From the NCBI RefSeq assembly GCF_032190615.1, contig NZ_JAVLAT010000001.1, positions 1 through 64,000 on the forward strand: a DNA stretch of 64,000 nt, written 5' to 3'. The notes under the pieces were generated by a model. The model saw nothing but the letters and a program-made list of their open reading frames with translations, had not been told where the DNA came from and made no database searches. Origin of the DNA: Brucella pseudogrignonensis. Lineage in GTDB: Bacteria > Pseudomonadota > Alphaproteobacteria > Rhizobiales > Rhizobiaceae. Positions 1 through 64,000 of this stretch are shown piece after piece. The translations under genes were made by a program, and so were the position numbers. Position 1 is the first letter of the stretch, and every line of letters begins with the position of its first letter.

Positions 1-759
1 GATCGCGAAATCCTGCATATCCGTGGTTTCGGCGGCAACCCACTTGGCGGAGCGTCGACGCTTTACTTCGGTCGCCGTGTGTTTGGCTTATCGCAGGCAG
101 CGGATAGATCAGCCGGATCGATGTTTGAGAACGGTTTGCGACCTTCTGGTGTTCTCAAGTTCGAGAAGTGGCTGAACGATGAGCAGCGCGAGCTTGCCGA
201 ACAGAAACTTGCAGCGAAAATCGGAAGCGGCAATGCTGGCAAGCCTATCATCCTAGAGGGCGGCACCGAATGGCAGCAACTGACGATTACGCCAGAAGAT
301 GCCCAGATGCTGGAAACCCGCTCATTCTCTATTGAGGAAATCTGTCGGTTCTTCGGTGTGCCTCCGCATATGGTTGGTCACACATCGAAATCGACAAGTT
401 GGGGATCGGGTATTGAAGCGCAAACACTCGGCTTTCAGAAGTTCACACTTCGCCGTCGTTTGAAGCGCATTGAACAGGCACTGATGAAACAGCTCCTGAC
501 GCCAGCGGATAAGGCGGCAGGGGTTATCATAGAATTTAACCAAGAAGGCCTTCTGCGGGGCGATACGGCGGGAAGAGCGCGGTTCTACCAGCAGATGACG
601 GCAATCGGCGCGATGACGATCAACGAAGTCCGAGAGCTTGAGAACTTGCCACCTGTCGAGGGCGGAGATGTTCCACGCATGCAGATGCAGAATGTGCCCA
701 TTACCGAAGCCGGTGCAGACCGAGAACTGACCCCGCGTCAGAGCGACAACGAGGAATAA
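1..759 (+). CDS. Phage portal protein, HK97 family (5' end cut by window)
   Basis: The frame is open from base 1, so the start lies upstream. About 252 residues remain, the C-terminal part of a portal protein, the dodecameric ring through which DNA enters the head. Visible family features are the region around FGVPPHMVGHTSKSTSWGSG, which carries the portal signature of a proline and glycine turn followed by an amphipathic helix, and a segment reading AIGAMTINEVRELENLPPVE that is typical of HK97-type portals near their C-terminus. It is followed after 5 bases by the prohead protease and then the capsid gene, the usual portal-protease-capsid order. The large terminase should lie immediately to the left, outside the window. 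Confidence 0.93.
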   Translation, partial: DREILHIRGFGGNPLGGASTLYFGRRVFGLSQAADRSAGSMFENGLRPSGVLKFEKWLNDEQRELAEQKLAAKIGSGNAGKPIILEGGTEWQQLTITPEDAQMLETRSFSIEEICRFFGVPPHMVGHTSKSTSWGSGIEAQTLGFQKFTLRRRLKRIEQALMKQLLTPADKAAGVIIEFNQEGLLRGDTAGRARFYQQMTAIGAMTINEVRELENLPPVEGGDVPRMQMQNVPITEAGADRELTPRQSDNEE

Positions 760-764
760 TCTCG

Positions 765-1427
765 ATGAAAACCAAAGACTTTGCCTTGCAGGTTAAAGAC
801 CTGTCGGAAGACGGCACCTTTACGGGTTACGGCTCGGTCAACGGCAATGTTGACAGCTATGGCGAGCGGGTAATGCCCGGTGCTTTCGCTGGCAGTCTCG
901 CTAAGCATAAGCGCGAAGGCACAAGCGTTCTGATGCTTTGGCAGCATAACCCGAATGAACCGATCGGTATCTGGGATGATCTTGCTGAGGATGCAAAAGG
1001 CCTTTGGGGTAAGGGCCGCTTGATCATGGAAGTGCAGAAGGCTCGTGAAGTCCATGCGCTCATGAAGGCGAATGCTATCGGTGGTCTTTCCATCGGGTAC
1101 CGAGAAATCAAAGCCACTCCTGACGGCAATGTGCGCAATCTGGATGAATTGGACCTGCGGGAAATCTCCCCGGTTTCTTTCCCAGCCAATCGCCGCGCCC
1201 GTATCGAGGCAGTGAAATCTGAACGCATGGATGAGTTTGCCAGACGCCTCCGCGATGGCGACCCCATGCCGATCAAAGAATTTGAGGACATCTTGCGAGA
1301 GGCAGGGGTTCCAAAAAGCATGGCATGCGCGATTGCCTCGCATGGTTATGCAAAGGCCGTTCTGGGTGATCCAGAGGGCGAAAAGGCAAGCGACGCAACC
1401 GCATTCTTAAAAGCATTGCGCGGTTAA
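765..1427 (+). CDS. HK97-family prohead protease
   Basis: 220 residues. This serine protease matures the capsid by cutting off the capsid protein's N-terminal scaffold. The expected catalytic set is visible: His61 in LWQHNPNEPIG, Ser109 in AIGGLSIGYR and Glu133 in LREISPVSFPAN, with the SFPAN motif that closes the family core. The N-terminal GYGSVNGNVDSYGERVMPGAF is also typical. It sits between portal and capsid genes and is probably on the same late transcript. The C-terminal 60 residues look like a linker, as in other members. Nothing looks damaged. Confidence 0.95.
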   Translation: MKTKDFALQVKDLSEDGTFTGYGSVNGNVDSYGERVMPGAFAGSLAKHKREGTSVLMLWQHNPNEPIGIWDDLAEDAKGLWGKGRLIMEVQKAREVHALMKANAIGGLSIGYREIKATPDGNVRNLDELDLREISPVSFPANRRARIEAVKSERMDEFARRLRDGDPMPIKEFEDILREAGVPKSMACAIASHGYAKAVLGDPEGEKASDATAFLKALRG

Positions 1428-1461
1428 ATCTCACCCTCTTTGTCCAGAAAGGACATTATCA

Positions 1462-2682
1462 ATGAGCGACAATAAAACAGCAGAGCAGCTTGCTCTGGAG
1501 GTTAAGGCTGACTTCGAGAAGAAGTTTGACAGCGTCAAGGAAATCGCTGAACAGGCCGTGGCTGAAGCCAAGAAGAATGGCGACATCAGCGAGAGCCTCA
1601 AGGCAAAGGCTGACGAAAGCCTTACCGCCATGAATGAACTCAAGGCACGTCTTGACGATTTCGAGCAGAAGGCAGCACGCGGCGGTGGCGAAGGCGACCG
1701 GGAAAAGTCGATTGGTGAGCAGTTCGTTGAAAACGACAAGGTCAAGGAATTTCTCGGTCAGGCGAACCCTCGCGGTCGCATCGACATTCAGACCAAGGCC
1801 ACGCTGACCACGGCAACCACGAACGCCGCCGGTTCCGTTGGCGCTGCAATTCAGACCACCCGACTTCCCGGCATTCTTGAGCTGCCCCAGCGCCGTCTGA
1901 CTATCCGTGATCTGCTCTCGCAGGGTCAGATGGACGGCGGTTCACTGGAATACGTCAAGGAAAAGGGTTTCAACAACCGCGCCGCTGGCGTGGCTGAAGG
2001 TGCGGCAAAGCCAAACTCGGATATTCAGTTCGAGCTGGTAACGACCTCTGCCAAGGTCATTGCACACTGGATGAAGGCTTCCCGTCAGGTGCTGTCTGAC
2101 GTGTCACAGCTTCGCTCGATCATTGATCAGCGCTTGCTGTACGGTCTGGCATACGTTGAAGAAAACCAGCTTCTCAACGGTGACGGCACAGGCCAGAACC
2201 TGCTCGGCATCATCCCGCAGTCGACAGCGTTCGCTATCCCTGCCGGGACAACCATGCCAGCAACTGTTACCGGCATTGATCGTCTTCGTGTGGCGATGCT
2301 TCAGGCGGCGCTTGCTGAATATCCAGCAACCGGCCATGTCCTCAATCCGATTGATTGGACGTCGATTGAACTGCTCAAGGACACTCAGGGCCGTTACATC
2401 ATCGGCAATCCGCAGGGTACGCTTTCGCCTACTCTTTGGGGCCTTCCTGTTGTCACCACTCAGGCGGTTGCGGCTGGTAAGTTCCTCACCGGTGCGTTCA
2501 AGCTTGGTGCGCAGATTTTCGACCGCTGGCAGGCACGTGTTGAAGTCGCAACTGAGAATGAAGACGACTTCATCAAGAACCTTGTCACCATCCTTGCTGA
2601 AGAACGTCTCGCTCTGGCTGTCTATCGTCCAGAAGCGTTCATCTACGGCGATGTGAACGCGGCTCCGGGTGGCGGCGAATAA
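1462..2682 (+). CDS. Major capsid protein, HK97 fold
   Basis: 406 residues. The first 90 or so are charged and helical, the scaffold (delta) domain expected to be removed by the protease encoded just upstream. The remainder matches the HK97-fold capsid family: TRLPGILELPQRRLTIRDLL, GSLEYVKE, and the HWMKASRQVLSD and LLNGDGTGQNLLGI segments (E-loop, spine helix and P-domain). A good Shine-Dalgarno (AGAAAGGA) precedes the ATG. It is followed by a hairpin that may reduce read-through to the connector genes, which fits the much higher copy number of capsid protein. Confidence 0.95.
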   Translation: MSDNKTAEQLALEVKADFEKKFDSVKEIAEQAVAEAKKNGDISESLKAKADESLTAMNELKARLDDFEQKAARGGGEGDREKSIGEQFVENDKVKEFLGQANPRGRIDIQTKATLTTATTNAAGSVGAAIQTTRLPGILELPQRRLTIRDLLSQGQMDGGSLEYVKEKGFNNRAAGVAEGAAKPNSDIQFELVTTSAKVIAHWMKASRQVLSDVSQLRSIIDQRLLYGLAYVEENQLLNGDGTGQNLLGIIPQSTAFAIPAGTTMPATVTGIDRLRVAMLQAALAEYPATGHVLNPIDWTSIELLKDTQGRYIIGNPQGTLSPTLWGLPVVTTQAVAAGKFLTGAFKLGAQIFDRWQARVEVATENEDDFIKNLVTILAEERLALAVYRPEAFIYGDVNAAPGGGE

Positions 2683-2697
2683 GTTCTGATCAAATCG

Positions 2698-2724
2698 ACG
2701 GGCAGTTAACGCTGCCCGTTTCTT
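2698..2724 (+). terminator. Hairpin with U-run after capsid gene
   Basis: An 8-bp perfect stem, ACGGGCAG and CTGCCCGT, with a 6-base loop followed by TTTCTT, lies in the 60-base gap after the capsid stop. It has the form of a weak intrinsic terminator inside the late operon and could act as an attenuator that favours capsid over connector expression. Confidence 0.6.
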
Positions 2725-2742
2725 GATCTGAAGGAGATTGCC

Positions 2743-2925
2743 ATGAAAACCTATGAAGTTTTACGCCGTCATCAGGGTGATAAATTCTATGAACCCGGCG
2801 ATGAACGACAGGCATCCGAAACTGATGTGTCGCATTTGGTGAAGAATGGCGTTTTGAAGGAAAAGTCCGAGGAAAAGCCGAAGAATAAGGCTGAAGGTCG
2901 GGCAGAAAAGAACAAAGGCGGTTGA
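2743..2925 (+). CDS. Small head-region protein, unknown function
   Basis: 60 residues, preceded by AAGGAG six bases before the ATG. The N-terminal part (MKTYEVLRRHQGDKFYEPGD) looks like a short beta-rich domain. The last 25 residues are almost only Lys, Glu, Ala and Gly, a disordered charged tail. A small gene of this kind often follows the capsid gene in alphaproteobacterial siphophages, where it is thought to be a head-associated or completion protein. No catalytic motif is visible. It ends 3 bases before the connector gene. Confidence 0.8.
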   Translation: MKTYEVLRRHQGDKFYEPGDERQASETDVSHLVKNGVLKEKSEEKPKNKAEGRAEKNKGG

Positions 2926-2928
2926 TAA

Positions 2929-3495
2929 ATGCTGCTTCCTGTCCGCACACAAGCGCCAGCAGACCTACCGGTATCGCTTGAAGAAGCTCGTCAACATCTG
3001 ATTGTGTCGGGTTTCACCGATGATGATAACCAGATCACGCGCTTTATTCAGGCCGCGACCGATCATCTTGAGCGTACGCTTAACATCGCGCTTGTCACTC
3101 AGACGTGGAAGCAATCGTTTTGCTCGTTTAATAGCTTCCTGCGGCTGCGTATGGGGCCAGTGGCTAGCGTTGAGGCCGTGAAGTACTTCGACACCGATAA
3201 TGTGGAGAAAACCGTTTCAGAGGCCTCCTACAAGACGCTGGACTATGCCTGCGGAACAGTTCTTTCGCTCGCTTACGGTAACTCGTGGCCCGCTACTGTA
3301 GCCCGCGCCGATGCGGTCACTATCGAATACAAGGCAGGGACAGCCCCGGCAGACGTGCCAGCCTCTCTCAAGGCGGCAATCCTGATGCATGTTGGGCTGA
3401 TGTACTCATACCGAGGCGACCCAGAAGGCCCACGGATTGAGAGCAATCAAGCCTATGAAGCTCTTATCTGGCCGTTTCGCCGTCCGAAGGTGTAA
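2929..3495 (+). CDS. Head-tail connector protein (phiE125 gp8 / HK97 gp6-like)
   Basis: 188 residues. It begins with the family pattern in which a proline-rich strand leads to SLEEARQHLIVSGFTDDDNQ (positions about 16-35), followed by ITRFIQAATDHLERTLNIAL and a tryptophan-containing strand (TQTWKQSF). These mark the phiE125 gp8 and HK97 gp6-like connector group, which forms the ring beneath the portal. The last third, ending in ALIWPFRRPKV, is also typical. The start ATG follows the preceding stop by one base (TGATAAATG context). No defects are seen. Confidence 0.88.
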   Translation: MLLPVRTQAPADLPVSLEEARQHLIVSGFTDDDNQITRFIQAATDHLERTLNIALVTQTWKQSFCSFNSFLRLRMGPVASVEAVKYFDTDNVEKTVSEASYKTLDYACGTVLSLAYGNSWPATVARADAVTIEYKAGTAPADVPASLKAAILMHVGLMYSYRGDPEGPRIESNQAYEALIWPFRRPKV

Positions 3496-3497
3496 TC

Positions 3498-3839
3498 ATG
3501 GCTAGATTAGGATCAGGGCAACTTCGTTCATCTATCACCTTCAGCACCATCACCGAAGTGCCGGACGGGCATGGTGGTTTCGAGCCGACCCCGACCGATT
3601 TCACAGTCCGCGGCAATATCCGGTATCTGCGGGGAGGGGAAACGGTTCAGGCGGCAAGGTTGACGGGTAAGCAGCCGGTTGTTGTCACGGTGCGCAGAAG
3701 TAGCCAGACGGCAGCTTTGACCACTGATGACGGTATGCGTGATGCGCGCACCGGAACCGAGTACCAGATCAGGGCAATTGTCCCGACCGAGGATCGGCAG
3801 TTTATGGAAATTACAGCGGAAAGCGGGGTGGCGACATGA
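3498..3839 (+). CDS. Phage head-tail adaptor / head closure protein
   Basis: 113 residues. The N-terminal pattern, in which GQLRSSITFSTI is followed by PDGHGGFEPTPTDF, is the hallmark of the head-closure family (SPP1 gp16-like, phage head-tail joining proteins). The rest is a small beta-barrel with a TGTEYQIRAIVP strand. It would seal the connector and provide the docking surface for the tail. It starts 2 bases after the connector gene and overlaps the next gene by 4 bases (ATGA), indicating translational coupling. Confidence 0.87.
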   Translation: MARLGSGQLRSSITFSTITEVPDGHGGFEPTPTDFTVRGNIRYLRGGETVQAARLTGKQPVVVTVRRSSQTAALTTDDGMRDARTGTEYQIRAIVPTEDRQFMEITAESGVAT

Positions 3840-4252
3840 GTGTTTCCGTCTCATTCCAAGACCTGATTATTTCCACGCTCAAGGCCAACGCGAAGGTTTC
3901 GGCACTTGTCGGTGATCGTGTGTATGACGGCCCACCTGAAAAGCCGACATTTCCATATATCTCGATGGGCGCGAGTGATTTTCGCACCGATGATGCTGAT
4001 TGCATCAATAGCCGTGAAGAAACAATCCAGATTGATTGCTGGGTGCGCAAGAATGGCCGGAAATGGCCGTGCAAAGAGATTGTTGACGCCATTGTAGGCG
4101 CTTTGAGAAACACCACTGGTGAGCTGTTAAGCGGCGCTCTTGTGGGTCTTAATATCGAATTGTCGCGTGTTTTGGATGATCCAGACGGTATAACCGCTCA
4201 TGGCATTGTGCAAGTCACCGGACTGATTGACGAGGAATGGGAAGATGGTTGA
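3836..4252 (+). CDS. Tail completion/terminator protein, DUF3168 family
   Basis: 138 residues. The segment LVGDRVYDGPPEKPTFPYISMG is the DUF3168 signature (region 25-45), and the second half contains the strand-rich DCWVRKNGRKWPC and RVLDDPDG segments. DUF3168 proteins are tail terminators that cap the tail tube and join it to the head. It is coupled to the gene upstream through ATGA and to the gene downstream through an 8-base overlap. This matches the usual connector-adaptor-terminator order. Confidence 0.88.
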   Translation: MSVSVSFQDLIISTLKANAKVSALVGDRVYDGPPEKPTFPYISMGASDFRTDDADCINSREETIQIDCWVRKNGRKWPCKEIVDAIVGALRNTTGELLSGALVGLNIELSRVLDDPDGITAHGIVQVTGLIDEEWEDG

Positions 4253-4679
4253 GGGCTTAGACCGGCTCAAGCGAAAGCTTACTAAGACCATTCCGCAGGC
4301 TGTATTCGATGCGACGATCAAAGCAATGGAGCAAGGTGCTGGCGAAGTCGTCAGTATGATGCGTCGATTGGCACCGAAAGATACGGGTGCACTTGCACAG
4401 ACGATCAACTGGACGTGGGGCGATGCGCCGAAAGGCTCAATGGTCCTCGGCAAGTCAGCACCGACACGCGACGGTTTGGTGATCACGATCTACGCTGGCG
4501 ATACGTCAACGATGGTTGGTGAACGTGAGCAATTCCAGCTTGCCAGACTTCAAGAGTTCGGCACCCAGCACATGAAGGCCAGCCCGTATTTCTTCCCATC
4601 ATGGCGCACGTTGCGAAAGCGTGTCCGGGGCAGGGTTACGCGCCAGATGCGCAAAGCAGTCAGAGACGGAGCGAAATAA
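4245..4679 (+). CDS. HK97 gp10-family neck/tail protein
   Basis: 144 residues with the start chosen at the ATG beginning MVEGLDRLKRKL, which has GAGGAATGGGAAG in front of it; an in-frame alternative lies 18 bases upstream. The features RLAPKDTGALAQTI (about 49-62) and the later FGTQHMKASPYFFPSW are diagnostic of the HK97 gp10 family, conserved small proteins at the head-tail junction. The C-terminus is highly basic. Its stop codon overlaps the next start (TAATG). Confidence 0.88.
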   Translation: MVEGLDRLKRKLTKTIPQAVFDATIKAMEQGAGEVVSMMRRLAPKDTGALAQTINWTWGDAPKGSMVLGKSAPTRDGLVITIYAGDTSTMVGEREQFQLARLQEFGTQHMKASPYFFPSWRTLRKRVRGRVTRQMRKAVRDGAK

Positions 4680-4879
4680 TGGCTTGGGCAATCTTTAAAG
4701 TGGAATGCAACTGGTCGCGTCCTCGCAGCCGGTATTCGTTCAACGCCAAGGCTTCGCCGGAACCGCAAGAACGTCCGCAAGACTTCATTGATTACTGCGT
4801 ATCGAAAGGCTGGGCCGAAGCGGTCGCAAGCCCGACACGCGATCAGAAACGCGCCCTGAAAGGCCGTAAACGGGCTTAG
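4679..4879 (+). CDS. Small phage protein of unknown function
   Basis: 66 residues. The start is set by the TAATG overlap with the gp10-like gene; a frame extension upstream lies wholly inside that gene and is ignored. The product is basic and begins MAWAIFKVECNWSRP, with FNAKASPEPQERPQDFIDYC in the middle and a Lys/Arg-rich tail. Small proteins of this type occur between the neck genes and the tail tube gene in rhizobial siphophages. Their role is unknown and no motif is recognised. Confidence 0.75.
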   Translation: MAWAIFKVECNWSRPRSRYSFNAKASPEPQERPQDFIDYCVSKGWAEAVASPTRDQKRALKGRKRA

Positions 4880-4956
4880 CCCAATCACCTGAAACCGGGC
4901 CTCAAGCCCTATCAAGGCTGGCGTATTGCTGGCCCGTTTTCGCATGGAGAAATAAC

Positions 4957-5409
4957 ATGGCCGTTAAGCCAATTACCGCAGAATTTCAGCATCTTGTTGT
5001 TGAGATTGAAACAGATGTCGAGGGTACTTTCTCGAAGATTTGCGGCATCACACAGCGCGGTATCAACCGCCAGCACAACATGCAGACAACGGAAGTACCC
5101 GCCGATTGTGAAGATGAAAGCCTGCCAGCTGTTGTTGAACGTGCTGTTCAGTCCTCGGAAGTTACAATCTCAGGTACTGGCGTATGGGCCAGCCAGAGCC
5201 ATCAAATGATGCTTGATTGGTGGTATTCGGGCGGTAAGAAGACAATTCGTGTTCAGCACGTCAATTCTGCTGTTGGTGACACAGAATATGAAACAGGATC
5301 AGCGATCCTCGTGTACCTCAACAATGCCGTTGAAAAAGGCCAAAAGGTATCGGCTGAAATCGAAATTCAGTTCGACGGATTGCCAACCCGTACCGCTAAG
5401 GCTGCGTAA
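4957..5409 (+). CDS. Major tail (tube) protein
   Basis: 150 residues. Position, size and sequence (FSKICGITQRGINRQHNM near residue 25, an acidic PADCEDE turn, and the late EIEIQFDGLPTR strand) match the phage tail tube family of GTA-like and siphophage tails. It polymerises around the tape measure to make the tail tube. The gap before it (4880-4956) holds a GC-rich imperfect repeat and a GGAG Shine-Dalgarno. Its stop codon overlaps the next start (TAATG), so it is coupled to the assembly chaperone. Confidence 0.88.
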   Translation: MAVKPITAEFQHLVVEIETDVEGTFSKICGITQRGINRQHNMQTTEVPADCEDESLPAVVERAVQSSEVTISGTGVWASQSHQMMLDWWYSGGKKTIRVQHVNSAVGDTEYETGSAILVYLNNAVEKGQKVSAEIEIQFDGLPTRTAKAA

Positions 5410-5807
5410 TGGCGAAGGCTCTCACATGGGCTGGCGGAGAGCATGATTTTGAACTCCGCCTTGTACACCTTCGCGCCCTGCAAGACAAATGCGATGCAGG
5501 GCCGCAATGGATATTGATGCGGCTCACTTCCAAGCAATGGTTCATTGATGATGTGATCCAGCCTATCCGCCTCGGTCTTGAAGGCGGCGGCATGGAAAAA
5601 GAAGCCGCTCGTAAGCTTGTCCAGAAATTCGTTGAAGATCGACCGCTCACATTGTCAGTGCTGACTGCGCAGGCTGTGTTGATGGTTGCACTCTTTGGCG
5701 ATGAGGATGATCAGCCGGGGGAGCGGAAAGCGGGGGCGAAGAAGACCCGAACCCGCTCCCGCGCGGAAAGTGGAAATTCAACCGCTTCTACCAATGGGCC
5801 GGAATAA
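5409..5807 (+). CDS. Tail assembly chaperone, GTA gp10-like (zero-frame product)
   Basis: 132 residues. The first 60, with LTWAGGEHDFELRL and RLGLEGGGMEKEAARKLV, match the gene-transfer-agent gp10 family that acts as the tail assembly chaperone (the lambda gpG role). The last 40 residues are low in complexity (KAGAKKTRTRSRAESGNSTA) and overlap an open -1 frame with better coding character, as in other phages where this gene ends just beyond a programmed frameshift. The base count shows two GGGGG runs (5717-5721 and 5732-5736) at the beginning of the overlap. Confidence 0.85.
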   Translation: MAKALTWAGGEHDFELRLVHLRALQDKCDAGPQWILMRLTSKQWFIDDVIQPIRLGLEGGGMEKEAARKLVQKFVEDRPLTLSVLTAQAVLMVALFGDEDDQPGERKAGAKKTRTRSRAESGNSTASTNGPE

Positions 5808-5950
5808 TCCATCGCGACATCGGCAAGATGACGCTTTGGGAATTTCGCTGTGCGGTTGAAGGCTTCAAAGCCGCCAATGCGACCGAAGAAAAAGCCGCTC
5901 CCGGTATGAGCGACGATCAACTTGCAGAACTTGGAATTGAGGGCTTCTGA
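5711..5950 (+). CDS. Second tail assembly chaperone domain, reached by a likely -1 frameshift
   Basis: This frame opens after a stop at 5708-5710 and runs to the TGA at 5948-5950. Its sequence, KWKFNRFYQWAGIIHRDIGK then MTLWEFRCAVEGFKAANA, is the pattern of the TAC family in GTA-like tails (DUF2376 type). The conserved part begins well before the only in-frame ATG (5828), and no GTG, TTG or CTG start exists in 5711-5827, so independent initiation cannot give the full domain. The simplest reading is a G/GT-type fusion with the upstream chaperone. Its TGA overlaps the tape-measure start (TGATG). The exact slip site is not certain. Confidence 0.7.
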   Translation, partial: SAGGAESGGEEDPNPLPRGKWKFNRFYQWAGIIHRDIGKMTLWEFRCAVEGFKAANATEEKAAPGMSDDQLAELGIEGF

Positions 5951-8568
5951 TGGCGACTGACGTTGAACGCCTTGTCGTGGCTATGGAGGCCCGCACGGCC
6001 TCTTTTGAAAAGGCGCTCAACCGGGCAAATGGCGTTGCTAATCAACGCGCTCGCCAGATCGAGAAGCGCTTTTCCACGATGAACGACAACATCAGTCGTT
6101 CATTTCAGAATATGCTTCGTGCTGGTGCTGCGATCGGTGGCCTTGGCATTGGTGTAAGTGAAATCCAGCGTATGGCTGACACTTGGACTGATTTGTCCTC
6201 TCGTGTAGGCCTTGCTGTCGGGGATATGGATAAAGCTCCTCAGGTAATGGAGCGTATCTATGACATGGCGCAGCGCACCTATTCCGGTATGCAAAACACG
6301 GCTGAAAGCTTTCTCACAAATGCGGGCGCTCTCAAAGAGCTTGGTTACAATACCAATCAGCAGCTTGATTACACCGAAGCATTGAATAACGCGCTCGTGG
6401 TGTCAGGCGCTAAGTCTGATCGCGCAGCTCGTGTGATTGACGCTCTCGGCAAGTCGATGGCGGCGGGTAAGCTTCAAGGCGACAACCTGAATACGGTGAT
6501 TGAAGTTGGTGGACGTGTTGCCGAAGTGCTTGCCGCCCAGCTCGGCATTGGTGTCAATCAGCTTCGCGAAGCAGGCAAGGAAGGCAAGATCACCGGTGAC
6601 GTGATCTACAAGGCTTTGACCACGCGCTTGCAGGAACTGACAGCCGAAGCCGAGAGCATGCCTGCAACTATATCTGACGGGTTTCAGAAGGTCGCCAACG
6701 GCTTATTGAAGTTCGTCGGGACAATGGATCAGGCGTCTGGCGTTTCTGCTACTATCGCGCAAGGACTGGTTTTTGTCGGTGATAACTTCGAGCATGTTGC
6801 ATTAGCAGCAGCGGCAGCGGCGACAGTTCTTCTGGGGCAGTATGTTCCGGCGATGGCACGAGTGGCGCTGGCAGGCGCGACGATGGTTGCAACTAACCCG
6901 TTCTTGCTTCTGATTACCGCGATTAGCTCGGCTACGTTCGCTCTCTCGGCGTTCGGTGACCAGATCCAGCCGATTGCAGGCGATATGGCTAATCTTCAGG
7001 ATTACGCCTCGGTAGCATGGGAAACCATCAGTCAGGGCGCAATGGATGTTGCGTCACTTGTTCGCGATGATCTTCTAGGGGCGCTAAACCTGATATCCGA
7101 TGCATTAGGCGGCAATGAGGTTAGCTGGGAAGATGTTTGGGAAACAACCAAGGGTGCAGCAAATAACATTATCGGTGCTGTTGGCCTTCTCTACGATACC
7201 ACCGTAACGACATTTACTAAGCTGCCCGGTGCTGTTGCCGAAGCCGTCATTAATGCCATGAACTCGATGATTGCAGGCATAGAAAGCGGGCTTCAAACAG
7301 TTTTAAATGGCATCAACCGCGTTGCATCTGCGTTGAATGCCCTAGACCGGTTTGTCGGCGTCGCACCGATACTGCCAGAAGATATGACAGTAAATCTTGG
7401 TAGGCTTGATAACTCATTCGCGGGAGCTGGTAAGGCTGCTGGCGATGCATATGGCAAGGCTTTGACAAAAGCCGCTCAAGATCACCTTGGGAAGCTTGGC
7501 GAGAATTGGCGACAGTCTGCAAATGCCAGAGCGAGGGAAAGGACTGCCAATAGTAAAGATAACGACCTAGTTGCGCCGACAAGAAGTTCAGGCGGCGGCG
7601 GTTCGTCAAATGGTGGAGCAGGCGGATCGTCTGGTGGCGGCAAGGGGCGCAAAGGTGGAGGTAGGTCTCGACCTGATGAACTACAGCGCGAAATCGAGCA
7701 GATCAAAGAGCGCACAGCATCCCTACAGGCAGAAACGGCAGCTCAAGCCCAGATTAACCCACTGATTGATGATTACGATTACGCAATCACTAAGGCCCGC
7801 GCCACGCAAGAACTGTTGAATGCTGCCAAGAAAGCTGGGATTGAAATTACCCCAGCTTTGAAAGAGCAGATTGAGGGTTTGGCAGAAGGTTATGCCAATG
7901 CCACGGTTGAAGCTAATAAGCTCGCAGAAAGCCAAGAGCATGCGCGTGAATTGTCGGACTTCTTGAAAGGCTCCATGATGGATGCTTTTCAGTCGATGAT
8001 CCCGGCCATTGAAACCGGCAATTCGGCGCTTGATAAATTCCTGAATACGCTCATTGAGGCCGTCATGCAGGCAACCTTGCTTGGCAAAGGTCCACTGGCT
8101 GGCATCTTCGGCGGCGGTGGGTCGGGGATATTCGGCGGTATTGGCAAGCTGCTTGGTTTCGACAAAGGCGGCTATACTGGCTCTGGTGGAAAATACGAAC
8201 CGGCTGGCGTGGTTCATAAAGGCGAATATGTCTTTGACCAAGACGCGGTTCGCGCAGCTGGTGGGCCTGCCGCTTTGGATGCGATGCGCCGTGGCCTGAA
8301 AGGCTATGCCAACGGTGGTTATGTCGGCCCGTTGCCAACATCAAATGCACCGACCGCGCCCGGTATCAAAGGTATGCGGGGGCAGGGTTCAAACGAAACA
8401 ATACGCATCATGTTGCAAGATGACAGTGGGCGAATGGCTAAAATCGCCGATCAGCGAATTCAGACGGCATCCGGTGCGATTGTACAGGTTTCTGTTCAGC
8501 AAAGCACCCGAACCGTTCAGCAGTCGCTACCGTCAATGATAGCCGACGCTCAAACAAGAAACATGTGA
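5950..8568 (+). CDS. Tail tape measure protein
   Basis: 872 residues. Length and composition identify the tape measure, whose helical body sets tail length and is ejected with the DNA. Residues about 60-250 hold the tape-measure domain (SSRVGLAVGDMDKAP, AARVIDALGKSMAAGKLQGD, LTTRLQELTAEAESMPATIS). Hydrophobic stretches at about 275-330 could span the membrane during injection. A Gly/Ser linker (residues about 545-575) is followed by a coiled coil and a C-terminal region with FDKGGYTGSGGKYEPAGVVH, common in tape-measure C-termini. The start overlaps the chaperone stop. Confidence 0.93.
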   Translation: MATDVERLVVAMEARTASFEKALNRANGVANQRARQIEKRFSTMNDNISRSFQNMLRAGAAIGGLGIGVSEIQRMADTWTDLSSRVGLAVGDMDKAPQVMERIYDMAQRTYSGMQNTAESFLTNAGALKELGYNTNQQLDYTEALNNALVVSGAKSDRAARVIDALGKSMAAGKLQGDNLNTVIEVGGRVAEVLAAQLGIGVNQLREAGKEGKITGDVIYKALTTRLQELTAEAESMPATISDGFQKVANGLLKFVGTMDQASGVSATIAQGLVFVGDNFEHVALAAAAAATVLLGQYVPAMARVALAGATMVATNPFLLLITAISSATFALSAFGDQIQPIAGDMANLQDYASVAWETISQGAMDVASLVRDDLLGALNLISDALGGNEVSWEDVWETTKGAANNIIGAVGLLYDTTVTTFTKLPGAVAEAVINAMNSMIAGIESGLQTVLNGINRVASALNALDRFVGVAPILPEDMTVNLGRLDNSFAGAGKAAGDAYGKALTKAAQDHLGKLGENWRQSANARARERTANSKDNDLVAPTRSSGGGGSSNGGAGGSSGGGKGRKGGGRSRPDELQREIEQIKERTASLQAETAAQAQINPLIDDYDYAITKARATQELLNAAKKAGIEITPALKEQIEGLAEGYANATVEANKLAESQEHARELSDFLKGSMMDAFQSMIPAIETGNSALDKFLNTLIEAVMQATLLGKGPLAGIFGGGGSGIFGGIGKLLGFDKGGYTGSGGKYEPAGVVHKGEYVFDQDAVRAAGGPAALDAMRRGLKGYANGGYVGPLPTSNAPTAPGIKGMRGQGSNETIRIMLQDDSGRMAKIADQRIQTASGAIVQVSVQQSTRTVQQSLPSMIADAQTRNM

Positions 8569-8577
8569 GGCCATGTA

Positions 8578-9258
8578 ATGGTGACACCTATTTGGCCTCG
8601 TTCTGTGCTTAAGCCCAAACGAGCATCATTCAATATTGCCTCGCGCACATTGGCGGGGCCGTCGAGTGTGTCCGGTTTATCTCAGGTTTCCGCGTCTGAT
8701 GCTGGTATATGGAAGGCAACATTTGCAGATATCATCATCAAACGTGGTTCATCAGCGGTTCTGGCATACCGTGCGATAGCCATGCTGCTTGAAGGCAAGT
8801 TGCATCCAATCCTTCTCCCGCGCTGTGGTGCTTATCAGCCATACGAGCCGGATTGGAGCAGCCTGCTTAAGGGCGTTCCGCATTCCGATACCAGCCCCTT
8901 TAGTGACGCTGGCCTATATCGCTCTCGCGCCATCGATATTCGCTTGATCAGCAACATTCCATTGCGTGGCACAACAGCAAATGTCGCCCTTGTTACGGCA
9001 GGTCAATTGCAACCGGGGCAGGATTTCTCAGTCGGTGAGCGCATGTATCGTATCCGTACCGTACAGATGACGGGCGACAAGTCAGCAGCCATCACTTTCA
9101 GGCCTCCTGCGCGTGAAGCTGTTTCTGCGGGTACTGAGATGGAATTCGATAATCCAATTTGCCGAATGCGTCTCGCAAGCGATGCGGAAATGGACATGGA
9201 TCTAGACTTAGTCGCTCCATGGTCTTTCCACACCGTCAATTTCATTGAGGACGTGTGA
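8578..9258 (+). CDS. Tail protein, probably distal-tail or tail-tip region
   Basis: 226 residues with a GAGG Shine-Dalgarno. I recognise no named domain. The protein is beta-rich and soluble, without signal peptide or membrane segment. It lies directly behind the tape measure, where siphophages encode the distal tail protein that closes the tube. The C-terminal half has a strand pattern around VGERMYRIRTVQMTGDKSAA. Its TGA overlaps the ATG of the next gene, so the two are likely made in fixed ratio. Distal-tail function is inferred from position only. Confidence 0.8.
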   Translation: MVTPIWPRSVLKPKRASFNIASRTLAGPSSVSGLSQVSASDAGIWKATFADIIIKRGSSAVLAYRAIAMLLEGKLHPILLPRCGAYQPYEPDWSSLLKGVPHSDTSPFSDAGLYRSRAIDIRLISNIPLRGTTANVALVTAGQLQPGQDFSVGERMYRIRTVQMTGDKSAAITFRPPAREAVSAGTEMEFDNPICRMRLASDAEMDMDLDLVAPWSFHTVNFIEDV

Positions 9259-9848
9259 TGGCTTTTTTTACGAGCGCAGAACTCATTGAATTTTCTAAGC
9301 GCCAAGTGCGACTGGATTTGCTTGTTGAGTTTCGTTTTGCCTCTGAAACCATGCGAGTATGGAACGGCAATACCGCACTTGAGACAGGCGGGAACCGATA
9401 TGAGCCGATGTATGGCTTTGGTTTGGTGGATGGGCTTGGAATGTCTTCAACGACAGCTGCACAGAATGTGACATTCCAACTGAGCGGATTGCCGGATACG
9501 ACGCTGAATTTCCTTGCCGCTGCGCTCAACGCAAATGATGAGGTCGATCAACGCATAGTGGTCGTGTCGATCCAGCTATTTGACGAGGAATGGCAACCTT
9601 TGGGAACGCCTGCTCCGATCTGGTGGGGCTTCATGCAGCCGCCGCGTATTAGTCGGACCGAAATGCAGGGATCTGAAGGCGCTATTCAGTCAATTTCGAT
9701 GACTGCTGAAAATGCATTCTTCAACCGCTCGCGTCCGGCCTTTGGCCGATACACCGACCGCGATCAGCAACGCCGTTCAGGTGGTGATAAGTTCTGCCAG
9801 TTTGTCGGTTCACTGCTTTTTAAATCCTTTAAGTATCCCGACTACTGA
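9258..9848 (+). CDS. Tail tip protein, lambda gpL-like
   Basis: 196 residues; the ATG at 9258 overlaps the preceding TGA. The N-terminus (LIEFSKRQVRLDLLVEFRF) and the end (RYTDRDQQRRSGGDKFCQFV) match tail-tip proteins of the lambda gpL type, where a DxxDQxRRxPGD-like motif precedes a cysteine-containing end. The middle, QPLGTPAPIWWGFMQPPRI, is characteristic of versions in alphaproteobacterial phages. It would form part of the hub connecting the tube to the central fibre. It lies just before the peptidase-like and gpJ-like genes, the same order as lambda L, K and J. Confidence 0.75.
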   Translation: MAFFTSAELIEFSKRQVRLDLLVEFRFASETMRVWNGNTALETGGNRYEPMYGFGLVDGLGMSSTTAAQNVTFQLSGLPDTTLNFLAAALNANDEVDQRIVVVSIQLFDEEWQPLGTPAPIWWGFMQPPRISRTEMQGSEGAIQSISMTAENAFFNRSRPAFGRYTDRDQQRRSGGDKFCQFVGSLLFKSFKYPDY

Positions 9849-9852
9849 TCTC

Positions 9853-10245
9853 ATGCACATTGATGAATTTGTTGCTGCCGAAGCGCGAAAGCCCTTCCGC
9901 TGGGGCGAGACCGATTGTGTCTCGACTGCTGACAGATGGGTGCGAAACCGTACCGGGTTGTCACCTCTCGCGTGGATGGGTCGGCAATACAGAGATGAAG
10001 CGGAAGCTTCGGCAATCCTGTCTGTGCGGGGTTGCTTTCCCATACTTGTGAACCGCGCCATGCGCTCGCAAGGGTTTGAAAAGACGGCATCGCCGGTATG
10101 CGGTGATGTTGGTCTGATTATCCATAATCAAAAACTGTGTGTGGCTATACATGCCGAAACGATCTGGTTTTCTCATGATGAAACCGGATTGATCGGTGCA
10201 CCGCTCGATGCAATCTGGAAAGCTTGGAGAATTCAATGCCAGTAG
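9853..10245 (+). CDS. DUF6950-like tail protein, possible NlpC/P60-type peptidase
   Basis: 130 residues from the ATG at 9853; the frame is open upstream but there it lies inside the tail-tip gene. The pattern FRWGETDCVSTADRW (Cys about 22) and a later VCGDVGLI followed by VAIHAETIWF (His about 96-101) give a Cys/His arrangement like small NlpC/P60 peptidases. The gene occupies the position of lambda K, the tail peptidase that opens peptidoglycan. Catalysis is inferred from the Cys/His pattern and position. It overlaps the next gene by 10 bases. Confidence 0.75.
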   Translation: MHIDEFVAAEARKPFRWGETDCVSTADRWVRNRTGLSPLAWMGRQYRDEAEASAILSVRGCFPILVNRAMRSQGFEKTASPVCGDVGLIIHNQKLCVAIHAETIWFSHDETGLIGAPLDAIWKAWRIQCQ

Positions 10246-12005
10246 CGATTTCTGGATTGATTGCAGCGATTGCAGGTACTGGCGTAATCGGTGCTGCTTT
10301 GCAGACAGGTCTTGCGGCAATCACTATGTTTGCGGGTACGACATTAGGTGGGTTGGCTCTATCGCTAGGTTTTTCATATCTTGCCTCCTCCCTCTTTCGG
10401 CCATCCCAACCAAAACCTGAAGATGTTCAACAGCAGGTGCGGCAAGCAACGCCCGTTCGTGTTCGTCACTATGGTCGGGTCAAAACCTCTGGTGCATGGA
10501 TATTCGCGGAAGCCAAGCAAGGCATCTTCCATAAAGTGCTGGCGGTCAATCAAGGAGAGATTGACGCTGTCGAGGAATACTGGATTGATGACCATCAGGT
10601 TGTTGTTGATGCGGATGGATGGGTACGAACCGGGCCATGGGGAGATTGGTGGGATTTGCGCATTCAGGTGCGTTTAGGTCTGCCAACTGAGACAAATTAT
10701 CAAAGCCTGACTTCGACCTTTACAGAATGGACGTCTGATCATCGTGGCGATGGCATTGCATCGCTTTATGCCATGCAGGATGCCGTCAATGACGATGATT
10801 ACCTTTCATACTTCCCCAATGGCGTGAACACTAATTATCGGCTGGTTATTCGCGCCTCCAAGGTGAAAAACCCCAGCACAGGTGTCGTTGCATGGGATGA
10901 CAATGCAGCATCCATCATTCGGGATTTCATGACGCACAGTGACGGCATGCGCTTGCCGGAAAGCCTATTCACAACGCCTTTAGCTCAAGCCGGCTGGGTC
11001 GCAGCGTATAATCGCGCAGGACAAGCCATTGAACTCGCAGCTGGTGGCACTGAGCCGCGTTATCGCCTCTGGGGATCATACCAGCTCAATGAGCGTCCTG
11101 CTGATGTTCTGGGGCGTATGCTGGCTTGCTGCGATGGTCGTTTGGTTCCAACTCCAGACGGTGGGTTAACGCTTGACATAGGCGAATGGGCAGAGCCGAC
11201 AGTCATCCTCACAGCTGATGCAATTACGGGCTTTTCTGATGTGGGTCGCGGTCGAGATGTTATGACGACTGCGAACACCATTCGCGCTACGTTTCTGGAT
11301 CCTACACAAGATTATCAGTCTACGGATGCGGATCCTTGGGCGGATGAGGATGCTGTATCAGAGCGCGGTGAAGAGGCCAAAGACGTTCAATTCAACATGG
11401 CTCCATCGCACAGTCAGGCGCGTCGCTTGATGAAGCTTGAATGGTTTCGTGCAAATCCGAATTGGGTTGGCACCTTCAATACTAACCTGATGGGATTAGC
11501 AGCATTTGGAGAGCGCTTCATTCGCATTCATTATTCCCTTTTTGGGATCGATAGCGTCTTCGAGGTGCTAGACTTCAAGTTCATTATCGGTGAAGGCGGT
11601 ATTCTGCAAGGCGCAACCATTCAAGTGCAGTCCATGCCATCAACCGCATATCAGTGGGATAGCTCTCAAGAGGGCGAGGCACCTGTGTCATCTGAGACAG
11701 ATGTCGATGATGGTATCCCTGTCCCAGCCGCTCCAGTCATTGCAATAAAGGCTGGCCCTTCCGCTGAATTGACCTTCTCTCCAAGCTCAAGTGTTCTGTT
11801 GAACTATATGGTGCGTTGGAGAAAGACCTCAGACACCGAATGGACAGTTTACGGCCCCTTAGCAAACGAAGCTCAAAGCCTCACAATTCCGAACCTTGCA
11901 GCAGCCACGCAATACGAATTCCAGATGGCGCTGCGCACTGAAAAGGGACGCCTCGGTTCATATGGGCCAAGTGCCGTCGAAACAACACCGGCAGTGGATA
12001 GCTAA
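10236..12005 (+). CDS. Central tail fibre / host specificity protein (gpJ-like) with FN3 domain
   Basis: 589 residues; the start at MPVAISGLIAAIAGTG is supported by GGAGAATTCA before the ATG. A hydrophobic N-terminus (about 5-55, glycine- and alanine-rich) precedes RPSQPKPEDVQQQVRQATPV and the GRVKTSGAWIFAEA segment, the usual start of gpJ-like tail-tip proteins in this phage type. Residues about 100-480 form the hub and residues 495-589 a fibronectin type III domain (MVRWRKTSDTEWTVYGPL, then ATQYEFQMALRTEKGRLGSY). It would contact the receptor and probably carries the next gene's fibre. Confidence 0.85.
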   Translation: MPVAISGLIAAIAGTGVIGAALQTGLAAITMFAGTTLGGLALSLGFSYLASSLFRPSQPKPEDVQQQVRQATPVRVRHYGRVKTSGAWIFAEAKQGIFHKVLAVNQGEIDAVEEYWIDDHQVVVDADGWVRTGPWGDWWDLRIQVRLGLPTETNYQSLTSTFTEWTSDHRGDGIASLYAMQDAVNDDDYLSYFPNGVNTNYRLVIRASKVKNPSTGVVAWDDNAASIIRDFMTHSDGMRLPESLFTTPLAQAGWVAAYNRAGQAIELAAGGTEPRYRLWGSYQLNERPADVLGRMLACCDGRLVPTPDGGLTLDIGEWAEPTVILTADAITGFSDVGRGRDVMTTANTIRATFLDPTQDYQSTDADPWADEDAVSERGEEAKDVQFNMAPSHSQARRLMKLEWFRANPNWVGTFNTNLMGLAAFGERFIRIHYSLFGIDSVFEVLDFKFIIGEGGILQGATIQVQSMPSTAYQWDSSQEGEAPVSSETDVDDGIPVPAAPVIAIKAGPSAELTFSPSSSVLLNYMVRWRKTSDTEWTVYGPLANEAQSLTIPNLAAATQYEFQMALRTEKGRLGSYGPSAVETTPAVDS

Positions 12006-12069
12006 CTTACTGAAACAATTAGACCAAAATCCCCCTGCTAAAGCGGGGCGCTTTGCTATGGAGCAATCG

Positions 12070-14427
12070 ATGGGAAATATTAAGGAACTCGGCGACAAAG
12101 CTTTCCGTGATTACGTCAATGATGGCGTTCCGTCGAGTGGAGCCAATAATCCAAAGAAAGCCGAAATCCGTCAATTTATATCCGAGATTGACAGACAAGT
12201 TGATGAGCTTTCTGTGTCTGGTGATACCGTTACGAAGGCAACATGGGCGCAGCTCTCAGCTGTAGCAGGCACAAGAAACGGCCAACGTGGTTATGTCGAA
12301 GCTGACAGCGGAACACACACGGACCCGGTTGTCGGTGGCACGGTCCAGAATAATGGCATCTATACGTGGTCCACGTCGCCTGCCGGTTGGCGCTGGCTGC
12401 GATCTGACGACTATACGACAGTTGAGACCGAACTTGGTGTCAAAGAGGATTACTCTGTATCAACACCGGCTGGCGGTGTCGTTATTGACCACTATACCGG
12501 CAAGCTGCTGATCCCTCGTTTTGCCTTCAAGAGGAAGGCCGATGCCTTGCGCACCGTTGCCCCGACGCAAGGAAAGTATTTTGAGCTGGACGCGGCTGTT
12601 TTCAATGTTACGCAAACTGCCGTCTATTATAACCGTCAGACTTCAGCGGTGGAGTTCGCTGCCTTTTCAGCGATCCAGAATTCGCTTGTGAATGGCGATT
12701 ATGTCTTGCTCGCCATTACCTCGCTTGGAGGCATAACCACTCAGATGTCGCGCGCCGATGTTATGAAGAACATCGTGGAAAAAGGCACGTTTGAGAAACA
12801 GTATAGCGGAGCGGCAACGTATAAGGCTGCTACCAGCAACGCTATCCTCAATGCCCTCGGGGTGACGGAAGTTTACGCCAGCACGGATGGCAATCCGGTC
12901 GTTGGTGTGCGCGTTCCTCATCGTTATCATGTCGGTTACGCCTTCATGCGCGTGTTTGTACTGCTTGGCGATGGTGAGCCGGAAAATAGCTGGCCTGCGA
13001 CGATCACGGCATATTCCGTTTCCCGCGTGGCCTCGAATGCCGCTGGCGGGCCGCTGTCTCGTGGTGCGATGACGCTTGAAAAGGTTTATTCTGGCCGTTT
13101 GGCGTCATACGTACTTGCCAACAGTGGGGTTTCTCTGAGCTATGTGAACCAAGGCTGGCGTGTGGCAATCAGCGGCGAAAATGCATCGCGTGATATTTCC
13201 CTGTCGCTCCCTCAGATTGCACTTGGAGTGAACCCGGATATGTATGTGCAGCCGGATGACTGGCCACGTCTGGGTAGTTCAGGGGTGCCGCAGGAAAATG
13301 CCCGCGAGCCGAACTTGCTCTATCCAAAAATGGTTTACGGCATCGAGGGTAGGCCCATCGTTTTTTACCCTATGTCGATGCAGCTATCTCGTCGCGAGAG
13401 TGGTCCACTCACCATGATCAGTTGCCAGAATAACAGCGAAAACGGAAACAGTGCGATCCCGCCACTCTCCATCATGGGGCGGGATTACATTGAGGTGCCA
13501 GCCGGTCGTCTCGCTTCCGGCTTCCCGGTCGATATTATTACGTCCGAGCCGGAACCTCAGCCGGAATGGCGTGGACGCGTGGAAGCAACATCAAAGGTAA
13601 CTGCTCTTTCTTATCTGGCGGGCAAGACGGCCAAGGTCTGCTTCATCGGGGATAGTATCACTGATGTTTTCCCGACTGCGGATCGTACGCTTGATATCCT
13701 TACCAATGCTGGGATCACGTCAACCGGCATAGGCACGATCACAGAGTATTCGCCGCCTAGAGAGGGTCGTAGTGGTCGCCTCTTGTCCGACTTGATTAAC
13801 AAGACCACCACGCTCACGCCCGTTGATGGCAATATCACGCCTGCTGCGTATCTTGCCCTCACAAACGCAAACCGCCGCGCTTATAACCCCTTTGTGCGGC
13901 AACGGGTCGGCAACGAAAGTGGATCGTATAATGGGTATGTCTTCGATTTCGCACGTTATCTGTCTGATTACGGCCTCGATGTGCCAACCCATGTCGTCAT
14001 TAACATGGGGACCAATGACATATCGTCCTATCCAAACCCGTCGGCGCTCTATGCCCATGTGCTTGATGCTCTCGGTATCATTGTGCCGTCCATTCTCGCA
14101 GCTGACGCCAATGTCAAAGTCATCCTGACGCACAATACCGATCAATGGTCTGCTGTCGATAATGCGCGATGGGAGCAGCGTGCACGCGGTGTGATAGCAG
14201 CAATCATTAATTATCAGGCGACCCTTGCCAATGCCCGATGTGTCGTAGCCCCGGCATGGGCGCACATGTCTCCGTTTGACTGGGGAAAAGCCACGATCAC
14301 CAATCAACGGATCGATGCGATTACTGGCGCGAAGGTGCAGCAGATGGGCGGTGACGTGCATTTTCGGGATGTCGCGGTGCGCCAGTATGCCGAGTGCGTG
14401 GCGGCAGCGATTGCCGGGACGATCTAG
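12070..14427 (+). CDS. Tail fibre/spike protein with C-terminal SGNH (GDSL) hydrolase domain
   Basis: About 785 residues. The start is placed at MGNIKELGDKAF because GGAG stands six bases before it; another ATG lies 12 bases upstream. The N-terminal 60 residues (FRDYVNDGVPSSGANNPKKA) are a fibre-attachment module seen on other rhizobial phage fibres. A long beta-rich middle follows. The last 260 residues show SGNH hydrolase blocks: GDSI with Ser529, GTND with Asn649 and GDVHF with Asp762/His764. The domain probably removes acyl groups from surface polysaccharide. This is a receptor-binding or capsule-modifying tip; the substrate is unknown. Confidence 0.85.
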   Translation: MGNIKELGDKAFRDYVNDGVPSSGANNPKKAEIRQFISEIDRQVDELSVSGDTVTKATWAQLSAVAGTRNGQRGYVEADSGTHTDPVVGGTVQNNGIYTWSTSPAGWRWLRSDDYTTVETELGVKEDYSVSTPAGGVVIDHYTGKLLIPRFAFKRKADALRTVAPTQGKYFELDAAVFNVTQTAVYYNRQTSAVEFAAFSAIQNSLVNGDYVLLAITSLGGITTQMSRADVMKNIVEKGTFEKQYSGAATYKAATSNAILNALGVTEVYASTDGNPVVGVRVPHRYHVGYAFMRVFVLLGDGEPENSWPATITAYSVSRVASNAAGGPLSRGAMTLEKVYSGRLASYVLANSGVSLSYVNQGWRVAISGENASRDISLSLPQIALGVNPDMYVQPDDWPRLGSSGVPQENAREPNLLYPKMVYGIEGRPIVFYPMSMQLSRRESGPLTMISCQNNSENGNSAIPPLSIMGRDYIEVPAGRLASGFPVDIITSEPEPQPEWRGRVEATSKVTALSYLAGKTAKVCFIGDSITDVFPTADRTLDILTNAGITSTGIGTITEYSPPREGRSGRLLSDLINKTTTLTPVDGNITPAAYLALTNANRRAYNPFVRQRVGNESGSYNGYVFDFARYLSDYGLDVPTHVVINMGTNDISSYPNPSALYAHVLDALGIIVPSILAADANVKVILTHNTDQWSAVDNARWEQRARGVIAAIINYQATLANARCVVAPAWAHMSPFDWGKATITNQRIDAITGAKVQQMGGDVHFRDVAVRQYAECVAAAIAGTI

Positions 14428-14445
14428 AAGGAAATTAGCTTTCTT

Positions 14446-14475
14446 AAAAAATGGGGCGGGAGTTATACCCGCCCC
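14446..14475 (-). terminator. Intrinsic terminator for the leftward hydrolase gene
   Basis: An 8-bp GGGGCGGG/CCCGCCCC stem with a 7-base loop (14453-14475). On the minus strand it is followed by a run of six T with one A before it, so it ends transcription of the minus-strand gene whose stop is 25 bases away. On the plus strand the U-run is missing, so late transcription may partly pass. Confidence 0.75.
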
Positions 14476-14500
14476 GTGCATCATTTGTTATAACTATTAT

Positions 14501-15403
14501 CTAGCTCAAGATAGACATGCTGTCTGTAGCTTCAAGGCCTTCATACTGCCAAGGCTTGAGGAACCTTAAACGTGCTGTTGTGGATATGGGCCCCAACGGA
14601 TTATGTTGACTTTTCGGGCATCGATAACAGTCGAATAATATGCTTTGCGAATGGTCCGATTTGTCGCTTTGTTGCGCATAGCGCGCCAAAAAACTCATAA
14701 AGGGGTTCATCTGGTCCCGACAGTGATCCTCATCGCAAAGGTTCTGCCAGTAATAGATGCGAGGCAGACTTGCATCTGGCTGTTTAAGGCGCTCAATAAC
14801 TGAAAATCGAGCACCGAACTGCTCGTGTGCTTCAGATAATCCAATACCATTAAATGCGCTTTTAAGGAGGGCATTTGTGCCACCTCTTTTGAATTTTAGC
14901 ACATCGGTTTGAGGGTTGTTGATCAACACACTTGCGCCCGAAAAGTAGCTTGCCATCATTAACGATGTGAATCCTCCGGCAGATGACCCGTAGAACAGCA
15001 GGTTTTTGGGTCCAATTTCGAGTTGCTCAGCCATTAACCGGATAGCTTCCACGATGCGCGGAAGCGGATAATATTCTGGAGTTCCGATGCACCAGCCCAA
15101 TGGAAGGTCAGCGATAAAAAGCGTTGGGTCGTTAATAACAACGACATTCTCTTTGATCTTCTCAGACCAATTCATTCGCTGGAACCGAGGAAGTTCTACT
15201 TCAGATCGGTCCAAGTACCCTTGACCAAATATGGTCAGAGGCAACTTTTTGTCCTTGATATGAGCGAACAAATAGAGAGGAAGCGGCTCATTGGGGAAAT
15301 GATAAATATATTGCCCAACCTCTAATTGAAGCGATGAAACGTCATCGAACGAGAGAACCGGTAATTTTCGCTGTGCTAATATCGCTTCATTTAGATCGGA
15401 CAT
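14501..15403 (-). CDS. Alpha/beta-hydrolase-type protein, probable lysogenic-conversion (moron) gene
   Basis: 300 residues, transcribed against the late operon. A nucleophile elbow FYGSSAGGF (Ser141) follows a strand and precedes SLMMASYF, as in alpha/beta hydrolases; His267 in SQHNPLGP and an acidic residue near 224-226 could complete the triad. The pattern DPTLFIADLPLGWCIGTPEY resembles bacterial polysaccharide-linked esterase-like proteins. There is no signal peptide. Its own terminator and probable promoter, opposite strand and position next to the fibre gene are typical of a moron, perhaps one altering the cell surface receptor. Function is inferred; the specific substrate is unknown. 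Confidence 0.75.
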   Translation of the reverse strand: MSDLNEAILAQRKLPVLSFDDVSSLQLEVGQYIYHFPNEPLPLYLFAHIKDKKLPLTIFGQGYLDRSEVELPRFQRMNWSEKIKENVVVINDPTLFIADLPLGWCIGTPEYYPLPRIVEAIRLMAEQLEIGPKNLLFYGSSAGGFTSLMMASYFSGASVLINNPQTDVLKFKRGGTNALLKSAFNGIGLSEAHEQFGARFSVIERLKQPDASLPRIYYWQNLCDEDHCRDQMNPFMSFLARYAQQSDKSDHSQSILFDCYRCPKSQHNPLGPISTTARLRFLKPWQYEGLEATDSMSILS

Positions 15404-15635
15404 GAGTATCCTCTGGTAAATTATAGAGAGATTGTATTCAGCGTCGGCTTGCCCGTCCAGCGGATTTGTCGGCGCCTCAGATAAAAACTGTTGTCATCCG
15501 ATCTGTGGCGCGGCGCTAGCGATTTTGTCTTTTTGTGCCAAAGCTAATGACGGTCTGCCCAGAATGTGCCGCCGTGCCACACCTACCTCAGAACCGCTGA
15601 TTTAACAGCTTCAATTCTTTTAAAATTTTCGCCTG

Positions 15636-15658
15636 ACCGCCCACTGAGGCGGTTTTTT
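15636..15658 (+). terminator. Rightward intrinsic terminator
   Basis: CCGCC and GGCGG form a stem closed by an A-T pair with a 6-base loop, followed by six T. The strand is plus. No plus-strand coding gene ends here; it could end late transcripts coming from the fibre gene or a short RNA transcribed from the intergenic region. Confidence 0.65.
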
Positions 15659-15672
15659 GTGCCGAAAGGAAA

Positions 15673-15774
15673 TCACCTCGGCAAGCGCCACATGAGATAG
15701 CTAGCTAAAGCAAAAGCAAAAAATGCTGAACCCAAGAGCCAAAACTCAGGTTGTATGTTTTCTAAAATATTCAT
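15673..15774 (-). CDS. 33-residue single-span membrane peptide
   Basis: An ATG preceded by GGGGGCGTGC opens a 33-residue frame on the minus strand. The peptide starts MNILENIQPEFWLLGSAFFA and ends SYLMWRLPR: a short polar head, one hydrophobic span (about residues 11-28) and a basic end. This would put the C-terminus in the cytoplasm. It lies next to the lysis cassette but on the opposite strand. Function unknown; antiholin-like or lysogeny-associated roles are possible but not shown. Confidence 0.45.
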   Translation of the reverse strand: MNILENIQPEFWLLGSAFFAFALASYLMWRLPR

Positions 15775-15867
15775 GCACGCCCCCACGTAACCCCTAACCG
15801 TGGCATCAATATTTCAGTGAGGTAGTGGTCACAAGTGGGTGTAACTGTCGCACTTTTCAAAAGTAAA

Positions 15868-15894
15868 CCCCAGATGCTGGCGGGCGATCTGGGG
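15868..15894. repeat. Palindrome upstream of the lysis genes
   Basis: CCCCAGAT (15868-15875) and ATCTGGGG (15887-15894) form a perfect 8-bp stem with an 11-base GC-rich loop, about 70 bases before the endolysin start. It has no U-run. It may be an operator or an mRNA structure that controls lysis gene translation. Confidence 0.5.
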
Positions 15895-15962
15895 CTACGC
15901 CTTGCACGATGCGGGTAGCATCAAAGCGCAATAGCATCATCTCACAAAAATAGGAAAAGACA

Positions 15963-16688
15963 ATGAATATGCACCTTGGCGATACCCGCCTCTTGATTGA
16001 GGCAGGTCGAGAACGCGGACTATTGCGCAATCAAATGGCGTATGTGCTTGCAACTGCCTACCATGAGACAGCGCATACAATGAAGCCGATCAATGAGATG
16101 GGCGGCGACAAATATCTTCGCTCAAAGAAATACTGGCCTTACATCGGTCGCGGTTATGTCCAGATCACTTGGAAAGTAAATTACGAAAAGGCTGGTAAGG
16201 TTCTGGGCGTTGACTTCGTGTCAAAGCCTGAATTGCTGCTTAAGCCGGAATACGCGGCACCAATCATCATCGCTGGCATGGTCGAAGGCTGGTTCACTGG
16301 CAAGAAGCTTTCCGATTACATCACCCTGCAGAAGTCAGATTTCAAGAATGCGCGCCGGATCGTCAACGGAACGGACAAGGCTGGTCTGATTGCAGGATAT
16401 GCTCGTGATTATGACAAGGCATTGCTGGCCGAAGGCTATGGCGTTGATCAAGTCGTTACGGCACCGGCTGCTGATGTCGTTCCTGAGCCTGTCGTCGAAA
16501 AGCCAATCTCGAAATCATCACGCTTTTGGTCATGGATCGGTAGCGGCGGGGCAGGTGCGGCAATCCCGTTTGTTGATTGGCGTGTTCAGATGGTGCTCGT
16601 CGTATTTGTTCTTGTTCTCACGGCTTATGCGATCTTCACCATGCCACAGGCCAAGGCCAAGCTTGAAAAGCTGGTGGATGCGTTATGA
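15963..16688 (+). CDS. Endolysin, glycoside hydrolase family 19-like, membrane-anchored
   Basis: 241 residues with AGGA before the start. It resembles family 19 chitinase-type lysozymes of phages: YHETAHTMKPINE with catalytic Glu35, then YIGRGYVQITWKVNYEKAG and the LLLKPEYAAPIIIAGMVEGW segment. It would cleave peptidoglycan glycan strands. Residues about 205-230 form a hydrophobic span (MVLVVFVLVLTAYAIF) after a Pro/Ala linker, so the enzyme is membrane-bound at its C-terminus, unlike soluble lambda lysozyme. It overlaps the i-spanin gene by 4 bases (ATGA). Confidence 0.88.
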   Translation: MNMHLGDTRLLIEAGRERGLLRNQMAYVLATAYHETAHTMKPINEMGGDKYLRSKKYWPYIGRGYVQITWKVNYEKAGKVLGVDFVSKPELLLKPEYAAPIIIAGMVEGWFTGKKLSDYITLQKSDFKNARRIVNGTDKAGLIAGYARDYDKALLAEGYGVDQVVTAPAADVVPEPVVEKPISKSSRFWSWIGSGGAGAAIPFVDWRVQMVLVVFVLVLTAYAIFTMPQAKAKLEKLVDAL

Positions 16689-16969
16689 ACGTAATCTGGG
16701 CGCTAATCCCCAACTGGTTGAAGATCGTCGCCGCCGCTGTTCTGGCGGCTTTTTTGTGTCTGGCGGTTGGATATGTGTCCGGAACCATCAAAGAGCGTCA
16801 GCGGTCGGCATTGGCCGCAGCAGAAGCAACCGCAAAGGCAATCCAAAAGAGGGCGGATATAGATGAGGAAGTTATCAACATGGATGCTGTTGCTTTGTGC
16901 AAGCGGCTTGGCGGCGGGTTGCAGTGCGACCAGCTCACCGTGCGCGGGATGGAAGCAGATAAGCGTTAA
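16685..16969 (+). CDS. Inner-membrane spanin (Rz-like)
   Basis: 94 residues. An N-terminal span (about 10-31, with LKIVAAAVLAAFLCLAVGY) is followed by a periplasmic helical region rich in Ala, Glu and Lys (KERQRSALAAAEATAKAIQK) that should form a coiled coil. This is the layout of an i-spanin, which joins the outer-membrane subunit to destroy the outer membrane at lysis. It overlaps the endolysin stop, and the o-spanin gene is embedded in its 3' end in the +1 frame. Function is assigned from architecture and context. Confidence 0.82.
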   Translation: MNVIWALIPNWLKIVAAAVLAAFLCLAVGYVSGTIKERQRSALAAAEATAKAIQKRADIDEEVINMDAVALCKRLGGGLQCDQLTVRGMEADKR

Positions 16970-17066
16970 GCCTGACACAGCCGTCTATCTCGCCGGAAAC
17001 GATATGAAAGCCGGGCAGGGGATTGCAGGACATAATGCCTACGGGCAGAAAGCATGTGGCTGGTAA
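16863..17066 (+). CDS. Outer-membrane spanin lipoprotein (Rz1-like), embedded in the i-spanin gene
   Basis: 67 residues. The first 107 bases overlap the i-spanin gene in a different frame, as Rz1 does in lambda. The product starts MRKLSTWMLLLCASGLAAGC, a classical lipoprotein signal with lipobox A-A-G-C, so Cys20 would be lipidated, leaving about 48 residues in the periplasm with two more cysteines (in SPC and KACGW). This meets the definition of an o-spanin. Its stop overlaps the next start (TAATG). Confidence 0.85.
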   Translation: MRKLSTWMLLLCASGLAAGCSATSSPCAGWKQISVKPDTAVYLAGNDMKAGQGIAGHNAYGQKACGW

Positions 17067-17353
17067 TGGGTGATGATATTAAGTGGCTGATCGGTATTGC
17101 TGTCACTTTTGGGCTGGCATTGATTGCGGCATTCCGATCTTTGTCAGCCTCGATGAAGGCTGGTGATGATGCTTTGCACGAGAGGATTAACCGCACTCGT
17201 GACGATTATGTGCGCCGCGTCGATCTAGACGGTCACGTCAGCCAGCTGCGCGATGGCATGAAAGAGCTGAAAGATGAAACCCGCGATAGTGCCAAGGAGA
17301 CAAACAAACGTCTCGATCAGGTTCTGGCCGTTCTGGCTCAGGATAAGAAGTGA
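17066..17353 (+). CDS. Single-span membrane protein with coiled coil, lysis cassette
   Basis: 95 residues from the ATG that overlaps the o-spanin stop. One N-terminal hydrophobic span (IKWLIGIAVTFGLALIAAFR, residues 5-24) is followed by a long charged helix (HERINRTRDDYVRRVDLDGH and DGMKELKDETRDSAKETNKR) likely to form a coiled coil. Proteins like this follow the spanins in several rhizobial phages. It could be a holin or pinholin-like protein, since no other holin gene is seen in the cassette, but the single span and long soluble tail make that uncertain. Confidence 0.75.
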   Translation: MGDDIKWLIGIAVTFGLALIAAFRSLSASMKAGDDALHERINRTRDDYVRRVDLDGHVSQLRDGMKELKDETRDSAKETNKRLDQVLAVLAQDKK

Positions 17354-17481
17354 CATGATTGGTCTTAGCCGAGGTTTTGGTTCGTATCTTATGACGTGCG
17401 CGGTAAAGGCTTCTGCAACTATTTAGCGAAAATTAAACTTCTTGCGCTAGAGCCGCTTAATTCGCGTACTTGGGGGAAATC
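17354..17481. other. Short intergenic region after the lysis cassette
   Basis: I see no coding frame. It ends with GGGGGAAATC, the ribosome binding site for the following gene. Base composition becomes more AT-rich here, marking the beginning of the accessory segment. Confidence 0.5.
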
Positions 17482-18183
17482 ATGACGTTTGCACAGTACA
17501 AAAGGCTGCTTCTTGTGGCGGCCATTCCGCTTATTTTATTGGGTGTACTTGCAACTGAAGTTTTCTTGCCATTACCTAGGTTTGCTCATGTTGGCTGCAC
17601 AAAAATGGGGCAGGAGCAGTGTGTCAACTGGGGAGAATACGACAGTGAACTTTACAAGTTGAAGAAAAGCCAACAGGCGGCATGGTTCAACGTTATCAAT
17701 CGGGACGAAAAAGGCAGCGTTAATGTTCTGGCATTGGCCGGAATAAGAATGATTATGCCTAAAATAACAGAGGTAAAAAGCCTTATAACTAATGACAGTG
17801 AAGTTCATAGATCAATGGAAAGATTGATTGGATTAGACGTTCCAGTCCAACTTGGTGATATTGAGGGCCGCAGTAAAATAGATACAACATCTAAAGATCG
17901 TTTTTATTGTAATACATTAATATTGGAAAACAATGCAGATAGCTATGCGTCTGCATGCGAAGTAGGAGCATGGAGCGGTTCAATTCGATTTGTTCCAAAC
18001 GACAACGATAGAGATATGTTAATTGAATTGCAGTCGGCTCTGCATGAAAAACAGATGCAATGGGATAATGTGCTTATCCAAGCAAGGCTAGTTGGATATT
18101 CCATTTTTTTGATAGGATTTCTTCTTATTTCAATGATTATCTGGCTAAGTGTTCGCGCCTATAAATTTGTCAAAAACGGCTGA
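17482..18183 (+). CDS. Two-span membrane protein of unknown function, AT-rich
   Basis: 233 residues from the ATG with GGGGGAAATC in front of it. There is a hydrophobic N-terminal span (about 9-28), a periplasmic domain of roughly 170 residues with cysteines (HVGCTKMGQEQCVNW, FYCNTLIL, SACEVG) that could form disulfides, and a C-terminal span (about 203-223). I do not recognise the family. Codon use is clearly more AT-rich than in the structural genes, suggesting a late acquisition. Position after the lysis genes and the membrane topology fit a superinfection-exclusion or other moron function, which is inference. Confidence 0.7.
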   Translation: MTFAQYKRLLLVAAIPLILLGVLATEVFLPLPRFAHVGCTKMGQEQCVNWGEYDSELYKLKKSQQAAWFNVINRDEKGSVNVLALAGIRMIMPKITEVKSLITNDSEVHRSMERLIGLDVPVQLGDIEGRSKIDTTSKDRFYCNTLILENNADSYASACEVGAWSGSIRFVPNDNDRDMLIELQSALHEKQMQWDNVLIQARLVGYSIFLIGFLLISMIIWLSVRAYKFVKNG

Positions 18184-18192
18184 ATTTAGAAC

Positions 18193-18366
18193 TTAAATTT
18201 TCTTACTCGTCCGGGTCCGTTCCCCGCTCGCCCATGTGAATACCGTTGGCGATTTGGGGTAGAGCCTTGGCCGCTTCCAGCCTATCTCAGCCTGCTCTGC
18301 ATTGTCTGAGGCTTCAACCAGTTTACCGGTGAGTCCCGCTAACGAACCATCGCGCAGTCTGGACAT
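18193..18366 (-). CDS. Possible 57-residue protein, low confidence
   Basis: An ATG with AGGA close in front opens a 57-residue minus-strand frame (MSRLRDGSLAGLTGKLVEAS at the start, basic RTRTSKKI at the end). Codon choice looks coding. The open frame continues about 15 codons upstream without an ATG, so this may be the 3' remnant of a larger lost gene. I do not recognise it. Confidence 0.35.
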   Translation of the reverse strand: MSRLRDGSLAGLTGKLVEASDNAEQAEIGWKRPRLYPKSPTVFTWASGERTRTSKKI

Positions 18367-18537
18367 TTGTCCTGCTGCTTCAACGGAACTCTCGTTTTGA
18401 ATGAAATAAATGTTCGTTTATAAGATTGACGAAACCTGTTCAATTAAGTCGATTTTAGTTTTTCTCGTCTAACAGCATTTTATCTCAGCATTGAGGAAGT
18501 TGGCTGACACTTTACAAACGAATAGAGGGTTGGGCTT

Positions 18538-18765
18538 ATGACACTATCAACTAATGATGTTGTAAAGAGATGTATTGAAGCTGCTGATCTTGCATATCGT
18601 GATACTTACTTCGTCCGCCCAACCGGAGGAGATATAAATTTGGCGAGAAAGGTTGCGCTTTTGCATGCATTCCAAGCCTTTGTCTTAACGGCAGAAGATC
18701 TAGACCATAACCCTGCTCACTTACTAACTTTTGCCAAGATAAGTAATGATTTTGATGGGTTTTGA
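18538..18765 (+). CDS. Small protein of unknown function
   Basis: 75 residues, acidic and probably all-helical (VVKRCIEAADLAYRDTYFVR and ARKVALLHAFQAFVLTAEDL). GAGGG lies before the ATG. It stands alone between an AT-rich intergenic stretch (18367-18537) and the leftward SRAP gene, which converges with it. No domain is recognised. The gene looks real from codon use, but its function is unknown. Confidence 0.55.
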   Translation: MTLSTNDVVKRCIEAADLAYRDTYFVRPTGGDINLARKVALLHAFQAFVLTAEDLDHNPAHLLTFAKISNDFDGF

Positions 18766-18804
18766 TCATAATTTTCGGTCATTTTAATCAACCTCTTCCG
18801 ATAC

Positions 18805-19455
18805 TTATAAACAATCAGAAGTCAAATCGATCAAGTCAGCGTCTGGTAAAGGCTTCTGCATTTCCTTAGCTTCATCCCATGGCGCACGTAACCAAGTTTC
18901 GATCTCCTCAGTTGTGCGCAGGATTACAGGCATGGCCTTCGGGTGAACCGGCTTAACAACTGCATTAGGCTCAGTGGTCAGAAAGCCGAATATATCAACT
19001 TCAACTGGCCCTTCCTTTTTCTTCCGCATGCCTTTCCATGTCGTCCATATTCCAGCAAAAGCAAAAAGCGGCTTTTCTTCAGTCAGAGCAAACCAGTGCA
19101 GCGGTTTGCGCTTTGTCTTCGGGTCTGGTTCTTGCCCGTATTCGGAAAAGGATGTCGCAGGAACAACGCAACGGCTTTCAATGCCCTGCCAGCGCCTCCA
19201 ATGGGGCGAGGTGAGATTGCGTATGTTTGTGACGCCGCTGTCTGCTTCACCCTTCACATAGATTGGTGGTGTCGGCATTCCCCATCGAAGGTGTGCCAGC
19301 TCATGCTCACCATCGGTCAAGTTACGCAGAACGGGCGCTGGATAGTCGGGATAAACGTCTAGCTGTGGATCAACACGGTTCGTCACGTCGCCAAACTTCG
19401 GAAACAGCCGGCGCATGGCCTCATGTGTCGTGGTGAGGTTATAAAGATTGCACAT
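18805..19455 (-). CDS. SRAP (SOS response-associated peptidase) family protein, YedK/HMCES-like
   Basis: 216 residues. SRAP proteins bind abasic sites in single-stranded DNA and form a thiazolidine crosslink through Cys2, shielding the lesion. The essential residues are present: Cys2 in MCNLYNL, Asn77 in VTNIRN, Glu105 in SFSEYGQE and His171 in VHPKAMPVIL. Length is normal for the family. An excellent Shine-Dalgarno (AGGAGGATCAC) precedes the ATG. It is probably the last gene of a leftward unit starting at about 20.26 kb whose promoter carries a LexA box, so it would be damage-induced. Phage copies may protect replicating phage DNA. Confidence 0.92.
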   Translation of the reverse strand: MCNLYNLTTTHEAMRRLFPKFGDVTNRVDPQLDVYPDYPAPVLRNLTDGEHELAHLRWGMPTPPIYVKGEADSGVTNIRNLTSPHWRRWQGIESRCVVPATSFSEYGQEPDPKTKRKPLHWFALTEEKPLFAFAGIWTTWKGMRKKKEGPVEVDIFGFLTTEPNAVVKPVHPKAMPVILRTTEEIETWLRAPWDEAKEMQKPLPDADLIDLTSDCL

Positions 19456-19529
19456 GTGATCCTCCTGATGAGGAAAGAATAGCGCGCCAATTGATGCCGC
19501 CCAGATACTCAGCCCGATTGCGAATAGTT

Positions 19530-19775
19530 CTAGCGAGGAATTTTTCTAACACCAAACTGACTTTCACCCTTTGATTTGCAAACCGTGCAACGCATTCGTT
19601 TGTGAAGGTCGATGAAAAAGGTGTGCGTGCCAAACTTGCGCAGAATGATCTTGTGCTGAATGGGCCCGATATGACCACACAGAAAACAATATCCGTGCAG
19701 CTCGTACCACGAAACAATATCCTTGATACGCGTCTCAGGCGGCATTCCTTCTAAGTGACGGGGCTTTGATCTCAT
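19530..19775 (-). CDS. Small protein with two Cys-x2-Cys pairs, possible zinc ribbon
   Basis: 81 residues. CFLCG (about 30-34) and CTVCKSKG (about 63-70) are the two CxxC knuckles of a zinc-ribbon-like fold, joined by a basic middle with HKIILRKFGTH. The ATG overlaps the stop of the gene before it (ATGA). It might bind DNA, RNA or a protein partner. The exact family is not recognised. It is the third of three translationally coupled early genes upstream of SRAP. A competing frame on the same strand (19439-19717) is a shadow. Confidence 0.72.
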   Translation of the reverse strand: MRSKPRHLEGMPPETRIKDIVSWYELHGYCFLCGHIGPIQHKIILRKFGTHTFFIDLHKRMRCTVCKSKGESQFGVRKIPR

Positions 19776-20068
19776 TTTTCAAAGTAGGTTTCCCACGGCT
19801 TAGATTTCATGTCCCATGGATCATGTTTAACGCCGCCATAAAGCCGGATGAACTCTTTCTGACCTTCATCGGTCTGGAACATGGCAATCTCGAAATATTT
19901 GAGATCATGCCGTACGCCACCCCAAAGGTGATAACCACCCAGACGCGTCCGATCATTGAGCATTTCGATAAGATTTGTCCGATGCCAGTCGGTCAAGAAA
20001 AGCACGACCTGAAATGGATATTCCTTATTGATCAGCGTCTTTGACGGCTCACCGCGCGACCTGCTCAT
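19772..20068 (-). CDS. Early phage protein of unknown function
   Basis: 98 residues from the ATG at 20068, which overlaps the preceding TGA (ATGA). An upstream in-frame ATG at 20092 lies inside the previous gene and is less likely. The product is soluble, with TLINKEYPFQVVLFLTDWHR near the start and a YGGVKHDPWDMKSKPWETYF end. No motif is recognised. Coupling on both sides implies that the three products are made together. Position beside a LexA-controlled promoter suggests an early or damage-induced role. Confidence 0.75.
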   Translation of the reverse strand: MSRSRGEPSKTLINKEYPFQVVLFLTDWHRTNLIEMLNDRTRLGGYHLWGGVRHDLKYFEIAMFQTDEGQKEFIRLYGGVKHDPWDMKSKPWETYFEK

Positions 20069-20262
20069 TTTACAAACACTGTCGGCTTCCATCCGCGAGC
20101 AAAGCCCATCGACATGGCAAGGCTGGCATACTCAATCTCTTTGACGAGGAAGTCCCGGTCTTTCAAAAGCGCTTCAATTGCCGCTTTTACATCGCCTTTG
20201 TGATAGGCGAGTACCAATTCAATTTCGTCGTCGTATCCGTTTTCTTGCGTAACCGCATTCAT
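20065..20262 (-). CDS. Small early phage protein, first gene of the LexA-box operon
   Basis: 65 residues from the ATG at 20262, chosen because GGAG stands at the right distance; the frame is open 30 bases further. The sequence is acidic and helical (NAVTQENGYDDEIELVLAYH, then KGDVKAAIEALLKDRDFLV). No domain is known to me. It begins a leftward chain in which each start overlaps the previous stop and which probably continues into SRAP. The LexA box lies 72-86 bases upstream. Confidence 0.75.
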   Translation of the reverse strand: MNAVTQENGYDDEIELVLAYHKGDVKAAIEALLKDRDFLVKEIEYASLAMSMGFARGWKPTVFVK

Positions 20263-20456
20263 TGTACTGCTCCATTTAAAAAGCAGATACACACGCCATC
20301 CGTATATCTGTGTTTGTCACGACCGCCATCGATGTTCTTATTTTGTTCATGTCAATGAAAGAGTCAATCTTGAAATTGAATGTGATCTGAAAAACCAATT
20401 CAAAGGTGTATTATTCAGCATCGGAAACGAAGTCTCTGATCGAAGGAGGCGCTGAG
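20263..20456. promoter_or_regulatory. Divergent promoter region of the early genes
   Basis: 194 bases between a leftward and a rightward gene. It contains the LexA box (20334-20348), AT-rich sequence on both sides suitable for two -10 elements, and an AAGGAGG Shine-Dalgarno at the right end for the GTG-started gene. No exact -35/-10 pair is certain by eye. Confidence 0.6.
20334..20348 (+). promoter_or_regulatory. LexA (SOS) box, GTTC-N7-GTTC
   Basis: GTTC (20334-20337), seven bases, GTTC (20345-20348): a perfect match to the direct-repeat operator of alphaproteobacterial LexA. It lies between two divergent early transcription units, one of which holds the SRAP gene. This supports control of both units by host LexA, though binding has not been shown. 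Confidence 0.75.
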
Positions 20457-21128
20457 GTGGAAAAGCGAAAAGCTGATGCACTTCCCAGATGGTTAACTAA
20501 GGCTAAACTGCAAACTCTTATGCAGATGGATCCAGAGGAAGCCCTTGAAGAAGCGCAGCGCCTGCGAGAGGCTTTCAACAGAAAGCGGCGCGATGATAGA
20601 GCCGCACGTAAAGAGATTGTCGCTCAGCAGGCGAAGAAATGGTCCCGCCGATACAAAGCAAAAAGGCGGGAAACAAGTCGAGCTCGGTTAGCCAAAATCA
20701 AAGTCGAAGACCCAAATTTATATCGCAGTATTTGCGATAGAAAAAATGCGCGTGATCGGGTCAGACGGCGGGGCAAAAAACAAATTCGCACAGACGCGAT
20801 GCGTGAAAAAGACCGCCGAAAATATCAGCGCATCAAGGCACAAGATTTCGCTCGCGCTAACGTCACTGAAATGCGCAAGCTTATCAGTGTTCATGTGCCT
20901 GGCTATCTCATGGCCGCTGCGCAGATGGACGTTATTAATTCCGTGATGGTGCAAATTCTCGATCGGAAAGTTCCGTTCAATGAGCTTGCAGCATGGGTGA
21001 AGAAATCAGTCACCGAATACAATCGCCAGTATGACTACTTCAAAACCGTGTCAATTGATGCGCCAATAGCCGGAACTGACGGACTTACACGGGGTGATAT
21101 GCTGGCTGACGACACCCCCCATTTTTAA
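20457..21128 (+). CDS. Basic phage protein with sigma-factor-like C-terminus
   Basis: 223 residues from a GTG start with a perfect AAGGAGG eight bases upstream; a 17-residue extension upstream is possible but lacks such a site. Residues 30-150 are extremely basic and helical (KKWSRRYKAKRRETSRARLA), suggesting nucleic-acid binding. The end, VSIDAPIAGTDGLTRGDMLA, resembles the segment between sigma-70 regions in which SLDAPIG leads to a GDLLAD-type motif. This could be a late-gene regulator or a divergent sigma-like protein. The LexA box stands in front of it. Function is inferred; overall similarity to sigma factors is limited to the tail. Confidence 0.65.
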   Translation: MEKRKADALPRWLTKAKLQTLMQMDPEEALEEAQRLREAFNRKRRDDRAARKEIVAQQAKKWSRRYKAKRRETSRARLAKIKVEDPNLYRSICDRKNARDRVRRRGKKQIRTDAMREKDRRKYQRIKAQDFARANVTEMRKLISVHVPGYLMAAAQMDVINSVMVQILDRKVPFNELAAWVKKSVTEYNRQYDYFKTVSIDAPIAGTDGLTRGDMLADDTPHF

Positions 21129-21165
21129 TCGCCATTAAGCCGTCGCCAGATTTGCAACACACAAG

Positions 21166-21186
21166 AAAAACCCCGCCGAAGCGGGG
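21166..21186 (-). terminator. Intrinsic terminator of the HipA-like/DUF3037 operon
   Basis: CCCCGC-CGAA-GCGGGG: a 6-bp GC stem with a tetraloop; on the minus strand it is followed by five T. It stands five bases past the DUF3037 stop. The plus-strand gene converging on it lacks a U-run here. Confidence 0.8.
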
Positions 21187-21191
21187 CTCAA

Positions 21192-22040
21192 TCATGCCTG
21201 AAGGTGCTCACGCACTTCATCCTCAATGCGGTCAACGAGTTTCGGAACTTCGCTTTCCTCATATATCCTAGGGGAGAATGGCGCTGATTGTAAAATTTTC
21301 AACGCCCCATCGTATGCATTGCGCAGGCTTTCGTTACGGGGAGCGCCAACAACAAAGTTCAGATTGATATTCTCTGGAGATCCATCATGAACGGCTTCCA
21401 AGTGCCCTCTCCAACGACGCGCCTTATCCTTGATACCATCGGCGTCAGCCAAATCGAAAGAAAGCGCCTCATAAGCATGCCAAACGCCATTTTTCCAAGC
21501 GCGCTTGAATGAAATCTCGTCTGTTTTGCCAGAAACCGTTTTCTCTTCAAAGCTGACTGGAACGTTTCGCTCGTCCAACAACTGCCGCACCGGTCTCCAG
21601 ATCTCATCATCAGTCCGGCGATGAGAGGATCTAACGTCATACTTGCTGACGAACCGCTCATATAGGCGTGCGAAAGTGCCATCCATATTTTTGCTTACAC
21701 CTCCTCCCAGCGACGACCATTGCAATGAGCTATCGTCATGGACTACGGCAAACTTGCCAATAGAGGAGGCATCCATATTTCGGTCTAGCAAGTCTCCGCG
21801 CTCGCACCTTTTGCGATATGAGCTAATCGACCGATCAACGCTTTTCATCACTCTCAAGAACGCTTCTCGCTCGAAGTCGGGAAACACATTCTTTATGCGG
21901 CCAATCGATGTGCGAACTTGAGATTTGACAAAACCAGCTTCGCTCGAATGCATGACGAGCCCAACATTAATGAACTCGCCCGTTACCACATCATGCACAT
22001 ATCTCAGTACGACGTACGTGTATCGATGTTGTTCTGTCAT
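21192..22040 (-). CDS. DUF3037 family protein
   Basis: 282 residues. The beginning, YTYVVLRYVHDVVTGEFINVG, is the DUF3037 signature, followed by a charged helical body (IGRIKNVFPDFEREAFLRVM, then a YRKRCERGDLLD stretch) and a soluble C-terminal half. DUF3037 proteins of unknown function are repeatedly found beside HipA-like kinases, as here: the ATG overlaps the kinase gene's stop (ATGA). The C-terminal domain might be the kinase substrate or partner. It is the last gene of a three-gene leftward cassette and is followed by a clear terminator. Confidence 0.82.
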   Translation of the reverse strand: MTEQHRYTYVVLRYVHDVVTGEFINVGLVMHSSEAGFVKSQVRTSIGRIKNVFPDFEREAFLRVMKSVDRSISSYRKRCERGDLLDRNMDASSIGKFAVVHDDSSLQWSSLGGGVSKNMDGTFARLYERFVSKYDVRSSHRRTDDEIWRPVRQLLDERNVPVSFEEKTVSGKTDEISFKRAWKNGVWHAYEALSFDLADADGIKDKARRWRGHLEAVHDGSPENINLNFVVGAPRNESLRNAYDGALKILQSAPFSPRIYEESEVPKLVDRIEDEVREHLQA

Positions 22041-22876
22041 GTTAGTACCCGTTCGATCTCTACGATGCAGGCATCTATATTATCACGAGCATCCTTAATC
22101 AGTTGTAACGCTGTTGCAACTGCATTGGTTGCCGCAGCCCATTCGTTTGGTATCACATTGCCATAAGAATGAATTCTGTCGTCACTAAGACCGGACCAAG
22201 AAGCTCGAATAGGCTGAAAATCTATTTCTCGCCCTTTCAATCCGTTTCTAAAAATATGAAATCCAGGCTGAGCAAGCACTTCAAGGCCGCCCGGTACCCA
22301 AGGCGGACGCCAACCCAATATAGGTCCTGCTGGGAATGAGAGTTCGTGATCGAAAATTCTTATCTCGTCGCCCTTAACGAGGCAGTTTGGATTGATGTCT
22401 CTTCGATCTGGATTTTGGATAATTCCGTCAAAAGTCAGAATAGCGGCAGCGTATTGACGCATAATTTCGGATACGATGGTCCCGGTTGTCCAGACCGTAT
22501 ATTGTCCTGTTATATGGCGAGATCCAAATGCGATGGCCGAACTATTACCCATTCTATTTTGCTGAGCGATGTCTGGAACGCTATTTACGAATTCACGTGA
22601 TACGGTCACAATAAACGGCTGCGGTACAGGCAGCCCTAAATCTCCCGCCAAGCAAGCGCCAACAGCTTCAATTGCGAGACTGGTGACGCCTCTTTCACAA
22701 CCAGCAGAGAACTTCGCAACGACCTCAACAGCCGTACCGTCATTTTTCTCGCAGGTTAAGAGGCACGGACCTGTTTTGCCGTTCGCCATAGACTTAACAA
22801 ATTCGACTGCGTCAATTACTTCCAGCAAAATCGCCCCCGTTGGGTCAGCCCCGACATTTCGCCTGGCATATCTCAT
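22037..22876 (-). CDS. HipA-like (HipA_2-type) protein kinase
   Basis: 279 residues, shorter than toxin HipA (about 440), matching the short HipA-family kinases. Kinase features are visible: VVAKFSAG with Lys55 as ATP-binding lysine, the catalytic-loop pattern NPDRRDINPNCLV (Asp157, Asn162/164) and the metal-binding IFDHELSF (Asp176). There is no HipB-type repressor gene next to it, so it is not a standard hipBA module. It is translationally coupled to the DUF3037 gene and lies 64 bases after the BRCT gene. A role in defence, dormancy or lysogen maintenance is inference. Confidence 0.85.
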   Translation of the reverse strand: MRYARRNVGADPTGAILLEVIDAVEFVKSMANGKTGPCLLTCEKNDGTAVEVVAKFSAGCERGVTSLAIEAVGACLAGDLGLPVPQPFIVTVSREFVNSVPDIAQQNRMGNSSAIAFGSRHITGQYTVWTTGTIVSEIMRQYAAAILTFDGIIQNPDRRDINPNCLVKGDEIRIFDHELSFPAGPILGWRPPWVPGGLEVLAQPGFHIFRNGLKGREIDFQPIRASWSGLSDDRIHSYGNVIPNEWAAATNAVATALQLIKDARDNIDACIVEIERVLT

Positions 22877-22940
22877 AAAGTGACTGCATTTCCAACATCA
22901 ATGTTCATTGATGAACCAGCACAGCGTTTTAACCGCACCG

Positions 22941-23546
22941 TCAGAGATGCTTGGTCCAGTGTTCTTCGGATATGATAACTATTGGATGCCCCTGATCCCG
23001 CCATTCGCATGCGTTCAAAATCTTGTTCCCAAATGACGAGTGTTTCCAGGCTTCCGTAGCGTACGAGCCTATCACAAGAAAATTTGTCTTTTGGGACACT
23101 CCGCCGGTTGTTCCACCGCGTTCGTGGACAGCCTGCTCGCAATTCCGACGCTGGCCGAAAGTGAATGTGCCAGTGAAAGCGTAGCGCCTGCCTTCGAATG
23201 TGAGCGCCGGTGCAGGACGATCAAGAGGCAAGGATGTCGGCTTTAGAACTTCACCTAGTTCAAAATCGTGGTTTGCAAAACGGTTGAGTGTATCAAGCAA
23301 CTCGGTCTTTTCGTCTTCATCAACCACGCCATCAGCAAGAATTTCATCGACCCGACGAAAAAGAACTCGCATCAACGGCTGATCACTAATGCCCGAGTTG
23401 GCAACTAGCCACTTATGAAGAAACTCGACTTCTGCTTGGTTAATTGCACCATCCGCAACTAACCCACGAGCTAGGCCAATAAGTTCATCAATCTGTCGGC
23501 TGCTGATGCGATCGCCATTCAGACGATTGTATAATGTGTCACGCAT
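22941..23546 (-). CDS. BRCT-domain protein
   Basis: 201 residues. The start chosen is the ATG with GGGGAAG six bases upstream; a GTG five codons earlier is possible. Residues about 1-90 form a helical domain with TerB-like acidic character (DELIGLARGLVADGAINQAE, RVDEILADGVVDEDEKTELL). Residues about 112-201 form a BRCT domain as in NAD-dependent DNA ligases (RYAFTGTFTFGQR, HERGGTTGGVSQKTNFLVIG, then SFGNKILNA). BRCT domains bind DNA ends or phosphopeptides, which is suggestive next to a kinase. It is the promoter-proximal gene of the cassette. Confidence 0.85.
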   Translation of the reverse strand: MRDTLYNRLNGDRISSRQIDELIGLARGLVADGAINQAEVEFLHKWLVANSGISDQPLMRVLFRRVDEILADGVVDEDEKTELLDTLNRFANHDFELGEVLKPTSLPLDRPAPALTFEGRRYAFTGTFTFGQRRNCEQAVHERGGTTGGVSQKTNFLVIGSYATEAWKHSSFGNKILNACEWRDQGHPIVIISEEHWTKHL

Positions 23547-23775
23547 TTGAAGCTTCCCCACACGTTAAAGTGGAGCAAGCAGACTGAGTCGTCAATATGA
23601 TGCTTAAGTAGCAATTTCTTATAATTTGCGGCCCCGATTTGTTTTTGCCGGTTTCAAGCCGACTCACACCGAAAATACATAATTAAAACTGAAACTTAAT
23701 ACCCGATTTAATGTGATTTCCTCTCAGTGGACTCGCGCTGCCTTTTTAGCCATTCGCTATCGTGCAAATTTCAAA

Positions 23776-24006
23776 CTATTTGCTTTCCTCCAAAAGCTTG
23801 ATGAGGCGCTCGTGAGTTCTTTTCATATCGAAAAGATGCTCAATTACCATGCCGAGACAGATCAATACCACACCCGAAACGCATAAGCTGATGCCGCAAG
23901 ACAGGAGGACAAGCCTGTCGGTACCTGTCTCTCCAGCGCCAAAGGCGGCAATCGTTCCCCCGGGAATTAATGCCAATATGCCAATAATTTTTATGAAAAG
24001 ACCCAT
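23776..24006 (-). CDS. Small two-span membrane protein
   Basis: 76 residues from the ATG of MGLFIKIIGILALIPGG. Two hydrophobic spans (about 4-22 and 30-53) are separated by a short loop with GAGETGTDRL, and the end is a charged helix (HLFDMKRTHERLIKLLEESK) on the cytoplasmic side. I do not recognise the family. It stands alone between the BRCT cassette and the DNA-binding gene run. A superinfection-exclusion role is possible from topology only. The 23547-23775 gap before the BRCT gene is AT-rich and would contain that cassette's promoter. Confidence 0.65.
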   Translation of the reverse strand: MGLFIKIIGILALIPGGTIAAFGAGETGTDRLVLLSCGISLCVSGVVLICLGMVIEHLFDMKRTHERLIKLLEESK

Positions 24007-24059
24007 CGTACCCAACCCACGCTTTCTAACAAGCTGTCAGAGCAAAGCGTAAACGTCAA

Positions 24060-24365
24060 TCAACTCTTCCGCCTGTGCTTCTTTGCCCTTAGCTTATCGC
24101 GCAATGCTTTGAAATCAATTGGCTGGTACTGCTCGAATTTCTGATGCTTCGATGTTCGGACTGGTGCCGTCGCTTCGCGTGGGGTTTCTGTCACCTTGCG
24201 GCTTTCGATGAAAGCCTAATTGTCTGCCGGATCGTATCGGCGGATCGTTCGCAACCCACGACCGACATTTACAAACGGAGTTTCCCCGTCGCTGGTTAGA
24301 TGGAGAAGGTGGCGCACCGAGATCGAGAGTGCTTCGGCTGTTTGTTCAGGCGTCAACAAGTTCAC
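24060..24365 (-). pseudogene. Excisionase-type helix-turn-helix gene split by an amber stop
   Basis: The gene starts at a GTG whose bases overlap the stop of the gene before it (GTGA), giving VNLLTPEQTAEALSISVRHL and then FVNVGRGLRTIRRYDPADN, a MerR/excisionase-like winged helix. A TAG stands at 24216-24218. In the same frame the sequence goes on as AFIESRKVTETP with the continuation of this family's usual ADIxAFIESRK pattern, then a 40-residue basic tail ending at the TGA. So a single-codon nonsense mutation seems to have broken a roughly 101-residue gene. The 49-residue first part could still fold. Confidence 0.7.
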
Positions 24366-25051
24366 GATAAGCCTCGTTCCTGCTCAATTTTCTTCCACGC
24401 ATCCATGCCAGCATCCGTCAAAGCGTAATGAGATATCTGGTTTGTGAAAGTTGGATGATTTCGCGTCTCGATAAATTTGCGAGCGATAAGCCGCTCCCCA
24501 GTATCCGAGCCGCAACCTTTGATCTCGATACACGCAACAAAAACACCAACACCGTGTAGACTAAGGACTTCGAGCGCATGTTTTTCCCGTTTGCCAATCG
24601 GCTTGCTAGGAAGTGAGGCTCGCCACTTATCTTCGGCTTTCTTATAAAGTACGGTGTACTCTTCGCTACCCATGGTCTTGGGATCAAAACCCAGCTTACG
24701 ATAGTGTTCCGCAACAATATAATCGGGATTATCTAAGCGGGATCGGGCTGTTCTATCTTCCGGCGAGGAAGCTTCCGCCCGGTCCCGATCCTTTTTCCAT
24801 GTATCGTAAGGAGAAAGAGCATCATCCTCCCAAACAAACGGAATGTGGTCCCCGCCGTCTTTAGTCGGCCAGTTGAGCATGGCTTTTTCGACCTCGGAGA
24901 CCACCCAAATCTTTCGATTATGCCATTGTTTCGGTGGTGGAAGAAAACCTTCAGTGACCATATTGTCGATAGTGACAACGCTCACACCGATAGATTGAGA
25001 AAGCTCAACGCGGTTCATGCCAAGGCGAGGAATATGACGAGCGGGTTTCAT
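24362..25051 (-). CDS. DNA-binding protein with MerR-like helix-turn-helix
   Basis: 229 residues. The N-terminal 60 form a MerR-type helix-turn-helix (GMNRVELSQSIGVSVVTIDN, TEGFLPPPKQWHNRKIWVVS) similar to excisionase and AlpA folds. A linker leads to a C-terminal domain (HALEVLSLHGVGVFVACIEI, HYALTDAGMDAWKKIEQERG) of winged-helix character. It overlaps the genes on both sides by 4 bases (ATGA before it, GTGA after it). It probably controls excision or early phage genes. The exact role is not known. Confidence 0.75.
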   Translation of the reverse strand: MKPARHIPRLGMNRVELSQSIGVSVVTIDNMVTEGFLPPPKQWHNRKIWVVSEVEKAMLNWPTKDGGDHIPFVWEDDALSPYDTWKKDRDRAEASSPEDRTARSRLDNPDYIVAEHYRKLGFDPKTMGSEEYTVLYKKAEDKWRASLPSKPIGKREKHALEVLSLHGVGVFVACIEIKGCGSDTGERLIARKFIETRNHPTFTNQISHYALTDAGMDAWKKIEQERGLS

Positions 25052-25293
25052 GAGGTTCGCGTTGCCTTTGGCAGTATGCTTTCCAAAAGATTGCCGGGAA
25101 CGTCTGGCAAATCAGTGAAACATGCATCTAACTTATACCTGTCCCAAATTACACGCCCGTCAACGCGTTTTCCTTGGGGCATGCGGCCATCTTTGACCAA
25201 TTCATCAAACTTGGTCGTACCTACTCCGATATATCGTGCGGCATCTTCCCGGTTCATTCCGCGTGGTGGGTAAAAGTAGGGATCACTTTTCAA
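25048..25293 (-). CDS. AlpA/excisionase-like DNA-binding protein
   Basis: 81 residues. The sequence YFYPPRGMNREDAARYIGVG followed by TTKFDELVKDGRMPQGKRVD and GRVIWDRYKLDACF is a very common short helix-turn-helix protein found just upstream of integrases in rhizobial prophages and islands. It is thought to regulate excision. Here the integrase that usually follows is absent. Its ATG overlaps the TGA of the upstream gene and its stop overlaps the downstream start, so the chain is coupled. Confidence 0.85.
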   Translation of the reverse strand: MKSDPYFYPPRGMNREDAARYIGVGTTKFDELVKDGRMPQGKRVDGRVIWDRYKLDACFTDLPDVPGNLLESILPKATRTS

Positions 25294-25472
25294 AAGTAGC
25301 CCTTTCCCTTATCCATATACGTTAATTCGTCTGAAACATCGTTTAGAAGCCCTTGAGGGATCAAACGGATAAAGGCGTTGCCGATCTTAATCTCTGGGAA
25401 GCATCCAGCCCTTTTTGCGCCTTCGCAAATGGCGGTCACTTGTCTGGCAGTTATATCAAGGCGCTTTGTCAT
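25290..25472 (-). CDS. Small phage/integron-associated protein, first in the DNA-binding run
   Basis: 60 residues: DITARQVTAICEGAKRAGCF and PEIKIGNAFIRLIPQGLLND, a pattern repeatedly found before AlpA-like and integrase genes in alphaproteobacterial mobile elements. No enzymatic motif. The ATG at 25472 is not preceded by a strong Shine-Dalgarno that I can see. It is the promoter-proximal gene of a leftward chain of four coupled genes running to 24060. Confidence 0.78.
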   Translation of the reverse strand: MTKRLDITARQVTAICEGAKRAGCFPEIKIGNAFIRLIPQGLLNDVSDELTYMDKGKGYF

Positions 25473-25587
25473 CTATCGACCTCATGCAAATTTGCACGAA
25501 GTTCTCAGAGGCGGAGTGGGTGGTCAAGAGCGAAGAACTCCACAAAAGGGCAGTTGTTTAGAGGTCAGCTTTGGCATAGGCAGGTTC

Positions 25588-25779
25588 ATGATTACAATTC
25601 CATGGTGGTTGGCCATCATTTTTTACATGTCGATGTATTGGCCGGTTACGTTATTGGTAGCTGCTTCAATTGTCGCGACCGCATTCATGGCAACGAATAG
25701 CGTTCGCTGGCGTCTCGCTTGGTCCTTAGTGGCTATTCTGCTTATTGCGCCGGTTATCTGTTTCTATTCAATGATTTAA
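25588..25779 (+). CDS. Small membrane protein with two spans
   Basis: 63 residues from the ATG beginning MITIPWWLAIIFYMSMYWPV. The upstream open frame overlaps the DNA-binding run on the other strand and has no membrane or domain features, so it is left out. The protein is almost wholly hydrophobic: two spans separated by a short NSVRWR loop. Function unknown. It is divergent from the DNA-binding chain. Confidence 0.55.
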   Translation: MITIPWWLAIIFYMSMYWPVTLLVAASIVATAFMATNSVRWRLAWSLVAILLIAPVICFYSMI

Positions 25780-25781
25780 AT

Positions 25782-25817
25782 AAAAAGCCCCGGCACGTCT
25801 CCCAACGTCACGGGGCT
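25782..25817 (-). terminator. Leftward intrinsic terminator
   Basis: AGCCCCG (25786-25792) pairs with CGGGGCT (25811-25817), with an inner ACGT/ACGT stem; on the minus strand five T follow directly. It would end transcription of the leftward gene at 25960-26268. Confidence 0.7.
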
Positions 25818-25959
25818 GCTTGCCTTGGAGCCACAGGGTTTTAAAGACCCCGGCAAGCGGCATGAATTTAGTAATCAGTCACGCTGTTGCAAGACCCCGA
25901 TTTAAATTTTTGTGCTGGCGGGTGTGTCCAAGTTTGGGCAGACCGTCTAGTTGCTCCAA

Positions 25960-26268
25960 CTACGCTAGTAGATTAATAAGATTGAGCAGATAAACAATTG
26001 CTTGAGCCATTGCCGCCGCCGCTGCTGCTGATGCTGCCGCCTTGTTGTAGCGCGTAGATTTTAGCCATTGCTTGCGATGAGATTTCAAATTAGCCGAAAA
26101 CTGCTCAACCCATTCATCCGAAAGGCTGCCTTCTTTATTCTTGTGGTGCTTCGTCGGTGCGATGTCCGGAATATCAATATCGGCTGAGCGAAACCACAAG
26201 ATCGCGGCTGCGACGCCTGCAAATACAGAAATTACGTGTAACGAGATAATAAGAGCGTGCGTCATCAT
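25960..26268 (-). CDS. Membrane protein of unknown function
   Basis: 102 residues. A span near the N-terminus (ALIISLHVISVFAGVAAAIL), a charged soluble middle (HHKNKEGSLSDEWVEQFSAN, then KSHRKQWLKSTRYNKAA) and an alanine-rich second span (about 77-100). A terminator stands at 25782-25817 downstream. It lies close to the presumed right prophage end, so it could be a moron or a host gene. No family is recognised. Confidence 0.6.
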   Translation of the reverse strand: MMTHALIISLHVISVFAGVAAAILWFRSADIDIPDIAPTKHHKNKEGSLSDEWVEQFSANLKSHRKQWLKSTRYNKAAASAAAAAAMAQAIVYLLNLINLLA

Positions 26269-26888
26269 TTCGATTATTCCGGTATTTAGTGCGATTTAGT
26301 TAGATGAGTAAGAAAGCTCATTGGCTATGCAGATCGCTGCCATGAGGGATCAATGAGGCCTTTTCAAGCTAACGCACGAAACCTTGTCGCATGCACAGTT
26401 AACTTGTAGCCTATTGGCGCGAAGTTAAGGATCGGGAACTTAGGGACAATCGTCCCGAAGTGGGAATTTCCCGCTTCAGCGCAATTGGTTCTTTCCGCCG
26501 TGGAAATAACCTGAGTGACGCACAGGTTAAGCATCGTCTGTATTTCGGACTTTGTTCCGACGAAATCCGTCGCCACACCCAACACCGTGAAGCTTTTCAA
26601 ATCGACAGCTTTAATCGCTTTGAAATCTGGGTAGGCAAATTTTCCGACTCACTAATCATCGATTTAGGCAACCCGCAAAAATGCATGCTCGTATTTGCAG
26701 TGCGCGACTCGGTGATTTGCGAGACGAAAACAAAGGTTCATGTCACGCCGCATGTCGCGTGGAATTGCCGATGATTTCAGTAAGTCATTGTTTTTTATTG
26801 GAATTGGTTTGTAATATGCTGCAACATGGAAACTGTGCAGATTGGAACCATCTAATCATCTAAGCTATTGAAAGCATTGAGATTTTAG
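26269..26888. other. Region between last phage-like gene and tRNA-Thr
   Basis: 620 bases without a secure gene. A minus-strand frame of about 89 codons (26364 to about 26630) has coding-like codon choice (FAYPDFKAIKAVDLKSFTVL at its beginning) but no ATG start. It is probably a gene remnant. Neither integrase sequence nor a second copy of the tRNA 3' end is visible here. If the prophage uses tRNA-Thr as its attachment site, the attR junction should lie close to 26889. Confidence 0.5.
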
Positions 26889-26964
<76 letters not shown>

Positions 26965-27104
26965 AGCACAGGCGTGGAATTAGCATATTTTTCACCTGTG
27001 TAAAGCGAAAATTCACATAAAACGGCAATGGTAAGCAAGTTTTGCATATGATAGCCATTTTGGCTGTGGAAACAGCACCGGCTGGTACATTGGAATGGAA
27101 TAAT

Positions 27105-27878
27105 ATGGACGATAAATCCTTGGCGATTCACTTCCTTTCTTCTGGAACAGAGGAATCACTCGCAGCTCAAAAAGAGTTGGTGAAGCGTTATGGTCATGTG
27201 TCAGCCGAAGACGCAGACGTTGTCGTCTCGCTTGGCGGTGATGGGACGATGCTGCAAGCGCTTCGTGATTTCATGAACAGCGGCGTCCCGGTTTATGGAA
27301 TGAACCGTGGTTCGGTTGGCTTCCTTATGAATGAATTTAACCTTGATTATTTGCCTGCGAGAATTCGTGCTGCACAAAAAGAGGTAATACGTCCGCTAGA
27401 GATGATTGCTGAAACAGAACATATGGCCCCCTTCAAAGCGCTTGCGATCAATGAAGTGTCCCTTTTCAGGCAATCTTATCAAGCGGCCAAGGTTCGTATC
27501 ACTATTGATGGTAAGGTGCGACTTGAAGAGCTGGTCTGCGATGGCTTAATGGTGGCAACACCCGCAGGGTCAACCGCCTATAATCTCTCAGCTCAAGGTC
27601 CGATTTTGCCACTAGAAGCGCCACTATTGGCGCTGACCCCAGTAAGCCCGTTTCGTCCAAGGCGCTGGGGTGGGGCCCTTTTGCCCAAACATGTGACTGT
27701 GCGCATGGATTTGCTTGAGATTGAGAAGCGGCCTGTAAACGCTGTTGCAGATAATAATGAAGTGAAATCTGTCCGGGCAGTGACAGTGCGTGAGGCTGTC
27801 GATAGTCAGGTAGCGATCTTGTTTGATCAAAATCATTCTTGGGATGAACGAATTTTGACAGAACAATTCAGACATTAG
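27105..27878 (+). CDS. nadK: NAD kinase
   Basis: 257 residues from the ATG of MDDKSLAIHFLSSG, with GGAATAAT upstream; an open extension of 21 codons upstream is not typical of the family. NAD kinase makes NADP from NAD using ATP. The GGDGT motif (residues 44-48, VVSLGGDGTMLQAL), the NRGSVGFL motif and the ATPAGSTAYNLSAQGPILP segment that binds NAD are all intact. Length matches the alphaproteobacterial enzyme. It stands just right of the tRNA and marks the return to core chromosome. Confidence 0.93.
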   Translation: MDDKSLAIHFLSSGTEESLAAQKELVKRYGHVSAEDADVVVSLGGDGTMLQALRDFMNSGVPVYGMNRGSVGFLMNEFNLDYLPARIRAAQKEVIRPLEMIAETEHMAPFKALAINEVSLFRQSYQAAKVRITIDGKVRLEELVCDGLMVATPAGSTAYNLSAQGPILPLEAPLLALTPVSPFRPRRWGGALLPKHVTVRMDLLEIEKRPVNAVADNNEVKSVRAVTVREAVDSQVAILFDQNHSWDERILTEQFRH

Positions 27879-28004
27879 TTGGTTTTGCTTTTAGTAAATA
27901 CTCACGTAAGATAGATGTGAAAGATAATAAAATACAAATAAATAGGCATTTTTATATCTTGCAACCGTATTTTAGTTGACTTTTGCTCCTTGTAGACGTA
28001 GGCG

Positions 28005-29591
28005 ATGCTGCAAGAAAACGCTTTTTGCGTTGCAGACGCCTTTTCTGCCTTCGTTCCTGCGCCTGATGACGTGGCGGCAATGACAGGATGGGTGGAACTT
28101 ATTTCCAAACAGAGAGCTGCGCCTCCATTGACAACATTTGCCGAACTCGGTCTTTCCCCGAAAGTGCTCGCCGCCGTTGAAGCTGCGGGATATACAGCAC
28201 CTACGCCTATTCAGGCGGGAGCTATTCCTCCTGCACTCGAACGCAAGGATGTGCTCGGTATCGCTCAGACTGGCACGGGTAAGACTGCATCTTTCGTTCT
28301 GCCGATGCTGCATCTTCTGGAAAAAGGTCGTGCACGTGCGCGTATGCCGCGCACACTCATTCTTGAACCAACGCGCGAACTCGCGGCGCAGGTCGAAGAA
28401 AATTTCGAAAAGTATGGCGTTAATCAGCGTCTCAACGTTGCGCTACTTATTGGTGGCGTCTCGTTTGAAGAGCAGGAGCGGAAGCTGGAGCGCGGCGCAG
28501 ATGTGCTGATCGCGACACCTGGCCGTCTTCTCGATCATTTTGAACGTGGCAAGCTGCTTCTAACAGGTGTGGAAATTCTGGTTATCGATGAAGCTGACCG
28601 AATGCTCGACATGGGCTTCATTCCTGATATTGAGCGTATCTGCAAGCTGATCCCTTTTACACGTCAGACCCTGTTTTTCTCGGCAACTATGCCGCCGGAA
28701 ATCACCAAACTGACAGAGCAGTTCCTGCATTCGCCAACGCGTATTGAAGTGGCGAAAGCGTCTTCGACTGCAAAAACTGTGACGCAGCGCCTAGTCAAGT
28801 CGGGCCGTAAGGACTGGGACAAGCGCGCAGCTTTGCGTGATTTGATCCGTTCTGAAGGTGATGCAATTAAGAATGCGATTATTTTCTGTAATCGCAAAAA
28901 AGATGTCTCAGAACTTTTCCGCTCGCTGACACGCCACGAATTCAATGCGGGCGCCTTGCATGGTGACATGGACCAGCGTGCACGCATGATGATGCTGTCG
29001 AATTTCAAGGAAGGCAAACTGCAGTTGCTGGTTGCCTCCGATGTTGCAGCGCGCGGTCTCGATATTCCTGACGTCAGCCACGTGTTCAATTACGATATTC
29101 CGATCCACTCTGAAGATTATGTGCATCGTATCGGTCGTACTGGTCGTGCGGGCCGCTCCGGTAAAGCATTCACGCTGGTGACAACCGGCGACACAAAATA
29201 TCTGACCGCGATTGAATCCATGATCGGCGAAAAGATTGAATGGCATGACGGTGATCTTTCAACCTTGCCAGCAGCTGACGAATCTGAAGATACGTCGCGT
29301 AAGGGCAGAAATGCCCGAGGCAAAGGCAAAGATGCCAAGGGTAAATCGAAAGATAAACAGAAGGTCGAGGCACCTGTGATCGTTCAGGCCGATGAACCGC
29401 AGCCAATTATTCACGAAATCAGAGAGCGCCGTGATGCGATTCGCACATCAAATGATGAGCGTCGCAACAAGCCGCAGCACGATCATCATAAGCGTCGTCG
29501 TGATCGCGATGATGATGATGGTCCGGCACCAGTCGGTTTCGGTAGCGAAATCCCAGCGTTTATGCTGATCCCAACAGGGGTTTTGGCATAG
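28005..29591 (+). CDS. DEAD-box RNA helicase, RhlE-like
   Basis: 528 residues. All helicase motifs are present: Q motif (TPIQAGAIPPAL), motif I AQTGTGKT (about 87-94), motif II DEAD in VIDEADRMLDMGF, motif III SAT, motif V ASDVAARGLDIP and motif VI HRIGRTGRAGR. The C-terminal 110 residues are Lys/Arg/Asp-rich and disordered, with HDHHKRRRDRDDDD, typical of RNA-annealing tails in RhlE proteins. The true start may be the ATG at 28080 (MTGWVELISKQR), since the first 25 residues are unusual. It probably acts in ribosome assembly or mRNA turnover. Confidence 0.92.
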   Translation: MLQENAFCVADAFSAFVPAPDDVAAMTGWVELISKQRAAPPLTTFAELGLSPKVLAAVEAAGYTAPTPIQAGAIPPALERKDVLGIAQTGTGKTASFVLPMLHLLEKGRARARMPRTLILEPTRELAAQVEENFEKYGVNQRLNVALLIGGVSFEEQERKLERGADVLIATPGRLLDHFERGKLLLTGVEILVIDEADRMLDMGFIPDIERICKLIPFTRQTLFFSATMPPEITKLTEQFLHSPTRIEVAKASSTAKTVTQRLVKSGRKDWDKRAALRDLIRSEGDAIKNAIIFCNRKKDVSELFRSLTRHEFNAGALHGDMDQRARMMMLSNFKEGKLQLLVASDVAARGLDIPDVSHVFNYDIPIHSEDYVHRIGRTGRAGRSGKAFTLVTTGDTKYLTAIESMIGEKIEWHDGDLSTLPAADESEDTSRKGRNARGKGKDAKGKSKDKQKVEAPVIVQADEPQPIIHEIRERRDAIRTSNDERRNKPQHDHHKRRRDRDDDDGPAPVGFGSEIPAFMLIPTGVLA

Positions 29592-29600
29592 AACGAAAAA

Positions 29601-29640
29601 AGCCGGTCTGATTATTCAGACCGGCTTTCTAGTTTTTTGC
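29601..29640. terminator. Bidirectional terminator between helicase and TfoX-like genes
   Basis: A perfect 11-bp stem (29601-29611 with 29616-29626) with TTAT loop. Rightward it is followed by TTCTAGTTTTTT, leftward by a run of six T. It ends both converging transcripts. Confidence 0.9.
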
Positions 29641-29958
29641 CCCAGAGCGCAGACTTGCAGCAAATGCCAGCTTTGCCCAGTCTGTCATGATCTCAGGATC
29701 ATCAAAAGCATCGTCCGGCACACTCCAATAGGGCATGGCAACCGGCTTTCCGCTCTTCTTGCTGTCATAGGCCCATTGGCGCGAACCAGCGTCAATAAAA
29801 GCAGGCGCACTTTGAGCATCAGCTTTCAAAAGCAACTCATCACCAACGACGAGAGCTATGATCATCCCTTGATGATAAATACCTTTTCCGCCGAACATGC
29901 GGCGAATGCTGATCGCACCTAAGCCCGCAAATAACTCTCGTAGGGTCTCGTCATCCAT
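29629..29958 (-). CDS. TfoX/Sxy N-terminal-domain protein
   Basis: 109 residues. It carries only the TfoX N-terminal domain (ETLRELFAGLGAISIRRMFG, GKGIYHQGMIIALVVGDELL, then MPYWSVPDDAFDDPEIMTDW), not the C-terminal domain of competence regulator Sxy. Such single-domain proteins are frequent in Rhizobiales; their role is not established. It is followed 17 bases upstream by the Fe-S carrier gene on the same strand, so the two may be co-transcribed. Confidence 0.88.
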   Translation of the reverse strand: MDDETLRELFAGLGAISIRRMFGGKGIYHQGMIIALVVGDELLLKADAQSAPAFIDAGSRQWAYDSKKSGKPVAMPYWSVPDDAFDDPEIMTDWAKLAFAASLRSGAKN

Positions 29959-29975
29959 TGCTTAAAGCCACTTGG

Positions 29976-30356
29976 TTAAGCGGCGCCTTGCATCTGGCGG
30001 ATGCTCTCAGGTGAGACAGGTGTCAGTTCGACCGATTCACCACAACCGCAAGCGGATGTCTGATTAGGATTGTTGAATACGAAACCTGTGCGCAGTGTTG
30101 TGACTTCGAAGTCCATCTGCGTGCCGAGCAGAAACAGAACTGCTTCTGGCGCAATATAAACCTTAGCACCGTCTTTTTCGACGCAATCATCGCCAACTTT
30201 AGGCTCGGTTACGAGGTCAATGGTGTATTCCATCCCAGCGCAGCCGCCTTTTTTAACGCCAACACGAATGCCGAGCGCACCTTCTCTGGATGCCATGATT
30301 TCACTCACACGCGCTGCGGCTGCATCGGTAAGCGTCAAGACTGAGAAACGGCCCAT
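29976..30356 (-). CDS. A-type iron-sulfur cluster carrier (SufA/IscA/ErpA family)
   Basis: 126 residues from the ATG with GGAAGAG six bases in front. The three cluster-binding cysteines are in place: Cys39 in KKGGCAGMEY and Cys103/Cys105 in SACGCGESV. It delivers Fe-S clusters to target enzymes. In Brucellaceae a copy like this lies at the end of or apart from the suf operon; here it is alone with the TfoX-like gene. Which A-type subgroup it belongs to cannot be decided by eye. Confidence 0.92.
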   Translation of the reverse strand: MGRFSVLTLTDAAAARVSEIMASREGALGIRVGVKKGGCAGMEYTIDLVTEPKVGDDCVEKDGAKVYIAPEAVLFLLGTQMDFEVTTLRTGFVFNNPNQTSACGCGESVELTPVSPESIRQMQGAA

Positions 30357-30565
30357 TTTCATCTCTTCCGGTGTTCTGCTGGTCAGAGACTGAAGAATCA
30401 TTCAGTCTGCTCAAAGCAATCGCTTTTTCTGCGGGATTGCCACGTTTTTACTATAGTTAGTGTTGTAACATCATTACTGCAAGACACCAAATCGCGAGCG
30501 CATCCAAAGGTGCGGTGCAGATTTCTAGGTTTTGCAAAAAAGAATTGCTGGAAGAGGAGATGCGA

Positions 30566-31174
30566 ATGTCGATTGAGCGCATGAAGCCTTTGATGCTTGC
30601 CGGTGTTGCTGGTTTATTCAGTACAATGGTTTCGATTTCTGCCGCCGGTGCGCAAGACGTTCCGAAGAAGGCAGCGACAACACAAGAAGAGACAAAGCCT
30701 GTAGAGGAAACAAAACCCGCAGAGCAGACACAGGATGCTGCTGACGGTGTGATTGTTCCCGATTATCGCGATGATCGGTCAACACCGCAGGCGCTGATTG
30801 AATCCTATTACAACGCTATTAATCGCAAGGAATATGCCCGCGCTTATGGCTATTACTCGGAAGAGGGGCGTGAGCCCGATTTCAAGACTTTTGCTAAAGG
30901 TTATGACGGGACCAAGAGTGTGAAGGTGGCCGTACGCAAGACTGAACCTGATCCGGGGGCAGGGCAGATTTACTGGAGTTTGCCGATTGCTATTGAGTCA
31001 GAAGATAATGATGGCAAAACGCAGGTCTATACCGGCTGTTATACGCTGAGACTCACTAACCCGGCTATGCAGGAAGTGCCGCCCTATAAGCCAATCGAGA
31101 TTATGACGGGTTCTCTGACAAAATCGCCTTTGGATATCGAGAAAAGCGTGCCTGAAAGCTGCGATGCTCCTTAA
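30566..31174 (+). CDS. Exported protein of unknown function, NTF2-like
   Basis: 202 residues from the ATG preceded by GAGGAG at six bases. A signal peptide (MSIERMKPLMLAGVAGLFST, with cleavage probably after SAAGA) is followed by a Glu/Lys/Thr-rich linker of about 35 residues, then a compact domain with TPQALIESYYNAINRKEYAR and AYGYYSEEG, which resembles an NTF2/SnoaL-like fold. Four beta strands follow with a YTGCYTLRLTNP segment. It should sit in the periplasm. The family seems conserved in Brucellaceae, but I know no function. Confidence 0.8.
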   Translation: MSIERMKPLMLAGVAGLFSTMVSISAAGAQDVPKKAATTQEETKPVEETKPAEQTQDAADGVIVPDYRDDRSTPQALIESYYNAINRKEYARAYGYYSEEGREPDFKTFAKGYDGTKSVKVAVRKTEPDPGAGQIYWSLPIAIESEDNDGKTQVYTGCYTLRLTNPAMQEVPPYKPIEIMTGSLTKSPLDIEKSVPESCDAP

Positions 31175-31247
31175 TACATAACATGCTTGACCTTGCCACG
31201 ATGGGAAGTTGTAAGGTCTTAGCCAAGTGTAGATAAGGAGTGGTTCA

Positions 31248-31448
31248 ATGGTTACTTTTTCAGTTCCAAAGATGAAATGCGGCGGTTGTGCTCAGAGTGT
31301 TACGAATGCACTGCACAAGATTGATGCCACGGCCGCTGTAGAGGTCGATCTCGATAAAAAAGAGGTCAAGTTTGATGGCTCTGCTTCGCAGGCCGACGCA
31401 CTCAATGCTCTGGCAGCGGCGGGCTATCCTGCATCTGTCGCGCAGTAA
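31248..31448 (+). CDS. Heavy-metal-associated (HMA) domain protein, CopZ-like
   Basis: 66 residues with the HMA fold only. The metal-binding motif MKCGGCAQSV has Cys11 and Cys14. It would carry copper or another soft metal in the cytoplasm. Such small proteins usually work with a P-type ATPase, but none is close by. Shine-Dalgarno AAGGAG lies before the ATG. The gene is separated from the preceding exported-protein gene by 73 bases, and a terminator stands at 31513. Confidence 0.93.
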   Translation: MVTFSVPKMKCGGCAQSVTNALHKIDATAAVEVDLDKKEVKFDGSASQADALNALAAAGYPASVAQ

Positions 31449-31783
31449 TGTGAATAGTCCGCGCGGTCTTGTGATGGCTGTTGCCTTGCAAGATATTTTT
31501 TGAGAGCTTAGTTGCCGGATGCGAATGCTTCCGGCATTTTTGTGTTTACATAAGATGATACGCGTATGCAGAGGCGACCAAGTGTTGCAGTTGGGCTCGC
31601 AATTCCTGTGTCTGATTGACTGTAAGGTCGATTTTTGCCACATCAGCGGCAAAACTGGTTTATGGTGCCGAAAATGGCAGTGAACCGTGATTGTCACCGC
31701 TTTGTCGTATAGTCATGGTTCGTGTTATCTAGGATGCCGAAAGCATAATAATCGCGCAGGCGCGATATAGAAGGATGTAGGGC
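31449..31783. other. Intergenic region with terminator and promoter
   Basis: 335 bases. Holds the terminator of the HMA gene at 31513-31542 and, nearer its right end, the promoter of the methyltransferase gene with an AAGGA ribosome binding site. No other coding frame looks real. Confidence 0.6.
31513..31542 (+). terminator. Intrinsic terminator after HMA gene
   Basis: TGCCGGA and TCCGGCA form a 7-bp stem with a 10-base loop, followed directly by TTTTTG. Confidence 0.8.
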
Positions 31784-32458
31784 ATGGCTATCTCAGCCGA
31801 TTATCAAGATCTTCGCACAAAGATGGTCGACAATCAGATCCGTACGACGGATGTAACAGACTTGAGCGTTATTGATGCTTTTCTGGCAGTCCCACGCGAA
31901 GCTTTTGTTCCGGCAAGCCGTCAGGTTCTTGCTTATATTGATGAAGATCAGCTGCTTGAGGGCGAAGGCACTGCTCCGCGCTACATCATGGAGCCATCGC
32001 CTTTTGCAAAGCTTGTGCAGCTTGCACAGGTGAAAAAGAGCGATGTCGTTCTCGATATTGGTTGCGGTACTGGTTATTCGTCTGCAATCTTTTCGGAACT
32101 CGCAGGATCAGTCATTGGCCTTGAGAGTGATTCCGCATTGGCGGCTATTGCGACTGCTCGTTTGCAGGAGCTTGGCCATGACAATGTTGTGATCGTATCA
32201 GGCAATCTGAATACAGGCTATCCGTCTGAAGCACCTTACGATGTGATTTTCATCGAAGGCGCAGTTGATTTTGTTCCCGAAGTACTTTTCAATCAGCTCA
32301 AAGAAGGTGGCCGTCTGGTTGTCGTCGAAGGACGTGGAAATGCCGGAGTTGCGCGACTTTACGTAAAAGAAAATGGCACGGCTTCAGGTCGCAGCGTTTT
32401 CAATACGGCAGTTCGTCCGCTTCCTGGTTTTGAGCGTCTTGAGCAGTTTGAATTCTGA
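31784..32458 (+). CDS. Protein-L-isoaspartate O-methyltransferase family protein
   Basis: 224 residues. The SAM-binding motif VVLDIGCGTGYSSAIFSE (about 88-105) is intact, and the preceding MVDNQIRTTDVTDLSVIDAF and VPREAFVP are typical of the alphaproteobacterial branch of the PCMT family. Members of this branch lie upstream of TolC-like genes, as here. They use S-adenosylmethionine, but whether this one repairs isoaspartate or modifies another target is not certain. An AAGGATG site precedes the ATG. It probably has its own promoter. Confidence 0.9.
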   Translation: MAISADYQDLRTKMVDNQIRTTDVTDLSVIDAFLAVPREAFVPASRQVLAYIDEDQLLEGEGTAPRYIMEPSPFAKLVQLAQVKKSDVVLDIGCGTGYSSAIFSELAGSVIGLESDSALAAIATARLQELGHDNVVIVSGNLNTGYPSEAPYDVIFIEGAVDFVPEVLFNQLKEGGRLVVVEGRGNAGVARLYVKENGTASGRSVFNTAVRPLPGFERLEQFEF

Positions 32459-32596
32459 TTTAGAGCGTGGGGCAATTCTGCAACCCTACTAAAATTGTTT
32501 GTGATAGTGGCTGCGGAAAGATGGAAATAACAAAATTTACAGGTTATTAAGTGCTTCCGAACTGATCGGTTCGATTAAAGATTCGTTTGTTCTTAT

Positions 32597-33967
32597 ATGA
32601 GGTATACGGTGTTCAAAGCGTGCAAAGGACTTATGGCGGCGGCAATACTCCTGTCTGGCACCGTTTTATCGGGTCAGGCTGCTTTGTCGGAAACGCTTAA
32701 CGGCGCGCTCATCAAAGCCTATAAGAACAATTCAACGTTAAACTCCTCGCGTGCTGGTGTGCGCGTACAGGATGAAAACGTCGCTATTGCGAAGTCTGGC
32801 TATCGTCCACAGGTGACTGGTTCTTACAATGTTGGACGCAGTAAGTCGCCAACATCGGGCTACCGCACGTCCGGGACTTACGGTATCGAACTCAATCAGA
32901 TGCTGTTTGATGGTTTTCAGACCAAGAATAACGTCGCAGCCGCTGAAACAACCGTTTTCGCGCAGCGTGAGAATCTTCGCAACACGGAGCAAAATACGCT
33001 TTTTCAGGCTGTCCAGGCCTATATGAATGTCTATCAGTTCAGGCAGATCGCTGTTCTTCGTGAAAAGAACCTGGCTGCAATGAATGAGCAGGTTCGTGCT
33101 TCACGTGCACGCCTTGATGTTGGTGAAGGCACACGTACTGACGTTGCGCAGTCAGAAGCACAACGCTCGACCGCAATTGCAGCACTTAATTCCGCGCGCG
33201 CTGATGTGAAGTCGGCGGAAGCTGCCTTTGTTCAGGTTGTCGGAGTGCAGCCAGATAGGCTTGCGGTTGCGCCTGCCGCAAAGAACCTGCCTAAAAGCCC
33301 AGATGAGGCTTATGCGAATGCGTTGAATATTCATCCCGGCATTCTGGCGACACAATATGCAGTCAACGCGCAGGGGTATAACGTCAAAGCCAAGGAAGGC
33401 GCTTTGTTGCCAACTGTTGGCTTGACCGCGAGCGCGAGTCACCTCGATACGTATTCGGGTACGAATGTTGGTGACGGCAACTCGGCATCGGTCGGTGTCG
33501 GCGTAAGCATTCCGATTTATACGGGTGGCCGTTCCTCGGCTCAGGTGCGTCAGGCTAAAGAACAGCTTGGTCAGGCACGTATTGAAGTGGATGTCATTCA
33601 GGATCAGGTGCGTCAGGCAATCGGTTCGGCATGGTCGCAGCTCGAATCTGCTCGTGCTTCGGTCAAAGCGAACCGCGATGGCATCTCCGCATCGCAGTTG
33701 GCGCTGGATGGTGTCATTGAGGAACGTAAGGTCGGTCAGCGTACAACGCTTGATGTGTTGAATGCGCAGAACAGCTTGGTCGATATTCAGATTGCGCTTG
33801 TTCAGGCTGAAGCCAATTCAATCGTTGCGAGCTATGCGCTTCTTGCTGCAAGCGGTCGCATGACAGCGCGGGATTTGCAGTTGCAGGTTGCTCAATATAA
33901 GCCAGAAGAACACTACAATGCCGTCAAGGACAAGTGGTTTGGTCTTCGTACGCCAGATGGTCGTTAA
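32597..33967 (+). CDS. bepC: TolC-family outer-membrane channel, BepC-like
   Basis: 456 residues with an N-terminal signal peptide (cleavage near SGQAALS). Two repeated outer-membrane-efflux domains show the TolC pattern: TLNGALIKAYKNNSTLNSSR at the start, GIELNQMLFDGFQTKNNVAA, and in the second repeat PIYTGGRSSAQVRQAKEQLG and RTTLDVLNAQNSLVDIQIAL. It makes the trimeric outer-membrane channel for RND and type I export systems; in Brucella the BepC channel gives resistance to bile and drugs. The PCMT-like gene before it and a terminator after it match this identity. Confidence 0.92.
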   Translation: MRYTVFKACKGLMAAAILLSGTVLSGQAALSETLNGALIKAYKNNSTLNSSRAGVRVQDENVAIAKSGYRPQVTGSYNVGRSKSPTSGYRTSGTYGIELNQMLFDGFQTKNNVAAAETTVFAQRENLRNTEQNTLFQAVQAYMNVYQFRQIAVLREKNLAAMNEQVRASRARLDVGEGTRTDVAQSEAQRSTAIAALNSARADVKSAEAAFVQVVGVQPDRLAVAPAAKNLPKSPDEAYANALNIHPGILATQYAVNAQGYNVKAKEGALLPTVGLTASASHLDTYSGTNVGDGNSASVGVGVSIPIYTGGRSSAQVRQAKEQLGQARIEVDVIQDQVRQAIGSAWSQLESARASVKANRDGISASQLALDGVIEERKVGQRTTLDVLNAQNSLVDIQIALVQAEANSIVASYALLAASGRMTARDLQLQVAQYKPEEHYNAVKDKWFGLRTPDGR

Positions 33968-33990
33968 TTGATCACTTTGGAGTTTTTTGA

Positions 33991-34014
33991 ACGGCGCCAA
34001 TGGCGCCGTTTTTG
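33991..34014 (+). terminator. Intrinsic terminator after bepC
   Basis: ACGGCGCC and GGCGCCGT form a perfect 8-bp stem with a 3-base loop followed by TTTTTG. Confidence 0.88.
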
Positions 34015-34179
34015 TTCGATTCGTGCTTTGCTCATTAATTCTTAACAAAATGATAAAGCTGTGGGTTTGGAATACACTTGCCTGTGCAGGGATTCTCAAA
34101 GTGCCGCATGTCCGATACCCTTGATCCAATGATTCTCTGCCTGAGTATGTAATTGGCAATAAGGGAAAGACGGACTGCT

Positions 34180-34905
34180 ATGGCACAAACATCGAGCGCA
34201 GCACGCGAACCGTCAATGGAAGAGATACTCGCCTCCATTCGCCGGATTATTGAAGACAGCGATGTGTCGCGTCATCCGATGCCAGCGGCGTCTGCTTTTC
34301 CAGCGCGTGGTGATGTAGCTAAGTTCCGGACACCTACACATATTCAGGATGCAGCTCCGAAAGCAGAAGAAAAGCCCGCTTTGAAGTCTGTTGTGTTCAA
34401 GGAAGAACCAGTGTTGCGCGGAGCCGTCTCTGAGCCCGCACTTGATGTGACGGTTGCGGATGCGGAAACTGAAGAAGACGATGAAGATTTTTTCGTTCTG
34501 AATGCTCAGAACGATGATAATTTCAGCGAAGTTTCGGAGCCTGTCGCTAAATTAGACGATGCTCCATCGCTTGAAACGCAGATTGCCAGCGAGTTGAATA
34601 TAGCGCAGACTGAGCAAGTTACTGTTTTACCAGCAGAAGCACCGGTTATTGCGAAGGAAGAGCCTGTTAACTTGAAACCAAGTAGCACAGATCATATTTT
34701 GTCCGAGGATACAGAGCGTAAGGTATCAGCGGCGTTTCAGGACTTGAACCACGCCGTTCACTTGGAGCCGCGACGATCATTCGATGATATTGCTTCTGAG
34801 ATTCTCCGCCCCATGCTGCAAAACTGGCTTGATACCAATTTGCCGCCGCTCGTCGAACGGCTTGTTCGTGAAGAAATCGAACGCGTGGTGCGTGGCGAAC
34901 GCTGA
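34180..34905 (+). CDS. popZ: PopZ-family (DUF2497) polar organising protein
   Basis: 241 residues. Both conserved ends of the family are present: EPSMEEILASIRRIIEDSD (residues about 10-28) at the N-terminus, and DIASEILRPMLQNWLDTNLP then VERLVREEIERVVRGER at the C-terminus. The middle 150 residues are acidic, Pro-rich and probably disordered, as in PopZ. PopZ forms condensates at the cell pole that anchor chromosome origins and regulators. Its place directly upstream of valS is the same as in Caulobacter, supporting orthology. Confidence 0.9.
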   Translation: MAQTSSAAREPSMEEILASIRRIIEDSDVSRHPMPAASAFPARGDVAKFRTPTHIQDAAPKAEEKPALKSVVFKEEPVLRGAVSEPALDVTVADAETEEDDEDFFVLNAQNDDNFSEVSEPVAKLDDAPSLETQIASELNIAQTEQVTVLPAEAPVIAKEEPVNLKPSSTDHILSEDTERKVSAAFQDLNHAVHLEPRRSFDDIASEILRPMLQNWLDTNLPPLVERLVREEIERVVRGER

Positions 34906-34932
34906 TAGACAAATACCAGATTGGACCATTTG

Positions 34933-34958
34933 ACCCGTCTGTCTCACAGGCGGGTTTT
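34933..34958 (+). terminator. Intrinsic terminator between popZ and valS
   Basis: ACCCGTCTG and CAGGCGGGT form a 9-bp stem (one G-T pair) with a 5-base loop followed by TTTT. Partial termination between the two genes is likely. Confidence 0.75.
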
Positions 34959-35038
34959 CACTTTTAAGGTGATTTGTTGGCGGTTAGTTGCTATTCAGCC
35001 GTCAATCAATTCATTCCGTATTCAGACCGGATAGTTCT

Positions 35039-37771
35039 ATGCTTGAAAAGACTTATGACGCCGCGGCTGTTGAGCCGAAAATCGCTGAACGCTGGGAAGA
35101 GGCTGGCGCATTTAAAGCGGGTGCAGGTGCAAAGCCTGGCGCTGATCCATTTGCGGTTGTCATTCCTCCGCCGAACGTGACCGGATCGCTGCATATGGGC
35201 CACGCGCTCAACAATACGATTCAGGACATTATGGTCCGTTTCGAGCGTATGCGCGGCAAGAATGTTCTTTGGCAACCGGGCATGGACCATGCGGGTATTG
35301 CGACGCAGATGGTAGTTGAGCGTCAGCTTGCGGAGCGTCAGGAACCAAACCGCCATGCTATGGGCCGTGAAAAATTCATTGAGCGTATCTGGCAGTGGAA
35401 GTCGGAATCGGGTGGCCTGATCTCCAATCAGCTCCGTCGCCTTGGTGCATCATGTGACTGGTCGCGTGAGCGTTTCACCATGGATGAAGGTCTGTCGCGT
35501 GCGGTTCTTGAAGTTTTTGTCTCGCTCTACAAGCAGGGTCTGATTTATCGCGACAAGCGTCTGGTCAACTGGGACCCGAAGCTGCTGACAGCGATTTCCG
35601 ACATTGAAGTCGAATCCCGTGAGATCAAGGGGCATCTTTGGCATCTGCGGTATCCGCTGGAAAACGTGCCTTTCGACCCTGAGAACCCGCACACCTTTAT
35701 CGTTGTCGCTACAACGCGTCCTGAAACGATGCTGGGTGACACCGGCGTGGCGGTCAATCCGAAGGATGAGCGTTATCATGCATCCATCGGCAATAATATC
35801 GTGCTGCCGCTCGTTGGCCGCCGTATTCCGATTGTTGCCGATGATTATGCTGATCCAGAAGCGGGTTCGGGTGCGGTTAAAATCACGCCTGCGCACGACT
35901 TCAACGATTTTGAAGTCGGTAAGCGCAACGATCTGCGTGTGATCAATATCCTTACGCCAGAAGCAGCGATCACGTTGAAAGACAACGTTGATTTCCTTGA
36001 AGGTCTGGAACTCACACACGAGCTCACTGCGCTCATCAAAGAGTTTGAAGGACTGGATCGTTTTGCAGCGCGCAAGCGTCTTATCGAAACGCTTGAAGAG
36101 CAGGGCTATCTGGAAAAGATCGAAGATCACACACATGCGGTTCCGCATGGTGATCGCGGCGGCGTGCCGATTGAGCCATATTTGACGGATCAGTGGTATG
36201 TGAATGCTGCCGAACTCGCAAAGCCAGCCATGGCTGCGGTTCGTGATGGTCGCACGCAGATCGTGCCAAAAAACTGGGAAAAGACCTATTTCGACTGGAT
36301 GGAAAACATTCAGCCATGGTGCGTTTCGCGTCAGCTCTGGTGGGGTCATCAGATTCCGGCATGGTATGGACCTGACGGCAAGTGGTTTGTTGAGAAGAGC
36401 GAAGAAGAAGCAAAAGCTGCCGCTCTTGCGCATTACGGCGAAGAGGTTTCTCTGGAACGCGACACAGACGTTCTGGATACGTGGTTCTCGTCTGGTCTCT
36501 GGCCGTTTTCAACGCTTGGATGGCCAGACAAGACACCAGAACTCGCAGCCTATTACCCAACCAGCGTTCTCGTTACTGGCTTTGATATCCTGTTCTTCTG
36601 GGTTGCCCGTATGATGATGATGGGCATGCATTTCATGGAAGAGATTCCGTTCCATACGGTTTATCTCCATGCGCTCGTGCGCGATAAGCACGGCGCGAAA
36701 ATGTCGAAGTCTAAGGGCAACGTTATCGATCCGCTTGAACTGATGGACGAATATGGCGCGGATGCTTTGCGCTTTACGCTTGCCATCATGGCTGCTCAGG
36801 GTCGCGACGTGAAGCTCGATCCAGCACGTATTGCTGGTTATCGTAACTTTGGAACCAAGCTTTGGAACGCAACACGCTTTGCTCAGATGAATGGCGTTAA
36901 GCTTGATCCGAACTTCAAGCCGGATGATGCGAAGCTTGCAGTCAATCGCTGGATTCTCACGGAACTGACCAAGGCAACCCGAGCAGTGACTGAAGGTATT
37001 GCGAACTACCGCTTTAACGAAGCGGCAGGTGCAGCCTATCGCTTTGTCTGGAACCAGTTCTGCGATTGGTATCTGGAACTGCTCAAGCCAATCTTTATGG
37101 GCGAAGACGAGGCGGCAAAGGCTGAGGCACAGGCAACGGCGGCTTATTGTCTGGATGAGATCTACAAGATGCTTCATCCATTTATGCCATTCATGACCGA
37201 AGAGCTTTGGACGCTGACCGCGGGTGAAGGCGCAAAGCGCGATAGCGTTCTGGCACTGGCAGAATGGCCGCAATTGTCGTTCGAAGACGAAGAGTCTGCG
37301 ACCGACATTAACTGGCTGGTTGATCTCGTCATGGGCATTCGTTCCGTTCGTGCGGAAATGAACGTGCCTGCTGGTGCGGTGGCTCCAATTGTGGTTCTCG
37401 AAGCCAATGCTGCAACACTTGACCGCTTCGCGCGACACGATGCGGCAATCAAGCGTCTGGCGCGTGTGGAGTCGGTTTCCTTTGCTGAAGAGGCACCAAA
37501 GGGCTCTGCTCAGCTCGTTCATGGCGAAGCAACAATCTGCTTGCCTCTCGGCAGCTTGATTGACCTCAAGGCCGAAGCTGCTCGTATGGCCAAGGAAGCG
37601 GGCAAAATCGCTGCTGAAATGGAAAAGATCGAGAAGAAGCTTTCCAATGAAAAGTTCGTAGCGAACGCAAAGGAAGAGGTCGTTCAGGCTGATCGTGAGC
37701 GTCTGGCCGAACTGAAAGAAGCAGCCGCCCGTGTCGCGACCGCTGAAGCACGCATTCGTGAAGCCGGGTAA
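35039..37771 (+). CDS. valS: Valyl-tRNA synthetase
   Basis: 910 residues from the ATG of MLEKTYDAAAVEPKIAERWE; the frame is open 17 codons further without family similarity. It attaches valine to tRNA-Val and edits threonyl-tRNA. The class I signatures are present: PNVTGSLHMGHA (HMGH at 52-55) and KMSKSKGNVIDP (about 554-565). The editing domain occupies residues about 190-330 and a C-terminal coiled coil the last 65 (EAARMAKEAGKIAAEMEKIE). Complete and typical. Confidence 0.97.
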   Translation: MLEKTYDAAAVEPKIAERWEEAGAFKAGAGAKPGADPFAVVIPPPNVTGSLHMGHALNNTIQDIMVRFERMRGKNVLWQPGMDHAGIATQMVVERQLAERQEPNRHAMGREKFIERIWQWKSESGGLISNQLRRLGASCDWSRERFTMDEGLSRAVLEVFVSLYKQGLIYRDKRLVNWDPKLLTAISDIEVESREIKGHLWHLRYPLENVPFDPENPHTFIVVATTRPETMLGDTGVAVNPKDERYHASIGNNIVLPLVGRRIPIVADDYADPEAGSGAVKITPAHDFNDFEVGKRNDLRVINILTPEAAITLKDNVDFLEGLELTHELTALIKEFEGLDRFAARKRLIETLEEQGYLEKIEDHTHAVPHGDRGGVPIEPYLTDQWYVNAAELAKPAMAAVRDGRTQIVPKNWEKTYFDWMENIQPWCVSRQLWWGHQIPAWYGPDGKWFVEKSEEEAKAAALAHYGEEVSLERDTDVLDTWFSSGLWPFSTLGWPDKTPELAAYYPTSVLVTGFDILFFWVARMMMMGMHFMEEIPFHTVYLHALVRDKHGAKMSKSKGNVIDPLELMDEYGADALRFTLAIMAAQGRDVKLDPARIAGYRNFGTKLWNATRFAQMNGVKLDPNFKPDDAKLAVNRWILTELTKATRAVTEGIANYRFNEAAGAAYRFVWNQFCDWYLELLKPIFMGEDEAAKAEAQATAAYCLDEIYKMLHPFMPFMTEELWTLTAGEGAKRDSVLALAEWPQLSFEDEESATDINWLVDLVMGIRSVRAEMNVPAGAVAPIVVLEANAATLDRFARHDAAIKRLARVESVSFAEEAPKGSAQLVHGEATICLPLGSLIDLKAEAARMAKEAGKIAAEMEKIEKKLSNEKFVANAKEEVVQADRERLAELKEAAARVATAEARIREAG

Positions 37772-37804
37772 TTAAAAACCGTTTCAGGTTTTTGTGCGAA
37801 TCAT

Positions 37805-37843
37805 AAGCATCCGCTGGTTTCATCAGCGGGTGCTTTATTTATT
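37805..37843 (+). terminator. Intrinsic terminator after valS
   Basis: A 12-bp stem with one G-T pair (37805-37816 with 37824-37835) and a 7-base loop, followed by TATTTATT. Confidence 0.85.
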
Positions 37844-38167
37844 GGAGTTGTATTCGCATCGGGCTTTTTAGACTCTAGCGCTCATCGAACTCGCATTTCG
37901 ATTGTTTTTTGATGTTGTTGCGCTTTGGCAACAAGGCGAAAAATGGGCGTAAAAAGGGCGAAAAACGGCATAAATGTCGTGGAGTTATCTTGAAAGTTTA
38001 GAGATTTTAGAAATTGTACCTATCATTTTGGGATTTTCGTCATATCCCTGTTTCGCTACCCATTCGCACATAAATTAAAGCACCTTGCGGGTTTAAACAT
38101 TCCTGATTTACGTTTGCGTCAAAGTAAAAATATCGGGATCGCTACATTGTGTTTGGGAGGACATCTT
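37844..38167. promoter_or_regulatory. Upstream region of the FadL-like porin gene
   Basis: 324 bases, AT-rich, without a coding frame. It presumably holds the porin promoter and its long leader. A GGGAGGAC ribosome binding site ends the region. I cannot place the promoter exactly. Confidence 0.5.
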
Positions 38168-39418
38168 ATGAAGGTTAAGAACCTGACAGTTGCTGGTATA
38201 GCCACTGTTCTGCTGGGAAGCACCATTAGCGCGAATGCGGGTGGATTAGAGCGCAGTTCTCAGGATTTCGACATTCTGTTTGAACAAGGAACTGTCCTAG
38301 ACACCACTGGTACGTTTGTATCGCCACAGAGAAAGCTGAAAAATATTCGTGGTTCACAGGTTGGTGCTTTGACGCCTAACGGAAACCCATTCAGTGGTGG
38401 GGCATATAAAACGGAAGTGGACGAGGCGAAAAGCTATTGGGTTCCCAAGTTTTCTGCCAAAGTTGACCTTACGGACGATCTTGCCTGTGCCGCCCAGTAT
38501 CGTCAGCCATGGGGTATTCATACTGACGTTGGAACCGGGACTGTTCGTAGCTTCGTCGCGATTGAGCAGAAGATTTCGTCACACGACTATGGTTTGAACT
38601 GTTCCTATCGCTTCGCTGCCGGTGAAAAAGGATATTTCCGTATTCTTGGCGGCGTCAGCTATCAGGAGCTAAAGGGTGAACAGACGAAGCTCATTCCTCC
38701 ATTTGGTCAGCCGTTTGGTGGAGATTGGCGCATTGCGTCTTTGGATGTTGAAGATAAGTCAGTAGGCTGGCGCATCGGTGCTGCTTACGAGCTTCCTGAA
38801 TATGCGATTCGTGCAAGCGTTGTTTATCAGTCTGAAGTGAAGTATTCACTTGATGGAACTATTGGCAACCTGGCTATCAACCCATTCACGAATGCAAGCA
38901 TACCAATTGCCGTTGAAGGCGATGTTTCTACGCCACAGTCGGTTGAGTTCAAATTTCAGACCGGTATCGCTCCAGATTGGTTGGCATTTGGTTCGGTGAA
39001 GTGGACCGATTGGTCAACTATCACTGATGTAAACTTCCTTGCGAAGGCCAATCAGGTTGTTCCTCAGGGGCAGAAAATTACAGGTCTCAATCTTTATTAT
39101 CAGGATGGCTGGACTGTTAGCGGTGGCGTTGGACATAAGTTCAACGACCAGTGGTCTGCTGCGGCGACGGTGACATGGGATCGTGGAACCACGACTGGTC
39201 TTACGTCACAGACAGATATTTGGCTGTTTGGTTTGGGTACAAATTACAAAGCGACAGATAATTTTGAAGTTCGACTCGCAGGTGCAGCGGGTTGGCTGAC
39301 GTCTGGAGAGATCGACGATACCGTGGTGAATGGAGTACCTAGCGGTAGCGGATCAAAGGGCGATTTCGGCAATGACTTTGTTGGCGCTTTGTCCTTGACA
39401 GCTAAAGTCAAATTCTGA
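38168..39418 (+). CDS. FadL/OmpP1/TodX-family outer-membrane protein
   Basis: 416 residues. Signal peptide of about 22 residues (cleavage after SANAGG or SANA), then FadL-type N-terminal hatch sequence (GGLERSSQDFDILFEQGTVL) and a 14-strand barrel ending with a C-terminal phenylalanine (SLTAKVKF), as outer-membrane proteins do. This family lets long-chain fatty acids or other hydrophobic molecules cross the outer membrane. The start is set by GGGAGGAC before the ATG. A strong bidirectional terminator follows. Confidence 0.92.
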   Translation: MKVKNLTVAGIATVLLGSTISANAGGLERSSQDFDILFEQGTVLDTTGTFVSPQRKLKNIRGSQVGALTPNGNPFSGGAYKTEVDEAKSYWVPKFSAKVDLTDDLACAAQYRQPWGIHTDVGTGTVRSFVAIEQKISSHDYGLNCSYRFAAGEKGYFRILGGVSYQELKGEQTKLIPPFGQPFGGDWRIASLDVEDKSVGWRIGAAYELPEYAIRASVVYQSEVKYSLDGTIGNLAINPFTNASIPIAVEGDVSTPQSVEFKFQTGIAPDWLAFGSVKWTDWSTITDVNFLAKANQVVPQGQKITGLNLYYQDGWTVSGGVGHKFNDQWSAAATVTWDRGTTTGLTSQTDIWLFGLGTNYKATDNFEVRLAGAAGWLTSGEIDDTVVNGVPSGSGSKGDFGNDFVGALSLTAKVKF

Positions 39419-39435
39419 TCTCTGCATCGTAAAAG

Positions 39436-39464
39436 AAAAGCCCGGCATTGCCGGGCTTTTTTGT
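39436..39464. terminator. Bidirectional terminator between porin and dehydrogenase genes
   Basis: AAAAGCCCGGC and GCCGGGCTTTT form a long stem with a 3-base loop and T-runs on both strands. It ends both converging genes. Confidence 0.9.
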
Positions 39465-39476
39465 TTTAATAGCCAA

Positions 39477-40352
39477 TCACTTTTCAAGTCTTGCAAGCAG
39501 GGATGACGTATCCCATCGGCCGCCACCAAGCTTCTGGACTTCCTTGTAAAACTGGTCGACAAGAGCCGTTACTGGCAGCGATGCACCGTTTCGATCAGCT
39601 TCATCAAGGCAGATGCCAAGATCTTTGCGCATCCAGTCGACGGCAAAACCGAACTCATATTTGCCTTCGTTCATAGTGCCGTGGCGATTTTCCATCTGCC
39701 ATGAGCCTGCAGCGCCCTTGGAAATAATGCCGATGAGTTTTTCGATATCAAGCCCAGCTTTCTTGCCAAAATGAATGCCTTCAGAAAGTCCCTGTACCAG
39801 ACCGGCGATGCAGATTTGGTTGACCATTTTTGCAAGCTGGCCTGAACCAACAGGACCCATCAGGCCTACCGAACGGGCGTAAGCTTCAATGATCGGCTTT
39901 GCGCGTTCAAAAATATCTTCGGATGCACCAACCATGACCGTGAGCACACCATTTTCAGCGCCGGCCTGTCCGCCGGAAACCGGGGCATCAATGAAATGAA
40001 AGCCACGTTTTTGAGCTTCCGCATCGAGTTCACGGGCAACTTCTGCTGAAGCAGTCGTGTTATCAATGAATACGGCATCTTTCTTCATCGTTGAGAAAGC
40101 GCCATCCGACCCCGTTGTCACCTGACGCAGATCGTCATCATTGCCTACGCAGCAGAAGATAAAGTCAGCATCACGCGCAGCTTCAGCGGGAGTGGTCGCA
40201 TGTTTACCACTGAACTGTTCAGCCCATTTGATAGCTTTCGTACCCGTGCGATTGAAGACGGTGACATCATGGCCACCTTTTACTTTCAGATGGCCAGCCA
40301 TTGGATAGCCCATCACGCCGAGGCCGAGAAAGGCCACTTTAATTGCCGTCAT
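39477..40352 (-). CDS. NAD(P)-dependent beta-hydroxyacid dehydrogenase (GarR/MmsB-like)
   Basis: 291 residues. The Rossmann motif FLGLGVMGYPMAGHL (about 8-22) is followed by FNRT, which favours NADP; the substrate-binding VDAPVSGGQAGAENG (here FIDAPVSGG) and the GSGQLAKMVNQI with catalytic Lys (about 174) complete the 3-hydroxyisobutyrate dehydrogenase family pattern. The substrate is likely a short 3-hydroxyacid such as 3-hydroxyisobutyrate or tartronate semialdehyde. Transcribed leftward, with the two inverted repeats upstream of its start. Confidence 0.92.
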   Translation of the reverse strand: MTAIKVAFLGLGVMGYPMAGHLKVKGGHDVTVFNRTGTKAIKWAEQFSGKHATTPAEAARDADFIFCCVGNDDDLRQVTTGSDGAFSTMKKDAVFIDNTTASAEVARELDAEAQKRGFHFIDAPVSGGQAGAENGVLTVMVGASEDIFERAKPIIEAYARSVGLMGPVGSGQLAKMVNQICIAGLVQGLSEGIHFGKKAGLDIEKLIGIISKGAAGSWQMENRHGTMNEGKYEFGFAVDWMRKDLGICLDEADRNGASLPVTALVDQFYKEVQKLGGGRWDTSSLLARLEK

Positions 40353-40416
40353 TGTCGGATACCTCCAGAGAGAATTTTTGAATGCCTAGAAACGGGTAAC
40401 GTTGCGTCATCACTAG

Positions 40417-40484
40417 TATGGCGAACCCGAAATTCGTTTCACCTTGAAGCAGCTCTCGGAGCGAATTTCGGGTTCTAAGCCATA
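40417..40484. repeat. Large inverted repeat IR1
   Basis: Arms 40417-40436 and 40462-40484. The inner 14 bp (around AACCCGAAATTCG and its complement) are perfect, then a 3-base bulge, then a 6-bp TATGGC/GCCATA match. The loop is 25 bases. A 68-base palindromic element in an intergenic space, likely a mobile repeat unit or a processed RNA stem. It lies between the dehydrogenase gene start and the GST stop. Confidence 0.75.
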
Positions 40485-40501
40485 CCAGTAAATTTTTGAA
40501 T

Positions 40502-40579
40502 CTAGTGTAGTTTACGGATTTGAAGTTCCTAAATGTGATTGCAACAGAAATGATAGGAACTTCAAATCCACCACACTAG
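40502..40579. repeat. Large inverted repeat IR2
   Basis: Inner arms 40516-40531 and 40554-40569 form 16 perfect base pairs (GGATTTGAAGTTCCTA and its complement), and outer arms CTAGTGT/ACACTAG add seven. A 22-base loop. It abuts IR1 and its right arm overlaps the GST stop codon. With IR1 it makes a nearly continuous 163-base double hairpin. Confidence 0.78.
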
Positions 40580-41196
40580 GTGAGGGGTGTCATGACGGCT
40601 TTGCGATAAGCATAGCGTTGCGTCAGGCGCTGATACCATTCCTCAAAATGCGGCAAAGAAGGGCGCGTCATCGGAAATTCAAACCAAGCATAGGCATAGC
40701 AGCCCAGCGGTATATCGCCGATGCCAAAAGTCTCGCCTGAAAGCCATGGTTGAGTGGAAAGCGTTTCTTCCGCAATTTGGAACGAGCGTGTAAGCCCATC
40801 AATACCGCGCTGCAAAATCGCCGGATCGCGCTTGTCTTCAGGCAAGCGGATCAGATGCATGATGATGTCACGAAAATCATTGTAAAGGGTCGTTGAAGCC
40901 CAATCCATCCACTTTTCGGCCTGTGCGCGCTGCGCTGGACTTTCGATCCACAACCCACCATTAGGGTTGCTTGCCGCCAGATAACGAACGATGACGTTTG
41001 ATTCCCAGAGAGTGGTCTCGCCATCTTCCAAAAGCGGAATAAGACCATTGGGATTGCGGGCTAGAAAATTAGTATTCTGCAACCCGCCAAACTGCCCGCC
41101 GACGTCGATCTGTTCATATTCCAGACCAAGTTCCTCGGCTGCCCAAAGCGCCTTTTTTACGTTGGTTGAATTAATTCGACCCCAGATTTTTAACAT
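40576..41196 (-). CDS. Glutathione S-transferase family protein
   Basis: 206 residues. An N-terminal thioredoxin-like domain (KIWGRINSTNVKKALWAAEE, with Ser10 as likely catalytic residue, and NPNGLIPLLEDGETTLWESN binding glutathione) is followed by a helical C-terminal domain (from about 90). The Ser start pattern resembles Ure2p-like or theta-type GSTs. It would conjugate or reduce electrophiles with glutathione. RIME-like repeat and hairpins surround it. Isolated gene, probably its own promoter. Confidence 0.92.
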   Translation of the reverse strand: MLKIWGRINSTNVKKALWAAEELGLEYEQIDVGGQFGGLQNTNFLARNPNGLIPLLEDGETTLWESNVIVRYLAASNPNGGLWIESPAQRAQAEKWMDWASTTLYNDFRDIIMHLIRLPEDKRDPAILQRGIDGLTRSFQIAEETLSTQPWLSGETFGIGDIPLGCYAYAWFEFPMTRPSLPHFEEWYQRLTQRYAYRKAVMTPLT

Positions 41197-41238
41197 TTTG
41201 GCCTGTCATCTTACTATAGAATTGCGTTCATCACGCTT

Positions 41239-41291
41239 TAAAGCATGTCGTTATCGGAAAACCGGTTCCCACTTTTCCGCGACATGCTTTA
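41239..41291 (-). repeat. RIME-like palindromic element, copy 1
   Basis: TAAAGCATGTCG (41239-41250) and CGACATGCTTTA (41280-41291) are inverted repeats around a core that is almost the reverse complement of the core at 63616-63641 (AGTGGGAACCGGTTTTC-type). Such elements are known as rhizobial intergenic mosaic elements. It lies in the region between the GST gene and the permease gene. Confidence 0.7.
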
Positions 41292-41315
41292 GATCAGGCG
41301 TACATTTAAAGCAGA

Positions 41316-41349
41316 TCGTCCCCGGTGGCTGCAAGGCTACCGGGGGCGA
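41316..41349. terminator. Strong hairpin downstream of the ABC permease gene
   Basis: A stem of about 14 bp (TCGTCCCCGGTGGC with GCTACCGGGGGCGA, two G-T pairs) 25 bases after the stop of the leftward permease. The T-rich side is on the plus strand, so as a leftward terminator it is atypical; it may act as an mRNA 3' end stabiliser. Confidence 0.45.
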
Positions 41350-41373
41350 TTAGTTTTCTTTTATTCTTTTAAT

Positions 41374-42195
41374 TTATCGGACCAAATGTCTGGTTAATCG
41401 TCTTTCGAGGAAATCCCAGATGTGTCGCAAACATTCGACGATAAGCAAGTAGATAACTGCTGCCCAGATATAGGTCTGGAAGTCGAAAGTCCGTGAATAA
41501 GCGCGGCGTGTTTCGCCCATCAGGTCAAGGACCGTGATGATTGCAACAATTGCCGATCCTTTGATCATCAAAATGATTTCATTGCCGTAAGGGCGAAGTG
41601 CAACAATCAAAGCTTGCGGCAGAATGACTTTCCAGAATGTGACACGCTTTGAAATACCAAGGGCCGCAGCACCTTCCCATTGTCCGAGCGCCACACTTTG
41701 AATAGCGCCACGCAGGATTTCTGCCTGATAAGCAGCCGTGTTGAGCGAGAAGGCAAGGATAGCACAGTTCCACGCATCGCGGAAAAACACCCATAGACCG
41801 ATGCTTTCGAGGAAAGGTCTGAACGTACCAAAACCGTAATAGATCAGGAATGTTTGGGCCAGAAGCGGTGTGCCACGGAAGAAATAAACATAACCGAATG
41901 CCAGACTGCGCAGGAAGCGGTTCTTAGACATTCGCGCGGCGGTGATTGGTAGCGATAGGATCGCACCGATCACGATGGAAATTGCGACCAGTTGCAGTGT
42001 GACCAGAAGGCCGGACCAGTAACGCGGCCCATAGGTTTCGAACAGATCAACACGCCACGTGTTGTAGAGATAAATAGCTAGACCCGCAAAGAGCAGCGCC
42101 CACACCGCAACAATGATATGCCCAGCTATTCTGAGACGCGTCCACTTACGTTCAACCGGCGGCGGAGCAAGAACCTCTGAAATGGTTTCACTCAT
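41374..42195 (-). CDS. Polar amino-acid ABC transporter permease (HisM/ArtM/OccM-like)
   Basis: 273 residues. The first 50 are a charged cytoplasmic tail, then a membrane span and the His/Glu/Gln/Arg/opine-type permease domain (from about 60) with YFFRGTPLLAQTFLIYYGF and the EAA loop (EGAAALGISKRVTFWKVILP). Its partner lies 2 bases upstream, the substrate-binding protein further on. Together they take up a basic amino acid or opine. No ATPase gene stands in this unit. Confidence 0.92.
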   Translation of the reverse strand: MSETISEVLAPPPVERKWTRLRIAGHIIVAVWALLFAGLAIYLYNTWRVDLFETYGPRYWSGLLVTLQLVAISIVIGAILSLPITAARMSKNRFLRSLAFGYVYFFRGTPLLAQTFLIYYGFGTFRPFLESIGLWVFFRDAWNCAILAFSLNTAAYQAEILRGAIQSVALGQWEGAAALGISKRVTFWKVILPQALIVALRPYGNEIILMIKGSAIVAIITVLDLMGETRRAYSRTFDFQTYIWAAVIYLLIVECLRHIWDFLERRLTRHLVR

Positions 42196-42197
42196 AA

Positions 42198-42920
42198 TCA
42201 GGCTCCTCGCGACGCGTTGTTACCGGCATCCGCCCAGCGAGCGATACGGTTGATAAAGTAGGAGGAGATGATCGCAAGAGCGAGATAGAGCAGACATGCG
42301 ACGCCAAAGAACAGAAACGGTTCTTTCGTTACACGCGCTGCAATCGATGTCTGACGCAGAATATCAGAGAGCGTGATGACCGAGACCAGCGATGTGTCTT
42401 TCAACAGCACGAGCCAGAGATTGGCGAGGCCCGGCAAAGCAATCTTGATGAGCTGAGGCAAGATGACCTTGCGCATGGTTTGCCAATGCGAAAGACCAAC
42501 CGCATAGCCGCCTTCATATTGTCCACGCGGAATGGCGCGGAAAGCGGATAGAAAGACTTCACTCGAATAGGACGAGAAAACAAAACCCAATGCGATCATG
42601 CCGGCGACAAAGGCATTAATCTCGATTTTCGCATTGATCTCGAAAAATGCGAGTGCCTGCTGGAGCAATAGCGACGCACCAAAATAGACCAGAAACAGTG
42701 TTAGAAGTTCGGGCAGTCCACGAAAAATAGTCGTGTAAATATTGCTTGCAAGTCGCATGGAAGGTTCTGAGGATTGCTTTCCGATCGCAACCAGAAATCC
42801 CAGAATTAATCCTAGCGGTAATGTAGCCAGAGCAAGCGAAATGGTGACGAGAAGTCCCCAGGCGATGCTTCGGCCCCATCCTTCTGGACCAAAGCTCAAT
42901 AAGGTGGCGTAATGTTCCAT
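42198..42920 (-). CDS. Polar amino-acid ABC transporter permease (HisQ/ArtQ/OccQ-like)
   Basis: 240 residues. Five spans, with the RGLPELLTLFLVYFGASLLL motif and the EAA loop GYAVGLSHWQTMRKVILPQL typical of this permease group. It forms the heterodimeric channel with the product of the gene behind it (2-base spacing). The substrate-binding gene upstream is separated by 148 bases that contain a very stable stem loop, a known way to give higher levels of binding protein than of permease. Confidence 0.93.
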   Translation of the reverse strand: MEHYATLLSFGPEGWGRSIAWGLLVTISLALATLPLGLILGFLVAIGKQSSEPSMRLASNIYTTIFRGLPELLTLFLVYFGASLLLQQALAFFEINAKIEINAFVAGMIALGFVFSSYSSEVFLSAFRAIPRGQYEGGYAVGLSHWQTMRKVILPQLIKIALPGLANLWLVLLKDTSLVSVITLSDILRQTSIAARVTKEPFLFFGVACLLYLALAIISSYFINRIARWADAGNNASRGA

Positions 42921-43021
42921 GCGCCTAATCTCTTCCCTTGGATCTGTTTGCTACGCCTGTTTTAAAGTCGCGGCCTCGCGCCTTTTACAGATCTTGAAAT
43001 TTATGAACAGTCCAAATAGTC

Positions 43022-43051
43022 GCGCCGGTTTACTTGGGAGTAAACCGGCGC
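43022..43051. repeat. 12-bp perfect stem-loop between binding-protein and permease genes
   Basis: GCGCCGGTTTAC and GTAAACCGGCGC with a 6-base loop. On the coding strand no U-run follows, so it is not a regular terminator. It is placed to protect the binding-protein mRNA from 3' exonucleases, as REP elements do. Confidence 0.8.
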
Positions 43052-43068
43052 ATAAAAGTTAAATTATG

Positions 43069-43875
43069 TTAGTTTTCTGCACCATAGGCATCGAAATCAA
43101 AGTATTTGTCGTTGATTTCTTTGTACTTGCCGTTGGTACGGATTGCCTTGATCGCCTCGTTGAACTTTTCGATAAGCTCAGGGCGGCCCTTTTTGAAAGC
43201 AACGCCTGCACCTGGACCGTGAATTTCAATCACAGGCGGGAAGGTGCCCACCATCTTACAGCAAGCGCCATCTGGCGACTTGAGCCATTCAGCCAAAGTC
43301 ACGCTGTCGTCATTGACGGCATCAAGACGACCGTTTGCCAGATCAAGACGATATTCTTCAGCAGTTGGATATGCCTTGATCGTGCTGTCGGTGAAGGTCT
43401 TTTCAGAATAGTTGGAATGCGTGGTCGAAACCTGCACGCCAACTGTCTTGCCTGCGAGATCTTCCTTGGTGACGCCCTTGATGTCGGTGTCCTTAGGCGC
43501 TGCAACACCGGGAGGTGTGTTGTAATATTTGTTTGAGAAGTCGACCTGCTTCTTGCGCTCGTCAGTGATCGACATGGATGCGATGAAGGCATCGAACTTG
43601 CCGGACTGAAGGGCTGGGATTGCGCCGTCCCATTCCTGCGTAACGAATTCACATTCGGCTTTCATTTCGTCGCAAAGCGCCTTGGCGATATCAACGTCGA
43701 AGCCTGACAGTGTGCCATCCGGTTTGATGAAGTTGAATGGAGGGTAAGCGCCTTCCGTACCAATTTTAAGCTTTAGGGGTTCCTGAGCATTGGCGATACC
43801 GGCGGTCATGCTGCCGAGTGTGATTGCAAGTGCTGCTACGGATGTTGCTGCAGCGATACGCTGAATAACGCGCAT
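43069..43875 (-). CDS. ABC transporter substrate-binding protein for a basic amino acid or opine
   Basis: 268 residues. Signal peptide (about 1-30, ending in GIANAQE), then the solute-binding domain with KIGTEGAYPPFNFIKPDGTL, SGFDVDIAKALCDEMKAECE and the DAFIASMSITDERKKQVDFS motif of family 3 binding proteins. This resembles lysine-arginine-ornithine or histidine-type and opine-type proteins (HisJ/OccT). Binds the solute in the periplasm and passes it to the two permeases downstream. Same-strand, first gene of the unit. Confidence 0.93.
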   Translation of the reverse strand: MRVIQRIAAATSVAALAITLGSMTAGIANAQEPLKLKIGTEGAYPPFNFIKPDGTLSGFDVDIAKALCDEMKAECEFVTQEWDGAIPALQSGKFDAFIASMSITDERKKQVDFSNKYYNTPPGVAAPKDTDIKGVTKEDLAGKTVGVQVSTTHSNYSEKTFTDSTIKAYPTAEEYRLDLANGRLDAVNDDSVTLAEWLKSPDGACCKMVGTFPPVIEIHGPGAGVAFKKGRPELIEKFNEAIKAIRTNGKYKEINDKYFDFDAYGAEN

Positions 43876-44213
43876 TCCTAGTCCTCTCGTTTCGTTGTGG
43901 CTGGTTCCCTGATTCTTTTTCTGGTTCAGCCGCTTAAAAGGATGCTGTCGACGTGTTTTATCATTAGCAAGTCTGACAGTGATCCTTCATTCACTACACA
44001 TAGATGCTGGACACAACAACGCGCAATATTTTTTCTTGAACATGCCCAATCATCTACCCAGAAGCTAATAATCCCACCAATTCCGGGTGGATTGCAAGAT
44101 GGTCCGCGTAATTTAATTGTGCACGCAATATGGCTATTTAAAAGGGATTTTTGCGTATTATGGCAATGTTTCCAATTTTAGCACTGCCAGATGTGAAAAA
44201 ATAAGAGAAATCC
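43876..44213. promoter_or_regulatory. Intergenic region upstream of the ABC importer
   Basis: 338 bases between the importer's first gene and the mobB stop. It should contain the importer promoter near its left end. There is a short palindrome with CCACC and GGGTGG arms at about 44074-44095. No coding frame is convincing. Confidence 0.5.
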
Positions 44214-44735
44214 TCATAGCTTCATGGCTTGCTGAACGAAGTCTGCAATATCCGCAATCGCGTCCAAATGAAACACGGGTAACTTCGCGTCGTGATTGTT
44301 GTGATCGCTGGCGATAGCAACGATGGTTGGGTCGCCGTCCGAAAGGGTCGGCCCCGTGTGTCCACCTGTGCGTCGCAGCTCAATTTTGTAATGAGATTCG
44401 CGTTTATAGCCTTCTACGAGAATCAGATCGCAAGGCGAGAGTTTTGCGACAACCTCTTCCAGTGAAGGCTCTTCTTCGCCCAGATTTTCATGCATGATCG
44501 CATAACGCGCAGATGAGACGATTGCCACTTCACCCGCACCAGCGTTTCTGTGGCGCCACGAATCCGTGCCGACGTGATCAATGTCGAAGTTGTGGTGCGC
44601 GTGTTTCACGGTCGAAATCTTGAAGCCACGCTTGGTAAATTCTTGAACAAGCTTTTCGGTGAGCGTTGTTTTACCTGAGTTTTTCCAACCTGTGATGCCG
44701 AATATTTTTTTGGTACCAATGTTTTCTTCGGTCAT
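44214..44735 (-). CDS. mobB: Molybdopterin-guanine dinucleotide biosynthesis protein B
   Basis: 173 residues. P-loop GITGWKNSGKTTL (about 13-25) binds GTP, followed by STVKHAHHNFDIDHVGTDSW, the MobB-specific His-rich segment, and LILVEGYKRE. MobB assists MobA in attaching GMP to molybdopterin. Its ATG overlaps the mobA stop by 4 bases (ATGA), so the two are coupled. It is the last gene of an EamA-mobA-mobB unit. Confidence 0.95.
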   Translation of the reverse strand: MTEENIGTKKIFGITGWKNSGKTTLTEKLVQEFTKRGFKISTVKHAHHNFDIDHVGTDSWRHRNAGAGEVAIVSSARYAIMHENLGEEEPSLEEVVAKLSPCDLILVEGYKRESHYKIELRRTGGHTGPTLSDGDPTIVAIASDHNNHDAKLPVFHLDAIADIADFVQQAMKL

Positions 44736-45376
44736 TGCAGCGCCTCATAGAGCTTTCTTGCGTTGTTCAGGTCTTCGGCTGTGTTAATGTTGAAAAATGT
44801 ATCGTAGGTTTCGTTGGTCTTCGGCAATGCTTGGAGCGGAAAATCAACCGTCTCAAATCCGATGGTTCGTGCAAAAGCCAATACACTTGCCTTTTCAGTA
44901 TGTTCCAGCCACGCGTTTAGTGGCTGTAGGAGATCTGGCTTCCAAAGAGCGAAAATTGGATGAACCTGGCCCTTGGAACTTGCCATAACAATGCGCACAC
45001 CGGTTTTTTGTTGGCGTTCATAGAGGCGGATCATCAGGTCGGAAGGAATGAAAGGGCAGTCGCCAGTAACACTAAGCAAGAATGAAAATTTGTGCGCATA
45101 CTCGAATGCAGTCTTAAGACCAATAAGCGGCCCGCCATAATGAGATTGAGCATCGACAATTATGGGTAAGCTCAAGTCAGGGAGGCCACTCTTGTTGGTG
45201 TTTGTATTAATAAACAGGTGATCGACTTGTGGTGAAAGTCGAGCAGCCACGTGGTCCAGAATTGATTTAGAACCAAGTAATTGCAGGAATTTATCGCCAG
45301 CAATACCATCTGCACGCATGCGGCTGGATTGCCCTCCAGCGATAATAGCGCCTGCGACGTGCATTGCTTTTGTCAT
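44732..45376 (-). CDS. mobA: Molybdenum cofactor guanylyltransferase
   Basis: 214 residues from the ATG at 45376, which overlaps the stop of the EamA gene (TAATG). MobA transfers GMP to molybdopterin to make the guanine dinucleotide form of the cofactor. The GTP-binding motif GAIIAGGQSSRM (about 7-18), Lys25 in AGDKFLQLLG and the VTGDCPFIPSDL metal-binding Asp motif are present. A 100-codon upstream extension lies inside the neighbouring gene and is ignored. Confidence 0.95.
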   Translation of the reverse strand: MTKAMHVAGAIIAGGQSSRMRADGIAGDKFLQLLGSKSILDHVAARLSPQVDHLFINTNTNKSGLPDLSLPIIVDAQSHYGGPLIGLKTAFEYAHKFSFLLSVTGDCPFIPSDLMIRLYERQQKTGVRIVMASSKGQVHPIFALWKPDLLQPLNAWLEHTEKASVLAFARTIGFETVDFPLQALPKTNETYDTFFNINTAEDLNNARKLYEALQ

Positions 45377-46278
45377 TAAATAATTTCCAGTTTGCGCAAT
45401 TTCTGTTCGCGTTTTTTGCGAATATTCTCGCGATAGACCATGTAAATCCCACTTCCTACGACAAGAACCGACCCGGCTATTGTATACGAATCGGGTGCCT
45501 GATTGAAAACGACGGTGCTCAGCATTATCGCCCATAGCAAGCTTGAATAGCGGAATGGCGACACAAATGATATTTCGCCTTCCCGCATTGCCATGATGAT
45601 AAAGTGATAGCCAATCAACAAAAGTCCTGCCGCTAAAGCCATGAAAAGTATTGGTTCTAGCCCCACGGGTTGCCAACCGCCCATGGGAACAGTCAGTGCG
45701 CCGCCCGTCAATGCGATTGCTCCGGCGGTTAGCGTTGAGAGATAAAGCGTTGGGACATGTGCTGGTACGCGACGCGTGGCGATATCACGCATCGCGGCAA
45801 AGCAAACACTGGACAGCAAAACGCCAACAGCAGCAAAACTTGTTGAGTTGTCGGCACCCGGCCGAATGATAATTATGACGCCAATCAGGCCTACTGAGAT
45901 ACACATCCAGCGTCGCCAGCCAACCTTTTCATTCAGAAATAGCACTGCGCCGAGGGTAACGACCAGCGGTGTTGCCTGAAAAACTGCTGAACAAAATGCC
46001 TGTGAAAGATGTCCGAGTGAATAAATATACGTAATCGTGGCTACAACTTCACCAATAACCCGAAGCAGCGTCATTCGGTCCATGGATAGACTACTTAATG
46101 CTCCGTTGCGCCACGCAAGCAAGCCAATAGCGATGGTCGCAAAAATTCCGCGAATGAACATGTATTGTCCGCTGTTCATCTGCTCAAGAAGGAACTTGGT
46201 TATCGTGTCGCCAATGGTGAAAGTACCCATTGCAAGGAGCATGAAAACGCTGGCACGGAAGTTCGCTGACTGCGGCAC
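45376..46278 (-). CDS. EamA/DMT-superfamily transporter
   Basis: 300 residues with ten predicted spans in two EamA repeats (residues about 5-135 and 145-280). Segments such as GQYMFIRGIFATIAIGLLAW and ALAAGLLLIGYHFIIMAMRE are typical of the drug/metabolite superfamily. The substrate is unknown. The product ends in a basic cytoplasmic tail (RENIRKKREQKLRKLEII). It is translationally coupled to mobA, but nothing suggests a role in cofactor synthesis. Confidence 0.9.
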   Translation of the reverse strand: MPQSANFRASVFMLLAMGTFTIGDTITKFLLEQMNSGQYMFIRGIFATIAIGLLAWRNGALSSLSMDRMTLLRVIGEVVATITYIYSLGHLSQAFCSAVFQATPLVVTLGAVLFLNEKVGWRRWMCISVGLIGVIIIIRPGADNSTSFAAVGVLLSSVCFAAMRDIATRRVPAHVPTLYLSTLTAGAIALTGGALTVPMGGWQPVGLEPILFMALAAGLLLIGYHFIIMAMREGEISFVSPFRYSSLLWAIMLSTVVFNQAPDSYTIAGSVLVVGSGIYMVYRENIRKKREQKLRKLEII

Positions 46279-46367
46279 GATATGAAATCCGGTTTATGGT
46301 TTCATATCGCTAGCTTATCGTTTGGATTCGGTCCAATCGATACTTGTTGTGAACTTATTTAAATTAT

Positions 46368-47414
46368 TTATCCGCCTGTGAGACTCATATGACGGGCAAC
46401 TGCTGGACGGTTGTGTTCACGATCAATAATGAAATCATGGCCTTTGGGCTTGCGGGAGATAGCCTCATCAATCGCATCATTGAGCACGGTATCGCTTTCG
46501 CTCGCACGCACCGCCGCACGCAGATCAGCCTCATCATTTTGACCAAGGCACATATAAAGCATGCCCGTACATGTAAGACGCACGCGATTGCAGCTCTCGC
46601 AAAAATTATGCGTCAGCGGAGTAATCAAGCCAAGACGGCCACCCGTTTCCTTGATCGTGACATAGCGGGCAGGGCCACCAGTGCGATAAGACACATCAGT
46701 TAGCGTAAACTGTTGACTAAGGTCGGCGCGAAGCTTCGAGAGTGGAAGGTATTGATCTGTCCGATCCACTTCGATTTCGCCCATCGGCATTGTCTCAATG
46801 AGCGTCATATCCATGTCGCGCGCATGCGCCCAGCGAATAAGCTCCGGGATTTCAAATTCATTGAATTCTTTAAGTGCGACCGCATTAATTTTTACACGGA
46901 TACCAGCTTTTTGCGCGGCATCAATTCCTTCGATGACACGATGAACATCGCCCCAGCGGGTGATTGTGCGAAACTTATCCGGATCAAGCGTATCGATGGA
47001 AACATTAATACGCTTCACACCGCAATCAGCCAATTCATCTGCGTAGCGGACAAGCTGTGAACCGTTGGTGGTGAGTGTCAACTCATCCAGTGCGCCAGTT
47101 TCCAAATGCCTCGAAAGACCGCGAATGAGATGCATGATGTTTTTTCGGACCAGCGGTTCACCGCCAGTCAGCCGCAACTTGCGCACGCCCTTAGCAATAA
47201 ATGCGCTGCAAATCCTGTCGAGTTCTTCGAGACTGAGCAGGTCTTTTTTCGGCAGAAAAGTCATATGCTCTGCCATGCAATAGGTGCAGCGGAAATCGCA
47301 ACGATCGGTAACAGATACACGCAAATAGGTAACAGCGCGTCCAAACGGATCGACCATCGGTCCATTCGGAGAAACATCAGGCCGTTGAAGGAGCTGTTGC
47401 GTAAGATTTGCCAT
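46368..47414 (-). CDS. moaA: GTP 3',8-cyclase (molybdenum cofactor biosynthesis protein A)
   Basis: 348 residues. Radical-SAM enzyme that starts molybdopterin synthesis from GTP together with MoaC. The first Fe-S motif [10 protein letters not shown] has Cys39, Cys43 and Cys46; the second cluster motif [13 protein letters not shown] sits near residue 270; GGEPL and the conserved C-terminal end SLTGG (GG is needed for activity) are intact. Leftward like mobA, but with 89 bases between it and the EamA gene and probably its own promoter. Confidence 0.96.
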
Positions 47415-47596
47415 ATGTTCCCATGTGTCGCGAAGTTTGCTCGCTATTTATGAATAGAGATAGTTTTCCTCTTTCACTTTGTCCAGTTCGTGCTCAATCA
47501 AACCACCTTCAACAAAATGCGAATAATAAGAATAGACGCTAATGAACGGCATGTTTATTGAAGAAACATACGCTTTCAAAGCGACGGAGAATGAAT

Positions 47597-47959
47597 ATGA
47601 GTGATGTCTGGCCCACTGAACTGCGTGTCTCAAAGGATCGCAAGCTTTTGACGATGGCTTTTGACGGTGGCGAACGCTTTGAACTGACGGCGGAATTGTT
47701 GCGCGTTTTATCACCATCTGCGGAAGTGCAGGGCCATTCGCCGGAACAACGCGTGACCGTTGGCGGCAAACGCAATGTCGAAATCATGCGTATGGACCCA
47801 GTCGGTAATTATGCCGTTCGCATCACCTTTGACGACATGCACGACACGGGCCTGTTCTCGTGGAACTATCTCCATAAGCTTGGCATAGAAAAAGAAACGC
47901 TCTGGCAGACCTATCTGGATGAGCTTGTCGAAAAAGGCCTGAAACGCGATCCAAGATAA
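47597..47959 (+). CDS. DUF971 family protein
   Basis: 120 residues from the ATG with GGAG about nine bases upstream. The DUF971 pattern, similar to the N-terminal domain of gamma-butyrobetaine hydroxylase, covers the whole protein: WPTELRVSKDRKLLTMAFDG, GERFELTAELLRVLSPSAEV and then FDDMHDTGLFSWNYLHKLG. In other bacteria this domain is near Fe-S assembly or Mrp genes. Function is not known. It is divergent from moaA and converges with fumarase. Confidence 0.88.
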   Translation: MSDVWPTELRVSKDRKLLTMAFDGGERFELTAELLRVLSPSAEVQGHSPEQRVTVGGKRNVEIMRMDPVGNYAVRITFDDMHDTGLFSWNYLHKLGIEKETLWQTYLDELVEKGLKRDPR

Positions 47960-47963
47960 AGAT

Positions 47964-47996
47964 AAGGGCGATCTTGGTCAGATCGCCCTTTGTTTT
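47964..47996. terminator. Bidirectional terminator between DUF971 and fumarase genes
   Basis: AAGGGCGATCT and AGATCGCCCTT form an 11-bp perfect stem with a 5-base loop, followed rightward by TGTTTTT. Leftward the flank is TATCTTTATC, weaker but usable for fumarase. Confidence 0.85.
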
Positions 47997-49615
47997 TAGC
48001 CTAGATTGAGTTCTTTGAAGAAGTCATTGCCCTTGTCGTCAATGACGATGAAGGCAGGGAAGTCAACCACTTCAATGCGCCAGATGGCTTCCATGCCGAG
48101 TTCTGGGTATTCAACGACTTCAACTTTCTTGATGCAATCCTGAGCAAGGCGGGCTGCTGGACCACCAATTGATCCGAGATAAAAGCCGCCATGTTTGCCG
48201 CAGGCTTCGCGCACTTGTCGCGAGCGATTGCCTTTTGCGAGCATTACCATCGATCCACCAAACGACTGGAATTGATCGACATAAGAATCCATACGTCCTG
48301 CCGTGGTTGGGCCGAAGGAACCTGATGCATACCCCGTCGGTGTCTTGGCCGGGCCAGCATAATAGATGGGATGGTTCTTGAAATAATCTGGCATAGATTC
48401 GCCATTTTCCAGACGTTCGCGGATTTTCGCATGCGCCAGATCGCGTGCAACGATAATCGAACCTGTTAGAGAAAGCTGGGTTTTAACCGGATGTTTCGAC
48501 AGTTCCTTCAGAATATCTTCCATCGGCTGATTAAGGTCGATTTTGACCACATGCGATGAGAGTTTTTCCTCGTCAATCTCCGGCATATATTGCGCTGGAT
48601 TGGTTTCGAGCTGTTCAAGGAAGATACCGTCTTTGGTGATCTTGCCCTTTGCCTGACGATCGGCGGAGCAGGAAACACCAAGACCAATTGGCAGCGACGC
48701 ACCGTGACGGGGCAGGCGGATAACGCGCACGTCATGGCAGAAATATTTGCCACCAAACTGTGCGCCCACGCCCAGCGATTGTGTCAGTTTGTGAATTTCC
48801 GCTTCCATTTCAAGATCACGGAATGCATGGCCGGTTTCCGACCCTTTGGTGGGAAGTTCATCAAGATAACGGGTGGAAGCAAGCTTAACGGTTTTCAAAT
48901 TCATTTCGGCAGATGTACCGCCGATAACGATTGCTAAATGATAAGGCGGGCAGGCGGCGGTCCCGAGGGTCAGAATTTTGTCTTTCAGAAACTCGATCAG
49001 CCGATCATGCGTTAGCAGTGATGGCGTTCCCTGAAACAGGAACGTTTTGTTAGCAGAGCCACCACCCTTTGCAACGAATAGAAATTTGTAAGCGTCTTCG
49101 CCTTCTTCATAGATGTCGATCTGCGCAGGCAAATTGTTCTTGGTGTTTTTTTCCTCGAACATCGACAGAGGCGCAAGCTGGGAATAGCGCAGGTTTTTCT
49201 TGTTATAGGCATCAAGAACGCCAGCGCCGAGCGCATCGGCATCGCCGCCTTCGGTCCAGACGCGACGGCCCTTTTTGCCCATAATGATCGCAGTGCCGGT
49301 ATCCTGACACATAGGCAGCACGCCACCAGCAGCAATATTGGCGTTTTTTAGAAGATCATAAGCGACAAAGCGGTCGTTATCAGTGGCTTCAGGATCTTTC
49401 ATGATATTTGCAAGCTGTTGCAAATGGCTGGGCCGCAGCAGATGATTAATGTCTGCAAAGGCAGCTTCCGACAGAATGCGTAGACCTTCCGCATCGACGC
49501 TCAGAATTTCCTGCCCCTTAAATGTATCAACTGAAACATAGTCAGATGTCAGTTTGCGATAAGGGGTCTTGTCTTCGCCCAGCGGGAAAAGATCGGCGGC
49601 GCTTGCTTCTGCCAT
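47996..49615 (-). CDS. Fumarate hydratase, class I (4Fe-4S type)
   Basis: 539 residues in one chain with alpha and beta domains joined. Cluster cysteines are visible: Cys103 in [10 protein letters not shown], one in [11 protein letters not shown] and one in [12 protein letters not shown]. The [14 protein letters not shown] and [12 protein letters not shown] segments are family-specific. It converts fumarate to malate in the TCA cycle. Oxygen-labile class I enzymes are common in Brucellaceae. It stands alone and leftward, with a 270-base upstream region to the L,D-transpeptidase gene. Confidence 0.95.
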
Positions 49616-49888
49616 TATGGTACCTCGCTTGCTTGCCCGTAGTTAAACTGTCGGGCTTTTAACGCGATGCGGGATGAAATCCACTGCGGCACTTTGCGCA
49701 ATCTTGCACAAAACAAAGGGCGAGGCTTTATCTAACAGTTAGCTTTTCAATAAAAATTGATGGAGCCTGGCAAAAAAAAATAGGAAGATGCGTTAACGTT
49801 AAAAGATTCTATACGAGATTCATCAATTCTACGGGCAAAGATTGACGCGGCTTCGCTCAAAAGCGGTCGCACTGAATTGGCGGTTAGA
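49616..49888. promoter_or_regulatory. Divergent promoter region of fumarase and L,D-transpeptidase
   Basis: 273 bases, AT-rich in 49730-49830. It must carry the promoters of both divergent genes. I see no strong operator palindrome. Confidence 0.45.
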
Positions 49889-51892
49889 ATGCACTTCTCC
49901 AGACAGTTTTATCGCGACATGAATAGTCATCGCAAAAGCGGTTCTTATATTCGTAGTACATTGGCGGTTGCATTAGCAGCGTCGACACTCTTCTCAACCA
50001 CGCAGGCACAGGCTGCAAATTCTTTGCTGGAATTGTTTCAGCAACGTCGTCAGCAACAGGCGCAGCCAGTTCAGCCTCCCGTTCAGGCAGTCCCTGCGGC
50101 GCCTGTGCAGAACGACACAAAGACCGTTTCGGTGCCGCGAGCAGTCGTGCCTCCAGCACAGCGCGTGACGGTTAAAGGTCCGCAGATTTATAATTACAAG
50201 CCAGACGCGCTGATCAAAGTCGATTTCAGCGCTTTGGATATGCAGGTAACCGCTGCTGTTGAACCGTCTTCGGTTGATCCGCTGACATCGGGCATGTCGC
50301 CAATTGGGCCAGTTAAGAGAGTTGATGAAACGCAGGGTGAGCTGGCCTTCGATGCGGCTTCGGATTATCTCAAGACGACGGATGTTCAGGCTGAGAAGCA
50401 AATTGCTGATGCGATCGTGAGCTTTTATTCACAACATCGCAGTTTCATCTGGTCGGCTGATAGCAAGGCGCTCGATAAAGCGCGTGACGTCGCGGCTTTC
50501 TTCGCCCAGTCTGATGAAGATGGTCTCAATCCGGAAGAATATGCAGTTGCTATTCCCGGCGATCATTTTGATGCAGCGCAGCTTGCAGAACGACAGCAGA
50601 AGCTTGCTGATTTTGAAATCAAAATGTCGGCGCGCGCTTTGCGTTATGCAATCGATGCAGGCGAGGGGCGAATTGTTGCCGACAGGCTGAGTGGCTTTTA
50701 TGATCTTCCGCGAAACCGTGTTGATCCCAAAGCCGTTCTTGAAAAACTTGCTGCTGAAAGCGATCCGGTCGCTTATCTAAAGGGCTTCCAGCCCAATAAC
50801 GAAGCTTACGCCACGTTGAAGCGTGAACTTGCCAACATACAAGCGCCATCCAGAGCGCCAATCCGTATCTCGCTTGATAAAGCTATTCGCCCGGGTGATA
50901 CCAACGATGAGCTTGGTAAAGTCATAGCTCTTATTACGCGTCACGCCCCTGAAAAATACATGAATGAGCATCGGGATGTGTTGCAGGCGCATGCCGATGC
51001 GAGCATCTATGATCCAGAGCTTGCGGCGGCCATCAAAGACTATCAGAAACTATCGGGTAGTACACCGGATGGTATCATCGGCAAGAACACGATTGCTGCC
51101 CTTCAGGGCGAGCAGAGTTCGGTGAAGCGTGATCGCATCCTGTATTCGATGGAGCGCCTTCGCTGGCTGCCACATGATTTTGGTTCGCGCTATGTGATGG
51201 TCAATCAGCCGTCGTATCGTGCCGAGTATTATGAAGACGGCAAAGAAAAATTGGCGATGAATGTGGTGATCGGTTCGCCGACACATCAAACCTATTTCTT
51301 TTATAACAAAGTCCAGACCGTCGTTTTCAATCCTTCATGGGGTGTGCCGCGTTCAATTATTCTGAATGAAATGCTGCCAAAGGTCATGCGAGATACCAGC
51401 TATCTCGACCGCAATGGGTATGAAGTCTATGTCGGCGGCAAGAAGGTTTCGGCGAGCGCTGTTAACTGGAATGCTGTTGCGGCAGGTAAGGCGCATGTCG
51501 GCATCCGCCAAAAGCCAAGCCTCGACAATGCATTGGGCGAATTGAAAATCCTGTTCCCGAATGCGCATGACATTTACATGCATGATACTCCGGCAAAGGC
51601 TTATTTCAGCCGTGACATGCGAGCGCTGAGCCATGGCTGTATTCGCCTTGAACGTCCGCGTGACATGGCAGCTGCTGTACTTGGCAAGCAAGTTGATGAA
51701 CTTGGAAAATATTTTGGCAAGGGTGAACGCGGCATCAAAGTTGCCAATCCTGTGCCGGTCTACATCGCTTATTTCACCGCCTGGCCGGATGCGGGCGGCA
51801 AGGTACGTTTTTATAACGACGTTTATGATCGCGATTCAGGAATGCAGAAGGCATCTGACAAAACTGCTGAAGCGCGATTGGCCGCGCTTTAA
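49889..51892 (+). CDS. L,D-transpeptidase, YcbB/LdtD-like
   Basis: 667 residues from the ATG at 49889 (a TTG four codons earlier and an ATG at 49919 are alternatives). N-terminal signal segment followed by a Gln/Pro-rich linker, a scaffold domain (about 160-320), a peptidoglycan-binding helix bundle (DPELAAAIKDYQKLSGSTPD near 380) and the YkuD catalytic domain with HDTPAKAYFSRDMRALSHGC and IRLERPRDMA, where Cys584 is the nucleophile. It makes 3-3 crosslinks in peptidoglycan, or in Brucella-like species anchors outer-membrane proteins. Complete. Confidence 0.92.
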   Translation: MHFSRQFYRDMNSHRKSGSYIRSTLAVALAASTLFSTTQAQAANSLLELFQQRRQQQAQPVQPPVQAVPAAPVQNDTKTVSVPRAVVPPAQRVTVKGPQIYNYKPDALIKVDFSALDMQVTAAVEPSSVDPLTSGMSPIGPVKRVDETQGELAFDAASDYLKTTDVQAEKQIADAIVSFYSQHRSFIWSADSKALDKARDVAAFFAQSDEDGLNPEEYAVAIPGDHFDAAQLAERQQKLADFEIKMSARALRYAIDAGEGRIVADRLSGFYDLPRNRVDPKAVLEKLAAESDPVAYLKGFQPNNEAYATLKRELANIQAPSRAPIRISLDKAIRPGDTNDELGKVIALITRHAPEKYMNEHRDVLQAHADASIYDPELAAAIKDYQKLSGSTPDGIIGKNTIAALQGEQSSVKRDRILYSMERLRWLPHDFGSRYVMVNQPSYRAEYYEDGKEKLAMNVVIGSPTHQTYFFYNKVQTVVFNPSWGVPRSIILNEMLPKVMRDTSYLDRNGYEVYVGGKKVSASAVNWNAVAAGKAHVGIRQKPSLDNALGELKILFPNAHDIYMHDTPAKAYFSRDMRALSHGCIRLERPRDMAAAVLGKQVDELGKYFGKGERGIKVANPVPVYIAYFTAWPDAGGKVRFYNDVYDRDSGMQKASDKTAEARLAAL

Positions 51893-51920
51893 ATAGCTGT
51901 TGCATGCTATGCGATTTGTA

Positions 51921-51951
51921 AAAAAGGCGGGCATTTTACCCGCCTTTTTGT
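51921..51951. terminator. Terminator after L,D-transpeptidase (works both ways)
   Basis: AAAAAGGCGGG and CCCGCCTTTTT, an 11-bp stem with a 7-base loop and T-runs on both strands. Ends the transpeptidase gene and the leftward Cys-rich-protein gene. Confidence 0.9.
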
Positions 51952-51952
51952 T

Positions 51953-52489
51953 TTAGTTCTGAATGTAACACGCTTTACCCTGACCGCGCGCCGGATCGCC
52001 GAAGGCACGATTGTCACAAGGTACACCGTCACGGAATACGCGTTCTACGAAACGTCCTTTGGCTCCATAGCGAACCAATTTTCGACCATAGAAGTCACAG
52101 AAACCATTTTCTTTCGCGCATTGCTGCCATTGACTACGGCCACGATCATCACGACGGTTGCCACGCCAATCGTTTCGACGGTCATCACGTCGATCTTCGA
52201 AGCGGTCACGGACAACATACGAGCAGCTCTTTCCTCTGCCCGGCGCCGGGTCACCGAATACGCGATTGGAACAACGAACTTCCGGACGGTCAACAAAGCG
52301 CGATGTACCCTGTCCATCTGCACCGTAAATAACCTCGGTCGGGTAGGGCAGCTGACAAATGCCGTTTTCCGAAGCGCAGCGCTGCAAACGCGCTGCTTCG
52401 GCAGGCGGTGGAGCAAACATATACATGGATGCTAAGAATGCTGAAGCGCCAGCAATCAGGCTGACGTTGTTAGACAGAAAAGCTGTCAT
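51953..52489 (-). CDS. Exported protein with duplicated four-cysteine domain
   Basis: 178 residues from the ATG of MTAFLSNNVSLIAGAS (an ATG four codons earlier is possible). Signal-like N-terminus ending near PAEAA. Two copies of a roughly 55-residue domain follow: RCASENGICQLPYP, CSNRVFGDPAPGRGKSC and later QCAKENGFCDFYG, CDNRAFGDPARGQGKAC, joined by an Arg/Asp-rich linker (RDDRRNDWRGNRRDD). Each copy has four cysteines that probably make two disulfides. The domain is frequent in alphaproteobacterial exported proteins; its function is unknown. Confidence 0.85.
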   Translation of the reverse strand: MTAFLSNNVSLIAGASAFLASMYMFAPPPAEAARLQRCASENGICQLPYPTEVIYGADGQGTSRFVDRPEVRCSNRVFGDPAPGRGKSCSYVVRDRFEDRRDDRRNDWRGNRRDDRGRSQWQQCAKENGFCDFYGRKLVRYGAKGRFVERVFRDGVPCDNRAFGDPARGQGKACYIQN

Positions 52490-52700
52490 GGTGAACACCA
52501 TTGTTTGAGCGTTAATATGATATTCTATAAGCCTCAGACATTGAATATAGAATGAACGGCGTTCCACGTCTCTAACGATCTTAATGTTATGCATTTGTCA
52601 TTTATTTGAGCGGAAAGTTCATAAATTAGCGGTGTCGCAGTTTCCTTTTTCCAGTGAATCCGCAAGAGTGCGCCCTGATGTTTCTCGTCAGCAAGGTCGT

Positions 52701-53756
52701 ATGAAAATGCATGGTGAATATAAGGTCCACGGTGGCAAGCTGGTTGTTATTGATCTGGAGGTTCAGGACGAAAAACTGAGCCAGGTTCAGGTCGCAGGCG
52801 ACTTTTTCTTAGAGCCGGCAGAAGCACTTGACGATATTCGTAATGCTTTGAACGGATTGCCAGCAACCGCATCTGCCGAAGAAATCGCTGAGGCTGTACG
52901 CAAAGGACTGCATCCTGACGCTTTCATGATCGGCTTTAGTCCTGAAGCCGTTGCTATCGCAGTTCGCCGCGCGCTTGGTGTTGCACGAACATGGCGCGAC
53001 TATGAATGGCAGATTATCGATATTCCACCGCTTACGCCCACAATGCATCTGGCTGTCGATGAGGTTCTGGCGCGTGAAGTTGCTGCTGGACGCCGTGCGC
53101 CCACTTTGCGTTTCTGGGAATGGGAGCGTCCATCAATCATTATTGGTGCTTTCCAGTCGCTGCGTAACGAAGTTGACATGGGGGCGACTGAAGAAATGGG
53201 CGTTGAGACAGTACGCCGCGTCACGGGTGGCGGTGCAATGTTTGTCGAGCCGGGCAACTCAATCACCTATTCGCTCTATGCGCCGGGTGAACTGGTTCGG
53301 GATATGAGTTTTGCTGACTCCTATGCATTTCTGGATGAATGGGTACTGAAAGCGCTTAATTCTCTGGGTATCGACGCCTTCTATAAGCCGCTTAACGATA
53401 TTTCGAGCTCAAAAGGCAAGATTGGCGGAGCCGCACAAAAACGATACTTAGGCGGGACCGTCCTGCACCATGTCACAATGGCTTACGACATGGATGCGGA
53501 GAAGATGCTCAAAGTGCTGCGTATTGGTCGCGAGAAGCTTTCCGACAAAGGGACTGCCAGTGCAGCCAAGCGCGTTGATCCGGTTCGCAGCCAGACCGGC
53601 TTGCCGCGCCGCGAAGTCATTGATCGCATGAAGGATATGTTTGTATCGCTGAACGGTGGTGTAAGCGGAGCGATCACTCCCGAGGAGCTTGCTGCCGCAG
53701 AAAAGCTTGTCGAAGAAAAATTCGCAACCAAAGAATGGCTGTACCATATTCCGTAA
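52701..53756 (+). CDS. Lipoate-protein ligase family protein with N-terminal accessory domain
   Basis: 351 residues from the ATG before KMHGEYKVHGGKLVV, with AAGG upstream; the frame is open further left without similarity. Residues 1-85 match the small domain that forms the C-terminal part of bacterial LplA (GKLVVIDLEVQDEKLSQVQV, GDFFLEPAEALDDIRNAL). Residues 110-330 are a biotin/lipoate ligase catalytic domain: RRVTGGGAMFVEPGN binds the lipoyl group, and GKIGGAAQKRYLGGTVLHH has the catalytic Lys. It activates and attaches lipoate or octanoate to dehydrogenases. Confidence 0.88.
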   Translation: MKMHGEYKVHGGKLVVIDLEVQDEKLSQVQVAGDFFLEPAEALDDIRNALNGLPATASAEEIAEAVRKGLHPDAFMIGFSPEAVAIAVRRALGVARTWRDYEWQIIDIPPLTPTMHLAVDEVLAREVAAGRRAPTLRFWEWERPSIIIGAFQSLRNEVDMGATEEMGVETVRRVTGGGAMFVEPGNSITYSLYAPGELVRDMSFADSYAFLDEWVLKALNSLGIDAFYKPLNDISSSKGKIGGAAQKRYLGGTVLHHVTMAYDMDAEKMLKVLRIGREKLSDKGTASAAKRVDPVRSQTGLPRREVIDRMKDMFVSLNGGVSGAITPEELAAAEKLVEEKFATKEWLYHIP

Positions 53757-53840
53757 TGGATCTAACTGCCATTGTGTCCGTGACAGCGCGGGCAAGCCGT
53801 GTCATAGGGAGGCCAAGTTTTCACAAGGCCTCCCTCGACC

Positions 53841-55466
53841 ATGATCCGCATCGATAATATCAGCAAGTCTAACAGCCATCGCATTCTCTTCATCGAATCC
53901 TCTGCTGCGTTGAATCGCGGCGAGAAGATCGGTCTCGTTGGGCCAAATGGTGCGGGTAAAACTACGCTTTTTCGTATGATTACCTGCGAAGAACTGCCTG
54001 ATGAAGGGCAGGTCAATGTCGAAAAAGGCGTGACAATCGGCTATTTCAACCAGAATGTTGGTGAAATGGGCGGACGTTCTGCTGTTGCCGAAGTTATGGA
54101 CGGGGCAGGGCCAGTCAGTGCTGTTGCAGCCGAACTGCGCGAACTCGAAAGCGCCATGTGCGATCCTGAACGTCTCGATGAGATGGATGCAATTATCGAG
54201 CGCTATGGCGAGGTACAGGCGCGTTACGAAGAACTTGATGGCTATGGTTTGGACGGTCGTGCACGTGAAGTGCTTGCTGGTCTTAGTTTCAGTCAGGAAA
54301 TGATGGACGGCGATGTCGGCAAACTGTCCGGCGGCTGGAAAATGCGTGTGGCGCTTGCCCGTATTCTTCTGATGCGTCCTGACGTTATGCTGCTTGACGA
54401 ACCAAGCAACCACCTTGATCTCGAAAGCCTGATCTGGCTCGAATCCTTCCTCAAAAACTACGACGGCGCATTGCTGATGACCTCGCATGATCGCGAGTTC
54501 ATGAATCGTATTGTGACCAAAATTATTGAAATCGACGGCGGCTCACTCACAAGCTACTCCGGCGATTATGCTTTCTATGAAGGCCAGCGTGCGCTCAATG
54601 AAAAGCAGCAGCAGGCGCAGTTTGAACGCCAACAAGCCATGCTTGCCAAGGAAATCAAATTCATCGAACGCTTCAAAGCACGCGCATCCCATGCATCGCA
54701 GGTGCAGAGCCGTGTGAAAAAGCTTGAGAAAATCGACCGCGTGGAGCCGCCACGTCGCCGTCAGACGGTGGCTTTCGACTTTTTGCCTGCGCCACGATCG
54801 GGCGAAGATGTTGTTAGTCTTAAGGGCGTGAACAAGTCTTACGGCAGCCGCACGATTTATGACGGTCTGGACTTTATGGTCCGCCGCCGTGAACGTTGGT
54901 GCATCATGGGCGTCAATGGCGCTGGTAAGTCAACGCTTCTTAAGCTGGTTACTGGTACAACGGAGCCTGATCAGGGTGTGGTCAATCTTGGTGCCAGCGT
55001 AAAACTTGGCTATTTCGCGCAGCACGCCATGGATATTCTGGATGGTGAGAGCACCATTCTCGAATGGCTGGAGCAGCGTTTCCCGAAAGCGGGGCAGGCA
55101 CCTTTGCGCGCACTTGCTGGCTGCTTTGGTTTTTCTGGCGATGACATTGAAAAGAAATGCCGGGTTCTCTCCGGTGGTGAGAAAGCCCGTCTGGTGATGG
55201 CTGCAATGCTGTTTGACCCGCCGAATTTCCTCGTGCTTGATGAGCCGACGAACCATTTGGATCTCGATACCAAGGAAATGTTGATCAAGGCGCTTTCAGC
55301 TTATGAAGGCACCATGCTTTTTGTATCACATGATCGTCGGTTTTTGTCCGCACTTTCCAATCGCGTGCTCGAACTCACGCCCGATGGCATTCACCAATAT
55401 GGTGGCGGCTATACAGAATATGTTGAAAGCACGGGACAAGAAGCTCCTGGTTTGCATGTTGGATAA
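53841..55466 (+). CDS. ABC-F family ATPase
   Basis: 541 residues with two ABC domains and no membrane part. Walker A GPNGAGKTTL (about 34-43) and GVNGAGKSTL (about 356); signatures LSGGWKMRVALARIL and LSGGEKARLVMAAML; Walker B LLDEPSNHLDL and VLDEPTNHLDL; an Arg/Lys-rich linker (residues about 245-300, KFIERFKARASHASQVQSR) that contacts the ribosome. Such proteins relieve stalled ribosomes or regulate translation. YbiT-like by layout; exact subgroup is uncertain. Confidence 0.93.
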   Translation: MIRIDNISKSNSHRILFIESSAALNRGEKIGLVGPNGAGKTTLFRMITCEELPDEGQVNVEKGVTIGYFNQNVGEMGGRSAVAEVMDGAGPVSAVAAELRELESAMCDPERLDEMDAIIERYGEVQARYEELDGYGLDGRAREVLAGLSFSQEMMDGDVGKLSGGWKMRVALARILLMRPDVMLLDEPSNHLDLESLIWLESFLKNYDGALLMTSHDREFMNRIVTKIIEIDGGSLTSYSGDYAFYEGQRALNEKQQQAQFERQQAMLAKEIKFIERFKARASHASQVQSRVKKLEKIDRVEPPRRRQTVAFDFLPAPRSGEDVVSLKGVNKSYGSRTIYDGLDFMVRRRERWCIMGVNGAGKSTLLKLVTGTTEPDQGVVNLGASVKLGYFAQHAMDILDGESTILEWLEQRFPKAGQAPLRALAGCFGFSGDDIEKKCRVLSGGEKARLVMAAMLFDPPNFLVLDEPTNHLDLDTKEMLIKALSAYEGTMLFVSHDRRFLSALSNRVLELTPDGIHQYGGGYTEYVESTGQEAPGLHVG

Positions 55467-55496
55467 AAAAAGGCGGGAATTTCCCGCCTTTTTTGT
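55465..55496. terminator. Bidirectional terminator after ABC-F gene
   Basis: AGGCGGGAA and TTCCCGCCT stem flanked by AAAAAAA and TTTTTT, giving U-runs in both directions for the converging genes. Confidence 0.9.
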
Positions 55497-55503
55497 CATC
55501 TGC

Positions 55504-56283
55504 TTAGCGGTAAACAATGCCGCCATCGGTCAGGATAGCCTGTCCGGTGATGTAGTCTGAATCCGGGCTCGACAGGAAGGACACCAGCGACGCAACGTCT
55601 TCCGGTGTTTGTGCGCGGCCAAGAGCAATGCCCTCGACATATTTCTTGTAGGTCTCACCCTTTGGTGCTCCCGTGATTTCTGAGAAGCGCTCATCGATTT
55701 CGACCCACATATCAGTGCCAACAATGCCCGGGCAGTAGGCATTAACGGTGATGCCGGCGCTTGCATATTCCTTGGCGGCTGCTTGGGTCAGGGCGCGCAC
55801 GGCAAATTTGGTTGCCGAATAAACGCCGAGCATTGCAAAACCATCATGGCCAGCGATTGAGGAGGCGTTGATAATTTTACCTTTATGTCCACGTGCCTTG
55901 AACTTGGCCGCTGCCGCTTGAATACCCCACAAAACGCCTTCAATATTGATTTTTAGGATGCGGTCGACTTCTTCTGGCTTCACATCAGAAATTGGCTGCA
56001 CCTGCGCAATGCCTGCATTGTTGACGATAACATCAAAACCGCCGAGTTCTTTTTCGGCATGATCAATTGCAGCATAGACGTCATCGCGCCTGCTAACGTC
56101 GGCGGAGAAGGTTGAAGCTTTGCGCCCAAGCCCTTCAACTTCTTTTTTCACTGCTTCTAACTTGTCTGCCTTCAGATCGACCAGTGCAATATCAAAGCCA
56201 TCTTTTGCGAGACGCAAAGCAATACCGCGACCGATGCCCTGTGCTGCACCCGTTACTAATGCGACTTTAGCTGGATTTGCCAT
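55504..56283 (-). CDS. Short-chain dehydrogenase, acetoin(diacetyl) reductase-like
   Basis: 259 residues from the ATG with AAGGATACATC before it (15 residues shorter than the open frame). Rossmann motif [12 protein letters not shown] (about 10-21), NNAG, catalytic Ser in [15 protein letters not shown], and YSATKFAVR with Tyr/Lys; the C-terminus has [17 protein letters not shown]. The pattern [20 protein letters not shown] with LVDLKADKL favours an NAD-dependent acetoin or 2,3-butanediol dehydrogenase. The substrate is inferred from similarity. Confidence 0.92.
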
Positions 56284-56511
56284 GATGTATCCTTTTTTTT
56301 TGATAAGCGGGGACGATTCTGAGGCCATCGACGACCCTCGTGATCACGTTCACATGGTCTGATGACGCTGCAAAGACAATTAGGATTAGCTGATGTTGAT
56401 TTCATTGATCGTGATCAACTTCTCACTCATTGTCTTTAAGCTATAGATTTAGCTTCTTAAATCTAAGGTCAAGCTATATACTGGATTAAAATTATCAATT
56501 TTGGGCATGTC
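56284..56511. promoter_or_regulatory. Divergent promoter region of the reductase and MetQ-like genes
   Basis: 228 bases, AT-rich near 56390-56500. A near-palindrome TTAGATTTAAG-type sequence (GATTTAGCTTCTTAAATC, about 56446-56463) may be an operator. No riboswitch pattern for SAM is recognised by eye. Confidence 0.45.
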
Positions 56512-57354
56512 ATGACCATTTTATCGAAGTCGTTTAGCTCAAACGGTTTGGGCACAGTGCATCGCAGGGGCTTTTTCGCCTTGGCAGCCGTGGCGCTTGT
56601 TGCTTTTTCAAACCCAGTATCGCTGCATGCTGAGGACAGACCAGTGCTGCGCGTTGCGCTTGCAACGAGCATTTCCAATCAGGCTGCGGAAGTTGCAGCT
56701 GCGGAGGCGAAAGAGCAGGGATTGGATGTCGAACTGGTGGAGTTCAGTGACTGGAATACGCCGAATACGGCCGTTGCAGACAAGACCGCAGATGCAAATC
56801 TTTTCCAGCATATTCCGTATCTGGAATACACCAACGCCAATACCGGCAACGGACTTGTTCCAGTTGCTCCTGCGTTTAGCACCCCTTTCGGTCTTTACTC
56901 CAAAAAGTATGCAAAACTCGAAGATCTGCCTGATAACGCGCAGATTGCGTTTTCAGGAGATGTTATCAATACGGGCCGTTCCCTGTTGCTTTTGCAACAG
57001 GCGGGCTTTCTTGAGTTGAAGCCCGGTACAGACCAGCGCGCCAGCCTTGAAGACGTGGTGAAATGGAAGAAACCGCTTAAGATTGTACAGCTTGATGGTC
57101 CGCAAATTGCGCGTTCGCTGGATGATGTCGACGCCGCGGCTACCTATCCTACGTTCGCCAAACTTGCAGGATTAGAAGCATCATCTGGTCTGATTTTCGA
57201 GAACGAACCGATCTATGCATTTCAGTTCGTTACGCGGCCGGAACTGCGTGATGATGCACGGCTGAAGAAGTTCATTGAAGTTTACCAGAACTCTCCAGCT
57301 GTTAAGGCAAAGCTGCACGAACTCTATGGTGAAATGGTTTCATTCCCGCGTTAG
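56512..57354 (+). CDS. MetQ/NlpA-family methionine-binding protein homologue
   Basis: 280 residues. Signal peptide with twin-arginine-like RRGFFALAAVALVAF (HRRGFF start) ending at LHAED. There is no lipobox cysteine, unlike MetQ lipoproteins. The binding domain shows the family pattern LVEFSDWNTPNTAVADKTAD, ANLFQHIPYLEYTNANTGNG, FGLYSKKYAKLEDLPDNAQI, with a C-terminal half containing DAAATYPTFAKLAGL. It would bind D- or L-methionine or a related compound in the periplasm. No permease or ATPase gene is beside it, so it may feed a distant transporter. Confidence 0.9.
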   Translation: MTILSKSFSSNGLGTVHRRGFFALAAVALVAFSNPVSLHAEDRPVLRVALATSISNQAAEVAAAEAKEQGLDVELVEFSDWNTPNTAVADKTADANLFQHIPYLEYTNANTGNGLVPVAPAFSTPFGLYSKKYAKLEDLPDNAQIAFSGDVINTGRSLLLLQQAGFLELKPGTDQRASLEDVVKWKKPLKIVQLDGPQIARSLDDVDAAATYPTFAKLAGLEASSGLIFENEPIYAFQFVTRPELRDDARLKKFIEVYQNSPAVKAKLHELYGEMVSFPR

Positions 57355-57521
57355 AGGGGATTAGGCCATGCACTCTTTGAATCAGTTTTCTATAAGTATG
57401 CGCTGGAGAGTTTTAGCGTCTATTTTGCCAAATTTCTGTCTGTTGTTTAAATAGGGCATTGAAGCCGGGATGTGGTTCAGCTAGAAACGCCTCAAATGAG
57501 GCTTTCGCGCCTCCCGGCGAT
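57355..57521. other. Intergenic region before tRNA-Arg
   Basis: 167 bases without a gene. It contains the tRNA-Arg promoter near its right end and a short GC-rich palindrome (GAAGCCGGG... pattern around 57460-57520). Confidence 0.4.
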
Positions 57522-57598
57522 GCACCCGTAGCTCAGCTGGATAGAGTGCTGCCCTCCGAAGGCAGAGGTCACTGGTTCGAATCCAGTCGGGTGCGCCA
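57522..57598 (+). tRNA. tRNA-Arg (anticodon CCG)
   Basis: 77 nucleotides including CCA. The acceptor arm GCACCCG pairs with CGGGTGC, the anticodon arm CTGCCCTCCGAAGGCAG has CCG at the loop centre, and the T-arm GGTTCGAATCC is standard. Reads CGG codons. Confidence 0.96.
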
Positions 57599-58022
57599 TA
57601 AAATCAATGACTTAGCAGTGATTGACATCTCCCTCCAAAATTGCAACTCACCAAATAATCACCAACTGAAAATACATAGTGATTAGTGATCAAGAATGAA
57701 AAATGCCCAGTTCAGGAGACTGACGATTCGTTTATTAAAATGCTTTCGAGGCTCTGAGATTATCTTGTCCGCTGGAGATGATTCCTGTTGGGCCCACACA
57801 ACCGATCAGCTTCATTGTACAGCGGGGAGGTCTCGGATGTTGAATAAATAATCCGCTGCCACTTGTTTATGGTTTCCCGAGCGCAGACACTGCAATCTAT
57901 ATGCTCATGACCCCAATCATTGTGCGGTTAAAAACCTAAGAAATACAGCAAACATTTATCTGCTTTTGCTATGTAAATCTTATTTTATGGAAGATTGTCA
58001 CTAATCATTCCTTTGAAAGGAA
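57599..58022. other. Gap between tRNA-Arg and tRNA-Asp
   Basis: 424 bases, AT-rich, without a plausible coding frame, terminator or repeat that I can recognise. It could hold a small RNA, but nothing in it shows that. Confidence 0.5.
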
Positions 58023-58099
58023 TGGCGCGAGTGACGGGGCTCGAACCCGCGACCTCCGGCGTGACAGGCCGGCACTCTAACCAACTGAGCTACACCCGC
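58023..58099 (-). tRNA. tRNA-Asp (anticodon GTC)
   Basis: 77 nucleotides including CCA on the minus strand. The acceptor stem GCGGGTG pairs with CACTCGC (one G-T), the anticodon arm CCGGCCTGTCACGCCGG has GTC in the loop, and the D-arm and T-arm are normal. Confidence 0.96.
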
Positions 58100-58333
58100 G
58101 CATTGTTCCGATGCTTTCGCTTGGGAACGATGCTCATGTATGCGGGAACGCAGCCAGCGTCAATCGTTTCTATGCGTAAGACCATAAAAAAATGAGATAA
58201 TTTGAATTTAAGCCCGACCTTGTGGATAAACTTGGCGTTTTTTGCTCGTGAAAAGGGAAAACCAGGGCAACATAGGAGTTATAAATGGAAAACGGCAGCT
58301 CGAATATGAGTGCCGCTACCTTCAGAGATTCGT
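58100..58333. other. Gap after tRNA-Asp
   Basis: 234 bases containing the tRNA-Asp promoter (leftward) and the end of the PepSY gene's 3' region. No gene seen. Confidence 0.4.
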
Positions 58334-58573
58334 TTAGCGAACAGTTTCGCCGGTCTTTGGATCAATCTTAATCTCGACCTTCGCGCCATTTTTCATGAAA
58401 TATTCTATTTCATAATAGCCGCGATCATTCCAATCGACTTCATCGATATATTGAACGTCCGCTTGCTGCTCGATCTTAGAAATAATTTCAGAGAGTTTTG
58501 CGCCTTCGGGAGCGGCTGCAAAAGCTGATGCGGATGTTGCCGTAAGAAGAATGGCGGCGATCATGGTGCGCAT
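58334..58573 (-). CDS. PepSY-domain periplasmic protein
   Basis: 79 residues. Signal peptide ending at SAFAA, then a single PepSY-type domain (KLSEIISKIEQQADVQYIDE, WNDRGYYEIEYFMKNGAKVE, IDPKTGETVR). Shine-Dalgarno AAGGAG before the ATG. PepSY proteins modulate proteases or metal proteins; this small type is of unknown role. Its own promoter is likely in the 77 bases to its right. Confidence 0.9.
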   Translation of the reverse strand: MRTMIAAILLTATSASAFAAAPEGAKLSEIISKIEQQADVQYIDEVDWNDRGYYEIEYFMKNGAKVEIKIDPKTGETVR

Positions 58574-58650
58574 GTAGGACTCCTTCGATTGTTACAACCT
58601 GTAGGTAAGGCTGCAAAATGTCTAATCAAGGAGCGGTATCGCCAGATACC

Positions 58651-58737
58651 TCATTGCCACGAGCCAAAATGTGTCTGCACAAGGCAGCCGAACACAAGGA
58701 ATGCCAATATGGCGAGGGCGATCAAGAGTATTTTCAT
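58651..58737 (-). CDS. 28-residue hydrophobic peptide
   Basis: ATG with GAGGATGATC upstream opens a frame encoding MKILLIALAILAFLVFGCLV then QTHFGSWQ. One span, with a cysteine after VFG that could be part of a lipobox. The gene lies between the PepSY gene and the DoxX gene. Not recognised; could be a small membrane or lipoprotein. Confidence 0.4.
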   Translation of the reverse strand: MKILLIALAILAFLVFGCLVQTHFGSWQ

Positions 58738-58829
58738 TATATGATCATCCTCATTGTTCAGATCACATACAAGAAAACTGTATGTGATCTGAAATTGTCA
58801 GGTCGATCAATGAAAGGAACTGATTTCGA

Positions 58830-59228
58830 TCAACGGTTACGATTGTCGACTGAAAATGCACCCGCACCCGTTGCTACGAGGGTGATGAATACAAAACAGA
58901 ACAAAATGGAGGCATCGCCGCCGTTTGCGACAGGGAAGAAGCTTTTTGGCGCGTGCGCCAAAAAATAGGCGAATGCCATGTGGCCCGAAAGGATGAAGGC
59001 AACCGGTCTTGTAAACCAGCCAAAGAAAATGAGCGCGCCACCAATGATTTCCAGCAAGGCCGAGGCAAGCTGCAACGCCGAGAGGCTATCAGGGCCAGCA
59101 ATTGGAAAGCTGAAAGCTTTCTGTGTGCCGTGCTCAAAATAGAGAAGTGCAGTTACAATACGAAGAATGCCGATTGCGTAAGGCTGGTATTTGTTGAGCG
59201 AGCTGTTTTCTGCCACGAGTTTTTCCAA
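58830..59228 (-). CDS. DoxX-family membrane protein
   Basis: 132 residues with four spans. The pattern YAIGILRIVTALLYFEHGTQ, GGALIFFGWFTRPVAFILSG and GHMAFAYFLAHAPKSFFPVA is DoxX. Such proteins take part in oxidative-stress or quinone-linked reactions, but the chemistry is mostly unknown. The first 12 residues are polar and cytoplasmic. A gene on the opposite strand that overlaps it (58618-58968) is a shadow. Confidence 0.9.
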   Translation of the reverse strand: MEKLVAENSSLNKYQPYAIGILRIVTALLYFEHGTQKAFSFPIAGPDSLSALQLASALLEIIGGALIFFGWFTRPVAFILSGHMAFAYFLAHAPKSFFPVANGGDASILFCFVFITLVATGAGAFSVDNRNR

Positions 59229-59312
59229 ACATGAGATTTAAAGTCAATAAATCCATGAAGCCAAAAACCGCCATAAATGCAAGTATTTGCTAATGAAAAA
59301 TGCCGCTGAATG

Positions 59313-59612
59313 TCAGCGGCAACGTGTTTGTCCGAGCTTTACGTCAAACTGACGTGGACCAACCATTCCGTTTTTCATCGGCTTAGAGACGATTGTTGCT
59401 CTAAGAGAGCAGGGACCAGCAATCACTTGGTACTTGTCGTCGTTTTGATAGATTACCTTGTCTATCGGGTATTGAGGCACAGCTTGGGCGGCTGCTTCAA
59501 TAACGGCATTGAGTTCTTTTGCGCGTTGATAATTTGGGGCCAGTGCAGCCTCAGCAGCGCTTGCAACAACAAATAGTGAAACAGTGCCAAATATGATTGC
59601 CAGACGATCCAT
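59313..59612 (-). CDS. Small exported protein of unknown function
   Basis: 99 residues from the ATG with GGAGATCAGT in front. Signal peptide MDRLAIIFGTVSLFVVASAA with cleavage near AAEAA. The mature part is short and basic, with two cysteines (GPCSLRAT and QTRCR) that may be bridged. It has a YPIDKVIYQNDDKYQVIAGP strand. I do not recognise a domain. Conserved-looking and complete. Confidence 0.78.
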   Translation of the reverse strand: MDRLAIIFGTVSLFVVASAAEAALAPNYQRAKELNAVIEAAAQAVPQYPIDKVIYQNDDKYQVIAGPCSLRATIVSKPMKNGMVGPRQFDVKLGQTRCR

Positions 59613-59865
59613 ACTGATCTCCATCCAGTTTAATATTCAATAAAATTAAGCGGGCAGAAAAATAGGGCCCGCCTGTTGCCTCCCAAAGGTATCATCACAG
59701 TCATGCGATAAGATAGTGAAATCGGACGCAGGCTTTTCTTCACACCGCTCATCGCTGTTCAATCATTAAAAACCGTAAGAAGATTTCATCACGCGTCCCA
59801 TTGATATCCCAAAATCTATCGCCATTTCCGATATTCGATAAACTTGAATAGCCAATGGATAATTG
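59613..59865. other. Divergent intergenic region before lipid kinase gene
   Basis: 253 bases with promoters for both neighbours. An AT-rich stretch at 59630-59660 may hold the -10 of the leftward gene. No further gene seen. Confidence 0.4.
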
Positions 59866-60747
59866 ATGGCCATAGCCCCACAGCGCCGAGCACTGCTAAT
59901 CGTCAATCCGAAAGCTAGGAATGGCAAAGGGTTCAATGCAGACATGCGCGCAATACTCGAACGCGGTGGCATATCTCTTGTTGAAAAAACAGCCAAGGGA
60001 GATGAGTCGATCTCCGATGTCATACGTGGCAATAGTGATGTTGATTTGGTCATCGTTGGCGGCGGCGACGGCACGCTGAATGCTGCAGCCCAAGGCCTTA
60101 TGGAAACCAAATTGCCTTTGGCTATTTTGCCGTTGGGAACTGCAAATGACTTTGCGCGCACAATTGGTATTCCGGCTGATCCAACAGAAGCGACACGGCA
60201 ATTGCTTACCTATCAGCAGCACCCCATCGATCTGGGGGAGGTGAATGGTCATCTCTATTTCAATGTGGCAAGCATTGGTTTTAGTGCTGAACTGGCCCAG
60301 AAACTCAGTGCCGATGCGAAGAAAAAATGGGGCAAGCTCGGCTATGCAATTGCAGCCGCCAGAATTTTGGCGCGATCGGAGCTTTTCACGGCCTATCTTG
60401 AACATGATGGAATAACTGAGCAGATAAAAACGCTTCAGGTCTCGGTGGGAAATGGCAAGTTTTATGGCGGCGGAATGGCTGTTCAAAAAGATGCGACCAT
60501 TGATGATGGTAAACTGGATTTCTATAGTCTCGAAGTCGATCACTGGTGGAAGCTACTACGTTTGTTGCCAAGCTTACGCCAGGGCACGCAATCGAAGTGG
60601 GATGATGTACGCGCGTTTCCAACGACTGAAGTGATTATACGCACCAAAAAGCCACGCCCTGTGAATACGGATGGTGAGCTTTCAACGTGGACGCCTGCCC
60701 ATTTCAAGCTGCATCGTAAAGCGATCAACGCTTTCAGGCCCGCATAA
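59866..60747 (+). CDS. Lipid kinase, YegS/BmrU (diacylglycerol kinase catalytic) family
   Basis: 293 residues from the ATG; a TTG codon directly in front could also start. The nucleotide motif VIVGGGDGTLNAAAQGL and the LPLGTANDFARTIG segment are diagnostic of this kinase family. The C-terminal beta sandwich has GNGKFYGGGMAVQKDATIDD and PVNTDGELSTWTP. It phosphorylates diacylglycerol, phosphatidylglycerol or related lipid at the inner face of the membrane. Confidence 0.93.
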   Translation: MAIAPQRRALLIVNPKARNGKGFNADMRAILERGGISLVEKTAKGDESISDVIRGNSDVDLVIVGGGDGTLNAAAQGLMETKLPLAILPLGTANDFARTIGIPADPTEATRQLLTYQQHPIDLGEVNGHLYFNVASIGFSAELAQKLSADAKKKWGKLGYAIAAARILARSELFTAYLEHDGITEQIKTLQVSVGNGKFYGGGMAVQKDATIDDGKLDFYSLEVDHWWKLLRLLPSLRQGTQSKWDDVRAFPTTEVIIRTKKPRPVNTDGELSTWTPAHFKLHRKAINAFRPA

Positions 60748-60776
60748 AAAATGGCCCGCTCTAGCAAGAACGGGCC
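60745..60776 (-). terminator. Leftward hairpin with U-run
   Basis: GGCCCG (60753-60758) and CGGGCC (60771-60776) with a 12-base loop; on the minus strand it is followed by ATTTTTTAT. It would end the leftward 25-residue peptide gene and may stop lipid-kinase transcripts weakly. Confidence 0.65.
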
Positions 60777-60856
60777 TAATTCATGACGTTAGGTGATTGG
60801 CTCGGAGGTCATAAGAGCCGTATAAGTAACGGCTGCCCCCCTCAATTGTTCCTTCA

Positions 60857-60934
60857 TCAGAAGAAAAAGTACCAGATAAACAGCACTGCAATAAAAGGTA
60901 CGCCGAGAAGCCATAGGATAAGTGCACGGAACAT
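60857..60934 (-). CDS. 25-residue membrane peptide
   Basis: AAGGAGAG six bases before an ATG opens MFRALILWLLGVPFIAVLFI and then WYFFF. It is a single hydrophobic span with a positively charged start. The excellent ribosome site and the terminator downstream (60745-60776) make it a good small-protein candidate, too short for usual gene finders. Similar peptides seem to occur in Rhizobiales. Function unknown. Confidence 0.6.
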   Translation of the reverse strand: MFRALILWLLGVPFIAVLFIWYFFF

Positions 60935-61140
60935 TTTTTCTCTCCTTCGTGTTGAAAAAACAACGTGGTAGGGGCGTTTTGGTTCCCTGAGAGATGTGAT
61001 GAAATTTTGTTAACCTTCATCGACTCAAGTCCCCGATTTGCAAATTCTTTAATGATCCGTCAATAATTCGGTGACATCACTATTTGCTCAAAGATATTTT
61101 GACCTCTCGGGTTGCGTAAAGAGTTGCGGGTGTGTGGCGT
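60935..61140. other. Upstream region of rlpA
   Basis: 206 bases containing the peptide gene's promoter on one strand and the rlpA promoter on the other. No other feature recognised. Confidence 0.4.
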
Positions 61141-62373
61141 ATGAGTTCGAACGGGTGGCAAAGCCGCGATGGAAGCGTAAGGCTAGCGATTAAGCGTGAA
61201 AAACGCGGATCGACTGCAATGTTGACATTCGTGGCGTTAGCTCTCGCTTTGGCAGGCTGCGCAAGCGCTTCGCAGCCGAAGTCATCAAAGAAAAAACATC
61301 CAAAAGAATATTTCGCTGAATCCAAATATGGTGTCAAAGCCAGTCCGCGGGTGACGAATGTGCAGGGAAAGCCTCTGCCGCGTGGTGGTGGGCGTGATCA
61401 GACGGGCAAGCCTTATCAAGTCAAGGGCCGTTGGTATTATCCGAAAGAAAATAAGAACTATGCTTCGCGAGGCCGCGCTTCCTGGTATGGCAGTGCTTTC
61501 CATGGACGCCTGACAGCTAACGGCGAAATCTACGATATGACGCATTTGACGGCGGCACATCCGACGATGCCGTTGCCAAGTTATGCGCGCGTTACCAATA
61601 TGTATAATGGCAGTTCTGTGATCGTGCGTGTGAATGATCGCGGACCGTTTGAGCGCGATCGCGTGATTGATCTGTCGCAGAAGGCTGCTGAAATGCTGGA
61701 TTATCAGCACCACGGTACTGCTGATGTGAAGGTCGAGTATGTCGGACGTGCACCATTGGACGGGCAGGACGATGCTTATCTTATTGCCTCTTATCGCCCT
61801 GGTAATGCTGATCCGATCGGACAACCTGCAACGGGTGTTATGATGGCAATGAATGCCCCAACACCGACGCCTGCTGGTATCGCCGCTATGCCAGTTCCGC
61901 AATCATCACCGTTTGAAGTAAATCCTGCATATGGTGACGGTGGGGCGTCTGTATTGCCAGCCAGTGTTCCAATTCCTTCACCAAAACCAGCAATTGGTTT
62001 TGGTGTCGCCAATGCATCTCAGCTAGGAACTTTGGGCTATGCGTCTGACCGTATGACCGTTTCTGCATATGCAGAAGAAAAAACATATGGCAGCATTCTG
62101 ACTGCTAGCGCTGTTTCTGATGCGTGGAAGCGAAGAAATGCGGAAGAGCAGCGTGAATATGTTGAGTTGGGCACGTTTAGCTCGCTTGAAGACGTTATAA
62201 AGCTTGAAAAATTGCTGCCGCGTTCCGCACGTGTTACACGCATGAAAACGCCGACGAAAAATGGCGATATGTATGAGCTGACGGCCTTCTCGCAAAAAGG
62301 CAACAATGACGATCTGCTTCGCGCTGCTTGGAAGGCTGGAGCGACCGACGCCTTTGTCGTTCGTGCTGACTGA
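61141..62373 (+). CDS. rlpA: RlpA-family septal ring protein / lytic transglycosylase
   Basis: 410 residues from the ATG at 61141; a GTG three codons earlier or an ATG at 61219 are possible. A lipoprotein signal with lipobox LALAGC gives lipidated Cys40, an unusually late site that hints at the later start. Residues about 108-195 form the double-psi barrel with SRGRASWYGSAFHGRLTANG and VIVRVNDRGPFERDRVIDLS, including the conserved Asp/His set. Residues about 330-410 are a SPOR domain that binds denuded septal peptidoglycan. Neighbouring dacA supports a cell-wall role. Confidence 0.92.
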   Translation: MSSNGWQSRDGSVRLAIKREKRGSTAMLTFVALALALAGCASASQPKSSKKKHPKEYFAESKYGVKASPRVTNVQGKPLPRGGGRDQTGKPYQVKGRWYYPKENKNYASRGRASWYGSAFHGRLTANGEIYDMTHLTAAHPTMPLPSYARVTNMYNGSSVIVRVNDRGPFERDRVIDLSQKAAEMLDYQHHGTADVKVEYVGRAPLDGQDDAYLIASYRPGNADPIGQPATGVMMAMNAPTPTPAGIAAMPVPQSSPFEVNPAYGDGGASVLPASVPIPSPKPAIGFGVANASQLGTLGYASDRMTVSAYAEEKTYGSILTASAVSDAWKRRNAEEQREYVELGTFSSLEDVIKLEKLLPRSARVTRMKTPTKNGDMYELTAFSQKGNNDDLLRAAWKAGATDAFVVRAD

Positions 62374-62422
62374 AAAGAGCAGAAGCCGCGAGGCAAGCTT
62401 GTCAAAGCATGACAGGTGTATC

Positions 62423-63607
62423 ATGGGGTGCTCTTCGATCGGCATAAAGTTTGCAATGGCGGCGACTGTCGCTCTTGCATTGTCGTCTCCGGGCTTTGCG
62501 CAGCCTGTTGAGGTGATATTTGCAACCAAAGCCCCACAAGTTCTGTTGCTCGATGATACAAGCGGCACGGTTCTCCTTTCTAAGAATCCGGACCTGAAAA
62601 TTCGGCCTGCGTCACTTGCTAAGCTGATGACGGCAGAGGTTGTTTTCGAAGCGCTTCAAAAAGGCGAAACGACGCTCGAAACGACCTATCCGGTAACTGA
62701 ATTTGCGTGGCGAACGGGTGGTGCGCCTTCTGGCACATCAACAATGTTTGCTGCTTTGAAGTCGACGCCAACAGTAGCGGACCTGCTGCAAGGTATGATC
62801 GTGCAGGCGGCAAATGATGGTGCAATCATCCTTGCTGAGGGACTTTCCGGCAGCGAAGCAGCCTTTGCCGAGAAAATGAATGCGCGTGCGAAAGAACTGG
62901 GGCTGACCGGTTCCAATTTCGTCAACGCAACCGGATTGCCTGCTGACGGACAGACAGTAACGTTGTCTGATCTGATAAAACTTGCGCGACACATCCACAG
63001 CGCGCACCCTGAAAACTACAAATATTACGCTCAGGATGCGTTCACCTGGAACAAGATTTTCCAGCGTAACAGAAATCCACTGCTGCGACTTGATATTGGC
63101 GCGGATGGCATGGGTACGGGCTATACTGAAGCATCCGGCTATGCGCTTGTTGGTTCCGCCGAGGAGAATGGCCGCAGGCTTTTTCTTGCGATGAGTGGTC
63201 TCACCAGCATCAAAGAACGCGAAGAGGAAGCCAAAAAGCTTATTCAATGGGGCATGACGTCTTTTGATGCCGTCAATATTTATGTGGCTAATGAAGAGGT
63301 AAGCATGGCACAGGTGTTTGGCGGTGCAGCTTCAAGCGTTCCGCTCAAAGTCAAAGATGCTGTCGAATTACTGTTGCCCAAAGAGGGCCGCGATAAGCTT
63401 CAAGCACGCGTTTCCTATGAAGGTCCGCTCAATGCGCCGGTTACAGCGGATACGCAGATCGGGACAATTGCATTTGAACTGAACGGCAATGTGGTTCAGC
63501 AAATGCCGCTTTACACAGCGCAAGCGGTGCCTGTCGGCACACTTTCTCAGCGCGCAATGGGCGCTGCACTCGAGCTTTCCACTGGTTGGCTGCGCAAGTA
63601 TCTCTAA
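62423..63607 (+). CDS. DacA-type D-alanyl-D-alanine carboxypeptidase homologue with altered motifs
   Basis: 394 residues from the ATG 49 bases after rlpA. Signal peptide (cleavage near PGFAQ). Penicillin-binding transpeptidase fold with Ser64-x-x-Lys67 in PASLAKLMT. Two other catalytic motifs differ from the norm: the SxN box reads Ala129-Ala130-Asn131 (VQAANDGA) and the KTG box reads Gly231-Thr-Gly (GMGTGYTEASGY). The C-terminal beta domain (about 300-394) of PBP5 type is present. Activity may be lowered or changed. Position before tmk matches dacA in Brucellaceae. Confidence 0.88.
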   Translation: MGCSSIGIKFAMAATVALALSSPGFAQPVEVIFATKAPQVLLLDDTSGTVLLSKNPDLKIRPASLAKLMTAEVVFEALQKGETTLETTYPVTEFAWRTGGAPSGTSTMFAALKSTPTVADLLQGMIVQAANDGAIILAEGLSGSEAAFAEKMNARAKELGLTGSNFVNATGLPADGQTVTLSDLIKLARHIHSAHPENYKYYAQDAFTWNKIFQRNRNPLLRLDIGADGMGTGYTEASGYALVGSAEENGRRLFLAMSGLTSIKEREEEAKKLIQWGMTSFDAVNIYVANEEVSMAQVFGGAASSVPLKVKDAVELLLPKEGRDKLQARVSYEGPLNAPVTADTQIGTIAFELNGNVVQQMPLYTAQAVPVGTLSQRAMGAALELSTGWLRKYL

Positions 63608-63654
63608 AGCGCATCCCGAAAAGTGGGAACCGGTTTTCGGACGAGATGCGCGTT
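63607..63654 (+). repeat. RIME-like palindromic element, copy 2
   Basis: AAGCGCATC (63607-63615) and GATGCGCGTT (63645-63654) enclose CCGAAAAGTGGGAACCGG and a matching TTTTCGG arm. It is an inverted version of the element at 41239-41291. It starts at the last base of the dacA-like stop codon and could act as a 3' mRNA structure between it and tmk. Confidence 0.7.
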
Positions 63655-63784
63655 CAAAAAATATCTGGGGCGCCAATCTGATGTAATCAGATTAAAGGCA
63701 CACGGGATACTCGACCTGACAGTGAAACCTCATTAAACAAGATCAAGCTTGTTTTGAGAGAAACTCAATTTTGCGGAAGTCAGT

Positions 63785-64000
63785 TTGACCGGATTGTTTA
63801 TTACATTCGAGGGTGGGGAAGGTGCTGGGAAGTCGACCCAGATCGCCTTGCTGGCAGAGCATCTGCGCGCTCTTGGCCTTGATCCGCTGATAACGCGCGA
63901 ACCGGGTGGTTCTGCGGGTGCCGAAGCTGTTCGCCATGTGATTCTAAGCGGTAATGCCGAGAGCTATGGCCCCGCGATGGAAGCATTGCTGTTCGCTGCC
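63785..64000 (+). CDS. tmk: Thymidylate kinase (3' end cut by window)
   Basis: The first 72 codons are inside the window. A TTG start with GGAAG five bases upstream gives [20 protein letters not shown], the dTMP-kinase P-loop (GGEGAGKST, residues 10-18), and the [17 protein letters not shown] segment that binds dTMP. No ATG is available nearby, so the TTG is well supported. It phosphorylates dTMP to dTDP. The dacA-tmk order is the same as in other Brucellaceae, where holB usually follows. Confidence 0.93.

What the first reader, a model, noticed from the sequence alone, without database searches (positions are those of the whole stretch)
21166..23546. BRCT protein + short HipA-like kinase + DUF3037: a compact cassette carried by a prophage
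Three leftward genes in one unit: a TerB-like/BRCT protein, a 279-residue HipA-family kinase with intact catalytic residues (Lys55, Asp157, Asp176) but no HipB partner, and a DUF3037 protein coupled to the kinase by ATGA. A promoter region lies before and a tight terminator after. DUF3037-HipA pairs recur in bacteria without known function, and the BRCT partner is a phosphopeptide- or DNA-end-binding module, which suits a kinase signalling system. Location in the prophage accessory zone is where defence or lysogen-protection systems sit. The idea of a phage-defence or DNA-damage-triggered system is inference.
Basis: partly seen in the sequence, partly recalled or inferred. Interest (0 to 1): 0.8.

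Follow-up and report, generated by a model that had tools for sequence, protein, structure and literature searches.

The report
Prophage kinase toxin-antitoxin pair, plus BRCT
A virus dormant in a bacterial chromosome carries a probable toxin kinase with its matching antidote, a kind of pair already shown elsewhere to protect bacteria against other viruses, and beside it a separate gene of DNA-end-binding type that is mostly found without the pair.

Summary
The three genes are real: TerB-like/BRCT (22941-23546, -), HipA_2 kinase (22037-22876, -; start more likely TTG at 22828, 263 aa) and DUF3037 (21192-22040, -), with ATGA coupling and a terminator-like hairpin. They lie in a prophage of about 41.4 kb at tRNA-Thr.

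The kinase-DUF3037 pair belongs to a known system. Both proteins match PADLOC candidate PDC-M66A/B over nearly full length. Such pairs are published as DS-6/HipAD and beside Retron-Sda1: kinase deletion or a catalytic mutation ends phage defence, DUF3037 deletion is toxic. A phage record annotates one as 'HipA toxin / HipD antitoxin' after cI.

BRCT is not a conserved third member: DUF3037 lies directly 3' of the kinase in 32 of 36 distinct kinase loci, BRCT occurs in 1 of 36, not adjacent. BRCT relatives often follow a repressor gene (at least 11 of 25 upstream neighbours). In two other prophages BRCT precedes a different Hip module, but enrichment is not significant (2 of 32 against 0 of 58, p 0.12).

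Verdict: new member of a known defence toxin-antitoxin family.

The parts
21192..22040 (-). DUF3037 protein, 282 aa; presumed antitoxin (HipD-like, PDC-M66B)
   Evidence: Pfam DUF3037 1.5e-16; PADLOC PDC-M66B 4.4e-96 over residues 5-279; PHROG 5137 1.2e-36
22037..22876 (-). HipA_2-family kinase, presumed toxin (PDC-M66A); 279 aa from ATG 22876, probably 263 aa from TTG 22828
   Evidence: Pfam HipA_2 8.8e-18; PADLOC PDC-M66A 1.5e-78; invariant K55, D157, D176; start:
22037..22040 (-). ATGA overlap, kinase stop / DUF3037 start
   Evidence: sequence
22941..23546 (-). TerB-like/BRCT protein, 201 aa; neighbour gene, not a conserved part of the pair
   Evidence: PHROG 3989 9e-59; LigA/PolIII-epsilon models; neighbour counts
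21168..21189 (-). intrinsic-terminator-like hairpin after DUF3037
26886..26938 (.). 53-bp attachment core overlapping tRNA-Thr (one prophage end); second copy at G000:C1:2301409-2301461 next to an integrase
26889..26964 (-). tRNA-Thr(tgt), integration target

Best explanation
A prophage-borne two-gene toxin-antitoxin defence module of the HipAD / PDC-M66 type. The short HipA_2 kinase (toxin) and the DUF3037 protein (antitoxin) are made from overlapping genes so that the kinase is held inactive in a lysogen. When another phage infects, the DUF3037 block is lifted and the kinase phosphorylates an essential target, probably in translation by analogy with HipA/GltX (inferred), stopping growth before the intruder multiplies. 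The BRCT gene just upstream is a separate gene that shares the place and perhaps the transcript, with its own DNA-end-related role. Shown here: the genes, families, conserved catalytic residues, gene order and prophage setting. Shown in print for homologues: defence, kinase dependence, toxicity without DUF3037. Inferred: trigger, target, activity of this copy, role of BRCT.
For: PADLOC PDC-M66A/B matches over nearly full length. DUF3037 directly 3' of the kinase on the same strand in 32 of 36 distinct kinase loci, and a kinase beside DUF3037 in 32 of 34. Retron-Sda1 paper, passages read: deleting the HipA kinase removes defence against Bas51, deleting DUF3037 is toxic, RT and ncRNA are not needed. 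DefensePredictor, passages read: DS-6 (renamed HipAD), predicted catalytic mutant loses defence. Phage PhiR5_1 annotates HipA toxin and HipD antitoxin after cI; they match PDC-M66A/B (6e-15, 3.8e-16) and Pfam HipA_2/DUF3037. Near-identical DNA of that pair is in 283 of 5,426 complete E. coli genomes; in the one opened it sits after an S24 repressor-type gene. Catalytic residues invariant.
Against: No experiment on this copy. Divergence from the PhiR5_1 pair is large: kinase 31% over 59% of the query, and no tblastn hit for DUF3037 in the phage collection. DS-6B is described with a second domain, DUF1829, which Pfam does not find here. Four of 36 kinase loci lack a DUF3037 hit by my model: L008, L009, L028 (weak kinase matches, 21-30 bits) and SNW-1 (L116, 18 bits), whose partner scores 21.7 bits by Pfam, below the 22.6 cut-off. 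Two of 34 DUF3037 loci lack the kinase: L075, where 8 kb upstream is held, and L082, cut at the locus edge.
Confidence: 0.85

Rival explanations
1. A true three-part system in which the BRCT protein is the sensor or adaptor that brings the Hip kinase module to DNA ends of invading or damaged DNA, or is the kinase substrate.
For: Same strand, 64-112 bp apart. BRCT is also the next gene upstream of another Hip module, HipA_C kinase + HIRAN protein, in prophage L109, and lies less than 400 bp upstream of one in L130; HIRAN is a DNA-end-binding domain (PMC8262856, passages). Sulfurimonas phage SNW-1 carries BRCT and a HipA_2-DUF3037-like pair 2.8 kb apart. The BRCT protein weakly matches part of candidate defence protein PDC-S48.
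Against: BRCT adjacent in 0 of 36 distinct HipA_2 kinase loci; a kinase of that family in 1 of 46 distinct BRCT loci, on the opposite strand. HipA-family genes in 2 of 32 BRCT phage records against 0 of 58 control records, one-sided p 0.12; all 58 controls were searched for HipA_C but only 18 for HipA_2, and p is 0.40 on those 18. Only 1 of 13 other distinct HipA_C-HIRAN loci has BRCT upstream. In the passages read, the published pairs work without a BRCT gene being mentioned.
Confidence: 0.12
2. Prophage-stability (addiction) toxin-antitoxin pair: the kinase kills or arrests cells that lose the prophage, with defence only a by-product.
For: Toxin-antitoxin order and prophage location; stabilisation is a recognised role of such pairs (introduction of PMC8262856).
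Against: Homologues give phage protection when tested in E. coli (Sda1 operon; DS-6). Not exclusive of the best explanation.
Confidence: 0.2
3. Degenerate or silent cargo.
For: No promoter-like site before the unit by the simple scan; the kinase family is sparse around this genome: 12 of 394 family genomes at E 1e-10, 8 of 397 order genomes at E 1e-3, 1 of 385 class genomes at E 1e-20, the window's own genome counted in each.
Against: Intact frames, invariant catalytic residues, precise ATGA coupling, and 95% (kinase) and 98% (DUF3037) relatives whose longest contigs have the same length, 5,574 bases.
Confidence: 0.06

Closest known systems
HipAD / DS-6 (DefensePredictor, PMC13092281, which cites Brenes and Laub 2025, not held here); HipA-HipD of Escherichia phage PhiR5_1
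   Same: HipA-family kinase with a DUF3037 partner; in PhiR5_1 the two genes overlap in the same order, in a temperate-phage genome, with the same Pfam and PADLOC families
   Different: Low identity to the PhiR5_1 kinase (31% over 59%); DS-6B also has DUF1829; in PhiR5_1 the pair directly follows cI, here a BRCT gene precedes it
PADLOC candidate PDC-M66 and the HipA-DUF3037 pair of Retron-Sda1 (PMC12548924)
   Same: Both window proteins match PDC-M66A/B over nearly full length; the paper names its pair PDC-M66 too
   Different: The Sda1 pair lies by a retron RT and ncRNA; Rfam finds only the tRNA in 17000-27500 here; an RT gene was not searched for
HipBA and HipBST
   Same: HipA-superfamily kinase with a partner acting as antitoxin (by analogy)
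   Different: No HipB or HipS gene coupled; the partner is DUF3037 and lies 3' of the kinase
hipIN (HipI kinase, HipS-HIRAN antitoxin; PMC8262856)
   Same: Kinase followed by a partner gene; BRCT upstream of such a pair in L109 and L130
   Different: HipA_C kinase and HIRAN partner; that L109/L130 are hipIN is my inference from domains
TerB-like/BRCT family PHROG 3989 (phage K139 orf2; Pseudomonas phage phi1)
   Same: Window BRCT protein matches PHROG 3989 at 9e-59; tblastn finds the K139 and phi1 genes
   Different: In those two phages it follows the cI repressor; no repressor identified directly upstream here

Membership tests
HipAD / PDC-M66 | Kinase matches PDC-M66A and HipA_2 | tested here: met
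   1.5e-78 and 8.8e-18
HipAD / PDC-M66 | Partner matches PDC-M66B and DUF3037 | tested here: met
   4.4e-96 and 1.5e-16
HipAD / PDC-M66 | Kinase gene first, DUF3037 overlapping or adjacent 3' | tested here: met
   ATGA overlap; 32 of 36 other distinct kinase loci alike
HipAD / PDC-M66 | Catalytic residues of the kinase kept | tested here: met
   K55, D157, D176 invariant in 25 sequences; their catalytic role is recalled from HipA
HipAD / PDC-M66 | Kinase toxic alone, neutralised by DUF3037 | not testable with these tools
   in print for Retron-Sda1, not for this copy
HipAD / PDC-M66 | Protects against phage | not testable with these tools
   in print for DS-6 and Sda1
DS-6 exact type | DUF1829 on the DUF3037 protein | tested here: not met
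   Pfam finds DUF3037 only, up to E 0.1
HipBA | HipB HTH partner gene coupled to the kinase | tested here: not met
   the coupled gene is DUF3037
hipIN | HIRAN domain partner | tested here: not met
   no HIRAN in the Pfam scan of the three genes
Conserved BRCT-HipA-DUF3037 cassette | BRCT gene recurs next to the pair | tested here: not met
   adjacent in 0 of 36 distinct kinase loci; kinase in 1 of 46 BRCT loci, 2.8 kb away
PHROG 3989 (TerB-like/BRCT protein) | Profile match over the C-terminal two thirds | tested here: met
   9e-59, profile 105-291 of 296
PDC-S48 | Full-length profile match | tested here: not met
   1.5e-5, profile 240-376 of 411 only

The most novel reading that the evidence does not exclude
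The prophage TerB-BRCT protein is a shared DNA-end sensor that can be plugged into different Hip-kinase toxin-antitoxin modules (HipA_2-DUF3037 here, HipA_C-HIRAN in L109 and L130), so that kinase toxins are released by DNA ends of an invading or excising phage.
Probability: 0.1. Interest if true: 0.65.

Novelty: new member of a known kind. Interest (0 to 1): 0.3.

Why it matters
It places a validated kind of defence toxin-antitoxin pair in a prophage at a defined tRNA-Thr site and shows the kinase family to be sparse around this genome. It also shows that a functionally unknown gene family carried by many prophages (TerB-like/BRCT) often follows a repressor gene (at least 11 of 25 upstream neighbours) and now and then precedes Hip-kinase modules, which makes a specific question testable: does BRCT modulate Hip kinases, or only share their address?

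Tried and rejected
Three-gene conserved cassette: rejected by neighbour counts. Close phage relative of the whole region: none in the phage collection; the DNA matches are 261 bp of Ochrobactrum phage POI1126 (two records) and 375 bp of Agrobacterium phage Rivra. Link to solved structures by sequence: the kinase profile finds no HipA entry, DUF3037 finds nothing. BRCT with a single-sequence query gave no viral loci; alignments did. Significance of BRCT-Hip linkage: not reached. Rows dropped: duplicates by identical last 150 residues (nine kinase/DUF3037 loci - L012, L077, L081, L085, L086, L087, L088, L089, L090 - and two BRCT loci, L053 and L102); from the record test 5 of 37 BRCT viral or phage records (L040, L043 as short; L053, L101, L102 as duplicates or near-duplicates) and 22 of the 80 listed control loci (contigs under 25 kb), while 7 of the 32 BRCT records kept are themselves under 25 kb, which lowers their chance of a hit. 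Not every BRCT hit of the phage and plasmid searches was opened (17 + 8 BRCT records, of which phi1, K139, Lodos, PG1, SNW-1, SOG26 and pBB1 were opened). The first neighbour count, on fewer loci (by my count 21 of 24 distinct kinase loci with DUF3037, none with BRCT), agreed with the later one.

Full report
Observation. Three leftward genes are present as described: a 201-aa TerB-like/BRCT protein (22941-23546), a HipA-family kinase (22037-22876) and a 282-aa DUF3037 protein (21192-22040). The kinase stop and DUF3037 start overlap as ATGA, and a terminator-like hairpin (21189-21168) follows the last stop. K55, D157 and D176 are invariant in 25 aligned kinases. Two details change. Of the 120 listed kinase homologues (337 passed the threshold) 67 are 263 aa long, and 13 of 24 homologues in alignment A1 begin with Met at the column of window Leu17 (7 earlier, 4 later); there the window has a TTG codon at 22828 preceded by GGGGG. 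The stretch in front of it is 12 of 16 identical to its relative P0121, which is 95% identical overall. So the kinase is probably 263 aa. No sigma-70-like promoter was found in front of the BRCT gene on its strand; promoter matches in the region (3) are below chance (4.5).

Setting. The 53 bp at 26886-26938, overlapping tRNA-Thr, recur exactly at G000:C1:2301409 next to an integrase. The contig end repeats the window start (7,031 of 7,240 positions identical without gaps), as in a circular contig, and on that reading the core-to-core length is 41,394 bases. Portal, protease, capsid, tape-measure, tail and endolysin genes are recognised. The three genes run opposite to the structural genes, near one end.

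What the pair is. Pfam gives HipA_2 and DUF3037. PADLOC gives PDC-M66A (1.5e-78) and PDC-M66B (4.4e-96) over nearly the full lengths. In print (passages read): in PMC12548924 the HipA-DUF3037 pair beside Retron-Sda1 protects against Bas51 without RT or ncRNA, kinase deletion removes defence and DUF3037 deletion is toxic; in PMC13092281 the pair DS-6, renamed HipAD, loses defence when a predicted catalytic residue is mutated, and a toxin-antitoxin mechanism with possible abortive infection is hypothesised. HipAD is credited there to Brenes and Laub 2025, seen only in its reference list; that paper is not held. The GenBank record of Escherichia phage PhiR5_1 names the two genes HipA toxin and HipD antitoxin, directly after cI; they match the same Pfam and PADLOC families. 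Near-identical DNA of that pair is present in 283 of 5,426 complete E. coli genomes; the one locus opened shows an S24-family peptidase (repressor-type) gene in front.

Is BRCT part of it? All fetched loci held at the time were scanned with profiles made from the three window families. Outside the window's own genome there were 36 distinct kinase loci: 32 have DUF3037 immediately 3' on the same strand, 3 have neither other family (L008, L009, L028) and 1 (Sulfurimonas phage SNW-1, L116) has BRCT 2.8 kb away on the other strand. Of 34 distinct DUF3037 loci 32 have the kinase; L075 lacks it although 8 kb upstream is held, and L082 starts at the edge of the fetched stretch. Of 46 distinct BRCT loci none has a DUF3037 model hit and 1 a weak kinase hit (L116). 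Nine of the BRCT loci and 17 of the kinase loci come from genome searches and hold only about 1.5 kb or less per side, enough for neighbours but not for the wider region. SNW-1's pair is HipA_2 (48 bits, above cut-off) and DUF3037 (21.7 bits, just below 22.6) by Pfam. The two sets were found through the kinase, DUF3037 or BRCT themselves, so they are not random samples.

BRCT homologues. 1,009 proteins passed the threshold, 120 listed; their genomic setting was not examined there, and several sit on megabase-sized contigs. Of 34 phage or viral BRCT loci examined, 25 have a same-strand gene upstream by my gene picking; 11 of those 25 match PHROG 4 'transcriptional repressor', and other repressor families match overlapping numbers, so 11 is a lower bound. 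Named cases are Pseudomonas phage phi1 and Vibrio phage K139 (cI-orf2-glo-int, glo annotated as phage exclusion). Of 25 downstream genes no PHROG family matches more than one. In the window's genus 1 of 35 genomes has PHROG 3989 at E 1e-20; in the family 10 of 384 have the BRCT profile at E 1e-20, own genome counted in both. BRCT here resembles the BRCT of DNA ligase, PolIII-epsilon and RFC1, which points to DNA rather than phosphopeptides (recalled biology).

A lead. In IMG/VR prophage contig L109 the BRCT gene is followed by a HipA_C kinase (Pfam 3e-8) and an ATGA-coupled HIRAN protein (Pfam 9e-10). All 18 kinase relatives fetched, 14 distinct proteins, have a HIRAN gene next to them; BRCT precedes the pair in L118 (the same contig as L109) and in L130 (less than 400 bp away), so 1 of 13 once the ascertained case is left out. 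The pair resembles hipIN of PMC8262856 (abstract, part of the introduction and passages read), whose HIRAN domain the authors suggest may recognise phage DNA ends. That paper's main text does not contain the word BRCT; no held paper joined 'BRCT domain', 'prophage' and 'TerB', and one review of solvent-producing clostridia, seen only in the listing, held BRCT, prophage and phage defense. In whole records, HipA_2 or HipA_C occurs in 2 of 32 BRCT records (one each) and 0 of 58 controls; all 58 controls were searched with HipA_C but only 18 of them with HipA_2. One-sided Fisher p is 0.12, and 0.40 on the 18 controls searched with both. The linkage is therefore a lead, not a result.

Mechanism. 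Best supported: kinase toxin held by DUF3037, released on infection, growth arrest; trigger and target unknown. BRCT is most likely an independent gene. 

Noticed in passing
L109:7935-10295; L130:3438-6210: Prophage TerB-BRCT gene upstream of a HipA_C kinase - HIRAN pair (hipIN-like), a second Hip module type near the same BRCT family.
   Followed up: partly
L116:7621-9146 (Sulfurimonas phage SNW-1): A gene annotated 'aminotransferase' is a HipA_2 kinase by Pfam, followed by a DUF3037-like gene (just below cut-off), in a phage that also carries BRCT.
   Followed up: partly
window 18805-19455 (-): Prophage-borne SRAP (SOS response associated peptidase, Pfam 2.1e-25).
   Followed up: no
window 24362-25293 (-): Two adjacent small proteins resembling excisionase/regulator families (the 24362-25051 one only weakly) near the prophage end.
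   Followed up: no
L073:7619-10262: Left arm of the same prophage region holds genes that look (by eye only) like an MgtC-type membrane protein, an outer-membrane beta-barrel protein and a lipocalin, between phage genes.
   Followed up: no
window 20406-21128 (+): 240-aa convergent gene matching PHROG 24127 (3e-77); 77% DNA match to Ochrobactrum phage POI1126 over 261 bp.
   Followed up: no
G000:C1 end and window 1-7240: Contig end repeats the window start imperfectly (7,031 of 7,240 ungapped positions), as in an untrimmed circular contig, perhaps with an indel.
   Followed up: partly
window 17470-18183 (+): 237-aa putative membrane protein without any Pfam or PHROG match at the thresholds used.
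   Followed up: no
L075:7968-8855: A DUF3037 gene on a viral contig without a recognised HipA_2 kinase in the 8 kb held upstream.
   Followed up: no
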